Part shown: one piece after another, positions 1 to 46,029 of the stretch
Numbering within the stretch: the first letter of the stretch is position 1
How the letters are laid out: every line of letters begins with the position of its first letter
Source: Sulfuricella sp.
Lineage (GTDB): Bacteria > Pseudomonadota > Gammaproteobacteria > Burkholderiales > Sulfuricellaceae
NCBI GenBank assembly: GCA_028714315.1
Contig: JAQTMN010000018.1
Location: 1 to 46,029 of the forward strand
Length of the DNA stretch: 46,029 nt
Direction of reading: 5' to 3'
The notes under the pieces: model-generated
Told to the model about the DNA's origin: nothing
Database searches by the model: none
The model's input: only the letters and a program-made list of their open reading frames with translations
Position numbers and translations under genes: made by a program

Positions 1-57
1 ACCCGGTTCCGCATGACCACGCACCCGGTCGAATTCGCCATGTATTACAGCCTGTAA
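1..57 (+). CDS. glnA: Glutamine synthetase, C-terminal end (partial)
   Basis: The first 18 codons, read in frame 1 and ending in TAA, encode a tail (MTTHPVEFAMYYSL) that matches the conserved C-terminus of type I glutamine synthetase, which usually ends HPVEF..YYS. The enzyme makes glutamine from glutamate, ammonia and ATP in the cytoplasm. The identification rests on the tail alone, but the downstream ntrBC genes and the terminator directly after the stop support it. The rest of the gene lies outside the window. Confidence 0.85.
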   Translation, partial: TRFRMTTHPVEFAMYYSL

Positions 58-75
58 TATCCGGCGCGGCAGTGG

Positions 76-106
76 AAAAAAGGGCGGGGCAACCCGCCCT
101 TTTTTT
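76..106 (+). terminator. Rho-independent terminator after glnA
   Basis: A perfect 7-bp GC stem (GGGCGGG / CCCGCCC) with a GCAA loop is preceded by six A and followed by seven T. It lies 19 bases after the glnA stop, so it should end glnA transcription. The flanking A-run would also let it work from the opposite strand. Confidence 0.9.
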
Positions 107-193
107 ATTCCTGTCAACCGGTTACACACCGGCCCGTTGATAAAATTCCGCATATCCCGTAATCTGGGCAACCACCGTCTTCGAGTGAAATTC

Positions 194-646
194 ATGAGAA
201 CCGCGCTGCTGATCCTGTTATCCCTGTTCCTGTCGCAAGCCGCCCTGGCCGACATTTACAAGCTGGTCGATGAAAATGGCCGGGTGACTTATTCCAATGC
301 GCCACTCAAGGGCGCCAAGAAACTCAATCTCGAGCCGATTTCGACGGTCGCCATGCCCAAGCCGAAGCAGCCCGTCGCCTCGCCCGCGGGTTTTCCGCGC
401 GTGGACAGCGAAACCCAGAAAAAACGCGACGGCACGCGGCGCGAAATCCTCGAGCAGGAGCTGGGAGCCGAACAGAAGCTGCTGGAAGGGGCGAAAAAAG
501 CGCAGGCCGAGGGCGAAGCCACGCGCCAGGGCGACGAGCGCAACTACCAGAAATATCTGGATCGGGTACAGGCGCTTAAGGACAATGTCACGCTGCACGA
601 GAAAAACATCGAAGCCCTGAACAAGGAGCTGGCAGGGGTACGTTAA
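194..646 (+). CDS. Secreted DUF4124 domain protein
   Basis: This is a 150-residue protein of unknown function. Residues 1-20 (MRTALLILLSLFLSQAALAD) are a clear Sec signal peptide. Residues 21-55 form the DUF4124 motif (IYKLVDENGRVTYSNAP), a small beta fold common in proteobacterial periplasmic proteins. The rest, about 75-150, is charged and heptad-like and is probably a coiled coil. An in-frame start exists at 137, but it would put 19 polar residues before the signal peptide, so the ATG at 194 is preferred. The gene sits alone between the glnA terminator and the sigma-54 promoter of ntrBC. Its position between glnA and ntrB need not mean a role in nitrogen control. Confidence 0.8.
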   Translation: MRTALLILLSLFLSQAALADIYKLVDENGRVTYSNAPLKGAKKLNLEPISTVAMPKPKQPVASPAGFPRVDSETQKKRDGTRREILEQELGAEQKLLEGAKKAQAEGEATRQGDERNYQKYLDRVQALKDNVTLHEKNIEALNKELAGVR

Positions 647-663
647 ACCTCTTTCCCCAACCC

Positions 664-679
664 TGGCGCGACTCTTGCT
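664..679 (+). promoter_or_regulatory. Sigma-54 (-24/-12) promoter of ntrBC
   Basis: TGGCGCG, four bases, then TTGCT matches the RpoN consensus TGGCACG-N4-TTGCW at all but one core position, and the GG and GC dinucleotides are exactly 10 bases apart. It lies 37 bases before the ntrB GTG start, in the correct orientation. NtrC activates sigma-54 promoters, so ntrBC could be autoregulated. No NtrC dimer site was clearly seen upstream. Confidence 0.75.
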
Positions 680-715
680 ACAGTTGGTAGCTAAATACCC
701 AGGGATACACATCAC

Positions 716-1777
716 GTGACGCCGAACCCTTTTGCCGGACTGGAACACCTGACTACCGCCGCGATCCTGCTCGATCAGGATCTGCGCGTGGCCTATCTCA
801 ACCCTTCCGCGGAAAACCTGTTCAAGCTCAGCCGCAAGCACGTCATCGGCATGCCGCTGCAGCAGGTTTTCGGCGACAGCGGAGCACTCCCCAAAGCCGT
901 CGAATCGGCGCTGCTCACCCACGCCAGCTTCACCGAACATGAGATACTCTTGGCAGCATCCGGCGATCACCCACTCTCCGTCAGCTGCACCGTCACGCCG
1001 GTGGAAATAGACTCGATCAGCCTGATCCTGGAATTCCACCAGATCGACAAGCAGCTCAAAATCGCTCGCGAAGAACGCATGCTGGTGCAGCAGCAGGCCA
1101 ACCGCGAGCTGCTGCGCAATCTCGCCCACGAAATCAAGAATCCGCTGGGCGGACTGCGCGGCGCGGCGCAGCTGCTCGAACACGAGCTTCCCCGCACCGG
1201 CCTGCGCGAATACACCCAGGTGATCATCCAGGAAGCCGACCGCCTGCAGAAGCTGATGGACCGGCTGCTCACCCCCAGCCATCTGCCGCATTTGCGCGCC
1301 ACCAACATCCACGAGGTGCTGGAGCGGGTGCGCAGCCTCACCCTGGCGGAAACGCCGCAGGGCATCGCCATCCGGCGCGACTACGACACCAGCCTGCCGG
1401 ATCTGATCGCCGACCCGGAGCAACTGATCCAGGCAGTGCTCAACATCGTGCGCAACGCGGTGCAATCGATGCAGGGCAAGGGAGAAATCGTCCTGCGCAC
1501 CCGCATCGCGCGCCAGGTCACGCTGGCCAAAAAGCGCTATCGCCGGGCCATCATGGCGCAAATCATCGACAACGGCCCCGGCATTCCCGAGAGCATCCGC
1601 GAAAAAATCTTCTATCCGCTGGTTTCGGGGCGCGAAGGCGGCAGCGGCATGGGCCTGACCCTGGCGCAGACCCTGATCAACCAGCACCAGGGCATGATTG
1701 AATGCGACAGCAAACCCGGGCGTACCTGCTTTACGCTGCTGCTGCCGCTTACCGATATTGGAGGAACAAAAAAATGA
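716..1777 (+). CDS. ntrB: Nitrogen regulation sensor kinase NtrB
   Basis: The 353-residue cytoplasmic histidine kinase/phosphatase of the nitrogen two-component system phosphorylates NtrC when the PII protein reports nitrogen limitation. A PAS domain covers about residues 8-110. The dimerisation/phosphoacceptor helix contains H138 in NLAHEIKNPLGGLRGA. The ATPase part has the N box (NIVRNAVQSM), the G1 box (DNGPGIP) and the G2 box (GGSGMGLTLA). There is no membrane segment, as expected for NtrB. The start is GTG, with AGGGA about ten bases upstream. The stop overlaps the ntrC start (ATGA), which points to translational coupling. Confidence 0.95.
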   Translation: MTPNPFAGLEHLTTAAILLDQDLRVAYLNPSAENLFKLSRKHVIGMPLQQVFGDSGALPKAVESALLTHASFTEHEILLAASGDHPLSVSCTVTPVEIDSISLILEFHQIDKQLKIAREERMLVQQQANRELLRNLAHEIKNPLGGLRGAAQLLEHELPRTGLREYTQVIIQEADRLQKLMDRLLTPSHLPHLRATNIHEVLERVRSLTLAETPQGIAIRRDYDTSLPDLIADPEQLIQAVLNIVRNAVQSMQGKGEIVLRTRIARQVTLAKKRYRRAIMAQIIDNGPGIPESIREKIFYPLVSGREGGSGMGLTLAQTLINQHQGMIECDSKPGRTCFTLLLPLTDIGGTKK

Positions 1778-3180
1778 AAGCCGTCTGGATCATCGACGAC
1801 GACCACTCCATCCGCTGGGTGTTCGAAAAAGCCTTGCAGCGGGAGCAGATCGGGTTCAGATCCTTCTCCTCCGCCCAGGACGCCCTGGATGCGCTGGAAA
1901 CCGATACGCCGCAAGTGGTGGTGAGCGATATCCGCATGCCCGGCACCTCCGGCCTGGAACTCCTGCAGCAGCTGAAGGAGCGCCTGCCCGGCCTGCCGGT
2001 GATCATCATGACCGCCTATTCCGATCTCGACAGCGCCGTTTCCGCCTTCCAGGGCGGGGCGTTCGAGTATTTGCCCAAACCGTTCGACGTCGATCATGCC
2101 GTAACCCTGGTGCAGCGCGCACTGGAAGAAAGCATGCGGCAGACCGGCAAGCCGGAGACCGCCGAAGCGCTGCCCGAAATTCTCGGCCAGGCGCCTGCGA
2201 TGCAGGAAATTTTCCGCGCCATCGGGCGGCTGAGCCAATCCCACGTCACCGTGCTGATCAACGGCGAATCAGGCACCGGCAAGGAGCTGGTGGCGCGCGC
2301 CCTGCACCGCCATAGCCCGCGCGCGGACAAGCCGTTTATCGCGCTCAACACCGCGGCCATCCCGAAGGACTTGCTCGAATCGGAGCTGTTCGGCCACGAG
2401 CGCGGATCGTTCACCGGCGCGCAGGCCCAGCGCCACGGCCGTTTCGAGCAGGCCGACGGCGGCACGCTGTTCCTCGACGAAATCGGCGACATGCCGCCGG
2501 AATTGCAGACGCGGCTGCTGCGCGTGCTGTCGGACGGCCAGTTCTACCGCGTCGGCGGCCACCAGCCGATCAAGGTCAACGTGCGGGTCATCGCCGCCAC
2601 CCACCAGAACCTGGAGCAGCGCGTCAAACAGGGGTTGTTCCGCGAAGATTTGTTCCACCGCCTCAACGTCATCCGCCTGCGGCTGCCGCCGCTGCGCGAG
2701 CGCGGCGAAGACATCCCGCTGCTGGCCAAGTACTTCCTGCAGCGAAGCGCGCGGGAGCTGGGCGTGGAGGCCAAAAAATTGTCGCAGGGCGCGATGCGCT
2801 ATTTCACCACGCTGAGCTGGAGCGGCAACGTGCGCCAGCTGGAAAACGTCTGCCACTGGCTGACGGTGATGGCGCCGGGGCAGAATATCGAAGTTGCCGA
2901 CCTGCCGCCGGACCTGCGCGACGACCAGGCGGCCGCCTCCCCGGAAAGAAGCTGGCAGGAAGCGCTCGGGCGCGAGGCCGAAACCGCTTTCAACCGCGGC
3001 GAACAAGGCGTGATGGACGGGCTGACCAACGACTTCGAGAAAATCCTCATCACCTGCGCCCTGAAACACACTGGCGGACGGCGCATCGAGGCCGCCCACC
3101 TGCTCGGCCTGGGGCGCAACACGCTGACGCGCAAGATCCAGGAACTCGGGCTGGAGCCCGGCGCCGGCGCGGAGGCCTGA
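1774..3180 (+). CDS. ntrC: Nitrogen regulation response regulator NtrC
   Basis: This 468-residue sigma-54 activator is phosphorylated by NtrB. The receiver domain (1-120) has acidic D9/D10, phosphoacceptor D52 and K102. The AAA+ domain has Walker A GESGTGKE (164-171), Walker B LFLDEIGD (232-239) and the sigma-54 contact loop as GSFTGA (211-216), where most family members have GAFTGA. A Fis-type helix-turn-helix closes the protein ([20 protein letters not shown]). The ATG at 1774 follows GGAGG and overlaps the ntrB stop. An in-frame upstream start at 1702 lies inside ntrB and is not used. The Ala-to-Ser change in the loop is conservative, so activity is expected. Confidence 0.95.
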
Positions 3181-3268
3181 TCGCGGGCATCTCGTCCTTC
3201 CCGGCCGCGCCACGGCTGGGCGTTTGCCGGGTATAATTTACTGCTCGGCATTCAAGACCCGTTCACTC

Positions 3269-3658
3269 ATGCACAAGCGCAACCGCCTGTTCGTTTCCAT
3301 CGCCCTGGTCTACGGCCTGCTCGGCGGGCTGATCGCGATCAGCCGGCTGATCGACCCCGGCCTGATTCCCGGCAACGTGCCGCGCGCCCACGGCCACATC
3401 ATGCTGCTCGGCTTCATCCTGATGATGGTCTACGGCATCGCCTTGCACGTGCTGCCGCGTTTCGGCGGCTTTCCCCTTTATTCCGAGCGCATGGCCGACT
3501 GGCAGCTCTACCTCGCCAACGCCGGCCTGCCGGTGATGGTCGCCGGCTGGCTCGCCTGGCGCGACCCGCTGGTAATTGTCGGCGGGGTGCTCAGCTACGG
3601 CGCGATCGTCCTGTTCGGCCTCAACATGATCCTCACCGTCGTCGGCAGGAAAAAATGA
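3269..3658 (+). CDS. Small membrane protein with HGH...HVLPRF motif
   Basis: This 129-residue protein has four predicted membrane helices (about 6-25, 40-64, 78-98, 102-124). The second carries histidines in RAHGHIMLLGF and ends IALHVLPRF, which resembles helices of NnrS and of subunit I of haem-copper oxidases. Those families bind haem or copper through such residues, but the protein is far too short to be an oxidase. An in-frame start at 3224 adds 15 unlikely residues. A TATAAT at 3232-3237 could be a -10 box, though no good -35 is visible. It overlaps the next gene (ATGA) and the two probably form one complex. The function is not known to me. Confidence 0.65.
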   Translation: MHKRNRLFVSIALVYGLLGGLIAISRLIDPGLIPGNVPRAHGHIMLLGFILMMVYGIALHVLPRFGGFPLYSERMADWQLYLANAGLPVMVAGWLAWRDPLVIVGGVLSYGAIVLFGLNMILTVVGRKK

Positions 3659-4125
3659 TGGCGGCGCCGCAGCCCACCGCCGCCGAAGAGCGGCTCGGCG
3701 CGGAAGCCGCGATGGCGCGGATGGGCATGACGTTCTCGCGCGACAACCGCTGGTTCATCGTCGCCGCGCAGGTTTACCTGATGCTCGCCGGCCTGGGACT
3801 GCCGATCAACGGCAGCCTGCTCAGCGATTCGGCTTCCCGCCCCGCCTTCCTCCATCTGTTCACGCTCGGCTTCCTGCTGATGATGATCTACGGCCTGGGC
3901 GGCCACATGCTGCCGCGCTTCACCGGCAACCCCATACGCGAAGGTGCTTGGCCGTGGCTTCAAATGGGGCTAGTTCATGCCGGAGCGGCGAGTTTCGTCG
4001 CCGGCTATTTCGCCGGCTGGCATGGCCTGACGGTGATGGGGGCGATCCTGGCATGGCTGTCCCTGGCCACCTTCGCCGCCAGGGTCTGGCCGGTGCTGTG
4101 GGGTACCCCCGCCGACGCCGGATAA
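3655..4125 (+). CDS. Small membrane protein, paralogue of the preceding gene
   Basis: This 156-residue protein has a 35-residue soluble N-terminus and then four predicted membrane helices. Its second helix region (LHLFTLGFLLMMIYGLGGH, then MLPRF) matches the HGHIMLLGF...LHVLPRF pattern of the gene before it, so the two look like diverged copies of one four-helix unit. The conserved histidines suggest metal or haem binding, by resemblance to NnrS and haem-copper oxidase helices; this is inference. The start overlaps the upstream stop. The second codon is also ATG, so either may be used. Confidence 0.65.
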   Translation: MMAAPQPTAAEERLGAEAAMARMGMTFSRDNRWFIVAAQVYLMLAGLGLPINGSLLSDSASRPAFLHLFTLGFLLMMIYGLGGHMLPRFTGNPIREGAWPWLQMGLVHAGAASFVAGYFAGWHGLTVMGAILAWLSLATFAARVWPVLWGTPADAG

Positions 4126-4147
4126 TCGCCTTATCCTAAAAAAGCGT

Positions 4148-4265
4148 TTAGCCACAGAGTTCACAGAGAAAAGACAATCGGTTGCCGGAATTTTCCCTCC
4201 CCCGTCAGGTGAGTGGGAGTTTCGACAAGAACCTGCGTCGTCTTGTGTTCTCCGTGACTTGAACT
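4148..4265. repeat. Degenerate intergenic inverted repeat
   Basis: The gap between two convergent genes (4126-4278) holds a left arm built on CACAGAGTTCACAGAGA and a right arm built on TCTTGTGTTCTCCGTGA. They are imperfect reverse complements separated by about 70 bases. The arms use short repeated words, as in the elements near 25.7, 28.9, 30.6, 32.5 and 40.3 kb. No terminator with a T-run was seen in the gap. Confidence 0.5.
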
Positions 4266-4278
4266 GAGGTTTTAAGGC

Positions 4279-5643
4279 TTACTGGTTGAGCCCGTAATGG
4301 TTGTTGAAATATCGGGCCAGGATTTGTTGTTCCTGATCGGTCAGCCGCGCCACATTGCGCACCCGCATATACTCCTGCATGCGCGCGATGCTCGGCGACC
4401 AGTCGCTGCGCCGCGACAACAGGAGGCGCCGCGCGTCATGGCAGCTCAGGCACTTCTGCTCCGCAAGCTTTTCCGCGCCATTCGCCGCCGGCTTGAGTCG
4501 GCCAAGACGCACTTCTTCGGCGCGCCGGCGATCCATCTCCTGTTTGCCGACGATTTGGGCCGCAAACTTGACCAGGCACACCTCGCCCTCGCGCGCCTCC
4601 CTGCCGCCGTGGCGCTCGTCCAGGTTGACCAGATGCTCGACGAACTCGCCGCTCTTCGTCAGCCGGTTGACGTTGTAGTTGTAAAACTCGGAAAAAATCA
4701 CGTCGCCGCTGCGCGTCGCCAGGATGGCAAAAGCCTCGTCGCCGTTATTCGGCCGGTCGGCGTAGACCATTTTGCCCTGGCGCGTGAAGCGGCCGATCTT
4801 GCCGCCCTCCGCGGTAGTGAACCACAGGGTGCCGTCGCGGGCCAGGGACATTTGCTGGATCGTAGTCTTGGGCGGCAACGCCGTTTCCGTCAGCTTCCCG
4901 TCTCGGTCCACCCGCCCAAGGACGCCGCGGCAATGGTCGGAGACGATCAGCCCCCCTCCCGGTAACGCCAGCAGATTGCTCGGACAGCTGTTCTCCCAGC
5001 GGAAAACCGGGGTCCAACGGCCGTCCCGCTCAATCCGCACCAGCTTGCCCACCGGGGGATCGTTCCGGCCATCGGTGTCGCCGCGCACCAGCACCGTCAC
5101 CCACACCCGGTCGCTACGGTCGATGGCGATGGAGGTCGGCCAGCCCTCGTCCAGAGGATAGCCGGTCACCCGTCCCGCCGAAATCCGGCCCACCTTCGAT
5201 ACCCACATCCGGCCGTGGCCCGCATGCTCCCCTCCCTGATCGGCCGCGTGATCCCCGGCCATCTGTGTGAACCAGCCCTCGCCTTTGGAATCCACCGCCA
5301 CCAGCACCGGGTGGCCATCTGTCGTGGCATATTCGACGATCTTGCCGTCCCTCCCCAGCCGCCCGATCTTGGCGGCATCGCTCTCCACAAACCAGACGTT
5401 GCCGCGCCTGTCGAGCGCCAGGGAAGACGGCTCGGCATTGGGGGTCGGCAGCCGGAATGCCTTGACCGTGCCGTCCGGTGCCAAGCGTGAAATGGCGTTG
5501 TTGTCGCCCTCGGTGAACCAGATACCCCCAGCCTTATCCTCGACGAAGGTATAGGAACCGAATGGGCGGCAGGCTTCCGCCTCCACCGGTACAAATCCCA
5601 CCAAGCCCGCCAGCAGCAACAAGGTCAATCCGTGCAATTTCAT
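4279..5643 (-). CDS. Periplasmic Vgb-like beta-propeller with C-terminal haem c site
   Basis: This 454-residue protein has a Sec signal peptide (about 1-24, ending VEAEA). Residues 30-360 hold about seven repeats of the type G-x-[IVL]-W-F-[TV]-x..I-x-R-[LI]-x-x-[DQ]-G, the signature of virginiamycin B lyase-like seven-bladed propellers. A haem-binding CLSCH lies at 398-402, in a short C-terminal domain reminiscent of the cytochrome part of quinohemoprotein amine dehydrogenases. Blade 3 carries a loop with H132, H140, H143, M128 and M146, a possible metal site. The gene follows the TonB receptor by 24 bases with a strong GGAGG site and is the last of the block. It is probably a periplasmic redox or binding protein. 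The Vgb lyase reaction is unlikely to apply. Confidence 0.75.
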   Translation of the reverse strand: MKLHGLTLLLLAGLVGFVPVEAEACRPFGSYTFVEDKAGGIWFTEGDNNAISRLAPDGTVKAFRLPTPNAEPSSLALDRRGNVWFVESDAAKIGRLGRDGKIVEYATTDGHPVLVAVDSKGEGWFTQMAGDHAADQGGEHAGHGRMWVSKVGRISAGRVTGYPLDEGWPTSIAIDRSDRVWVTVLVRGDTDGRNDPPVGKLVRIERDGRWTPVFRWENSCPSNLLALPGGGLIVSDHCRGVLGRVDRDGKLTETALPPKTTIQQMSLARDGTLWFTTAEGGKIGRFTRQGKMVYADRPNNGDEAFAILATRSGDVIFSEFYNYNVNRLTKSGEFVEHLVNLDERHGGREAREGEVCLVKFAAQIVGKQEMDRRRAEEVRLGRLKPAANGAEKLAEQKCLSCHDARRLLLSRRSDWSPSIARMQEYMRVRNVARLTDQEQQILARYFNNHYGLNQ

Positions 5644-5667
5644 TTTTTACCTCCCCTCCAATGCGTT

Positions 5668-7581
5668 TCAGAATTTGAATACCATTTCGACCCGGGAGAG
5701 TCTTCCCTCGGCCCGCCAGAAAAAGCCCGACATGTATTTCTTGTCGAACAGGTTGTCCACGGCAACGGTAAGATCGGCACCCCTGAAGCGTTTGGTGAGG
5801 GAAACATCGGCCACGTGATAGGGCTCCCTTTCCCAGCGATAACCTTTGCCGTCCGTTACGGTATTGTTCTCGTCCGCAAACGAAGACCCGACATACCGCA
5901 GCAGCGCCTTGGCGGTGACCCCTTCCGGCCCCCCGTAACCCAGGCCGAGGTTGAACTTGTGCCGCGGCATGTCCGGCAGCTCCTTGCCGACCAGGGCGGG
6001 ATTAGCCAGGTTTTCCGTGACTTGCGTCCGCGTGTAGGTGTAGTTGAAGAATGCCGACCAGCCGGACTCGCTCTTCCGGCCAAGCTCCAATTCCAATCCC
6101 TTGGACTCGGCCTGGCCGATGTTCTGGAACTGCTGTTTTAGAGGGATACCGTAATCGGTGATCATCACCCCGATCTTGTCTCGCCATAGCGTGCGAAAGA
6201 GTGTGATGCCCGCCTCGGCGCCCCCTCCGAGCTTCCTCTTGACACCCAGATCCCAAGTCAGGGAGCGCTGGGGTTTCAGAACCGGATTCGCCAGGAATTG
6301 GGAAGCAGGCCCGGCGTCGGAGTAATAGAGCTGGTCCGGAGTGGGGGGGACAAAACCGGTACCCACCGAACCGTTGAGCATGGTGTTTCCCGCCGCCCAG
6401 CGCAAACTCGCCTTCGGATTGAAGGCGCGCTTGGCGGTCTCCTCGCCGGTGGTGTTTTTCACTAGGGAGTCGCTGTTGAAGATGGTGGTGTCGAAGTAGC
6501 GATAGTGGTCGTACCGACCGCTCAGCTCAGCCTCCAGGCCGTTCCACGGAGCAGCCTCATAAAGCAGGTAGGCCGCCGTATTCGCCATCTTGGCGCGCAG
6601 CTGGAAATCCGTCGCGCCGCTCTGATAATCGCGGGTTTCGTAGGCGTCGGCGCTACGGCTGCCGCGCAGGCCGAGGTGCAACGCGCCGGCGTCCCCTTTT
6701 ACCACCGCCGCCACTTCCGTCTCCAGCTTGTCACCGTCGCTCGACAGGGTGCGGTTCGGCGCGAGCCCAGCCGCATCCGTCCCCGTCCCTCGATCCTTCA
6801 GCCCCTTGTCTCGGTAAGCTTCATAGCCAAGCGAGAGTTTCAATTCGGCGGTCGGCGTGGCCTTGAACGCAGACGTGAAACGCAGCGTGTCCGCGCCGTA
6901 ATCCTCCCACCAGTTCGGCCGGCCATAGAAGGATATCGACTCGAAACGCTTGAGCTGGAGCTGCGCTTCCCCCGCCTCGTTCCTGACGCCGATTTTGGCT
7001 TCCCGCGTGGTCTTCTCCGTTCGCTCGTTCTCGACCGAGACCTGGGAGGGGTAGGGTGCGAACGGCACGCGCTTGTGGCCGTGGACAACTTGGCGCTCCC
7101 CCGCCATGCCGATGCTCGCCGGCGCCGCAAGGCCCTCTGCGTTCAGCCGGGCATACCAGCTGCCGGCCGAATTGAGGCCCTGCACCCACTCGAACCGTGG
7201 CTTGTCGCCGGTCTTGCGCGTGGAGACAGCGATGGCCCCGCCCATGGCATCGGCACCGAAGCGCGCCGATGCGGCTCCGCGCAGAATATCGATGCGCTCC
7301 ACCTGGTCCGGCTTGATCTGGTTCAAATCCGTCAGGGACGACGCGAAGCCATCGACGTAAATGGCCACCCCACGAACGCCGCGCATCGTGATCGTGCCGC
7401 CGCTGTCGTCCAGGCCCACCTTCGAGCGCAGCAGCTCGATCAGATCGGCGGGCTTTTCCCTTTCCATGTCCTGGGCCGTGATGACCGTGACATTGGTGTC
7501 TTCCTTTCCCGCCGCCTCCGCCATCGCGGCGAGGGGCAGCATCAGCGCCCAGGCGCACAGCCATGCCGCGGTCGCTTTCAC
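5668..7581 (-). CDS. TonB-dependent outer-membrane receptor (no STN domain)
   Basis: This is a 637-residue receptor of the siderophore/vitamin class. Residues 1-24 form a signal peptide (WLCAWALMLPLAAMAEA). A plug domain follows (about 28-130, including ITMRGVRGVAIYVDG and ILRGAASARFGADAMGGAI), then a beta-barrel ending in ...VEMVFKF with the usual terminal Phe. It lacks the N-terminal STN domain, so it should transport without signalling through FecR. The GTG start at 7581 overlaps the TGA of the permease gene. An in-frame extension to 8073 runs through that permease in another frame and is rejected. Its place after an exporter suggests that it takes back the exported product or a metal complex of it. 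Confidence 0.85.
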   Translation of the reverse strand: MKATAAWLCAWALMLPLAAMAEAAGKEDTNVTVITAQDMEREKPADLIELLRSKVGLDDSGGTITMRGVRGVAIYVDGFASSLTDLNQIKPDQVERIDILRGAASARFGADAMGGAIAVSTRKTGDKPRFEWVQGLNSAGSWYARLNAEGLAAPASIGMAGERQVVHGHKRVPFAPYPSQVSVENERTEKTTREAKIGVRNEAGEAQLQLKRFESISFYGRPNWWEDYGADTLRFTSAFKATPTAELKLSLGYEAYRDKGLKDRGTGTDAAGLAPNRTLSSDGDKLETEVAAVVKGDAGALHLGLRGSRSADAYETRDYQSGATDFQLRAKMANTAAYLLYEAAPWNGLEAELSGRYDHYRYFDTTIFNSDSLVKNTTGEETAKRAFNPKASLRWAAGNTMLNGSVGTGFVPPTPDQLYYSDAGPASQFLANPVLKPQRSLTWDLGVKRKLGGGAEAGITLFRTLWRDKIGVMITDYGIPLKQQFQNIGQAESKGLELELGRKSESGWSAFFNYTYTRTQVTENLANPALVGKELPDMPRHKFNLGLGYGGPEGVTAKALLRYVGSSFADENNTVTDGKGYRWEREPYHVADVSLTKRFRGADLTVAVDNLFDKKYMSGFFWRAEGRLSRVEMVFKF

Positions 7582-8342
7582 CAGGTGAAATCCCTGAACC
7601 GTCTCCTGAATGCCCAGTCGGCCAGGGGGACCAATACCGCCGCCGCCAGCGAGAGCCCGGCCAGCACCATCCCGGCTTCCATGTGTGGGGAATCCGGGCG
7701 GTAGGCCGCCCGCAGCCCTTCGGCGATGTAAGTGGTGGGCAACATCAGGGCGAGGTAGCTGAAGGGCGCGCCCAACATGTCGTAGGAGTAAAAGGTGCAG
7801 CCGAAAAAGGTCATGGGCATCATCAGGAAGGAAAATACTTCCTGTCCCTTGTCGGGCGTTTCCGGAACCAGCAGCACCACCAGGGTAAAGAGGGAGAACA
7901 GCAGCGCGCCGACCGTGGCCGTCAACGCCATGTAGCCGGCATTCTGCGGCGCGAGGCCCAATATCGCCCACACCAGCGCCGCCACCACGGCGCCGCCGAT
8001 GAGACCATAGCAAAGGCCGCCGAACACCAGCGCAGCCAGAATGGCGCGCAGCGAAACCGGCGCGAGCAGCCACTCCTCCATGGTGCGGAAGTAGTAGCCG
8101 GAGATCACGCCGCCGCCAACGGTGACGAAGGGGCCGGTAATCAGGGAGATGGCGACGATGCCCGGCGCCATGATCCCGGCATAGCCGCCGTTCTGGGCGG
8201 GCAGCATCCCGCCCACCACGTGGCCGAACACGAAGAGGTAGACCGCCGGCTGAACCAGCATCCTCACGGCGGTAAGCCTGGCGGCGGCAATGTCCGCGGT
8301 CGCGGCCCGCCGCAACAGCGCCAGCATGAATTTCACAGGCAT
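7578..8342 (-). CDS. ABC-2 type transporter permease
   Basis: This 254-residue inner-membrane permease of the ABC-2 (DrrB/NodJ-like) export family has about six hydrophobic segments (25-45, 58-82, 98-128, 136-160, 170-188, 222-243). The family-typical LPTTYIAEGLRAA near 201-213 precedes the last helix. It pairs with the ATPase immediately upstream, with which it overlaps by 10 bases, and its stop overlaps the GTG of the receptor downstream. ABC-2 exporters move drugs, polysaccharides and some peptides. Given the neighbours, the modified Cys-rich peptide is the likely substrate; this is inference. Confidence 0.85.
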   Translation of the reverse strand: MPVKFMLALLRRAATADIAAARLTAVRMLVQPAVYLFVFGHVVGGMLPAQNGGYAGIMAPGIVAISLITGPFVTVGGGVISGYYFRTMEEWLLAPVSLRAILAALVFGGLCYGLIGGAVVAALVWAILGLAPQNAGYMALTATVGALLFSLFTLVVLLVPETPDKGQEVFSFLMMPMTFFGCTFYSYDMLGAPFSYLALMLPTTYIAEGLRAAYRPDSPHMEAGMVLAGLSLAAAVLVPLADWAFRRRFRDFTW

Positions 8343-9079
8343 CCTCCTACCGCGCGCCTGAACGCCGCCGCCACCCCGCCCTGCTGCGCCGAGGCCTGCC
8401 CGGCCCAGTGCGCCAAGTCGGCCACTGTCCCCTCGGCAACCACGCGGCCGGAGTGAAGAATGCCGATCCGGTCGCATAGCCGCTCCGCCTCTTCGAGGTA
8501 GTGGGTAGAGAGAAAAACCGTGCCGCCGTTGCGCCGGAACTCCCCGACCCTGTCCCAGAGCAGGGCGCGGACATCGGGATCGAGGCCGGCAGTGGGCTCG
8601 TCCAGGATCAGCAGCTCGGGTCCGGTGAGAAACGCCTTGGCCAGCATCGCCTTGCGCTTGGTGCCGCCGGACAGGCGCAGTACCGATTCGGTCGCTTTCC
8701 CTTCCAGCCCGAGCAGGGCGAGCCATTCATCCACCAGCGGGGCGTAGATCTTTTTCGCCATGCCGGCATAACGGCAATGGAAGATCAGGTTCTGCCGCAC
8801 GTCGAGATAGGTATCGAGATTGTTCTCCTGGGGCACCACGCCGATGCGCCGCTTGATTTCGGCCGGGCGCTCCATCGTGTCCAGATCGAAAATGCGGATG
8901 CTGCCGCTGGTCGGGCGCAGCAGCGTCGCCAGCATCTTGATGACCGAGGTCTTGCCCGCTCCGTTGAGGCCGAGCAATCCGTACACTTCCCCGTGCCGGA
9001 CGCATATCGACAGTCCTTCCACCGCCTTCACGCCGGAGGGATAGACGAATGCGACGTTGTCGGCGGACACCGCGGCCAC
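8333..9079 (-). CDS. ABC transporter ATP-binding protein
   Basis: This 248-residue ATPase of the ABC-2 exporter class has Walker A GLNGAGKT (37-44), Q-loop VVPQENN (Q84), signature LSGGT (136-140), Walker B LLILDEP (157-162) and switch H193 in STHYLEEAERL. The start is taken as the GTG at 9079, two bases after the stop of the upstream radical SAM gene, with GGGAGG overlapping that stop. In-frame codons upstream lie inside the radical SAM gene. It forms an exporter with the next gene. No peptidase domain of the C39 type is fused, so any leader removal must be done by another protein. Confidence 0.88.
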   Translation of the reverse strand: MAAVSADNVAFVYPSGVKAVEGLSICVRHGEVYGLLGLNGAGKTSVIKMLATLLRPTSGSIRIFDLDTMERPAEIKRRIGVVPQENNLDTYLDVRQNLIFHCRYAGMAKKIYAPLVDEWLALLGLEGKATESVLRLSGGTKRKAMLAKAFLTGPELLILDEPTAGLDPDVRALLWDRVGEFRRNGGTVFLSTHYLEEAERLCDRIGILHSGRVVAEGTVADLAHWAGQASAQQGGVAAAFRRAVGGCL

Positions 9080-9081
9080 GG

Positions 9082-10206
9082 CTAGCCGCCTCCCAGAAAG
9101 GCCGTCAAACGGGCTTTTCCGGCCTCGTCCGCCAGGGCGTGTTCGAGAAGGGACGCCGTTTCCCTGGCGATTTTCCTGGTGAAGGCACAGTGGCTGGCCG
9201 AGGGCTCGGCGATATCGCCGCAGCGCAGCAGCGACTGGGCCGGGCATTCGCCGCCGCAATCGTAGCGGACGTTGCAGCCGGCGCACTTCGGGCGGCGCTC
9301 CACGGTATTGCCCTTCAGCCGCGCGGCGACGTCGCGGAGTGCCTCGCCGGGAAAATCGCGGTCATGGACGCTGCCCATGCAAAAGGCATCCGTGCCGACG
9401 AAATGGTCGCAGGGGTAGACGCCCCCGTCCGCCGCCACCGCCAAAACACCCTCCCCCGCGGCGCATGGATAAAGGCGCCGCTCGCCCAGCAGCCGGTGGG
9501 CGGCGACCTTGCAGAGCTCATTCGCCACCACCGGTTCCCTTCCCGCCATGATGCTTTCCAGGGACGCGCGGTTGAGCCGGCCGTAGCCAGCCGTCCAGGC
9601 GCGCAGGCTATCGCCCCGCCATTCCGTGGCTGCGGCCGCCGGGGCGATGCGCAGGGAAACGGCGCCGAGGCCGTCGAGGTGGCGCGCCGCCTCTTCCAGG
9701 CCGGCGGCATGCTGTTCCATCACCGTTCCCCGCAGGGCAAAGGGAATGCCAGCCTTCCGCAGGCGCCGGATATTCGCCAGCACCGTGCCGTGCACGTCGC
9801 CGCCACCATCCTTGAACCGCCGGCCTGCGTTGGTGACGGCGGCCCCTCCGTCGAGGCTGATCGCGATGTGGCGCACGTGCGCCGCGAGGAACGCCAGCCG
9901 CTCGTCGTCGAGCAGGGTGCCGTTGGTGGTGAGGCAATAGACGAAGCGCACGTCCCGCCGTGCCGCGAGCTGCTGCCCGTAGGCCACGGCATCCTTCATC
10001 AGCTCGAAGTTCAGCAACGGCTCGCCGCCGAAGAAGGAAACCGCCAGGGTTTTGCCCGCCAGCGGCAACAGCCGGTCGAAGGCGGCGCGCATCGTCTCCG
10101 GCTTCATCAGGGAGGCGCCCCGACCAAAATCCCCGCCCTGGGCATAGCAGTAGCCGCAGGCGAGATTGCAGTCCTGGGAGATCACCAGGTAGAGATTCCT
10201 AAGCAT
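9082..10206 (-). CDS. Radical SAM/SPASM protein (third maturase, short form)
   Basis: This 374-residue radical SAM enzyme has its CX3CX2C cluster (C13, C17, C20) almost at the N-terminus, so it lacks the N-terminal precursor-binding-like domain of the other two. The SAM-binding FFGGEPLLNF follows near residue 58. The C-terminal half carries SPASM cysteines for auxiliary iron-sulphur clusters (LYPCAAGEG, GVYPCDHF, CAGCNVRYDCGGEC and a final SHC). SPASM enzymes include anaerobic sulfatase maturases, PqqE and thioether-forming peptide maturases. The start overlaps the preceding gene by 8 bases. It could act on the 41-residue peptide or mature another local protein. Confidence 0.85.
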   Translation of the reverse strand: MLRNLYLVISQDCNLACGYCYAQGGDFGRGASLMKPETMRAAFDRLLPLAGKTLAVSFFGGEPLLNFELMKDAVAYGQQLAARRDVRFVYCLTTNGTLLDDERLAFLAAHVRHIAISLDGGAAVTNAGRRFKDGGGDVHGTVLANIRRLRKAGIPFALRGTVMEQHAAGLEEAARHLDGLGAVSLRIAPAAAATEWRGDSLRAWTAGYGRLNRASLESIMAGREPVVANELCKVAAHRLLGERRLYPCAAGEGVLAVAADGGVYPCDHFVGTDAFCMGSVHDRDFPGEALRDVAARLKGNTVERRPKCAGCNVRYDCGGECPAQSLLRCGDIAEPSASHCAFTRKIARETASLLEHALADEAGKARLTAFLGGG

Positions 10207-11557
10207 GGGCGACGTCTCCGGCGGCGGCGATGAATTTCCGGACGTTGGCGTACAGGCGCTGCCGCGTTTCCGCCTGCTCCATCGCCGCGAGAAAGCGCCG
10301 GATCGCCGCCTCGGCGCAGCGCTTTGTCAGCAGGCAGTGGCGCGGGTCGGGTCGGAATACGCTGCCGGTGGCAAAATAGGCATGGGCGTAGCAGGAGCCG
10401 CCACAGAAATAACGCGCCCAGCATTTGGCGCATTCGCCGATGTTGTCCACCTCCAGGCCGGCAAAAACCGACCATACCCGGCGGTAGTCCTCGCTGTCGG
10501 TCTCGGTTACCTTTCCCATGTAGAACTGCGGCACCCCCACCAAGCCGTGGCAGGCGTAGACGGAGCCATCGGCGGTCACCGCCAGGTCCCGGCCGGCGTT
10601 GCAGTGGCGGCGGAGCTTGCGGCGGGTGAGCAGGTTCGCGACGACGTTGACGGCTTCCTCGGTGGGGTTTTCTTCCAGCGCGCGATCCACCGCATCGGCG
10701 CTCAACGCCTCGTGCTGGCGGACGAAGTTTTCGAACTGCTCGGCGCCGATGGCGGCGGGGTTGTCCGGCGGCGTGCCGGCCGGCGTCAGGATGGCGCCGG
10801 CCGTGCCCAGCCCGCGCAGGTGCTGGAGGGATTCGGTGTAGAACGGGACGGCATCTCCGCCGAGGGTGCCCTTGATCGTCAGCCTGGCCTTGCACCGGGC
10901 CTGGAGCCGCCCGATGTTGCCGACGATCCGGTCGTAGGAGCCGCTGGCGGCGCGGCGCCGGTATAGGTCATTGATCTCTTTCGCCCCGTCCAGGCTCACC
11001 GTGACCGAGGAGAAATGCTCATCCAGGAACGCGAGGATTTCCCGGTTGAGCACGGTGCCGTTGGTGGTGACGCCGAAGGAAATTTTCACCCCCCGCTCCG
11101 CCTCCAATTGGCGACCGATCTCCACCGCCTTTTTGACGGTGCGGAAATTGAGCAGGGGCTCGCCGCCGTAAAAGGCGACGGCGTATTGCCGGCCCGGCTC
11201 GACGCAAAAGCGGCGGAAGGCGGCCTCGGCCACTTCCGGCGCCATCATCATGCGGGGGTTGGCCACACGCCCGCGGTCGTTGTAACAGTAGGCGCAATCG
11301 AGATTGCAGTCGTGGGCGACGTAAAGGCAGAGGCTGTCGGTCTCGCCCCAGGGCTTGGGGGTCGCGGGCGTGGCCGCGGCGCGCCGCGCCTCTTCGGAAA
11401 CCACCGGCTCCAGTTCCGGAGGCAGGGAGCCGTTGCCATCCAGAAAGACGCGCACCGCCTCCGCCTGACCGGTGGGCAGCCGGAACAGCCGGTAGCTCAA
11501 CGGGAAGAACAGGACCGCGTTTCCGCCCCCCTCGATCAAGTGGAAATCCCTAAACAC
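10199..11557 (-). CDS. Radical SAM/SPASM peptide maturase (second)
   Basis: This 452-residue protein has an N-terminal domain of about 70 residues beginning MFRDFHLIEG, similar in layout to the precursor-recognition-like domain of SCIFF- and QhpD-type maturases. The radical SAM cluster follows (C84, C88, C91 in CNLDCAYC), then FYGGEPLLNF. A SPASM domain has CNAGRDLAVTADGSVYACHG and CAKCWARYFCGGSC plus a distal HC. Such enzymes use S-adenosylmethionine to make a 5'-deoxyadenosyl radical and commonly join Cys sulphur to another residue of a peptide. The gene overlaps both radical SAM neighbours by 8 bases, which implies coupled translation and perhaps a multi-enzyme assembly. Confidence 0.87.
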   Translation of the reverse strand: MFRDFHLIEGGGNAVLFFPLSYRLFRLPTGQAEAVRVFLDGNGSLPPELEPVVSEEARRAAATPATPKPWGETDSLCLYVAHDCNLDCAYCYNDRGRVANPRMMMAPEVAEAAFRRFCVEPGRQYAVAFYGGEPLLNFRTVKKAVEIGRQLEAERGVKISFGVTTNGTVLNREILAFLDEHFSSVTVSLDGAKEINDLYRRRAASGSYDRIVGNIGRLQARCKARLTIKGTLGGDAVPFYTESLQHLRGLGTAGAILTPAGTPPDNPAAIGAEQFENFVRQHEALSADAVDRALEENPTEEAVNVVANLLTRRKLRRHCNAGRDLAVTADGSVYACHGLVGVPQFYMGKVTETDSEDYRRVWSVFAGLEVDNIGECAKCWARYFCGGSCYAHAYFATGSVFRPDPRHCLLTKRCAEAAIRRFLAAMEQAETRQRLYANVRKFIAAAGDVAHA

Positions 11558-12980
11558 GGGCTGTTTCCACTCCCTTGCTGCCGTAGCGGCGGGACACGGC
11601 GGTGCCTAGGCGATCCATCAGCGCCTGCCGGGTGTCGGCCGACTGCACCATGGCGACGATATCGGGCAGGATTTCCTCGATCACGGTCTTGATATAGAGG
11701 CAGTGGCGCTCCACCGGCGGGTCGATGTCGCCGTATTGGGCGTGGGAATACTTGGCGCAGGAGCCGCCGCAGAGATACCGCGCCCAGCAGTCGCGGCAGC
11801 CTTCCCGGTTGTCCACGGTGGCGTCGATGAAGCGTTGACGGATCGCCCGGTAGCGCTCGCTTTTCCGCAGGCCGGGGTCGCCGACGTTGCCCATCTTGAA
11901 CTCATCCGTGCCGACGAAGCGGTGGCAGGGGTAGACGTCGCCCTCGGCGGTCACCGCCAGCAGGTTGGTGCCGGCGTTGCAGTGGTAGAGGGCATGGCTG
12001 CGGGAAATGAAATAGAACAGGATGTAGAAAGGATATTCGAAGGCCACCGGCTGGTCGCCTTCGATGAAGCTGCGCAGCCCCTTGCGGTTGATTTCGACGA
12101 TCTGCGCGATGAAGCGCCGGTATTGGCGGTCGTCGAGATAAAGCGGGTGGTCCTCGGGCACATCCACGTTCACCACGCCGATACCGCCCGGCTTGAAGGA
12201 TTCCAGGTGGTCATAAATTTCCGCCACCCGGTCGTAGCCGGCGCGGGTGACGATGGTGCGGAACGCCCAGTTGAAACGCCCGTCTTCCGTGAACTTGCGG
12301 ATGTTTTCGGTCGCCGAGGAATAGACGCTGTCGCCGCACTTGCTCATGCGCTGGCCGTCGTTGAGGTCTTCCGGGCCGTCCAGACTGAAGGTGACATCGT
12401 CGATATGGTCGCGGAAAAACCGTGCGATCTCTTCGTTATGGAAAGTGCCGTTGGTGACGATGCCGAGGGAGACATCCGCCTTGCCTTCTTCGCGGAAGCG
12501 CTCGCTCAACTCGGCGGTTTGCTTCATGGTGCGGAAGTTCATCAGCGGCTCGCCGCCGAAGAAAGTGACGAAATGCTTGCCCTCGCCGCCGCCGAAGAAC
12601 GTATCGAAGGTGCGGTTCAGCGTCCCCTCGTCCATCCTGCCGCGTTGGCCGTATTCCCCCTCCCCGCCGTAGCAGTAGGCGCACTTCAAATTGCACTCCT
12701 GGGACAGGAACAGATAAAGCCCGGCGACTTTTTCGCCGATATCCTCCGGTGCGCGCAGCACCGTGGCGGGAGGCGCCTTGCGGCAATGGTTGTCCATGAA
12801 GGTGCATGCCTCCTCCCAGCGCTGCTCCTCGAACTCCCCCGAAAGGAGCTCTCCGCACTCCACCCGTTTCAGTACCGCGCGCGTATCGTCGTCGATCTTG
12901 AACACCGTGACCGGCTGGGCGAGAAACAGATATGCCTGGCCGTCCTTGGAAAAAACGTGGAAATTCCTTGCTTCCATCAT
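11550..12980 (-). CDS. Radical SAM/SPASM peptide maturase (first)
   Basis: This 476-residue protein is the first maturase after the Cys-rich peptide. Residues 1-80 form an N-terminal domain (RNFHVFSKDGQAYLFLA) like that of thioether-forming peptide maturases. The radical SAM cluster is C96, C100, C103 (CNLKCAYC), with FFGGEPLMNF at about 140-149. The SPASM region has YHCNAGTNLLAVTAEGDVYP, a following CHRFVG, then CRDCWARYLCGGSC and a last Cys in RHCLY. An AAAGGG site precedes the start; M1 and M2 are adjacent, so either may be used. It is closest in organisation to the second maturase, and the two probably arose by duplication. The 72-base gap to the peptide gene contains no obvious terminator. 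Confidence 0.87.
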   Translation of the reverse strand: MMEARNFHVFSKDGQAYLFLAQPVTVFKIDDDTRAVLKRVECGELLSGEFEEQRWEEACTFMDNHCRKAPPATVLRAPEDIGEKVAGLYLFLSQECNLKCAYCYGGEGEYGQRGRMDEGTLNRTFDTFFGGGEGKHFVTFFGGEPLMNFRTMKQTAELSERFREEGKADVSLGIVTNGTFHNEEIARFFRDHIDDVTFSLDGPEDLNDGQRMSKCGDSVYSSATENIRKFTEDGRFNWAFRTIVTRAGYDRVAEIYDHLESFKPGGIGVVNVDVPEDHPLYLDDRQYRRFIAQIVEINRKGLRSFIEGDQPVAFEYPFYILFYFISRSHALYHCNAGTNLLAVTAEGDVYPCHRFVGTDEFKMGNVGDPGLRKSERYRAIRQRFIDATVDNREGCRDCWARYLCGGSCAKYSHAQYGDIDPPVERHCLYIKTVIEEILPDIVAMVQSADTRQALMDRLGTAVSRRYGSKGVETARV

Positions 12981-13052
12981 GCCGCGCCCTTTAAAAAAGT
13001 TGCCCCGCCATTTCTTTGGGTTACATCTTATTGCTATCGGTGTCCGAGATTC

Positions 13053-13178
13053 CTACACCCTTGGCCCGCAACCGCACATCCGTCCGCCCTGGGTGCCGCA
13101 GCAGGCGCACAGGGTCATTTCGTCAAACGCTTCGTTGCAACCTTCGAGAGATTCGAAAACGATTTCTTCAATTTCCAT
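13053..13178 (-). CDS. 41-residue Cys-rich peptide, probable RiPP precursor
   Basis: This short frame begins at an ATG with AAGGA seven bases upstream and ends in TAG. Residues 1-20 are acidic (seven Glu, one Asp) and leader-like (MEIEEIVFESLEG). The C-terminal half is Cys/Gly-rich with C24, C26, C27, C35 and C37 (LCACCGTQGG, then MCGCGPRV) plus C14 in the leader part. There is no signal peptide, which fits modification in the cytoplasm and export by the ABC pair. It lies between the signalling receptor and three SPASM genes on the same strand. I recognise no named family. Thioether crosslinks (sacti- or ranthipeptide-like) or metal binding through CxCC and CxC are the plausible fates. Confidence 0.78.
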   Translation of the reverse strand: MEIEEIVFESLEGCNEAFDEMTLCACCGTQGGRMCGCGPRV

Positions 13179-13241
13179 GGTGTTTCCTTTCGAGTAAAAA
13201 CTACGTTGTGAAATGGCCGGGCAATAATCAAGACATAGAGA

Positions 13242-15638
13242 TCAGAAACGCACATTGAGACCAAGCCACCAGTTCCGGCCGTCTCCAAACGCGCGATAGG
13301 CTTCCTTGCCCGCTCCAACCGGAACGAGCCACTTCTGCTCGACATATTCCTTGTCAAACAGGTTGTTGACGGCTAATGACAGCTCCGCATCGCGCGCCAG
13401 CGCGCCTAGCGGCATGCGCTTGCCGACTTTCAGGTCGGCGACGAAATAGCCTGGGGCAAGGGCATCCGGCTTGTTCTCCATCGTTCCGTCGAAGTACCTG
13501 TCGCCGACATAGCGGCCGGAAAGGCGCGCCGTCCAGCCCGCCGAAGGCGCATAGATCACGCCAAGGCTGAGCTTATGCTTGGCGACGAGGTTGAGCCGCT
13601 TGCCCTCGGAGGCGGGCTGAGAAGGATTGCCGTCGATCCTGGAGTCGCTATAGGTGTAGTTGAAATACGGCCGCCAAGCCGATGCGGTCTTGCCCTCCAA
13701 GGCGATCTCGAAACCGTTCACCTTTACGGCCGAGACGTTCACGTACTGAGTGCAGCCGACCCGTTGCAGAGCCTCGATCTTGTCCTGGTAATCAGTATGA
13801 AAAAGCGCTGCACGGGCTGACAGCCCAGCCCATTCCTGGTTAAGGCCGATTTCGGTCGAGGCGGAATGCTCGGCATTCAGGTTTGGGCTGTTGCATGTCG
13901 CATTGCTCCTGTAGCGGAGCCCATTGAGGGCCGGCAGGTAGGCCGTGCCATAGGACGCGTAAAGGGACGTGCGCTCTGCCAGCTTGTAACGCAGCCCGAA
14001 GCGGGGATTGAAGACGCTATCGGTCGAGTCGGGATCCCGGCGGGTGGTATCGGTACCATAGTTGTCCCAGGAATAACTCGTGTTGTCGTAGAGCCTGTAA
14101 CGGTCGTACCTGCCCCCGATATTCAGGAGTGCGTTTTCCGAAACGCGGATTTCGTCCTGGACATACAGGCCGACAATTCGGGTTTTCGTGCTTATCTCGC
14201 TCCGGGCATAGTAATCCCATCCCTGCTGGGAAGTCAGCGGCACTGCCGTATCCTCTGTTTCTTTCTGCTTGCCGGTGGTGTGGGAAAGACCGAGGGTCAA
14301 GAGGTTTCCCTGGGTGAGGCGCAGATTGGCCTGGGCTTCTAAGGTGTCGGCGAATTCGTCCCGCTGCCCGGTGATGTAACGGGTAAAATCGGTCCCATCG
14401 CCCAACATCAGGCCATCCCATTTGAGGTTTTCCTTGATGGTCGCGCTCAGATACCTGAACTTCAGATCGCCGAGCGCTCCGAGTTCCAGCTTGTAGCCGA
14501 GATCATAAAGGGCGCCTTCGCGGCCAAAGCGGTAATTGGGCCGGCCGCCGACAAACGCGGAGTCAATATCGTAGTGGCGGACGCCGAAGGTGATCGCCTG
14601 ATTATCCGAGGGATAGATGCCGAGCTGGGCGCCGAACTTGCGGTCACGCCAGTCACGCCCGGCAAGATCCTGTTGCCCCCAGAAATAGGGTTTCGGCTCG
14701 GCAATGAAACCGTCGGTCTGGAAATCGCTGGCGGAAAGCCGGAAATCGATCTTTTCCGACGACCCGCCTACCACTGCCCGCGCGGACCGCGCGTTATGCG
14801 AGCCGAGGCCGGCCTCCGCTTCACCGCCGGGTTCCCCGGTCCAGCGTTTGGTGAGAACGTTGATCACGCCACCGGCGGCATTCGGACCGTAGAGCGAGGA
14901 GGCAGGGCCACGCACCACTTCGATGCGGTCGATCTCGCCGGAGCCGGCGAAATCGAGCCCGGCTCCTTTGGGGGCAAGCACCATCGGCTCCACGGGCATG
15001 CCATCCACCAGCAACTGGGTGGTCTGGCCGGCATAGCTGCCGCCCATCCCGCGCAGCATGACCATGCCGGCGCCCCCGCCGGCCTCTGACTTTACATCGA
15101 CACCTTCCACATTGCGCAGCAAATCTTCGAGCTTCACGACTTGCTGGCTTTTAATATCCTCGGCCGTGATGACCGAAACGCTGGCGGGAACCTCGGTGAT
15201 CAGTCTTTCAGTTCTGGTGGCCGTTACCACAACTTCCGGCAAAAGTTCGGAGTGCCGCGCCGCGGCAACGGTCTCTGGCTTTTTTTCGCCCTCCCGCTGA
15301 ACGGTAAAGGAGTTCGCGTCCGTCGTCCGATAAGTGAAGCGCGTTCCCTTGAGCAGGCGCTTGAGCGCCTCCTCCGGCGTGTAGCTCCCGCTGACGCCCT
15401 CGGTGCGCGCGCCTTGCAGGGCATCGGTGGCAAACAGCAACTGGGAATCGGTCTGGCCGGCCAAGACCTTGAGCGCCGAGGAAAGCTCCTGGGGCGGGAT
15501 GTTCACCACCGCCTTGCCGGGGTCGGCAAAGGCAGGATTCAGCGACGCGGCCATCAGCACAGAGATGCCGGCCGCGCGGGAAGACGAGATCAGCCTGCGC
15601 GCTGGCGGACGCAACGCCCATTTCGCTTTCTTTTTCAT
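13242..15638 (-). CDS. TonB-dependent transducer with STN domain (FecA-like)
   Basis: This 798-residue outer-membrane receptor has an N-terminal basic region and signal peptide (about 1-38, ending NPAFA). An STN domain (about 40-112, VVNIPPQELSSALKVLAG) contacts FecR-type regulators. A TonB-box-like stretch (EVVVTATR) is followed by a plug (about 140-260, IEVVRGPASSLYGPNAAGG) and a 22-stranded barrel ending LGLNVRF. The ATG at 15638 has AGGGAGA six bases upstream; an in-frame start at 15725 gives an unlikely leader. The order sigma, anti-sigma, receptor matches Fec-type cell-surface signalling, where ligand binding outside releases the sigma factor. The ligand is unknown; the next gene suggests the mature peptide or its metal complex. 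Confidence 0.88.
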   Translation of the reverse strand: MKKKAKWALRPPARRLISSSRAAGISVLMAASLNPAFADPGKAVVNIPPQELSSALKVLAGQTDSQLLFATDALQGARTEGVSGSYTPEEALKRLLKGTRFTYRTTDANSFTVQREGEKKPETVAAARHSELLPEVVVTATRTERLITEVPASVSVITAEDIKSQQVVKLEDLLRNVEGVDVKSEAGGGAGMVMLRGMGGSYAGQTTQLLVDGMPVEPMVLAPKGAGLDFAGSGEIDRIEVVRGPASSLYGPNAAGGVINVLTKRWTGEPGGEAEAGLGSHNARSARAVVGGSSEKIDFRLSASDFQTDGFIAEPKPYFWGQQDLAGRDWRDRKFGAQLGIYPSDNQAITFGVRHYDIDSAFVGGRPNYRFGREGALYDLGYKLELGALGDLKFRYLSATIKENLKWDGLMLGDGTDFTRYITGQRDEFADTLEAQANLRLTQGNLLTLGLSHTTGKQKETEDTAVPLTSQQGWDYYARSEISTKTRIVGLYVQDEIRVSENALLNIGGRYDRYRLYDNTSYSWDNYGTDTTRRDPDSTDSVFNPRFGLRYKLAERTSLYASYGTAYLPALNGLRYRSNATCNSPNLNAEHSASTEIGLNQEWAGLSARAALFHTDYQDKIEALQRVGCTQYVNVSAVKVNGFEIALEGKTASAWRPYFNYTYSDSRIDGNPSQPASEGKRLNLVAKHKLSLGVIYAPSAGWTARLSGRYVGDRYFDGTMENKPDALAPGYFVADLKVGKRMPLGALARDAELSLAVNNLFDKEYVEQKWLVPVGAGKEAYRAFGDGRNWWLGLNVRF

Positions 15639-15705
15639 TTTTTTCTCCCTGGGGCGTTTTGGATAAAAAGGTGCCCTTATCCTGTATAAGACGCGTCCGG
15701 GAGAA

Positions 15706-15757
15706 GAGACCTGATGTCTCGGCAAAAATATTATTTGCCAGGAAGAGGGATTTCCCT
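15706..15757 (-). promoter_or_regulatory. Cluster of three short palindromes before the receptor
   Basis: The 143-base gap between the anti-sigma gene and the receptor holds GAGAC-N5-GTCTC (15706-15720), GGCAAA-N7-TTTGCC (15721-15739) and the perfect AGGGATTTCCCT (15746-15757), side by side. Read on the minus strand, the last contains GGAAAT, the same hexamer as the -35 of E. coli fecA, but I see no convincing matching -10. This is a candidate regulatory region for the receptor and the genes after it. Confidence 0.4.
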
Positions 15758-15781
15758 TGGAGAGGTGCTACAGGGTAGTGC

Positions 15782-16807
15782 TCAGAAGGCCTGGGGCAGG
15801 CGTGGCGGAGTGCGCTCGTCGAGACTGGAGAGGACGGTTGCGTTGCCGGCGCGCGCCGCCTTGATCGGCAGCACCTGCTGGAGCGCCCAAAGCAGGCCGT
15901 CCAGGTCGCTGGCGTTGAATACGCCGCTGACCTTGAGGGTATTCAGGTTTGAATCGGCGATGACGATCTTCCGGTCGTGATAACGGCCCAGTTCCCGAAC
16001 CACGTCCCTAAGCGAGGTGCCATCGAAAACCAGTTTGCCGTTCTGCCAGGCCGTCACGGTCTTTTCATCGGCGCTCCTGACGGCGGATATCTTCCGATCG
16101 GAGTAGGCGGCTTGCTGCCCCTTGAGCAGAGCCCGGCTGACGCCGGGATCGCCGGCTTTTCCACCCAGCGAGATTTCGACTTCGCCATCCAGCACGGCCA
16201 CGACAACGCGCTCCTCGTCCCGGTAGACGTCGAATCGGGTGCCGATATCGCGAATGGTGCCGCTGCCGGCTCGCACCTCGAACGGCCGCGCTTCCTCGTG
16301 TGCCACGGCAAACAGGGCCTCGCCCCTTTCCACCTTCACGAGTCGCAGGCCCGCCGACATCTCCACGGTCAGCCGGGTATCGGTATTGAGTTGCGCCAGC
16401 GAGCCGTCCGGCAGCGTGATGCTTTTCTGCTCACCCTTCGCGGTAGCATAGGAGTACGCTGGCGGACTCTGGACGGCGTGCCAGCCGATGCCGACCGCAG
16501 CCGCCAGCACGGCGGCGGCCCAGTGCCACCGGCCGAATGCGGGGAACCAGCCCGGAAACCGGGTGCGCCCAGTCTGTGTCGCCGGCGGAAGCGCGCTCTT
16601 CAGTCCGTCCAGCTCTTCCCACATCAGGCAGAACTGCTCGTATTCCCTTCGGTGCGCCTCGTTCTCTGACAGCCAGTCTTCGAATCTTCTCCTGTCGTTC
16701 TCGGAACAGTTCTCAGCGCGCAGCCGCGCAAACCAATATGCGGCGCGCTCCCTCGCCGCGAGGTCTTGCAGGAAACCGAAATCGTCCGTCGCCGCCATGG
16801 AACCCAT
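15782..16807 (-). CDS. fecR: FecR-type anti-sigma factor / transmembrane regulator
   Basis: This 341-residue inner-membrane protein relays the receptor signal to the sigma factor. The cytoplasmic part (about 10-75, AAYWFARLRAENCSENDRRR) is the typical FecR N-terminal domain. One membrane helix follows (about 95-112, WAAAVLAAAVGIGW). The periplasmic FecR domain spans about 120-225 (ATAKGEQKSITLPDGSLAQL). The C-terminus has an STN-like segment (TSLRDVVRELGRYHDRKIV) expected to meet the receptor. The ATG at 16807 is used, with AAGG close by; the ATG nine bases later is equally possible, and the TTG at 16885 is less likely. The gene follows the sigma gene by about 98 bases. Confidence 0.87.
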   Translation of the reverse strand: MGSMAATDDFGFLQDLAARERAAYWFARLRAENCSENDRRRFEDWLSENEAHRREYEQFCLMWEELDGLKSALPPATQTGRTRFPGWFPAFGRWHWAAAVLAAAVGIGWHAVQSPPAYSYATAKGEQKSITLPDGSLAQLNTDTRLTVEMSAGLRLVKVERGEALFAVAHEEARPFEVRAGSGTIRDIGTRFDVYRDEERVVVAVLDGEVEISLGGKAGDPGVSRALLKGQQAAYSDRKISAVRSADEKTVTAWQNGKLVFDGTSLRDVVRELGRYHDRKIVIADSNLNTLKVSGVFNASDLDGLLWALQQVLPIKAARAGNATVLSSLDERTPPRLPQAF

Positions 16808-16905
16808 TGCCTTAATGTCGCGAAATGGCACAAACCGACGTCGAATTTCCGACAACTCGCTCCCGTTGTCAAGCAGGAGCGGCAAGGCGAAGCGCCGGGA
16901 AGCGC

Positions 16906-17415
16906 TCAGTCCGCCCGTTCCAGGCGCCCTCGGCAGTAGGCGATGGCCTTGATGATGTGCTTTTCCACCATGTTTTTCGAAATGCCCATCTCACTGGCGA
17001 TTTCCGCATAGCTCCGGTTTTCGAACTTGTGCCTGACGAATGCGTGCCGGCATTTTGGCGGGAGCTCGGCGACAGCTTCCCGCAACAGCGCCAGCCGCTG
17101 CTGGGCGTAGACAACCGACTCCGGCCCTGGTGCTTCGGAAGGCAAGTTCTCAGCCATGTCAACCCCGTCCATTTGCTCCGCCCTTGGCCGGTCCGTCCTG
17201 AAAGAGTCCACCGTCAGATTGAGCGCCGTCCTGAAGAGAAAGCCGCGCGGATGGCGGAGCTGATAGCCGTCTTCGAGCGCCAGCATGCGGGTGAAGGCTT
17301 CCTGGGCGATCTCGGCCGCCTCGTCCCGGCTGCGCAGCCTATAGGACAGGAACCGGCAAAGTTCGTCGTAGCATTCCCTGTAGATGCTGTTGATCTGTTT
17401 TCTTATTTCGGACAT
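16906..17415 (-). CDS. fecI: ECF sigma factor, FecI type
   Basis: This 169-residue extracytoplasmic-function sigma factor has region 2 (about 8-75, with DEAAEIAQEAFTRML and HPRGFLFRTALNLTVDSFR) and region 4 (about 115-165, LPPKCRHAFVRHKFENRSYA, then MGISKNMVEKHI). Held by the FecR protein, it would direct RNA polymerase to the receptor and downstream genes. The start at 17415 (MSEIRKQ) aligns with the usual FecI N-terminus and has GAGG just upstream; an in-frame extension to 17511 adds 32 residues of low plausibility. It heads the accessory block and is transcribed away from xthA's 3' end. Confidence 0.88.
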   Translation of the reverse strand: MSEIRKQINSIYRECYDELCRFLSYRLRSRDEAAEIAQEAFTRMLALEDGYQLRHPRGFLFRTALNLTVDSFRTDRPRAEQMDGVDMAENLPSEAPGPESVVYAQQRLALLREAVAELPPKCRHAFVRHKFENRSYAEIASEMGISKNMVEKHIIKAIAYCRGRLERAD

Positions 17416-17848
17416 ACGGCCTCGGCGGCTGACATCGGGCCTTCTTCCACCTTCCCAGCGGAACAGCGGCCCCAAGAGCAGCAATATACAAACTTTCTTG
17501 ACGCCAGGCAATAAAGTTTATTAAAAACAAAACGTTATAGTGTCATATGGCACAGTATTGGGCGAAAGCGCACGGTAGCGGAAGGTTCGCGAGCCCGCTC
17601 CGGCAAGAATCACTTTGACGGCTAGTAGCCAACAACGCCGAGATGCGAGCCGGCTTACGTCGGGCATCTTGGGTAGGGAAGCGCCGTTTGACGGGAGGTG
17701 CCTTGGCTTGCGGGTATTCAGATTATCGGGCGCGCGAATGACCCCGGCGTCCGGATAGGTCTGGACGAGTTGCATACGGATGCCCATTTTTTACGAACTG
17801 GTTATTAGAGAATTCCAATCGTATCCGATGGCTATCGCGCTTCCCGCC
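17416..17848. other. Intergenic region upstream of the sigma gene
   Basis: These 433 bases separate xthA from the sigma gene, both on the minus strand. The part next to the sigma gene (about 17505-17560) is AT-rich and carries the promoter-like region listed separately. The rest (about 17570-17848) shows no convincing gene. An 88-codon open frame on the minus strand (17521-17787) has no ribosome site or recognisable protein character. No xthA terminator with a T-run was found. Confidence 0.55.
17534..17553 (-). promoter_or_regulatory. Candidate promoter and operator of the sigma gene
   Basis: On the minus strand TATAAC (17534-17539) could be a -10 box. It abuts the 14-bp near-palindrome GTGTCATATGGCAC (17540-17553), which fills the spacer region. 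The -35 is weak, as expected for a promoter that needs an activator or is under a repressor. The dyad has a TGTG-N8-CACT spacing loosely like CRP-family sites. No perfect Fur box was seen. Confidence 0.4.
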
Positions 17849-18625
17849 CTAATCCAGGTTAGTATCGATCTCCGCCACCACCGGGGTGTGATCGGAGGGG
17901 CGCTCCAGCTTGCGAGGCGCCGCATCGATGCGGCAGACGGTGCAGTGTCGGGCGAGGGCCTCACTCAACAGGATGTGGTCTATCCTCAGGCCCATGTTGC
18001 GGCGGAAGGAGTTCATCCGGTAATCCCACCAGGAATAGGACTTCTCCGGCTGCTCGAACAGGCGGAAACTGTCGGCCAGCCCAAGCTGCCGCAGACTCCG
18101 AAAGGCGTCCCGCTCCGGCGGGCTGACCAGCACCTGGCCCTCCCAGGCTTGCGGGTCGTGGACGTCGCACGCTTCGGGCGCGATGTTGAAATCCCCCAGC
18201 AGCGCGAGGTTCGGATGGCGCGCCAGCTCCTCGCCGAGCCAGGCCGTCAGCGCCTTTAGCCAGCCAAGCTTGTACTGGTATTTGTCCGAGTCCACGCTCT
18301 GGCCGTTGGGCACGTAGACGTTGACGATCCGCACGCCGGCGATGGTGGTGGCGAGCACCCGCTTCTGCGCGTCGGTGAAACCGGGAATCGCCGTGACGGT
18401 GTCCGCGCCGGCGAGCCTGCTCAGGATCGCCACGCCGTTGTAGGTCTTCTGCCCGCTGAACAGGGTCTGGTAGCCGGCCGCGGCGAGCTCCGCCGCCGGA
18501 AAGTTCGCATCCTCCTGCTTGGTCTCCTGCAGGCACAACACGTCCGGCTGATGGACCGCGAGCCAGTCCAGCACGTGAGGCAGGCGAACCTTGAGGGAAT
18601 TGACGTTCCAGGTGGCAATCTTCAT
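17849..18625 (-). CDS. xthA: Exodeoxyribonuclease III
   Basis: The 258-residue AP endonuclease / 3'-5' exonuclease acts in base-excision repair. Visible signatures are the start MKIATWNVNSLKVR, the metal-binding E34 in CLQETK, NVYVPNG, GDFNIAP, and the catalytic SDHTPV near the end. The length is normal for the family. The ATG at 18625 is chosen over an upstream in-frame codon at 18646 because the MKIATWNVNS start is conserved. A promoter lies 31-61 bases upstream. The gene is divergent from yceH. Confidence 0.95.
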   Translation of the reverse strand: MKIATWNVNSLKVRLPHVLDWLAVHQPDVLCLQETKQEDANFPAAELAAAGYQTLFSGQKTYNGVAILSRLAGADTVTAIPGFTDAQKRVLATTIAGVRIVNVYVPNGQSVDSDKYQYKLGWLKALTAWLGEELARHPNLALLGDFNIAPEACDVHDPQAWEGQVLVSPPERDAFRSLRQLGLADSFRLFEQPEKSYSWWDYRMNSFRRNMGLRIDHILLSEALARHCTVCRIDAAPRKLERPSDHTPVVAEIDTNLD

Positions 18626-18655
18626 ATATTGGCTACATTCACGCACTGGCGCGAT

Positions 18656-18686
18656 ATTATAATAATCAGGCCGGCACGGCTATCAA
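18656..18686 (-). promoter_or_regulatory. Sigma-70-like promoter of xthA
   Basis: On the minus strand TTGATA (18681-18686) is followed after 16 bases by TATTAT (18659-18664), overlapping a perfect TATAAT (18656-18661). The distance to the xthA start (31 bases) is reasonable. Which of the two overlapping -10 boxes is used cannot be told. Confidence 0.5.
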
Positions 18687-18764
18687 CACGCTTTTCGGCC
18701 CGGTTCGAGGCGGCGGAGCCGGTCGCAGGAATCACAACGAGCATAGCAAAAAGGACCATTCCCG

Positions 18765-19448
18765 GTGGACATTTCCCTCACCCCTTATGAAGCGCGTGTC
18801 ATCGGTTCCCTGATCGAAAAGGAAATCACCACACCCGATCAATACCCTCTTTCGCTTAATGCGCTGGCCAGTGCATGCAACCAGAAAAGCAATCGCGAGC
18901 CGGTGCTGGAACTGGACGAGGCGACGATCCAGCAAACCGTGGACGCGCTGGTCAAGAAAGCCCTGGTCAGCGATAAAACCGGGTATGGCAGCCGTACAAC
19001 GAAATACCGGCATCGTTTCTGCAATACCGAATTCGGCCTGCTGAAATTCTCCGAACGGGAACTCGGCATCGTCTGCGCGCTGCTGCTGCGCGGACCGCAG
19101 ACGCCGGGCGAGCTGCGCACCCACACCAGCCGCCTGTGCCAGTTCAACGACATGGAGGAAGTCGAAGCCACGCTGATGCAGCTGATGGAACGCAGCGACG
19201 GCCCCTTCGTTGCAAAGCTTCCGCGCGAGCCGGGCAAGCGGGAATCGCGCTACATGCACTTGTTCAGCGGCGATGCGCCGGCGCAGGGAACACCGGGGGG
19301 CGCCGACGATGCCCTGGACGGGGCGGAGCGCGAAAGGCTGGTCGAGCTGGAGTTGCGTGTCGGCGAACTGGAGCAGGAGGTCGCCAGGCTCGGGCGCGAA
19401 CTTGAACGGCTTGCGCCGAAGGCGGTTGCCGGCGGCACCGAGGCCTGA
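18765..19448 (+). CDS. yceH: YceH family (DUF480) protein
   Basis: This 227-residue protein of the UPF0502/YceH family is made of two winged-helix domains (about 4-85 and 92-165), followed by a C-terminal heptad region (about 185-220, [20 protein letters not shown]) that is probably a coiled coil. Family motifs seen are [20 protein letters not shown] and [10 protein letters not shown]. The start is GTG at 18765 with AAAGGA upstream. The biochemical role of the family is not established. Confidence 0.9.
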
Positions 19449-19534
19449 CGGCCTGTTACATGTAGCAGGCCGCGCCGGATTCATCTGCCCGCAAAGATGG
19501 AAAACTCATTCCAGAGAGGCGCCGATTTGCCCGG

Positions 19535-20080
19535 CTACTGCACCCCGCCGGGCGCTTGCTTCGGCGCACCGCCGGTCGGTGGTGGCGTCGGCCTGGATTT
19601 GACTGGCGATGCCGCATATTTGGGATAGCCCGCGTCATCGAGTGCGGCATCCCAAGCGCCGGTTTCGTAGCCTTTCAGCTGCGTTACCTTGCCGACCGCC
19701 AGCACCGGCACAGTCGCGCTGCCGACCAGTTTCTTCAGTTCCGCGTTGGCCTCGGGGGTGCCGGCGTCTTTCTCGGTGAACGGGACGCCGCGCTTTGCCA
19801 GGTGTTCGCGCGCCTTGGTGCACGCCTCGCCGCAGTTGGCGTTGTACAGCACGACCGGGAAATTCTTCGCCGCCAGGCGGGTGGCGTAGGGTTGCTGGGC
19901 GTCGTCGGCGGGGCGCGTGCCGATCGTCCGCTCCTCGAGCTGCTTGGCGGCGGCAGGCGGGGGCGGCTGGTCGGTGAAATGGACCTTGCCATCGGCGTCT
20001 ACCCAGCGGTAAAGCGTGGCGGATTGGGCCGAGTAAACCGCGAACATGCAGAACAGGCAGAAAAAAACGGCGAGTTTCAT
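19535..20080 (-). CDS. Secreted DUF4124-glutaredoxin fusion protein
   Basis: This 181-residue protein has a signal peptide (1-20, ending YSAQSA), a DUF4124 domain (about 21-60, TLYRWVDADGKVHFTDQPPP), a glutaredoxin-like domain (about 72-145, VVLYNANCGEACTKAREHL) and a Pro-rich tail. The redox motif is CGEAC, that is CX3C instead of the CX2C of glutaredoxins, so classical disulphide exchange is uncertain. Family members of this layout are common in betaproteobacteria and probably act in the periplasm. The start overlaps the stop of the upstream gene by four bases. Confidence 0.82.
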   Translation of the reverse strand: MKLAVFFCLFCMFAVYSAQSATLYRWVDADGKVHFTDQPPPPAAAKQLEERTIGTRPADDAQQPYATRLAAKNFPVVLYNANCGEACTKAREHLAKRGVPFTEKDAGTPEANAELKKLVGSATVPVLAVGKVTQLKGYETGAWDAALDDAGYPKYAASPVKSRPTPPPTGGAPKQAPGGVQ

Positions 20081-20574
20081 ATCCGGAGTCCATGTAATCG
20101 TTTACGGTAATAGGCCTCGAGAAGCAGGGAGCCGATCGCCATGCCTCCGCCAAAGGCGCCAAACAGCAGGAAAAGAAGATAAAGGGGCCGCGTCTCGTCC
20201 GTCGTCCGCCGGTCGGCATCCATTACCGTTTCGCGTTGCAGTTTCGCCAGGTCGGCCCGCGCCGTTGCCAGCTCGTGCTGCGCGGTTTCGAGTGCGGCCA
20301 GGTCCCGGGCGGCGGCATCCGCCTCGGCCGGACGGATATTCAGTGACATGAGCGGCACCCAGCCGGTCTGTCCGTCGGCGGTTTTTATTTTCGCGTGATC
20401 CTGCTCGATTTCGACGACTTCAACTTCGGTATGCGGCGGCAACGTCGTGATCAGGCGGTAGTTTTCGCCTTTTCCGCTACGCATGTTGACGCGGGCGGCA
20501 TCGGTCACCAACGCGGTTTGCGCCAGCGCCGCAACGGCCCAGAACAGCATCGACAGAAACAGAAAAATCCTCAT
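20077..20574 (-). CDS. SH3-domain, coiled-coil, membrane-anchored protein
   Basis: This 165-residue protein has a signal peptide (1-18), a bacterial SH3 domain (about 20-82, RVNMRSGKGENYRLITTLPP), a coiled coil (about 83-118, rich in Ala/Leu/Glu) and one C-terminal membrane helix (about 130-152, YLLFLLFGAFGGGMAIGSLL). The layout is that of the TIGR04211 SH3/coiled-coil family, whose function is not known; bacterial SH3 domains often bind peptidoglycan. It is coupled to the DUF4124-glutaredoxin gene by an ATGA overlap, so the two are probably made together at the cell envelope. Confidence 0.85.
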   Translation of the reverse strand: MRIFLFLSMLFWAVAALAQTALVTDAARVNMRSGKGENYRLITTLPPHTEVEVVEIEQDHAKIKTADGQTGWVPLMSLNIRPAEADAAARDLAALETAQHELATARADLAKLQRETVMDADRRTTDETRPLYLLFLLFGAFGGGMAIGSLLLEAYYRKRLHGLRI

Positions 20575-20708
20575 CTTCTCAGCTTGTTATGTGAATGTGT
20601 TTAAGTAATATCACAAGACAAGCAGAAAGATCAAGTATTTTCTTATACCAGCGGGATTCCGCTTGGCAGCCAGTCACCATGAATCGCATGGATGTAGCAG
20701 CACCGGCT

Positions 20709-20734
20709 GCATCCCCCTTAAAAAAGGGGGATGC
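20709..20734. terminator. Perfect 11-bp stem-loop downstream of prlC
   Basis: GCATCCCCCTT, a four-base loop and AAGGGGGATGC form a perfect hairpin 20 bases after the prlC stop on the minus strand. No clean T-run follows on either strand, so it may be a weak terminator, an RNA 3'-end protector or a repeat. The rest of the gap (20575-20753) shows nothing else clear. Confidence 0.45.
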
Positions 20735-20753
20735 TTTGATTCAAATTGACTGA

Positions 20754-22784
20754 CTACTGGATACCGGTCATGCCGCTGTGGCGCAACAGCGCCTCCATGT
20801 TCGGCTCGCGGCCGCGGAACGCGGTAAACGATTCCAGCGCCGAGCGGCTGCCGCCCATGCCGAGGATCTCGCTCCAGAAGCGATGGCCGACTTCCTCGCT
20901 CAACACGCCGTTCTCCTCGAACAGGCTGTAGGCGTCGGCCGACAGCACTTCCGCCCACTTGTAGCTGTAGTAGCCCGCGCCGTAGCCGCCGGCGAAGATG
21001 TGGGAGAAATTGTTGGGGAAGCGGTTGTAAGCCGGCGGGATGACGACCGCGACGCGGCGGCGGATTTCGTCCAGCAGTTGCAGCGCGGTGCTGCCGTCCG
21101 GGTCGAAATCGGTGTGCAGATGCATGTCGAACAGCGCGAATTCGATCTGGCGCACGGTGTGCATGCCGCTCTGGAAATTCTTGGCGGCGACCATCTTGTC
21201 GAACAGCGCGCGCGGCAACACTTCGCCGCTGTCCACGTGCTTCGCCATGTGGCGCACCACGTCCCATTCCCAGCAGAAATTTTCCATGAACTGGCTGGGC
21301 AGTTCCACCGCATCCCATTCCACCCCGCTGATGCCGGACACGCCCAGATCCTCGATGCGGGTGAGCAGGTGATGCAGGCCGTGGCCGAATTCGTGGAACG
21401 CCGTGATCACTTCGTCATGGGTGAACAGCGCCGGCTTGCCGCCGACCGGTGCGGAAAAATTGCAGTTGAGGTACGCCACCGGCACCTGGATCGCGCCGTC
21501 CTTGCGGCGCCGGGTGATCGCGTCGTCCATCCAGGCGCCGCCGCGTTTGTGGTCGCGGGCGTAGAGATCGAGATAGAACTGGCCGACCGGCGCGCCGTTC
21601 CTGTCGCTCAGGGTAAAAAACCGCACGTCTTCGTGCCACACCGGCGCGGGCGTAGGCGCGATGCTCAGGCCATAGAGCGTTTCCACCACCTTGAACATGC
21701 CCGGCAGCACCTGGCTTTCCGGGAAATACTGCTTCACCTCGTTGTCGGAGAAGGCATAGCGCTGGAGGCGCAGCTTTTCCGACGCATAGGCCACGTCCCA
21801 CGTCGCCAGCTCGGCCAGATCCAGCTCGTCGCGGGCGAATTCCGCCAGTTCCCTGAAATCCCGCTCGGCGTAAGGCTTCGCCCGGCCGGCCAGGTCTTCC
21901 AGGAAATCCAGCACCTGGCGCGGCGACTGCGCCATCTTGGTGGCCAGGGAATCCTCCGCGTAATTGTCGAAGCCCAGCAGCCGCGCGGCTTCCCGGCGCA
22001 GCTTGAGGATTTGGGCGATCAGCGCGGTGTTGTCCCAATCGGGTTTGCCGAACTCGGAGGCGCGGGTCACGTAGGCGCGGTAAATCTGCTCGCGCAGCGC
22101 CCGGTTGTCGGCATATTGCATCAGCGGCATGTACGATGGCGCATGCAGGGTGAATTTCCAGCCCGGCTTGCCGTCCTTCTGCGCCGCCTCGCTCGCGGCC
22201 TGCATGGCATCGGCCGGGACCCCGGCGAGGTCGGCTTCGTTTTCAATCATCAGCGCAAAGTCGTTGGTGGCGTCGAGCAGATTCTCCTCGAATCGGGCGG
22301 AAAGCGCCGACAGCTCTTCCTGAATGGCCTTGAAGCGCGCCTTCTGCTCATCCGGCAGCTCCGCGCCGCCGAGGCGGAAATCGCGCAGCTCGTTTTCGAC
22401 GATTTTCTTGCGCGGCGCGGAAAGCGCATCGAATGCCGGTGCCGCGCGTAGCGCCTTGAACTTGTCGAACAGCGCCAGATTCTGCGACAGGTCGGCGTAA
22501 TAGGCGGTGATCTTCGGCAGGTTCGCGTTGTACACCTCGCGCAGCTCGGGGCTGTTCATCACCGCGTTGAGGTGCGAAACCTGGCCCCAGGCGCGGGAAA
22601 GGCGCTCGTTGGCGTCTTCCAGCGGCTGCACGAACCCCTCCCAGTCCGGCGCGGCGGACTCCACGGCCAGCCGGTCCACCAGGGCGCGGTTTTCCGTCAG
22701 CAGCACGTCCACCGCGGGCGTGACGTGTTCGGGGGTGATTTCGGGGAAACGGGGCAGGCCGGAAAAGTCGAGCAATGGGTTCAT
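20754..22784 (-). CDS. prlC: Oligopeptidase A (M3 metallopeptidase)
   Basis: The 676-residue cytoplasmic zinc oligopeptidase degrades short peptides, including cleaved signal peptides. The zinc motif HEFGHGLH lies at about 455-462 (ITAFHEFGHGLHHLLTR), with the third ligand Glu expected in the following SGVEWDAVELPSQFMENF. The length matches the E. coli enzyme. It begins MNPLLDFSGLPRFPEI, the usual start. It stands alone, divergent from the carbonic anhydrase gene. Confidence 0.95.
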   Translation of the reverse strand: MNPLLDFSGLPRFPEITPEHVTPAVDVLLTENRALVDRLAVESAAPDWEGFVQPLEDANERLSRAWGQVSHLNAVMNSPELREVYNANLPKITAYYADLSQNLALFDKFKALRAAPAFDALSAPRKKIVENELRDFRLGGAELPDEQKARFKAIQEELSALSARFEENLLDATNDFALMIENEADLAGVPADAMQAASEAAQKDGKPGWKFTLHAPSYMPLMQYADNRALREQIYRAYVTRASEFGKPDWDNTALIAQILKLRREAARLLGFDNYAEDSLATKMAQSPRQVLDFLEDLAGRAKPYAERDFRELAEFARDELDLAELATWDVAYASEKLRLQRYAFSDNEVKQYFPESQVLPGMFKVVETLYGLSIAPTPAPVWHEDVRFFTLSDRNGAPVGQFYLDLYARDHKRGGAWMDDAITRRRKDGAIQVPVAYLNCNFSAPVGGKPALFTHDEVITAFHEFGHGLHHLLTRIEDLGVSGISGVEWDAVELPSQFMENFCWEWDVVRHMAKHVDSGEVLPRALFDKMVAAKNFQSGMHTVRQIEFALFDMHLHTDFDPDGSTALQLLDEIRRRVAVVIPPAYNRFPNNFSHIFAGGYGAGYYSYKWAEVLSADAYSLFEENGVLSEEVGHRFWSEILGMGGSRSALESFTAFRGREPNMEALLRHSGMTGIQ

Positions 22785-22855
22785 GGGGAGTGCCTCTGGT
22801 TGAACGAAATGGGAGGGGATTATACTATCGAGTCTATTTCATATTGGCCCGAACC

Positions 22856-23398
22856 ATGTCAAATCAACCCCCGAACATCGCCCCCTATCGCGGCATCGAC
22901 CCGCAAATCGCATCCACCGCCTATATCCATCCCAGCGCCCAAATCATCGGCGACGTGGTCGTCGGGGAAAGAAGCTCCATCTGGTGCGGCGCCGTGGCGC
23001 GCGGCGACGTCAACTTCATCCGCATCGGCGCCGACAGCAACATCCAGGATCTGTCCACCCTGCACGTCAGCCACCGCCGCCCGGAAAATCCAGAAGGCGC
23101 GCCCCTGATCATCGGCGACCGGGTCACAGTGGGCCACAACGTGATCCTGCACGGCTGCAAGATCGGCGACGAATGCCTGATCGGCATGGGTTCGATCGTC
23201 ATGGACAACGTGGTGCTGGAGCCGCGCACGCTGCTCGGCGCGGGCAGCCTGGTGCCGGAGGGGAAAGTGCTGCAGGGAGGCTTTTTATACCTGGGCCGGC
23301 CGGCCAAACTGATCCGCGCGCTGACCGAGGAAGAGCTCGCTCATTTTGCGTATTCGGCCGCGCATTATGTTCGGTTGGCGGGGGATTATCGGGGTTGA
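22856..23398 (+). CDS. Gamma-class carbonic anhydrase family protein
   Basis: This 180-residue left-handed beta-helix protein of the YrdA/CaiE/PaaY type has hexapeptide repeats from about 25 to 150. Potential zinc histidines are in LHVSH and VGHNVILHG, the positions that bind metal in gamma carbonic anhydrases (one from the first motif, two from the second). It would act in the cytoplasm as a trimer. Many members have weak or unproven anhydrase activity. The ATG at 22856 is preferred to an in-frame start at 22775 because the family starts close to IAPYRGIDP. Confidence 0.88.
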   Translation: MSNQPPNIAPYRGIDPQIASTAYIHPSAQIIGDVVVGERSSIWCGAVARGDVNFIRIGADSNIQDLSTLHVSHRRPENPEGAPLIIGDRVTVGHNVILHGCKIGDECLIGMGSIVMDNVVLEPRTLLGAGSLVPEGKVLQGGFLYLGRPAKLIRALTEEELAHFAYSAAHYVRLAGDYRG

Positions 23399-23456
23399 AC
23401 GGGGGAAACGTACTCTCGATTTCTGTGCTATAAATTTTGACATCCGCAGCATATAA

Positions 23457-25103
<1,647 letters not shown>

Positions 25104-25144
25104 CCCATGGTCATGGCGAATTGCCGCCCCCGAATCATGAAACG

Positions 25145-25346
25145 GCGTCCGTTGCGGGCACGGCTCTTGTGCCCTTTAGGGCGCAGCCGCCGTACAGTCA
25201 GGAGTGACGCGTTGTGGGTACGGCTTCAGCCGTACAGTCAGGCTGCACCCGCAAGGAGTGGCAGCAAGCTGCACTCCGACTTTCTATCGACTAAAGTCGA
25301 TGAAAGATCGTATGTCCCCGCCGCGAGCGGCAGCAAAGCTGCTCGC
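25145..25346. repeat. Cluster of short hairpins with a partial tandem duplication
   Basis: The 358-base gap 25104-25461 holds five hairpins in a row: GCCC/GGGC (25171-25182), GTACGGCT/AGCCGTAC (25218-25235), GGAGT..GCAGC/GCTGCACTCC (25255-25277), ATCGAC/GTCGAT with flanking CTTTC/GAAAG (25280-25306) and GCAGC/GCTGC inside GCGA/TCGC (25323-25346). CGTACAGTCAGG occurs twice, at 25191-25202 and 25231-25242. The rest of the gap (25347-25461) has only a TATACT (25402-25407) that may serve the next gene. Confidence 0.6.
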
Positions 25347-25461
25347 ACGGGCGAGAAAGCCTGACCCACGGATCGCGCCGAATACTATTTGCGTAGCCGA
25401 CTATACTGAGGAATCGACCGTGGGCACCCATCCACGGTCCCGACTCGGAAAGGAGAACACC

Positions 25462-25656
25462 ATGGCACGCAAATACGTCGATTGTCGCGATTACCCGAGC
25501 GACGAAAAATGCACCGTCGCCATTTCGGCCGACAGCGAAGAGGAGCTCATTGCCGCCGCCGTCCAGCACGCGGTGGCCGTGCACAAGGAAAAAGACACGC
25601 CGGAATTTCGCAAGCAGATGCGCGAGCTGGTAAAGGAAGGCACGCCGCCGGGTTAG
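25462..25656 (+). CDS. DUF1059 family small protein
   Basis: This 64-residue protein matches the small DUF1059 family (YVDCRDYPSDEKCTVAISAD, then EEELIAAAVQHAVAVH). Two cysteines and a C-terminal His-containing helix are typical of it. The ATG at 25462 follows AAAGGAG; longer in-frame extensions run into the repeat cluster and are rejected. The function is not established. It stands alone, convergent with the pyrimidine genes. Confidence 0.85.
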   Translation: MARKYVDCRDYPSDEKCTVAISADSEEELIAAAVQHAVAVHKEKDTPEFRKQMRELVKEGTPPG

Positions 25657-25743
25657 CTGGCAGCTTGTAGCGAGTAGCGGGTAGCTGTTTTGTGCGCTTC
25701 GCGCGCGGTTTTGCTACAAGCCACAAGCTACCAGCCGCCAGCT
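25656..25743. repeat. Word-repeat inverted repeat before pyrC'
   Basis: Arms of about 43 bases (25656-25698 and 25701-25743) are imperfect reverse complements, each made of variants of AGCTGGTAGC and GCTTGTAGC. The element fills the whole gap between two convergent genes and touches the DUF1059 stop codon. It could fold into a long cruciform or RNA hairpin and serve as a two-way transcription end, though there is no terminal T-run. Confidence 0.6.
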
Positions 25744-25744
25744 T

Positions 25745-27022
25745 TCACAAGCTTTCAAACACGACCTGCCCTTCCACCAGCGTATATCTCACCTTCCCCT
25801 GCAATTCGAACCCCACGAACGGCGTGTTCCGCCCCTGGCTCTTGAGCGAGGCGGGTTCGACTTTCCAGTACTGCTCGGGGTCGAAGATGCACAGGTCGGC
25901 ATGCTGGCCGGGAGCCAGATGGCCGTTGTCGAGCGCCAGGATGCGCGCCGGCGCGGCGGTGATCTTGGCGATGGCTTCGGACAGGGACACGCCGGTTTCA
26001 TGCGCCCATTTCAGCGTCAGCGGCAGCAGCAGCTCCAGGCCGGTGGCGCCGACTTCGGCTTCGGAGAACGGCAGCAGCTTGGCATCGTCGTCCACCGGGG
26101 TGTGGTCGGAACAAATTGCATCGACCGTGCCGTCGGCGAGTCCGGCGCGCAGCGCGTCGCGGTCGCGCTGGCTCCTGAGCGGCGGCACCAGGTGGCAGTT
26201 GGCGTCGAAAAAGCCGATATCCATTTCGCTCAGGTGGGCATGGTGCACCGCGATGTCGCAGGTCACCGGCAAACCCTCCGCCTTGGCGGCGCGGATCAGG
26301 GCCACGCCCTCGCGGCTGGACAGGCGGCAGATGTGGACGCGGGCGCCGGTTTCGCGCGCCAGCGAGAGGATGGTGGACAAGGCGATGGTTTCCGCACACG
26401 CCGGAATCGACGGCAGACCCAGCCGGCTCGCCACTTCGCCGTCGTGGGCGACGCCGTCCTTGGCCAGGGAAGCGTCCTGCGGCCGCAGCCAGACGGTGAA
26501 GCCGAAGGTGGCGGCGTATTGCATCGCGCGCATCGTCACCAAGGTGTCGGACAGCGGCGTGTCGGCATGGGAGAAGCCGATGCAGCCGGCATCGTGCAGT
26601 TCCGCCATTTCGGTCAGGCGCGCGCCTTCCAGCTTCTGGGTGAGCGCGCCGAGCGGATACACCCGCGCCTGATTCAGGCTCTTGGCGCGGTATTTGAGCA
26701 TCTCCACCAGACCCGGCTCGTCCAGCGGCGGGTCGGTGTCGGGCGGGCAGACCAGGCTGGTCACGCCGCCGGCCACCGCCGCCAGCATCTCGGATTCGAG
26801 CGTGGCCTTGTACTCGTAGCCCGGTTCGCGCAGGCGCGCGGACAAGTCCACCAGGCCGGGGCAGACCACCAGCCCGGCGGCGTCGATCGTGCGGTTGGCG
26901 TGGAACCCCTCCGGCGCGGCGCCGACGGCCACGATTTTGCCGGCGGCGACGAACACGTCGCGCTGGGCGTCGATGCTGTTTTTCGGATCGACCAGGCGGC
27001 CGTTCTTGATGTGGATTTTCAT
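25745..27022 (-). CDS. pyrC': Dihydroorotase-like protein PyrC', probably non-catalytic
   Basis: This 425-residue amidohydrolase-fold protein is next to pyrB. Active dihydroorotases carry a metal-binding HxH in the motif DxHxHLREPG. Here the motif reads [20 protein letters not shown], so both histidines are replaced (Ser and Arg). This is the pattern of the inactive dihydroorotase-like subunit found with aspartate carbamoyltransferase in Pseudomonas and many betaproteobacteria, where it supports the carbamoyltransferase complex. The ATG at 27022 overlaps the pyrB stop by four bases. A true dihydroorotase should be encoded elsewhere. Confidence 0.85.
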
Positions 27023-27981
27023 TGCTCCCCCTCGCTGCCCATCAGGATGCTCATTACCGCCATCCGCACCGCGATGCCGAACGTCACCTGCGACAGGATC
27101 ACCGACTGCACCCCGTCGGCGACCGAGGATTCGATTTCGACGCCACGGTTCATCGGCCCCGGATGCATGACGATGGCGTCGGGGCACGCCAGGGCGAGCT
27201 TCTCGGCGGTCAGGCCGTAGTATTTGAAATATTCCTGCGCCGACGGCAGCAGCGCGCCGCGCATGCGCTCGTTCTGCAGGCGCAGCATGATGATCACATC
27301 GACGTCCTTCAGCCCCTTTTCCATGTCGTGGTAGACCTGCACTCCCATCCGCTCGGCGCAGGTGGGAATCAGGGTCTTGGGTCCGATCATGCGCACTTCC
27401 GGCACGCCCAGCGTGGTCAGCGCGTGGATCTGCGAGCGCGCCACGCGCGAATGCAGCATGTCGCCGACGATGGCGACCCGCAGCCGGGTCAGGTCCTGCT
27501 TGTAGTGGCGGATGGTGAACATGTCGAGCAGCGCCTGGGTGGGGTGCGCATGGCGCCCGTCGCCGGCGTTGACGACGTGGATGTGCGGCTCGACGTGGCG
27601 CGCGATCAGGTGCGCCGCGCCGCTTTCGCTGTGGCGCACGATGAACATGTCGGCCTGCATCGCCGACAGGTTGTTGACCGTGTCGAGCAGGGTCTCGCCC
27701 TTGGACTGGGACGAAGTGCCGATATTCAGGTTGATCACGTCGGCGGACAGCTTCTTCGCCGCGATCTCGAACGTCGTGCGGGTGCGCGTGGACGGCTCGA
27801 AGAACAGGTTGAAGATGGCCTTGCCGCGCAGCAGCGGCACCTTGCGCACCTCGCGCTCGGCGATGTTGAGGAAGGATTCCGCGGTGTCGAGGATATGCCG
27901 CAAGGTCGCCGCGGGCAGCCCGTCGATGGTGAGCAGGTGTTGCAGTTCGCCGTGTTTGTTCAACTGCGGATTTTTATGCAT
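27019..27981 (-). CDS. pyrB: Aspartate carbamoyltransferase catalytic subunit
   Basis: The 320-residue enzyme joins carbamoyl phosphate and aspartate in the second step of pyrimidine synthesis. The carbamoyl-phosphate loop STRTRTTFE lies near residue 60, with HPTQALLD and the MHPGPMNRG near the end. The protein starts [17 protein letters not shown], a long N-terminus typical of the type that partners with PyrC'. It follows pyrR by six bases and overlaps pyrC', so the three are one operon. Confidence 0.95.
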
Positions 27982-27987
27982 GGCGGG

Positions 27988-28488
27988 TTAGTCCTTTTTT
28001 TCGTGCAGGCTCAGGCTCAGGCGGCCCGATTCGTCCCGGTTCAGCTGGATGTTTTGCGTCGCGGCCAGTTTCAGGTGCGCGCCGACGATCTGGGCGGCGA
28101 TCGGCAGCTCGCGGCCGCCCCGGTCCACCAGCACCGCCAGCCGGATGCTGGCCGGACGGCCGTAGTCGAACAGTTCGTTCATCGCGGCGCGGATGGTGCG
28201 GCCGGTGTTGAGCACGTCGTCCACCAGGATGATGTGGCGATCTTCTACCTCGAACGGGATATGCGACGGCTTGACCTGCGGATGCAGCCCGATGCGGCTG
28301 AAATCGTCGCGGTAGAAGGAAATGTCCAGGGTGCCGAACGGCAGCGGCATGCCGAACAGCTCGCTCAGCTTTTCCGCCACCCACGCGCCGCCGGTGTGGA
28401 TGCCGACCAGCGCGCTCTCGGCCGTCAGATGCGGCTTGATTTGCCGCGCCATTTCAAGGATCAGCGCGTCGATTTCAGGTAGTTGCAT
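27988..28488 (-). CDS. pyrR: Pyrimidine regulator / uracil phosphoribosyltransferase PyrR
   Basis: This 166-residue protein of the PyrR family has the PRPP-binding motif HIILVDDVLNTGRTIRAAM near 90-108. In Bacillus, PyrR binds pyr mRNA leaders and can also make UMP from uracil. I see no attenuator hairpin in the short gaps here, so in this operon it may act mainly as the phosphoribosyltransferase. The start overlaps the end of ruvX by 14 bases. Confidence 0.92.
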   Translation of the reverse strand: MQLPEIDALILEMARQIKPHLTAESALVGIHTGGAWVAEKLSELFGMPLPFGTLDISFYRDDFSRIGLHPQVKPSHIPFEVEDRHIILVDDVLNTGRTIRAAMNELFDYGRPASIRLAVLVDRGGRELPIAAQIVGAHLKLAATQNIQLNRDESGRLSLSLHEKKD

Positions 28489-28945
28489 GTTTTTTGTTGT
28501 CCAGAAAAGATTGCAATATCCGCTGCGCCGCGACCTGGTCCAGCATGACCTTCTGCCGCCGCCCGCGCACCCCGATTTCGTTCAGATCCTCGCTCGCCGC
28601 CGCCGAGCTCAGGCGCTCGTCCACCAGCGCGGTCTTGATGCCGAAGCGGCCCTCCAGCTGGTGCGCGAAACGCCGGCAGCGCGCGCTCATTTCGTGCTCC
28701 TCGCCGTCCAGATAGACCGGCAGCCCGACCACCGCCAGCGCCGGCCGCCATTCCTTGAGCAGCGCCTCGATCGCGCCGAAGCGCTGATCCTTGCGCTCAC
28801 CCTCGATGGTCGTCAGCGGATGCGCCAGGCCCAGCGCCAGATCGCCCACCGCCACGCCGATGCGCTTCAGGCCGAAGTCGAAGCCGAGAACGGTCGTCGA
28901 GTGCTGAGCGCTGAGTCCAGAATCCTGAGTAAAACCCTTAGTCAT
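28475..28945 (-). CDS. ruvX: Holliday junction resolvase-like protein RuvX (YqgF)
   Basis: This 156-residue RNase H-fold protein is of the YqgF family, linked to 16S rRNA maturation and Holliday junction resolution. Family motifs are VLGFDFGLKRIGVAVGD (about 19-35), ALVVGLP-like LAVVGLPVYLDG and VDERLSSAAA. Usual members start two or three residues before VLGFDFG. Here about 16 extra residues (MTKGFTQDSG...) come from a repeat element covering the start. No ATG lies nearer, and no good ribosome site is seen. A GTG at 28969 in the same frame is an alternative start. Confidence 0.85.
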   Translation of the reverse strand: MTKGFTQDSGLSAQHSTTVLGFDFGLKRIGVAVGDLALGLAHPLTTIEGERKDQRFGAIEALLKEWRPALAVVGLPVYLDGEEHEMSARCRRFAHQLEGRFGIKTALVDERLSSAAASEDLNEIGVRGRRQKVMLDQVAAQRILQSFLDNKKHATT

Positions 28946-28977
28946 CACTTCGAACTCAGCACTCGGCACTCAGGACT
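28899..28977. repeat. Inverted repeat spanning the ruvX start
   Basis: Words such as GAGTGCTGAGCGCTGAGT (left arm, about 28899-28930) recur as the reverse complement AACTCAGCACTCGGCACTCA (right arm, 28953-28977) around the ruvX start. The left arm is translated as the extra N-terminal residues of RuvX. It is of the same general build as the other word-repeat elements, with a different sequence. Confidence 0.55.
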
Positions 28978-28980
28978 GCC

Positions 28981-29541
28981 CTAAGCATGCCCCGCCCCGT
29001 CGGCCAGGAAGGCGAAATCGACGCCGAGCAGCTTCATCGCGGCCGGCAGGCGCTCGTCCCAGGGCAGGTCGAAAATGATCCGCGGCGAAGCCGGCACCGT
29101 GAGCCAGGCGTTCTGCGCCAGCTCCTGCTCCAGCTGGCCGGCTTCCCAGCCGGCATAGCCCAGCGTCACCAAGAATTGGTGCGGGCCGGCGCCCCGGCCG
29201 ACCGCTTCCAGGACGTCTTTCGAGGTGGTCAGGGCGACGCGCTCGTTCACCGCCAGGGTGGACTGCCATTCACCCGCCGGCTGGTGCAGGACGAAGCCGC
29301 GGTCCATCTGCACCGGGCCGCCGAAATAGATCGAATCCTGCGCCCGCGCGTCCGCTTCAAGCTCGATGCCGATCTGGCCGAACAGCGTTTTCAGGGTCAT
29401 TTCGATCGGGCGGTTGACCACCACGCCCAGCGCGCCCTGGTCGGAATGCTCGCAGATGTAGGTGAGCGACTTGGCGAAATGCGGGTCGGCCATGGCCGGC
29501 ATGGCGATCAGGAAGTGGTCGGTCAGGTTGACGTTCTTCAT
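28981..29541 (-). CDS. yqgE: YqgE/AlgH family protein
   Basis: This 186-residue protein of the UPF0301 family is normally found beside ruvX. It starts with the family signature [22 protein letters not shown] after two residues and includes [10 protein letters not shown] and [14 protein letters not shown]. The length is normal. In Pseudomonas AlgH influences alginate production, but a biochemical role has not been settled. The gene keeps the conserved order yqgE-ruvX-pyrR-pyrB. Confidence 0.93.
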
Positions 29542-29566
29542 GGAAGGGGATTATCTCACGGCCGCG

Positions 29567-30490
29567 CTACTCGGCGAAGGCCGCCGTGTCCAGCTGATCC
29601 GCGCGGGTGAAGGTCCAGGTGCGCACGATGCCGAGAATGTCGGTGTCCTTGCGGATATCCTCGGGCAGCGGCGCATAGGGCGCGGCCAGGTTGACGATGC
29701 GCTTTGCCGCCTCATCCAGCTCCTTGTGGCCGGAGGAATGCCTGATCTCGATACTCTCCACGCTACCGTCGGCCTTGATGTTGACGAGGAGTTGCAGGCT
29801 GCCGTAAATCTTTTTCCGCCGGGCCTCTTCCGGGTAATTCAGGTTGCCGACTTTCTCCACCTTGATCCGCCAATCCTCGGCATAGCGCGCAAAACGGGTT
29901 TCCCTGGTGCGCGCGCCGACGAAGTTGCGCTTCGGCCGCTTCTGGTAAGCATCCTGGTCACGGTCGATCTGCGCTTCCAGCCGCGCCATCGCCAAGCTGC
30001 GCGACACCAGGTCGGCGGCGGTGGGAAGCTCGCCGGGCGCCTCGACGGGTTTCGGGCTGACCGGCGCCTGCTCGATGCGATGGGTCGCCTTGACCTGGGT
30101 CATCAGGGCGCGCGCCTGCTGCTCCATCCGGCTCACCCGCCGCTGCCTTTGCGCCAAGTCGGCATCGGCCTGGCGCTGGTCCATCACCGGCAGCGGGCTT
30201 TTGGCATGGCGATCGGCATCCGTATTGCCGCCGCCGTCGAGATTGGACTGCGCCAGGGCGTCGGCCTTGAGCGGACGCGCCGCGGACTTGCTGTTGACCA
30301 GCACCACTTCGAGCGTGGCGGCGCTGGCCGATTTTTTCATGTCGGGCGGCTTGAACGTTACGCCGACGAGGGCTATTCCGTGCAAGGCTACGGACAGGGA
30401 TACCACCACCCCAAGACGGCCCAACAGATCGAGCTCAGGCACGAAACGGTTCAACACGGCAAGAATGTTCGCCTTGACGGCCAGGGACAT
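29567..30490 (-). CDS. tonB: TonB family energy transducer
   Basis: This 307-residue inner-membrane protein has a cytoplasmic N-terminus, one membrane helix (about 24-46, LGVVVSLSVALHGIALVGV), a long charged, probably coiled periplasmic part (about 95-200) and a C-terminal TonB domain (about 215-300, YPEEARRKKIYGSLQLLVNI). It passes proton-motive energy to outer-membrane receptors. No exbB/exbD genes are adjacent. It could serve the two receptors of the accessory block, but gene position gives no proof. The N-terminus precedes the helix by more than 20 residues, which is longer than classical TonB. Confidence 0.85.
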   Translation of the reverse strand: MSLAVKANILAVLNRFVPELDLLGRLGVVVSLSVALHGIALVGVTFKPPDMKKSASAATLEVVLVNSKSAARPLKADALAQSNLDGGGNTDADRHAKSPLPVMDQRQADADLAQRQRRVSRMEQQARALMTQVKATHRIEQAPVSPKPVEAPGELPTAADLVSRSLAMARLEAQIDRDQDAYQKRPKRNFVGARTRETRFARYAEDWRIKVEKVGNLNYPEEARRKKIYGSLQLLVNIKADGSVESIEIRHSSGHKELDEAAKRIVNLAAPYAPLPEDIRKDTDILGIVRTWTFTRADQLDTAAFAE

Positions 30491-30598
30491 GGGAACTCTA
30501 TGATTTGACGATGAAAACGTAGTTTAGCAGAAATAGGGCGGTGCCAGTTATCAGTCGCCATTATCAGTTTGGCGCAGTCGCGGCGATGCCGCGTTTTT

Positions 30599-30657
30599 AC
30601 TGACAACTGACAACTGACAACTGACAACTGACGACTGACAACTGAAAACTGAAAACT
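30599..30657. repeat. Tandem heptamer repeat (ACTGACA)n
   Basis: Eight contiguous units of ACTGACA, the fifth ACTGACG and the last two ACTGAAA, lie between tonB and the RNB gene. Degenerate reverse-complement words (TTATCAGT and similar) lie at about 30545-30570, so the whole gap resembles a word-repeat inverted repeat. There are no spacers, so it is not a CRISPR. Confidence 0.85.
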
Positions 30658-32515
30658 ACAACCCCTCCTCACCAGCCTTGGGTTCGGCGCGGACAAACCG
30701 GCAATGGCAGGCCACGTCCAGCAGGTCCACTTGCGTGATTTCGAGCCGCACCCGGCTGCCGGCCGGCAGGTCGGGCACGGACGATACGCGGGTGAAAAAT
30801 GGGATGGGATCGAACCTGACCAGGTTTTCCTTCACCACCACCGCGCCGATCTCCCCGACCTCTTCCTGCAGCAGCCAGCGCAGGCACCAGTAGCGTTCCA
30901 TGTGATCCTGGATGTTGCCGTAGGCTTCGTAGGCGAGGTCGAAGTCGCGCAGGGCGACCAGCAGCCGGTCGTCGCGGTTGCCGTAGGTGGCCGGGCGGCC
31001 TTCGAGCAGGGAAATGAGCTGGCGCTGGTTGACGAGATCGACGTAGCGCCGCAGCGGCGAGCTCGCCCACATGTAATGCGTCACGCCCAGCCCCTGGTGC
31101 GCGCCCGGCGACACGCTCATGCGCACCTTGCCGCCTTCCTGGTTGCGGTAGATGGCGGCGATGTCGGCCTCGGCCAGCATTTTGCCCCAGCTCGCGTTGG
31201 TATGGATCATCAGCTCCGACACCACGCGGTCGATCGGGGTGTCGCGCTGGCGTTCGGTGATGGCGATGCGATCGTCCGTCACCGCGAAATTGTAGTCCGG
31301 GAAGTTCTGCCGGTTCTCCTTGCCGCGCCCTTCCCTGAGCTTGGTGGCGAAGTCCCACAGCAGCAGCAGCTCTTCCTTGTAGGGATAGTCGCCCTCGCGG
31401 CTGACCACGGTGGCCGGGTTGAACACCGGCTCGAGCGTCTCGTGGCGCAGGTTGGCGGCGATTTCGACATGGTCGAGCGCGCTGTGGCTGCCGACCACGG
31501 TGAAATCCGGCGCCACTTCCAGGTACAGCGACAGCGCCGGGCAGCGGTTGCCGGCCGCCAGGGTGAAGCGCTCCACCACCGCGTCCGGCAGCATGGTGAT
31601 TTTCCGGCCCGGCATGTAGACGGTGGAAAGCCGCCGCGCGGCGATCTCGTCGAGCGCGTCGCCCGGCGCGAAGCCCAGTCCCGGCGCGGCGATATGCACG
31701 CCGACCCGCCAGTTGCCGTTGGCGAGGCGCATGACCGAGAAGGCGTCGTCGATCTCGGTGGTGGCGGCGTCGTCGATGCTGAACGCCTGCGCGTCCGAAT
31801 GGGCCGGCTCGGGCGGCAGCGCCAATTCGCCGTAAGGCGGGAAATCCGTGCCGTGGGGAAAGTTCTCGCGCAGGAAACGGTTGAGGTGATAGTCGTGCGA
31901 GGAGGGAATCGCGCCGCACTGGTCGAGCAGCCGCACCAGCGACAGGCCGGTTTCCGCGCAGGCCTTGTCCACCGCCTTGAATTCGAGCGTGTTCTTGTCC
32001 GGCGCATAGAGCAGCGCTTCCACCACTTGCGCGGTGAATGGCTCGGGCAGGCGCCCCGCCGCCAGTTCCGCGACGTAGCCGGCAACGGTTTCGGCCTGTT
32101 TGCGCTTCTTTTCCTCGGAGGCCAGCGCCGCCCGGAGGTTTTCCTCCGGCGCGGCCTTGTAGCGGCCCTTGCCCTTCTTGTAGAAATACATCGGCGCGCC
32201 ATGCAGCTTGAGCACGACCGCAGACGCTTCGAGCGGAGCGGGCGCGTGGCCGTAATAGTCGCTCGCCAGGTCGGAGAACATGAACTCCTCCGCGCCGCAG
32301 CATTCCCACAGGAATTCCGGCTCAAGCTCCGCCGCCAGCGCCTCGGCCGCTTCCATGAAACCGCCGATGGGAGGCGCGTTGAAGCGCAGCAGCACATTGG
32401 CGGCCTTGATCTTGGAGCGCTTGCCGTGCGGCGTTTCCACCTGCAGCGAAGCGGTGTTGTCGGCCATGATCGAGGCGACCTTGATGGCGCCGTCTTCTTC
32501 GTAGAGGATGTTCAT
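30656..32515 (-). CDS. RNB-domain ribonuclease (RNase II/R family)
   Basis: This 619-residue exoribonuclease degrades RNA from the 3' end. The RNB catalytic core contains AFSIDDAATTEIDDAFSV (about 240-257), with the acidic metal ligands, followed by GVHIAAPGLGFAPGDALD and, later, SSPLRRYVDLVNQRQL, the nucleotide-contacting segment. An S1-like tail closes the protein (about 555-610). It is shorter than RNase R and lacks typical N-terminal cold-shock domains, so it belongs to a separate betaproteobacterial branch. The upstream region is an inverted repeat, and the ribosome site is weak (GGAA). Confidence 0.88.
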   Translation of the reverse strand: MNILYEEDGAIKVASIMADNTASLQVETPHGKRSKIKAANVLLRFNAPPIGGFMEAAEALAAELEPEFLWECCGAEEFMFSDLASDYYGHAPAPLEASAVVLKLHGAPMYFYKKGKGRYKAAPEENLRAALASEEKKRKQAETVAGYVAELAAGRLPEPFTAQVVEALLYAPDKNTLEFKAVDKACAETGLSLVRLLDQCGAIPSSHDYHLNRFLRENFPHGTDFPPYGELALPPEPAHSDAQAFSIDDAATTEIDDAFSVMRLANGNWRVGVHIAAPGLGFAPGDALDEIAARRLSTVYMPGRKITMLPDAVVERFTLAAGNRCPALSLYLEVAPDFTVVGSHSALDHVEIAANLRHETLEPVFNPATVVSREGDYPYKEELLLLWDFATKLREGRGKENRQNFPDYNFAVTDDRIAITERQRDTPIDRVVSELMIHTNASWGKMLAEADIAAIYRNQEGGKVRMSVSPGAHQGLGVTHYMWASSPLRRYVDLVNQRQLISLLEGRPATYGNRDDRLLVALRDFDLAYEAYGNIQDHMERYWCLRWLLQEEVGEIGAVVVKENLVRFDPIPFFTRVSSVPDLPAGSRVRLEITQVDLLDVACHCRFVRAEPKAGEEGL

Positions 32516-32525
32516 TGGGTTCCGG

Positions 32526-32608
32526 GAGTGAGGAGTTAGGAGTGACGAGAAAAAGCAAAACCGGCGGGATGGCTTCTGATTTTTCTCGTCACTCCTAACT
32601 CCTCACTC
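32526..32608. repeat. Perfect 29-bp inverted repeat
   Basis: Arms at 32526-32554 and 32580-32608 are exact reverse complements around a 25-base loop. The left arm reads GAGTGAGGAGTTAGGAGTGA and on. It contains the internally repeated word GAGT(G/T)AGGAGT. The right arm includes the mpl stop codon, so the element arrived at, or has become, the 3' end of mpl. Flanking A5/T5 at the loop side make it terminator-like for neither strand. Confidence 0.9.
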
Positions 32609-34030
32609 TTCTCCAACTCGGGCCAGCGCCGCCAGCAGCTTGTCGTGCACGCCGCCGAAGCCGCCGTTGCTCATCGCCAGCACATGGTCGCCGGGGCAGG
32701 CGGCGGCGACCACGGCGGCCACCAGGAGATCGAGGTCGTCGTAGGTCTTTGCCTTGCCGCCCAGCGGCGCCAGCGCGGCGGCCGCGTCCCAGCCGAGGTT
32801 GGCGCCGTAGCAGTAGACCAGGTCGGCGCCTTGCAGGCTGCCGGGCAGGGCGTCCTTCATCACGCCCAGCTTCATGGTGTTGGAGCGCGGCTCCAGCACG
32901 GCCAGGATGCGGGCGTCGCCGACCTTGCCGCGCAGCCCGGCGACGGTGGTCGCGATGGCGGTCGGGTGGTGGGCGAAATCGTCGTAGACCGTGACGCCAT
33001 TGGCCACGCCGCGCACTTCCATGCGCCGCTTCACGTTCTCGAAGCGGGAAAGCGCCGCGATGCCCATGTCCGACGGCACGCCGGCATGGCGCGCGGCGGC
33101 GATGGCGGCCAGGGCGTTCATGCGGTTGTGCTCGCCGAGCAAATCCCAGCTCAGCGTACCCTGATATTCTTCCTTGAAAGCCACCGCGCCGGCCGCGCTC
33201 ATGGTCCAGCCCTGAGCGCCGAAGCGCTCCACCGGCGTCCAGCAGCCGCGCGCCAACACCCGGTCGAGGCTGGCCTCGCGCCCGTTGGCGACGACCAGGC
33301 CGTTGCCGGGCACGGTGCGCACCAAGTGGTGAAACTGGGTCTCGATCGCCGCCAGGTCGGGGAAGATGTCGGCGTGGTCGAATTCCAGGTTGTTGAGCAC
33401 GGCGGTGCGCGGGTGGTAGTGGACGAACTTGGAGCGCTTATCGAAGAAGGCGGTGTCGTACTCGTCGGCCTCGACCACGAAGAACGGCGAATCGGTCAGC
33501 CGCGCCGAGACGCCGAAGTTCTGCGGCACGCCGCCGATCAGAAAGCCCGGATTCAGGCCGGCGTCTTCCAGGATCCACGCCAGCATGGCGGAGGTGGTGG
33601 TCTTGCCGTGCGTGCCGGCGACCGCCAGCACCCATTTACCCTCTCCCCCAGCCCCTCCCCCGCAAGCCCTAAAGGACTCCGACCCGCTACGGGCTGAAGC
33701 CCGTGCGGGGTCGTATGCGGGGGAGGGGTGAAGAATGTTTTCCGCCAGCCATTGCGGGCCGGACACGTAGGGCAGGCCGCGATCGAGGATCTCCTCCATC
33801 AGCGAGTTGCCGCGCGACACCACGTTGCCGATCACGTAGACGTCAGGCTCCAGCTTGATCTGGCCGGGGTCGAAGCCTTCGATCAGCTCGATGCCCTGGG
33901 CTTCGAGCTGCGTGCTCATCGGCGGGTAGACACCGGCGTCGCAGCCGGTGACCCGATGCCCGGCCTGCTTGGCGAGCACCGCGATGCCGCCCATGAAAGT
34001 GCCGCAGATGCCGAGAATGTGGATATGCAT
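32603..34030 (-). CDS. mpl: Mpl, murein tripeptide ligase, with an in-frame repeat insertion
   Basis: This is the 475-residue UDP-N-acetylmuramate:L-alanyl-gamma-D-glutamyl-meso-diaminopimelate ligase of peptidoglycan recycling. It starts MHIHILGICGTFMGG, the family N-terminus. The P-loop is GTHGKTTT (139-146). Residues about 101-131 (from HPSPAYDPARAS to GGEG) have no counterpart in usual Mpl proteins, where WLAE..L runs almost directly into the strand before the P-loop. They are encoded by a palindromic element. The reading frame is kept and all later motifs (EADEYDTAFFDKRSKFVHY, YDDFAHHPTA) are intact, so the enzyme may still work. Confidence 0.92.
   Translation of the reverse strand: MHIHILGICGTFMGGIAVLAKQAGHRVTGCDAGVYPPMSTQLEAQGIELIEGFDPGQIKLEPDVYVIGNVVSRGNSLMEEILDRGLPYVSGPQWLAENILHPSPAYDPARASARSGSESFRACGGGAGGEGKWVLAVAGTHGKTTTSAMLAWILEDAGLNPGFLIGGVPQNFGVSARLTDSPFFVVEADEYDTAFFDKRSKFVHYHPRTAVLNNLEFDHADIFPDLAAIETQFHHLVRTVPGNGLVVANGREASLDRVLARGCWTPVERFGAQGWTMSAAGAVAFKEEYQGTLSWDLLGEHNRMNALAAIAAARHAGVPSDMGIAALSRFENVKRRMEVRGVANGVTVYDDFAHHPTAIATTVAGLRGKVGDARILAVLEPRSNTMKLGVMKDALPGSLQGADLVYCYGANLGWDAAAALAPLGGKAKTYDDLDLLVAAVVAAACPGDHVLAMSNGGFGGVHDKLLAALARVGEE
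33652..33728. repeat. Palindromic element inserted in mpl
   Basis: The outer arms are an exact 13-bp inverted repeat (CCCCTCCCCCGCA at 33652-33664 and its complement at 33716-33728). Inside lie GACCCGC/GCGGGGTC with one bulge and a perfect ACGGGC-TGAA-GCCCGT hairpin (33689-33704). The element resembles the hairpins at 25.1-25.35 kb in style and has contributed about 26 codons to mpl. Confidence 0.8.
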
Positions 34031-34102
34031 GAGGAAATGCCGAGCATTGAATTATGCAGCGCATTATATGTTTTTTCGCCGCCAAGCCAAAACCCAGGAT
34101 GC

Positions 34103-35014
34103 TCAGAAGGCGGATTTGTCGGAAGCCACAACCGTTTGCATCGGCAGCCAGGCGGCGGCGGGCGGGACGCCGTACCAGTCCCAGCCTTGGGCCGCTTGCA
34201 GGGTGGCGTGGCGGATGCGCGACCAGGCCTCGTCCTGAGGGATTTTGAGGAAATCGTGAATGGCCTTGCAATCATCCGGCAAGGCGGCGTCCAGCCAGCC
34301 GTTGGCGGAATGGCGGGCCAGCGCCACCGCCAGCGTGACGCAGCGGGTGCGCGGCATGGCGGCCTGGGCTTCGTCCATCAGCGACAGCAGCAGGTTGGGC
34401 AAATGCCAGGCCGTCGCCAGGGCGAGCTGCAATTCGATCAGGCGGAAACCGAGCACCTGCTGCTGCGCGGCGGCGCTGCGCAGGGTCGGGTCCTGCCGCA
34501 TTTTGCGGCGAATTTCCAGCATCGGTTCGGGCGCGAAGCACCACAGCAGCATTTCCGCCAGATCGCGCAGCAAGGCGGCGATCACGACTTCGTCGGTGTC
34601 GATGTCATGGCGCAGGACGGACCAGTCGAGCGCATACAGCGCGGCATGGTGCGCCCGGCTCATCACCTGCATCATGCCGGCCCTCGCTTCGGGATAATCG
34701 GCCAGGCTGTCCTCGATCAGCGGCTGCTGGCTGAATTGCTTGAAGAACGGCGTGGTGCCGATCATCATGATGGCGCGGGAAATGGTGGTGATGTCGGTGA
34801 TCTGGCTCTTGCCGCGGTTCGCCTGCAGAAAGCGCAGCACCTTCAGCGTCATGATCGGGTCGCGCAGGATCACGCCGGCCAGCTCGCGGCCGTTGAGATC
34901 GTCCTCTTTTTCGTGCAGCAGCGCCAATTCCGTCGCCGTGCGGCGCAGCACCGGCAGCGGCGCCTGGTCGAAATAGATCACCCAGGCATTCAGGCTTAGC
35001 GATTTATTGATCAT
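34103..35014 (-). CDS. HDOD domain protein
   Basis: This 303-residue cytoplasmic protein is mostly one HDOD domain (about 18-215). HDOD domains derive from HD phosphohydrolases but usually lack their metal ligands, and they act in signalling. Seen here are LAGVILRDPIMTLKVLRFLQ, ISRAIMMIGTTPFFKQF and the partial histidine pattern RAHHAALYA. A C-terminal region of about 80 residues with no recognised domain follows. There is no output domain fused. The specific pathway cannot be told from the neighbours. Confidence 0.85.
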   Translation of the reverse strand: MINKSLSLNAWVIYFDQAPLPVLRRTATELALLHEKEDDLNGRELAGVILRDPIMTLKVLRFLQANRGKSQITDITTISRAIMMIGTTPFFKQFSQQPLIEDSLADYPEARAGMMQVMSRAHHAALYALDWSVLRHDIDTDEVVIAALLRDLAEMLLWCFAPEPMLEIRRKMRQDPTLRSAAAQQQVLGFRLIELQLALATAWHLPNLLLSLMDEAQAAMPRTRCVTLAVALARHSANGWLDAALPDDCKAIHDFLKIPQDEAWSRIRHATLQAAQGWDWYGVPPAAAWLPMQTVVASDKSAF

Positions 35015-35050
35015 GGCTCATGTCTCCCTGTTCTCGGGGAACCACTGCGC

Positions 35051-35359
35051 TCAAATCTTCAGGCGTTCGACCACTTTTCCCTTGACCAGGTGCTCGTCGA
35101 CGATTTCGTCGATATCCGCCTGATCCACATAGGTATACCACACCGCTTCGGGATAAACCACCAGCACCGGACCTTCGTCGCAACGGTCGAGGCAGCCGGC
35201 GCTGTTGATGCGGATCTTGCCCTCGCCGTTGAGGTCGAGCGCCTTGATGCGCTTCTTGGCGTAGTCGCGCATTTCCTGCGCGCCGTGCTGGGTGCAGCAC
35301 GGGCCACCGTCCTCGCGGACGTTGGTGCAAAAGAAAACGTGCTTCTGGTAATAGCTCAT
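35051..35359 (-). CDS. Thioredoxin-like [2Fe-2S] ferredoxin
   Basis: This 102-residue protein of the thioredoxin-like ferredoxin family has cluster ligand candidates C11 (VFFCTNVR), C21/C22 (GGPCCTQHG), C56 (NSAGCLDRC) and C60. The spacing of the last pair (CX3C) is that of the family. A possible electron carrier in the cytoplasm; the partner is unknown. It lies 12 bases after the MazG-like gene and before HDOD on the same strand, so it is probably co-transcribed with them. Confidence 0.9.
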   Translation of the reverse strand: MSYYQKHVFFCTNVREDGGPCCTQHGAQEMRDYAKKRIKALDLNGEGKIRINSAGCLDRCDEGPVLVVYPEAVWYTYVDQADIDEIVDEHLVKGKVVERLKI

Positions 35360-35371
35360 GTCGATATTTCC

Positions 35372-35728
35372 TCAGGGTTCGCCATATTCCGTGGATTTGG
35401 CCGCGTTGCCGCGCACCCGTTCCACCGGGTATTTTGCGGCATTGATCGCCATCTTGTCATGCGCCGCGGCCACCGGGTCGATGCCGAGCCGGTCCGCGAG
35501 CCGCGTCAGGTAGATCAGCACATCGCCGATTTCCTGGCGTACCTGTTCCAGCCTGGCCGGGTCCAGTGCCTGGCTTTGCTCCGCCGTGAGCCACTGGAAG
35601 GGTTCGACCAGCTCCGCCGCTTCGACGATCAGCGCCATCGCCAGGTTCTTCGGGGAATGGAATTGTTCCCAGTCGCGCTCTTCGGCGAAGCCGCGCAGTT
35701 TATCGGTGAGTTCGGCCAAGCTGTCCAT
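35372..35728 (-). CDS. MazG-like nucleotide pyrophosphohydrolase
   Basis: This 118-residue all-alpha NTP pyrophosphatase is of the MazG/RS21-C6 class, which hydrolyses non-canonical or surplus nucleoside triphosphates. The metal-binding pattern is present: EAAELVEPFQW (about 38-48) and EIGDVLIYLTRLAD (about 66-79). The ATG at 35728 follows GAGGAGA; an in-frame extension to 35815 lies inside the VanZ gene. The start overlaps the VanZ 3' end by 29 bases. Confidence 0.88.
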   Translation of the reverse strand: MDSLAELTDKLRGFAEERDWEQFHSPKNLAMALIVEAAELVEPFQWLTAEQSQALDPARLEQVRQEIGDVLIYLTRLADRLGIDPVAAAHDKMAINAAKYPVERVRGNAAKSTEYGEP

Positions 35729-36950
35729 GGAAATCTCCTCGGGGAATGTGGATACGGCGCCACCACGGCAGCACCCAGCCGGCCAGCGCCAGCAGGACGT
35801 CGGTGACATCGGCATGGCGGCCGGCGATGAACTGCTGCTGCCACTCCAGCCCGAACATCACGGCCAGCACCAGCAGGCTGCCGAGGAAGGCGGCCAGGCG
35901 ACGCCGCTTCGCCTTGGTGGCGACGGCGGCGAGGCAGCCGAGGGCGAGGAACGGCCAGAACAGGGAAAGAATTTCGCTATAGCTGGCCAGGTTGTGCATC
36001 TGGCCGCGGAAAGGGATCCAGTTGAACGGCTCCAACGGGCTGAAAAATACGCCCACTGCCGGCTCCAGTTCGCCCAAGGCGAACCCGGCGAGCAGCGCCA
36101 GACCGCCGGCGACGGACCGCAGCGGCTTGGGAGCGCTCCGTAGCGCGGCCGCCAGCGCAAGGCCCAGCGCCGCGCCCAGTCCCGTTTCCAGCGCCAGATA
36201 GCGGCCCATCACCGCTATCTTCACCGCCAGCACCGCGACGACAAAAGCGCTGAACGGCAGGGCAACGCTCCGGCCGGAGCGGGCGAGGACGGACACGAAC
36301 AGACCCAGCCCAGCAATGGCGCAGAAATTGGCTGCCAGGAGCAGCCAGTTGAATGGGGACGGAAAGCCCGGCGTCCACAGCGGCAGCAGCCCCCTGCGCA
36401 GGGTTGCCGTATCCAGCGACAGCAGCAGCGGGGTCAGCTGCGATAGCGCCCACAGGCCCAGGGCGACCAGCCCCAGGTCGATGGCGAGCCCCGGCAGCAA
36501 GCGCTCGCGGCGCTGCGCCAGCACCCGCCGCAGCGGCCCCGGCGGATTTTCCAGCAGGCCGGCGAGCAGCGCCCCGCCCAGCCCGCCCAGTCCGTTCATC
36601 AGCAGGTCGAGCCGGGAGGAGACCCGCTCCGGCAGCAGCGCCTGGAGGCTCTCCATGGCGAAGCTCAAACCCAGGCAGAGCAGCGTGGCGAGCAGCACCG
36701 ACCAGGCCGGCCGCAGCCGGTAACGCAGCGCGTGGGCGAGCAGCAGGCCCAGCGGCAGGTAGACCAGGATGTTGGTGATCACGTCGGAGCGGGTGATGTA
36801 GCGCGGCCACGGCGCGGTGGCGAAGGCCAGCATATCCTCGGCCGGCAGCCAGTCGCTGAACGGGTAGAGACTGCCATAGCCGATCAGTACGGCGTAGGCG
36901 GCCGCCAGCATCGGGCTGACGCCGGAGGACGCCGCTCTCCGTGTTAGCAT
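35700..36950 (-). CDS. VanZ-like family membrane protein
   Basis: This 416-residue inner-membrane protein has about ten hydrophobic segments. The N-terminal third contains the VanZ-like core (SDVITNILVYLPLGLLLAHA, then ESLQALLPERVSSRLDLLMN), a fold found in proteins of unknown function including VanZ of teicoplanin resistance. The C-terminal part adds more helices and a second VanZ-like end (about 385-405). The ATG at 36950 is chosen; the in-frame ATG at 36983 overlaps the start codon of the divergent DHH gene, which leaves only about 30 bases for both promoters. No antibiotic role should be inferred from the name. Confidence 0.82.
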   Translation of the reverse strand: MLTRRAASSGVSPMLAAAYAVLIGYGSLYPFSDWLPAEDMLAFATAPWPRYITRSDVITNILVYLPLGLLLAHALRYRLRPAWSVLLATLLCLGLSFAMESLQALLPERVSSRLDLLMNGLGGLGGALLAGLLENPPGPLRRVLAQRRERLLPGLAIDLGLVALGLWALSQLTPLLLSLDTATLRRGLLPLWTPGFPSPFNWLLLAANFCAIAGLGLFVSVLARSGRSVALPFSAFVVAVLAVKIAVMGRYLALETGLGAALGLALAAALRSAPKPLRSVAGGLALLAGFALGELEPAVGVFFSPLEPFNWIPFRGQMHNLASYSEILSLFWPFLALGCLAAVATKAKRRRLAAFLGSLLVLAVMFGLEWQQQFIAGRHADVTDVLLALAGWVLPWWRRIHIPRGDFHGQLGRTHR

Positions 36951-36981
36951 AGGCACTTCTTTGTTGAAATCGGGATCTTTC

Positions 36982-37938
36982 ATGGCTTGTTACGACGTCT
37001 TCAACGGCGATGCCGACGGCATCTGCGCCCTGCACCAGCTGCGCCTGGCCCACCCGGCCGCGAGCACGCTGATAACGGGAGTGAAACGCGATATTACCTT
37101 ACTTGACCGGGTCGTGGCGAAAGCGGAAGACGAAGTCACCGTGCTGGACATCGCGCTCGACAAGAACCGCGCCGCGCTGGATGCCCTGCTCGCCCGCGGC
37201 GCCAGAGTCGGCTATTTCGATCACCACTATCCCGGCGTCATCCCCGAGCACCCCAATTTCACCGCGCACATCGACCGTGCGCCGGATGTCTGCACCAGCC
37301 TGCTGGTTGACCGCTTCCTGCAGGGAAAGCACCGGCCCTGGGCCGTGGTCGGCGCCTTCGGCGACAACCTGCGCGAGGCCGCCGCCCGCGCCGCCGCGCC
37401 GCTGAACCTGGACCCGGCCCGGCTCGACATCCTGCGCGAGCTGGGCGAATGCCTCAATTACAACGCCTACGGCGAAACCGTGGCCGATCTGCATTATCCC
37501 CCCGATGAGCTGTACCGGCTGGTGCGGCCCTATGCCGACCCGTTCGCTTTCATCGCCGGGGAAGATGTATTCGAGCGCCTGCGCCAGGGCTACGCCGACG
37601 ATCTCGCGCAGGCCCGCGCGCTCCATCCCGAAATGGCGACGGACAGCCGCGCGCTCTATATCCTGCCCGATGCGCCGTGGAGCCGCCGCGTCAGCGGCTC
37701 CTTCGGCAACGATCTGGCGCAAGCCTGGCCGCAGCGCGCCCACGCCATCCTGACCCGGCGGACGGATGGCTACACCGTCAGCGTGCGCGCCGCCCTCGCC
37801 GCGCCGGAAGGCGCCGACGAGCTGTGCCTGCGTTTCGGCGGCGGCGGGAGGAAGATCGCGGCGGGGATCAATCTGTTGCCGCCGGACCGGCTGGACGAAT
37901 TCGCCGCGCAGTTTCGCGCGGTGTTTACACGGGGGTGA
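36982..37938 (+). CDS. DHH family phosphoesterase
   Basis: This 318-residue protein has the DHH superfamily metal motifs: D10 and D12 in FNGDADGICAL, D56 in TVLDIALDKN and DHH at 80-82 (GYFDHHYPG). The C-terminal DHHA1-like GGGGRKIAAGINLLP lies near 285-299. Relatives include RecJ-like nucleases and nano-RNA or cyclic-dinucleotide phosphodiesterases; the exact substrate cannot be assigned. The ATG at 36982 gives MACYDVFNGDADG, the usual N-terminal spacing. Confidence 0.87.
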   Translation: MACYDVFNGDADGICALHQLRLAHPAASTLITGVKRDITLLDRVVAKAEDEVTVLDIALDKNRAALDALLARGARVGYFDHHYPGVIPEHPNFTAHIDRAPDVCTSLLVDRFLQGKHRPWAVVGAFGDNLREAAARAAAPLNLDPARLDILRELGECLNYNAYGETVADLHYPPDELYRLVRPYADPFAFIAGEDVFERLRQGYADDLAQARALHPEMATDSRALYILPDAPWSRRVSGSFGNDLAQAWPQRAHAILTRRTDGYTVSVRAALAAPEGADELCLRFGGGGRKIAAGINLLPPDRLDEFAAQFRAVFTRG

Positions 37939-37944
37939 GAATAT

Positions 37945-37974
37945 TTGAAAGCGCATGAGCAGCAGTGATATATT
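37945..37974 (+). promoter_or_regulatory. Sigma-70 promoter of the toxin-antitoxin pair
   Basis: TTGAAA (37945-37950), an 18-base spacer and TATATT (37969-37974) make a good promoter. The toxin ATG begins only six bases after the -10 box, so the expected transcription start coincides with, or lies next to, the start codon, and the message would be leaderless. Confidence 0.6.
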
Positions 37975-37979
37975 GAGTC

Positions 37980-38273
37980 ATGCCTGAAAAAATATTCGAC
38001 GACACGTGGCCGCTTTCCACAAAATATGGAAATGGCCTGCTGCGGCGTGAAATATGGGTGGATAAGCATGGGCAAGTGGTGCGCTATAACCTGGCCTATA
38101 TCAACCATGCGATTTTTTCCGGCGACCACGGGCGCGTGGTCGGTTATGACAATGCACACGGCAGCCATCACCGGCATTACATGGGGGTGGTGGAACCTAT
38201 CGAATTTGCCAGCTTCGAAGATATAGAAGCGCGTTTCGAGGCGGATTGGATGGTCTTCAGGAGGAAACGATGA
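37980..38273 (+). CDS. tumE: TumE-type toxin (DUF6516)
   Basis: This 97-residue protein resembles the DUF6516/TumE family of toxins paired with TumA antitoxins. The pattern LRREIWVDKHGQVVRYNLAY, followed by a short His-rich turn (AHGSHHRHY) and FASFEDIEARFEADW, is typical. No clear ribosome site precedes the ATG, which agrees with a leaderless start. The gene precedes its antitoxin, the reverse of the common antitoxin-first order but usual for this family. The mode of action is not well established. Confidence 0.75.
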   Translation: MPEKIFDDTWPLSTKYGNGLLRREIWVDKHGQVVRYNLAYINHAIFSGDHGRVVGYDNAHGSHHRHYMGVVEPIEFASFEDIEARFEADWMVFRRKR

Positions 38274-38632
38274 AAACGGTGATTACGACCGGTGGGCCGG
38301 ACGAATTTTTCAAACGTGGAAAGCGAGTGGCGCGACTTGCGGATAAGGGCGAGCCCATTCCCCGTGAACGCACCATTTCGTTCGAAGACCCGGAAGATCT
38401 GGCCAGATTGGTGACGACGGCCAAACTATTGCTGTTCCGTGAAGTTAGAGGCCGCCCCGGCTCAATTACCGACCTGGCTACTCGTCTGCACCGCGATCGC
38501 AGCGCCGTCAAGCGCGACGTCGCCGCGCTGGAGCGCATCGGACTGCTTGAGGTCGAGGAAAAACCGCTTCCTGGGCATGGCCGCATGAAAGAAATTCGTG
38601 TCACGGCAGAACAGGTCTTGTTGGCGATTTGA
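38270..38632 (+). CDS. tumA: TumA-type antitoxin, winged helix-turn-helix
   Basis: This 120-residue protein has a C-terminal winged helix-turn-helix of MarR/HVO_A0114 style (about 58-115, SITDLATRLHRDRSAVKRDV, then LERIGLLEVEEKPLPGHGR). The N-terminal half probably binds the toxin. The start overlaps the toxin stop (ATGA) and has a strong AGGAGG in the toxin's last codons, so the antitoxin should be made in larger amount. It likely represses the shared promoter. Confidence 0.78.
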   Translation: MKTVITTGGPDEFFKRGKRVARLADKGEPIPRERTISFEDPEDLARLVTTAKLLLFREVRGRPGSITDLATRLHRDRSAVKRDVAALERIGLLEVEEKPLPGHGRMKEIRVTAEQVLLAI

Positions 38633-38670
38633 CATAAACCGGTACAACACGCGGCTCTACGCGCCCCCAA

Positions 38671-40161
38671 TTACGGGCGATGATGCGGCGGCGCCCCTTC
38701 GTGCGGGAATGCCGCGTGCTCGTGTAGGTACGCGTGGGCCGGCGGCAGCGGCGTCGGCTTGCCGACGAAGTGCGGCAAGAGCGAACCCGCCGCCATGCCG
38801 ACGGCGCTCAGCAACAGGCCGACCAGCTGCGGCGGCCAGATGCCGTCGGGCTGGAGCGTTTCCAGCAGCAGCCACGAGGCCAGGCCAAAGGCGATGGAAA
38901 ACAGCGCGCCCTGGGTGTTGGCGCGCTTCCAGTACAATCCCGCGACCAGCGGAATGAAGGCGGCCACCAGCGTCACCTTGTAGGCATTCTCCACCATGGC
39001 GTAAATGCTGGCCTTGGAGTTGAGGGCGAACACGGTGACGACGGCGGCGAAGCACACCACCACGATGCGGATCAGCAGCAGGAGACGCCGGTCCGACATC
39101 TCTCCGAACATCCCCTTCAGTACGTTCTCGGTAAAAGTGACGGAAGGCGCCAGCAGCGTGCCGCTCGCCGTGCTCATGATGGCGGACAGCAGCGCGCCGA
39201 AGAACATCACCTGGGCGAACAGCGGGGTGTGGTCGAGGATCAGGCTCGGCAGGATGTGCTGCGGGTCGGTGCCGATCAGGTTCTGCACCATCGCCGGGTC
39301 CACCAGCGTCGCCGAGTAGGCGAGAAACATCGGGATGAAGGCGAACAGGAAATACAGGCTGCCGCCGGCCACCGCGCCGCGCACCGCGGTGTCCTCGGTG
39401 CGGGCGGACATCACGCGCTGGAACACGTCCTGCTGCGGAATCGAGCCGAACATCATGGTCACCCAGGCGCCGACGAAGGCGAGCACGTCGCGCGCATTGA
39501 GCGCCGGCCAGAACTCGAACTTGCCGGCGGCGGCGGCGTGCTTCACCACCGCGCCCGCGCCGCCGGTGAGGCCGCTGACGACGTAGCCGATATAGAGCAT
39601 GCCGAGAACGATCAGGATCATCTGGAAAAAGTCGGTGAAGGCGACCGACCACATGCCGCCGAACAAGGTGTAGACCAGCACGATGGCCGCGCCGAGCAGC
39701 ATGCCTTCGGCGGGCGAGATCGAGCCCTGGCCGAGGATCGAGAACACCAGGCCGAGCGCGGTGATCTGGGCGGAAACCCAGCCCAGGTAGGAGATCACGA
39801 TGCACAGGCTGGTCAGCACTTCCACCGTGCGGTTGTAGCGCGCCCGGTAGTAATCGCCGATGGTGAGCAGGTTCATGCGGTAGAGCTTGCGGGCAAAGAA
39901 CAGGCCCACCAGGATCAGGCACAGGCTGGAGCCGAACGGGTCCGACACCACGCCGCCGAGACCTTCCTGCAGGAAAGTGGAGGAAATGCCCAGCACGGTT
40001 TCCGAGCCAAACCAGGTGGCGAACACCGTGGCGGTGACGATATACAGCGGCAGGCTGCGGCCGGCGACGGCATAGTCCTTGGTGTTGTGGACGCGGGTGG
40101 CGGCGTAGAGGCCGATGCCGATCGACACCAGCAGGTAGAGCGCGACGAACCAGATCAACAT
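38671..40161 (-). CDS. Sodium:solute symporter family protein
   Basis: This 496-residue inner-membrane transporter of the SSS family has about 13 membrane segments. Family marks are the first helix plus TKDYAVAGRSLP (about 26-37), ATWFGSETVLG (about 49-59) and FFGALLSAIMSTASGTLLAP (about 310-329). The last 35 residues are a Pro/His-rich cytoplasmic tail (HEGAPPHHRP at the end). The substrate cannot be told; monocarboxylates, proline or pantothenate are known for relatives. It is convergent with the antitoxin gene with only 38 bases between. Confidence 0.88.
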   Translation of the reverse strand: MLIWFVALYLLVSIGIGLYAATRVHNTKDYAVAGRSLPLYIVTATVFATWFGSETVLGISSTFLQEGLGGVVSDPFGSSLCLILVGLFFARKLYRMNLLTIGDYYRARYNRTVEVLTSLCIVISYLGWVSAQITALGLVFSILGQGSISPAEGMLLGAAIVLVYTLFGGMWSVAFTDFFQMILIVLGMLYIGYVVSGLTGGAGAVVKHAAAAGKFEFWPALNARDVLAFVGAWVTMMFGSIPQQDVFQRVMSARTEDTAVRGAVAGGSLYFLFAFIPMFLAYSATLVDPAMVQNLIGTDPQHILPSLILDHTPLFAQVMFFGALLSAIMSTASGTLLAPSVTFTENVLKGMFGEMSDRRLLLLIRIVVVCFAAVVTVFALNSKASIYAMVENAYKVTLVAAFIPLVAGLYWKRANTQGALFSIAFGLASWLLLETLQPDGIWPPQLVGLLLSAVGMAAGSLLPHFVGKPTPLPPAHAYLHEHAAFPHEGAPPHHRP

Positions 40162-40260
40162 GGGAAATCGCCCAATTCGGATGGAAATCGGGAAATTATA
40201 CTCAAGAAGCCGTTTTTGTGGCCCAAGGAAACACCGACCCCACCCGTACGAGCACTTGTT

Positions 40261-40322
40261 TTTCTCCGCGCCTTCGCGTGAACCCGGACGGATTTTTCAC
40301 GCGGAGGCGCAGAACGCGGAGA
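40261..40322. repeat. Inverted repeat between symporter and OmpA-like genes
   Basis: TTTCTCCGCGCCTTCGCGTG (from 40261) pairs with TTCACGCGGAGGCGCAGAAC and on (40296-40322), with a 7-base insertion in the right arm. The rest of the 236-base gap shows no clear promoter or terminator. The words resemble those of the element at 4148-4265. Confidence 0.65.
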
Positions 40323-40397
40323 GCAGGAGCCCAATGCTTCTCGAAATGCTTTGTTTTTGCTCCGTGATCCCTGGTTCAAGTGAGGTTTTCGGGCGAA

Positions 40398-41087
40398 TCA
40401 CTTCCTGGTCGGAACCTGGACTTCCGGCTCCACGGTGACGCGGCGGTCGGGTTGCAGGCAGGCAACCAGCGCCTTGGTTTTCTTGGTGCCCTTGCACTTG
40501 TTGACGGTGTCGGCATCCGGGTCGGGTTCCGATTCGCCCTTGCCCACGGTCTTGATGCGGTCGGCGGCGACGCCCTGCTTGACCAGGTAGGCCTTGACCG
40601 CCGCGGCGCGGCGCTCGGACAGTTTCCGGTTGTACTTGTCGGTGCCGATGCGGTCGGCGTGGCCGGTCACCAGCAGCAGCTCCACTTCGGGGTGGGCCTT
40701 CATGCCGGTCACGACCTTGCCGTCCAGTTCTTTCATGCCGTCGGGCCGGACCACGGCCTTGTCGAAGTCGAACAGCGTTTCGGCCTTGAATTCGGCCTTC
40801 ACCGCGGGTTTTTCCGGGCCGGCGGCGGGCGCTTCGGCCTTGGGCTCCGGCTTCGGCGCCGGCACCGGTGCGGCTTCCTTCTTCACCAGCGCCGGGTCGC
40901 ATTCCTCGGTGGCCATGGCGGGAGTCCAGTAGCCGGTGCGCCAGCACTCGTTGTAGTTGTCTTTTGCCACGTTGCCGCGGGAGTCGATCAGGTAGCCGGT
41001 GTTGGACGCGTTGTCGGCGGCGGCGGCGCCGACGGCGGAAACAAGGGCGATGCCCAGGGCAAGGCGTTTGGCCGAAGAGATTTTCAT
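40398..41087 (-). CDS. OmpA family outer-membrane protein
   Basis: This 229-residue protein has a signal peptide (1-24, ending VGAAAA), a short region with two Cys (NECWRTGYW, EECDPA), a Pro/Ala/Glu-rich linker (about 70-95) and a C-terminal OmpA peptidoglycan-binding domain (about 100-190, LFDFDKAVVRPDGMKELDGK, TGHADRIG, NRKLSERRAAAV). It lacks the eight-stranded barrel of classical OmpA, as many betaproteobacterial members do. Four phased GCYGAC repeats lie about 95-130 bases upstream of its start, so the adjacent response regulator may control it. Confidence 0.9.
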   Translation of the reverse strand: MKISSAKRLALGIALVSAVGAAAADNASNTGYLIDSRGNVAKDNYNECWRTGYWTPAMATEECDPALVKKEAAPVPAPKPEPKAEAPAAGPEKPAVKAEFKAETLFDFDKAVVRPDGMKELDGKVVTGMKAHPEVELLLVTGHADRIGTDKYNRKLSERRAAAVKAYLVKQGVAADRIKTVGKGESEPDPDADTVNKCKGTKKTKALVACLQPDRRVTVEPEVQVPTRK

Positions 41088-41181
41088 GCTTTTCCTTCTT
41101 GTCGTTGATTATCCGGTGAATTCGCGAGGTTTCGAGAAGCCCGCACAGTTCGGGTAGCTTATACCATGCGAATCAACCATG

Positions 41182-41218
41182 GCTGACGGACGCTGACATT
41201 TTGCCGACGCAGGCTGAC
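41182..41218. promoter_or_regulatory. Four helically phased GCYGAC direct repeats
   Basis: GCTGAC at 41182, GCTGAC at 41192, GCCGAC at 41203 and GCTGAC at 41213 are spaced 10, 11 and 10 bases, one DNA turn each. This is the arrangement of OmpR-type tandem binding sites. They lie in the 188-base gap between the response-regulator stop and the OmpA-like start. The same motif recurs at 42142-42167. Confidence 0.6.
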
Positions 41219-41275
41219 GGAACCCCAAGAATCGGGGCCACGTGAAATTTGCCAACCGGGAATACCGGTTCGGCC

Positions 41276-41959
41276 CTACTCCCGCGCCACCGGTCCGGTG
41301 AACGCGTAGCCGATGCTGCGGGCGCCCTGGATGGGCTGGGCGGAGGGATACGCCTGCTCGATTTTCCGCCGCAGCCGGCTCACGGCCGCTTCGAGGCGCC
41401 GCTCGTCGTAATTGGCGGGGCTCTCGCCCAGCCCCTTGATGATGTCCCGGCGCGTGACGGCGGCGCCGGCGTTGAGGATCAGGATTTCGAGAAGTTTCTT
41501 TTCCGTCAGGGTCAGCCGAATTCGGGTTCCGGCGGGAGACGCGAGTTCCCAGCGATCCGGCGAGAAGCGCCAGCAATCCGCCGGCTCGGCCAGCGCCAGC
41601 CTGCGCTCCAGGCTCTCGATGCAGGCGATCAGCTCGACGAAATCGATCGGTTTGACGAGGTAGGTATCGGCGCCGTCCTTCAGCCCCCGGACCCGGTCGT
41701 CCAGCGCGCCCATGGCCGTCAGCATGATGATGCCGACCGAGCGCAGGAGCGGGTCGCCGCGCAATCGGCGCGCGATGGCGTAGCCGTCCTCTCCGGGGAG
41801 CCCGACATCGAGGATGACGATATCCGCGGACGCGATCCGCAGCTCGCGCGCCAGGCCCGCGCCGTCGCCGACGCCGATGGCATCGAAGCCGGCATCCGCC
41901 AGGTTGAAGACGATATCCTCGCGCAGATCGTCTTCGTCCTCCACCACCACAATTCGCAC
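41276..41959 (-). CDS. OmpR-family response regulator
   Basis: This 227-residue regulator has a receiver domain (1-118) with acidic E7/D8/E9 region, phosphoacceptor D51 (VILDVGLPG), T/S in MLTAMG and K in LVKPIDFVEL. A winged-helix DNA-binding domain (about 130-222) shows LTLTEKKLLEILILNAGAAV and RSIGYAFTGPV. It is divergent from the LysM/FecR and CHASE2 kinase genes, and that kinase is its likely partner. The 230-base gap upstream (41960-42189) holds both promoter regions. Confidence 0.9.
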   Translation of the reverse strand: MRIVVVEDEDDLREDIVFNLADAGFDAIGVGDGAGLARELRIASADIVILDVGLPGEDGYAIARRLRGDPLLRSVGIIMLTAMGALDDRVRGLKDGADTYLVKPIDFVELIACIESLERRLALAEPADCWRFSPDRWELASPAGTRIRLTLTEKKLLEILILNAGAAVTRRDIIKGLGESPANYDERRLEAAVSRLRRKIEQAYPSAQPIQGARSIGYAFTGPVARE

Positions 41960-42141
41960 CGTAACATCCTTCCCGCTTTATTCCATCGATCTTTCGCGGC
42001 ACGCGGCATGAGCCCTTCCCGGAAAGATGACTATTTTGTCATATTTCCCGAATTGAAGTATCTTGTTGCCGTGCCGTTGCGCGCCATGCGCAGCGGCATG
42101 CCGACACAATCCGCCTTTTTACCATGAAAAAAGCGGCCGTT

Positions 42142-42167
42142 GCTGACCGATCCTGACGCGTGCCGAC
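42142..42167. promoter_or_regulatory. Three phased GCYGAC-like repeats before the LysM/FecR gene
   Basis: GCTGAC at 42142, CCTGAC at 42152 and GCCGAC at 42162 are each 10 bases apart. They end 22 bases before the ATG and overlap where the promoter or leader should be. They match the repeat family at 41182-41218 and suggest one regulator for both genes. Confidence 0.55.
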
Positions 42168-42189
42168 GTAAATAATAAAGGAAAAGACC

Positions 42190-43809
42190 ATGAGAATAAC
42201 AAGACTCCCGTCCCTGGCGGTTTTTCTGCTGGCGTGCCTGCCCATCGCCGCGCACGCGGACGAGGCCTGGACGTACTCCGTCAAGCCGGGCGATTCGCTG
42301 ATCGACATCGCGGATGGGTATCTGGCGAAACCATGGTATTGGCACAAGCTTCAAGAGCTCAATCGGGTGCCCGAGCCGAAGCGCCTGGTTCCGGGAACCA
42401 CCCTGCGCATTCCGCTGGCCTGGCTGAAAAAGGAAGCCGCCGTGGCCGAGGTGGTGCGCGTGCAGGGAGACGCGCAAAGAGTTTCCGGCGGCGCCGCGCG
42501 GGCTTTGACGGCGGGCGACAAGCTGGCCGCGGGCGAAGCGATCAAGACGGCGGACGGCGCCAACGTCACGCTGCGCTTCGTGGATGGCTCGCGCCTGCTG
42601 GTGGCGCAAAACACCAGCCTGAAACTGGCCACCATGCAGGTTTTCGGCAAGACCGGCATGGCCCGCACCATGGTGGAACTAAACGGCGGCAGCGTCGAAA
42701 CCCAGGTGTCACGCCAGCAGCCCCCGGCGGCGAAATACGAAATCAAGTCCGAAGCGCTCAACCTCGGCGTGCGCGGCACCGACTTCAGGGTCGGCGTCGG
42801 CGAAGGCGGCACGACGCGCAGCGAAGTGCTGGCCGGCCGGGTGATGGCGGCCGGAACGGGCAAGGGCGTGGGCCTCGATGCCGGCTTCGGCACCGTGGCC
42901 GCGCCGGGCAAAGCGCCGCTGCCCCCGGTCCGGCTGCTCGAAGCGCCGGACCTGTCCGCGACGGCCGCGCGCCAGGAGCGGCTGCCGCTGCGCTTCGGCT
43001 GGAACGCCCTGCCCGGCGCGGACCAGTACCACGCCCAGGTCTGCGCCGACCGGTCGTGCGGCCAGTTGGTGCTGGATGGCGTGTTCCAGCAGCCCGCCGC
43101 GAAATGGGGCGACCTGCCGGATGGCAAGTACGTGCTGCGGGTCAGGGGAATCGCCGCGAACGGCCTGGAAGGATGGCACGGAGAGCGCGAATTCGTCCTC
43201 AAGGCGCGCCCCGAAGCGCCGTTCGTCACGATGCCGCTGGACGGCGGCAAGGCCTATGGAACAGAAACGCCGTTCCGCTGGGCGCGGGTCGAGGATGCGC
43301 TCGGCTACCACCTCCAGCTGTCCGCCACGCCGGATTTCGCCCGACCGTTGTTCGACTTTCCCAGCATCGAGCGTAACGAGCATACCCTGGCGCTGGAACC
43401 CGGCCGGTACTACTGGCGCATCGCCAGCGTCAGGGCCGGCAACGACCAGGGCCCCTACAGCGACGTGCAAGGCTTCACCCAGCGCAAGATTCCGGAAAGC
43501 CCGTCGGTGGAGGCTCCGGCGGTGGACGAAAAAGCGCTGACTTTCCGCTGGAAGGCCGGCGAAGCGGGCCAGAAATTCCACATTCAGCTGGCGCGCGACA
43601 AGGCATTCGGCCAGATGGTATCCGACGCCGAGATCGGCGAGCCGCAGTTCAGCTTGGCCCGGCCGGAGAGCGGCATCTATTTCATGCGCATCAAGGCCAT
43701 CGACAGCGACGGCTTCGCCGGCCCGTTCGGTCCGGCCCAGCAAATCAAGGTTCCCACCTTGTTCCCGGCCTGGCTGCCCTTGCTGATCCCACTCGCCTTC
43801 GCGCTGTAA
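42190..43809 (+). CDS. Secreted LysM/FecR-domain protein
   Basis: This 539-residue protein has a signal peptide (1-23), a LysM domain (about 26-76, WTYSVKPGDSLIDIADGYLA), a FecR domain (about 95-205, with LRFVDGSRLLVAQNTSLKL and SEALNLGVRGTDFRVGVGEG) and three or four fibronectin-like beta modules (about 235-520, each with a Y.W.[IV] core). The last 16 residues are hydrophobic (FPAWLPLLIPLAFAL), with no basic residue after them. It is not a FecI partner because it lacks the cytoplasmic anti-sigma part. LysM suggests peptidoglycan binding. It is followed 18 bases later by the CHASE2 kinase, for which it may be a periplasmic sensor or scaffold. Confidence 0.85.
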   Translation: MRITRLPSLAVFLLACLPIAAHADEAWTYSVKPGDSLIDIADGYLAKPWYWHKLQELNRVPEPKRLVPGTTLRIPLAWLKKEAAVAEVVRVQGDAQRVSGGAARALTAGDKLAAGEAIKTADGANVTLRFVDGSRLLVAQNTSLKLATMQVFGKTGMARTMVELNGGSVETQVSRQQPPAAKYEIKSEALNLGVRGTDFRVGVGEGGTTRSEVLAGRVMAAGTGKGVGLDAGFGTVAAPGKAPLPPVRLLEAPDLSATAARQERLPLRFGWNALPGADQYHAQVCADRSCGQLVLDGVFQQPAAKWGDLPDGKYVLRVRGIAANGLEGWHGEREFVLKARPEAPFVTMPLDGGKAYGTETPFRWARVEDALGYHLQLSATPDFARPLFDFPSIERNEHTLALEPGRYYWRIASVRAGNDQGPYSDVQGFTQRKIPESPSVEAPAVDEKALTFRWKAGEAGQKFHIQLARDKAFGQMVSDAEIGEPQFSLARPESGIYFMRIKAIDSDGFAGPFGPAQQIKVPTLFPAWLPLLIPLAFAL

Positions 43810-43827
43810 GCGGAGGATGTTGGCCCC

Positions 43828-45771
43828 ATGCCTTCGGCGATGGCGAGGTTTGTCCGCCTGATCTGGGTCTCCTGCACGTCCCTCGCGCTGGCGTGGGCGC
43901 TGAGCCTGACGCCTGGCTACCAGCGGCTGGAATGGTGGGCGCTCGATGCCCAGCAGCGCATCGCGGCGGAACGGCAAACCTTTACCGATGCGGTGATCGT
44001 CGAAATCGACGAGGCGTCGCTGCGGGAGCTCCAGCCGTTTTTCGGCGCGTGGCCGTGGCGCCGGGACGCCTATGCGCTGGCTCTCGATTACCTGGGCGAC
44101 ATCGGCGCCAGGAGCGTCACTTTCGACATCCTGTTTTCCGAGCCGCGCGGCGGCGAGACCGAATTCCACGATGCGCTGTCACGCAACCGCAACGCGATTC
44201 TCGCCGCAAGCGCGCTGAACCGGGCGGCGGACAACGCGGACATCGGCCGGCTGGCCGCGCTCGGATGGCCGGCGCGCCCACCGCTGCCGGCGATGCGCTG
44301 GACAGCCGCCGCGCTGCCGCTTGCCGGTTTCGCCGATCCGTCCGCCAGCGGACGCGTGGGCATGTCGTCGGTTGCCGTCGCGGCCGACGGCGTGCTCAGA
44401 AACATGCCGCTGATGCATGAAATCGGCGGCGTCCACCTTCCCTCGCTGGCGCTGGCGTCCCTGTTCCCCGGCGGTGCGCCGCAAGTCGAATTTTCGGCGG
44501 GCGCGAATAAACTGCGCATCGGCGGCCACGCCTGGCCGGTGAACGGCGACGGCGCGGTGCGGCTGCTGTTCCCGCCCAATGCCGACCCGCTGCCGATAGT
44601 GCCGTTTTCCGCCGTGGCCGCGGCCGCGCTGGGAATGCCGGGGAGAACCCTCGATCCCGCGCTGTTCGCCGGAAAAACCGTTTTCATCGGCAACACCGCG
44701 CTGTTTTCCGACCGCGTGAACACGCCGCGCGGCAACATGAACGGCGTCCATGTCATGGCCATCGCCTACGAGGGATTGTTGCATGACCTGGTGGTCAGGC
44801 CGCAAGGATGGGGCTGGGGAAGCCTGCTGCTGCTCCTCGCCGCGCTTCCCGGCGCGATCCAGCCGGCGTTGCGGCGGACGTCCGCAGCCGTTCCCATCCT
44901 GGTCGGCGCAGCCGGAGCAATGGTGTTGCTGGGCGTCAACTTCGCCCTGTTCAGGGTATTGCATCAGCAAGGCATGCTCCTGCTGCCGCTGCTGGCGGTT
45001 GCGCTGTCCACCTTGTTCGGCGTCGGCATCGCCGTGCGCGAGAAGGCCTGGCGCCGCGCCGACGACGCCATCGCCCGCGCCGACTCGGAAACGGAACTGG
45101 CGCGCAAACAGCAGCGCTTCGTCGCCATGGTATCGCACGAGTTCCGCACCCCGCTGGCGATCATCGACGCCAGCCTGCAAAGCCTCAAGCGCCTGGCGCG
45201 CCACGCGCCCGACGAAGTGCTCACGCGGCACCGCAAAATCCAGCGCGCGAACCGCCGCCTGGAGGCGCTGATCAACAATCACCTCACCGAGGATCGCCTG
45301 CGGCGCGCCGCCCACCCGCCCAGAATGGAAGCCGTCGATCTGCATGAACTGCTCGCCCGCACCGCCCGGCGGGCCGAGTGGCCCGAGCTGGAGCTGCGGA
45401 CGGAGGGCCTGCATTCACGGGTGTGGGGCGACGAGGAATTGCTGCGCATCGTCTTTTCCAACCTGCTCGACAACGCCATGAAATACTCGCCCGACGGCGG
45501 CAGGATAAGCGTCGGCGGCGAAACCATGGATGGCTTCGCCGAAGTGCGCATCGCGGATTCAGGCATCGGCATCGCCGCGCATGACCTGACGCATGTCTTC
45601 GACCAGTATTTTCGCGTGCAGGGCACCAAGGCCGCGGGCTCCGGCCTCGGGCTTTATCTCGTCAGACAGATCGTCGAACTGCATGGCGGCAGCATCCGGG
45701 CCGAGAGCGCGCCGGGCCAGGGCACGCGCATGATCGTCCGCCTGCCGCTGGCGGCCGCTTCTGGCGAATAG
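43828..45771 (+). CDS. CHASE2-domain sensor histidine kinase
   Basis: This 647-residue membrane kinase has an N-terminal helix (about 10-28) and a periplasmic CHASE2 sensor (about 35-325, including IVEIDEASLRELQPFFGAWP, FDILFSEPRGG and GKTVFIGNTALFSDRVNTPRG). Three helices follow (about 328-350, 352-374, 380-405), the usual CHASE2 layout. The HisKA domain has H437 (FVAMVSHEFRTPLAI). The ATPase has NLLDNAMKYSPDGG, DSGIGIAAHDLTHVF and GSGLGLYLV. It probably phosphorylates the divergent OmpR-type regulator. Confidence 0.92.
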   Translation: MPSAMARFVRLIWVSCTSLALAWALSLTPGYQRLEWWALDAQQRIAAERQTFTDAVIVEIDEASLRELQPFFGAWPWRRDAYALALDYLGDIGARSVTFDILFSEPRGGETEFHDALSRNRNAILAASALNRAADNADIGRLAALGWPARPPLPAMRWTAAALPLAGFADPSASGRVGMSSVAVAADGVLRNMPLMHEIGGVHLPSLALASLFPGGAPQVEFSAGANKLRIGGHAWPVNGDGAVRLLFPPNADPLPIVPFSAVAAAALGMPGRTLDPALFAGKTVFIGNTALFSDRVNTPRGNMNGVHVMAIAYEGLLHDLVVRPQGWGWGSLLLLLAALPGAIQPALRRTSAAVPILVGAAGAMVLLGVNFALFRVLHQQGMLLLPLLAVALSTLFGVGIAVREKAWRRADDAIARADSETELARKQQRFVAMVSHEFRTPLAIIDASLQSLKRLARHAPDEVLTRHRKIQRANRRLEALINNHLTEDRLRRAAHPPRMEAVDLHELLARTARRAEWPELELRTEGLHSRVWGDEELLRIVFSNLLDNAMKYSPDGGRISVGGETMDGFAEVRIADSGIGIAAHDLTHVFDQYFRVQGTKAAGSGLGLYLVRQIVELHGGSIRAESAPGQGTRMIVRLPLAAASGE

Positions 45772-45785
45772 CAAACCGCTCAATA

Positions 45786-45864
45786 TGACAAGGCCGCGTA
45801 CACGACCAATAGCCTTGTCAGACGCCGACCAAGGATTTTCCTTTGTTTTGGCCGAGGGTTTTCC
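45786..45864. promoter_or_regulatory. Dyad and direct repeats upstream of the last gene
   Basis: TGACAAGGC (45786-45794) and GCCTTGTCA (45812-45820) form a perfect 9-bp dyad with a 17-base gap. Next come AAGGATTTTCC (45831-45841) and GAGGGTTTTCC (45854-45864), 23 bases apart, with one GCCGAC at 45824-45829 before them. The dyad lacks a T-run, so an operator is as likely as a terminator for the kinase gene. Confidence 0.4.
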
Positions 45865-45975
45865 CCTATAGACAGGCGTTCGCCCGTCAATTATTATTCC
45901 CGTGGAATTTATGACAAAAGGCAATAGTTAAAAAAACACGCCTATCGTCGAACGCTCCAGGGGAGAAGCAGGGGA

Positions 45976-46029
45976 ATGAAAGCAGTCCACAAGTTCGAGC
46001 GGCGATGCCGCCTGGCGGTCTTTTTCGTG
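45976..46029 (+). CDS. Start of an unidentified gene, perhaps a secreted protein (partial)
   Basis: An ATG at 45976 with AGGGG just upstream opens a frame that runs to the window end (18 codons, MKAVHKFERRCRLAVFFV). A basic stretch followed by a hydrophobic one looks like the start of a signal peptide. It follows the kinase gene on the same strand after a 204-base regulatory-looking gap. Too little is present to name it. Confidence 0.5.
   Translation, partial: MKAVHKFERRCRLAVFFV

Follow-up and report, generated by a model that had tools for sequence, protein, structure and literature searches.

A candidate self-sensing RiPP system with Fec-type signalling and three radical SAM/SPASM maturases in Sulfuricella

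A block of eleven genes from Sulfuricella sp. encodes a Fec-type signalling set, a conserved Cys-rich peptide, three radical SAM/SPASM proteins, an ABC exporter, a second TonB-dependent receptor and a propeller-cytochrome. It lies in the window, the whole 46,029-nt stretch of DNA that was analysed. We give a probability of about 55% to the reading that the block encodes a RiPP pathway with a feedback loop, in which the cell's own receptors sense and take back the product, likely in order to acquire a thiophilic metal. The ECF sigma factor/FecR pair and the STN receptor would sense an extracellular ligand. From the promoter before the STN receptor gene, the sigma factor would transcribe one long unit, comprising this receptor, the 41-residue precursor, three SPASM maturases, the ABC-2 exporter, the second receptor and the periplasmic propeller-cytochrome. 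The most likely action of the maturases is to form thioether or other C–S crosslinks in the peptide core. The product would be exported and, metal-loaded or free, would be the ligand of both receptors, and the most likely purpose is thiophilic metal acquisition. Once re-imported, the complex would be acted on by the propeller-cytochrome in the periplasm.

Table 1. Genes and predicted elements of the block, listed in the direction of transcription of the minus strand.
Feature	Position	Strand	Evidence
ECF sigma factor, FecI type (169 aa)	16906..17415	-	NCBIfam TIGR02937, above cut-off
FecR-type anti-sigma/regulator	15782..16798	-	Pfam FecR, DUF4880 and FecR_C, above cut-offs
Predicted ECF-type promoter TCAGGT-N15-CGTCTTA	15687..15714	-	Exact motif match
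TonB-dependent signalling receptor with N-terminal STN	13242..15638	-	Pfam STN, Plug and barrel, above cut-offs
5' arm of long-range stem around the peptide gene	13210..13224	-	Inverted repeat, 5/5 loci
41-aa Cys-rich precursor peptide MEIEEIVFESLEGCNEAFDEMTLCACCGTQGGRMCGCGPRV	13053..13178	-	Present in 5 genomes
3' arm of stem, then T run	13000..13014	-	Inverted repeat, 5/5 loci
rS1, radical SAM/SPASM maturase 1, with N-terminal extension	11550..12980	-	Pfam Radical_SAM and SPASM, above cut-offs
rS2, radical SAM/SPASM maturase 2	10199..11557	-	Best model SCIFF maturase, 7.1e-68, below cut-off
rS3, radical SAM/SPASM maturase 3, without N-terminal extension	9082..10206	-	NCBIfam, Pfam, alignment
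ABC exporter ATPase, DrrA/NodI-like	8333..9079	-	NCBIfam drrA, 3.8e-67, below cut-off
ABC-2 type permease	7578..8342	-	Pfam ABC2_membrane, above cut-off
Second TonB-dependent receptor, without STN	5668..7581	-	Pfam Plug and barrel, above cut-offs
Vgb-like beta-propeller, C-terminal c-type haem motif KCLSCH	4279..5643	-	Pfam Vgb_lyase, 3.3e-43, above cut-off

The ORF check placed all 11 genes on the minus strand between 4279 and 17415, in the order given by the initial annotation, and both of the 8-base overlaps it had reported were found in the window (rS1/rS2, 11550–11557; rS2/rS3, 10199–10206). Domains were called with Pfam on ten proteins (all except the ATPase) and with NCBIfam on all eleven. 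The sigma factor starts with the ATG at 17415, as annotated before, and homologues in G007 and G055 back this start. A longer frame with a TTG start, extending to 17511, is frame-shifted in L006. FecR starts at ATG 16798 or further upstream. The ATPase and the permease probably start near 9079 and 8342, and the second receptor probably starts at GTG 7581 or ATG 7542; the mechanical ORFs of these three genes begin at outermost starts, which were set aside. The block yielded no recognisable leader peptidase, inner-membrane importer or metal-specific regulator. The single Rfam match in 4000–18000 scored 15.6 against a gathering score of 40 and was rejected.

Carriers were found in only five genomes, from three families. 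The whole unit is also present at L006 (same genus), L007 (Gallionellaceae UBA2239) and L013 (the third family), which with the window make up the loci readable whole; G406 is a fragmented relative. Homologues of the peptide were sought beside SPASM genes, as the initial annotation had proposed, and the peptide proved to be a conserved gene product. Each of the five genomes in which the SPASM trio was found encodes it, next to the SPASM genes in four and on another contig in G406. A trio kept without the short Cys-rich frame, one of the cases named as evidence against the proposal, did not occur. At 4/4 loci readable whole, the peptide is accompanied by the Fec trio, the exporter, the second receptor and the propeller-cytochrome, and at L013 the sigma factor and FecR genes are divergent from the remaining genes. 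The block is a discrete insertion, and five genus-mates have the same site without it. When two N-terminal patterns of rS1 were run against genome contigs, 61 stretches matched one of them, and one stretch (L007's contig) encodes a relative. rS1 had no match in plasmids at E 1e-40, and viral contigs contained no match to the peptide core pattern. G035 and G159 gave weak peptide matches (38% and 36%), which contained stop codons and were dropped as chance; the 13 and 14 kb around them contained no rS1 match at E 1e-3. TonB is present in all four genomes searched.

The peptide gene runs from the ATG at 13178, preceded by GAAAGGAAACACC, to a stop codon at 13055–13053, and its product contains six cysteines. 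The core CACCGTQGGxxCGCGP is invariant across three distinct versions of the peptide. Compared with G055, the gene had a dN/dS of 0.106 (dS 0.79), the lowest among the eight of the eleven genes tested; dS against G283 was saturated, so that ratio was omitted. The peptide is thus under selection as a conserved gene product. It matched no curated family in NCBIfam or Pfam. Its invariant C24 and T29 are five residues apart. This spacing recalls, as a hint only, the Cys–Thr link of CteA, which the available text of PMC8326336 gives as Cys32 to Thr37, or to Thr34 according to later work.

All three maturases keep CxxxCxxC and seven SPASM cysteines, which are invariant in four (rS1), five (rS2) and four (rS3) aligned sequences. 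The SPASM domain of rS2 scored 16.2 bits in Pfam (cut-off 21.5) and passed with NCBIfam TIGR04085 (57.9, cut-off 27). Their nearest NCBIfam models were SCIFF, PapB, nif11 and QhpD. The scores of rS1, rS2 and rS3 were 177.6, 229.5 and 186.9 with the SCIFF model (TIGR03974) and 209.7, 191.9 and 201.3 with the PapB model (NF047865), all below the cut-offs of 425 and 340, respectively. The N-terminal extensions, considered as possible places of a RiPP recognition element, are about 85 aa in rS1 and about 75 aa in rS2. The QhpD and nif11-maturase models extend over the one in rS1; the one in rS2 lies outside its SCIFF, nif11 and QhpD matches. The nearest solved relative of rS2 is 5wgg (CteB; 6.6e-49). 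Thioether formation by SCIFF maturases and by QhpD is described in the part of PMC8326336 available. With the SCIFF/ranthipeptide systems (CteA/CteB, freyrasin) covered there, the block shares the best model of rS2, the 5wgg relationship and a short six-Cys peptide beside a SPASM maturase. It differs in its three maturases, none of which reaches the SCIFF or PapB cut-off, in a peptide that matches no family, and in the presence of two TonB receptors and Fec signalling.

The ECF sigma factor, FecR and STN-bearing receptor make up a complete Fec-type surface signalling set; the NCBIfam FecI model matched the sigma factor at 3.2e-19, below its cut-off. An ECF-type motif, TCAGGK-N15-CGTCKTA, was found 46–48 nt before the ATG of the STN receptor gene, once per locus and with the same place and spacing at the window, L006, L007 and L013, the same four sequences from which it was derived. 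In the window the distance is 48 nt, and an A/T tract lies upstream. A second match in the window, with one mismatch, is at 7332–7359 on the other strand. Inspection by eye revealed no site naming iron or copper. Sigma factor, FecR, STN receptor and a promoter motif before the receptor gene are all shared with Fec/Fpv/Pup signalling, whereas the unit that follows here encodes a RiPP pathway.

The STN receptor is 52% identical to its homologue in G055 and 43% to that in G283, and the second receptor 69% and 45%, respectively. M214, H281, H614 and H688 are invariant in the STN receptor, and M66, M113, M538 and H541 in the second receptor. Neither contains a conserved Cys/His/Met cluster, which speaks neither for nor against a metal. 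The self-sensing could also operate without a metal, the modified peptide being a pheromone read by the STN receptor in an autoinduction loop. The ECF-type motif would then join receptor and precursor into a single feed-forward unit, no metal regulator was recognised, and a table in the available text of PMC8326336 lists quorum sensing as a role of SCIFF peptides. However, a pure signal accounts poorly for a second uptake receptor and a haem propeller, and the FecIRA-like trios described in the accessible part of PMC3621798 serve siderophore, haem and citrate uptake. We regard a pheromone as unlikely.

The propeller-cytochrome combines a virginiamycin-lyase-like propeller with a C-terminal CxxCH that is invariant in 4/4 homologues. 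It is 52% identical to the G055 protein and 44% to the G283 protein, and is probably exported, judging by eye from its signal-like N-terminus. It belongs to the propeller family of virginiamycin B lyase (2z2n, 2qc5), from which it differs by an added haem domain. In a manual alignment its Phe305 fell at the position of Vgb His270, which we take to be the catalytic residue in the last blade. All four homologues have Phe there, and Vgb lyase activity was rejected because this His is absent.

Alternatively, the peptide could serve a periplasmic redox enzyme as its crosslinked small subunit, comparable to QhpC in quinohemoprotein amine dehydrogenase, with the propeller-cytochrome as the large part and the receptors importing the substrate. 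The QhpD model spans rS1 nearly end to end (5–435 on 1–441 of 467), and residues 385–453 of the propeller protein, its haem domain, weakly matched NCBIfam QH_alpha (7e-4), but both scores are below the curated cut-offs. In the QHNDH case, as the available text of PMC7876137 describes it, crosslinking of the subunit takes place in the cytoplasm and its export runs through an ABC transporter. The qhp operon covered by that text shares a QhpD-like maturase, an ABC exporter, a c-haem part and a small Cys-rich chain with the block, which differs in its FecIR and TonB receptors and in a fused propeller and haem, the propeller being of the Vgb type. Moreover, the block contains no recognisable QhpE-like protease or QhpG-like flavoprotein (Pfam; best 25 NCBIfam models per protein), and the three distinct peptides all lack Trp. 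A CTQ enzyme was rejected because the peptide has no Trp. A redox subunit seems somewhat more doubtful still than a pheromone.

DrrAB-like exporters often carry antibiotics. The product could accordingly be an antimicrobial, with the exporter giving self-protection and the receptors having a separate nutritional role, and antimicrobials are among the radical SAM RiPPs in the available text of PMC8326336. Yet the core is invariant over three families while the receptors and propeller are only 43–69% identical, and no immunity protein was recognised. We consider an antimicrobial improbable.

A long-range stem encloses exactly the peptide gene, with its arms 195–201 nt apart; this conserved element was absent from the initial annotation. 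Seven of its 15 pairs were changed on both sides and 0/500 shuffles reached its covariation score, both figures resting on three distinct rows. The arms were paired by script and in a hand-made alignment because MAFFT misplaced the G283 3' arm. Scans of 12850–13400 for simple terminators and sigma-70 promoters found none. Most likely, the stem sets an excess of precursor over enzymes through mRNA processing, protection or partial termination. It is very improbable that the arms, instead of forming an mRNA structure, are terminal repeats of a small mobile element: two inverted arms at this distance around a single gene would suit such an element, and sequences resembling the arm (up to 3 mismatches) occur in the window slightly more often than by chance (10 vs 5.28), but the block genes include no transposase (Pfam, NCBIfam), the two arms are the sole exact matches in the window's genome, with two further sites one base off, and the arms have changed together in three lineages while keeping their position. 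A literature search found no description of a precursor-only stem as a control of RiPP dosage.

The initial annotation had read the block as a cell making, exporting, sensing and re-importing a radical-SAM-modified peptide, possibly a metallophore. This reading was supported in part, on the genetic side, by the conservation of the peptide with the SPASM trio, by the retention of the other genes at 4/4 loci and by the promoter motif; modification, thioether formation, export, sensing, re-import and metal binding are inferred. It had also known of no described system with this combination; full-text searches aimed at it found none, and no curated family fits. The closest architecture may be that of group I of methanobactin, a copper scavenger, whose genes are mbnI, R, T, A, B, C, M, P and H in the available text of PMC3621798. 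As far as that text describes them, both have a FecIRA-like trio with a signalling receptor, a short Cys-containing precursor, modifying enzymes, an exporter and a c-type haem protein; the methanobactin trio is MbnI, MbnR and MbnT, the last of which has its signalling domain at the N-terminus. The block has three radical SAM/SPASM enzymes in place of the unrelated MbnB/MbnC, an ABC-2 exporter in place of MATE, and the second receptor and Vgb-like propeller-cytochrome in place of MbnH/MbnP (PMC3621798, available text). The precursors, compared by eye, are not alike, and the eleven proteins gave no MbnB, MbnC or MbnA match (Pfam; best 25 NCBIfam models per protein). A methanobactin-like logic is therefore suggested as an analogy of architecture only. 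Within the self-sensing RiPP reading, a possible though not probable form is a new class of radical-SAM-made RiPP metallophore: a thioether-bridged, thiol-rich chelator, self-sensed and re-imported, with metal release by the haem propeller and dosage set by the stem. No radical-SAM-made metallophore was among the matches listed in literature searches.

The cluster offers a fixed 41-residue substrate, three separable maturases, an ECF-type promoter as reporter and a defined insertion site, and its function is therefore directly testable. The precursor-only stem would be a means of setting RiPP precursor dosage. If the proposed reading is true, radical SAM chemistry evolved a secreted, re-imported peptide in parallel with methanobactin.

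The initial annotation had described eleven ordered same-strand genes, and all eleven were recovered in the block: an ECF sigma factor, FecR, a TonB-dependent signalling receptor (STN receptor), a 41-residue Cys-rich peptide, three radical SAM/SPASM maturases (rS1, rS2 and rS3), an ATPase, a permease, a second TonB receptor and a propeller-cytochrome. The two overlaps among the three SPASM genes were also as described, 8 bases each, and the proposed domain names were supported by NCBIfam and by Pfam (ten proteins, all but the ATPase). The peptide had no family match in Pfam or NCBIfam. Among the best 25 NCBIfam models per protein, no named family of maturases was matched at or above its cut-off by any of the three, and the closest models were SCIFF, PapB, nif11-type and QhpD. 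In the solved-structure set, the closest entry to rS1 and rS2 was 5wgg, labelled 'Radical SAM domain protein'. Passages in PMC7876137 give 5WGG the name CteB and state that QhpD forms Cys-Asp/Glu links, and a section of PMC8326336 describes SCIFF, ranthipeptide and QhpD chemistry as Cys thioethers. By analogy, the block chemistry would most likely be of this group's type, producing Cys thioethers.

Coordinates of the block and of the features discussed in the text
Feature	Position	Strand	Remark
Eleven-gene block	17415-4279	-	sigma ATG at 17415, final stop at 4279
Stem, 5' arm	13224-13210	-	15 nt
Stem, 3' arm	13014-13000	-	15 nt; the arms enclose the peptide gene only
Promoter motif copy	15687-15714		exact match
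Second promoter motif match	7332-7359	opposite	one mismatch
Dyad upstream of sigma	17540-17553	-	GTGCCATATGACAC
orf3655	end 4125		flanks block
xth	17849		flanks block
Two small orfs	3224-4125		adjoin block
FecR-domain and LysM protein, then CHASE2 histidine kinase	42190-45771		elsewhere in window

To find the system in other genomes, 1,914 genome look-ups were made in overlapping sets, including a search of the window's own genome. The peptide search of 200 relatives (E 0.01) matched five genomes, and three matches were real: the window's genome, a same-genus genome (G007) and a Gallionellaceae UBA2239 genome (G055). The other two, weak matches contained stops and had no rS1 nearby, and were rejected. 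The rS1 profile matched 3 of 369 genomes in the class sample, 3 of 399 in the order sample and 1 of 398 in the phylum sample (solely the window's own), with 4 candidates per genome scored in these large sets, so misses are possible. It matched 2 of 143 relatives of G283, a genome of a third family. The peptide profile matched 1 of 4 genomes in the family of G055, both genomes in that of G283, and 1 of 398 in the phylum sample around G283, again a large set with some candidates per genome scored. The system is rare within the sampled genomes, yet spread over three families, with five carriers (the window's genome, G007, G055, G283 and G406). All eleven genes were matched in G007 and G055, in the order of the window, and in G283, where sigma and FecR face away from the remainder. 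The G406 assembly is broken up, with the peptide on a different contig from rS1, rS2 and a partial rS3. The outcome named beforehand as refuting the RiPP reading, SPASM genes that lack a Cys-rich frame, occurred in none of the five carriers.

The block lies between orf3655 and xth. In five genus-mates, xth is directly behind the two small orfs that adjoin the block in the window, or behind ntrC in one of them (L039), and six block genes used as queries found no match at that site (~10 kb stretches). The window block is a discrete insertion. In G055, from a different family, it likewise lies between ntrC and xth. The block is either old and often lost, or was moved by recombination through shared flanks. 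Of the two small orfs adjoining it, the first is weakly COX1-like (1e-7, under the cut-off) and the second had no Pfam match at 1e-5.

The peptides of the window and G007 are identical. Between the window and G055, the peptide is 85% identical, with a dN/dS of 0.106 (dS 0.79), versus 0.18 to 0.38 for the seven other block genes in this eight-gene comparison (all but the ATPase, permease and second receptor). Between the window and G283, identity was 68% for the peptide and 63%, 46% and 48% for rS1, rS2 and rS3, respectively. The core CACCGTQGGxxCGCGP and scattered leader residues were unchanged over three distinct peptide versions; C14, one of the six Cys residues, is Phe in G283. Judged from these sequences, the peptide evolves under selection.

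The peptide gene is flanked by two pairing arms, the 5' arm 31 nt ahead of its ATG and the 3' arm 38 nt past its stop. Both arms were present in all five loci, with loops of 195-201 nt, and the stem was part of the minimum-energy structure in each when folded arm to arm. With shuffled spacers, pairing scores as high as those observed arose in 7, 1, 0, 0 and 0 of 2000 cases. Arms paired better within one lineage than across lineages. In the three distinct rows, which are few for covariation, 7 of 15 pairs were altered on both sides and 2 of 45 cells were unpaired; the covariation score was reached by 0 of 500 shuffles, and the count of further pair types by 22 of 500. A T run followed the 3' arm in three of the five loci. 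In the window's genome, the arms do not recur as exact dispersed copies; near matches (<=3 mismatches) in the window were somewhat above chance (10 versus 5.28 expected), and no Rfam family matched. The stem is likely an mRNA structure, with a presumed function.

TCAGGK-N15-CGTCKTA, which we take to resemble an ECF promoter, was found with an upstream A/T tract before the STN receptor gene. Each of the four readable loci had one exact match, ending 46-48 nt from the STN ATG; this count is descriptive, as the motif was derived from the same loci. Scanning spacings of 10 to 21 gave a single extra match (spacing 20, in the G283 locus). With one mismatch allowed, the window had two matches versus 0.09 in shuffles. 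Upstream of sigma, the window and G007 share a dyad, to which CGTGCCAATTGGCACG corresponds in G055; it may be the site of a regulator. Because this dyad, not an ECF-type motif, lies upstream of sigma, the sigma and FecR genes are probably transcribed separately from the rest. A layout of this kind would be expected where the sigma factor controls transcription of the receptor gene and of all genes behind it. Another FecR-domain protein, with LysM, precedes a CHASE2 histidine kinase elsewhere in the window.

The propeller is of the Vgb type, and the haem motif of the propeller-cytochrome was invariant in four of four homologues. The protein also showed weak likeness to the quinohemoprotein amine dehydrogenase alpha subunit. 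In a manual alignment, all four have Phe at the position that we take to be the catalytic His of Vgb, so these sequences make lyase activity unlikely. A periplasmic redox or binding role would fit better. No conserved Cys/His/Met cluster was found in either TonB receptor, which is neutral on metal because the chelator itself would hold it. TonB was encoded in all four genomes searched.

Searches of open-licence full-text literature turned up no RiPP that combines radical SAM enzymes with Fec signalling and TonB receptors. In its working, the block has its nearest analogue in the group I methanobactin operon, for which part of PMC3621798 lists an ECF sigma, a sensor resembling FecR, a receptor that carries a signalling domain at its N terminus, a precursor, enzymes, an exporter and a haem protein. 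MbnB and MbnC had no match in the block, and therefore it is not a methanobactin member. The initial observation is thus both borne out and strengthened. The RiPP reading of the block is well supported, and the putative thioether and metallophore steps are plausible. The block would work in the manner of the group I methanobactin operon.
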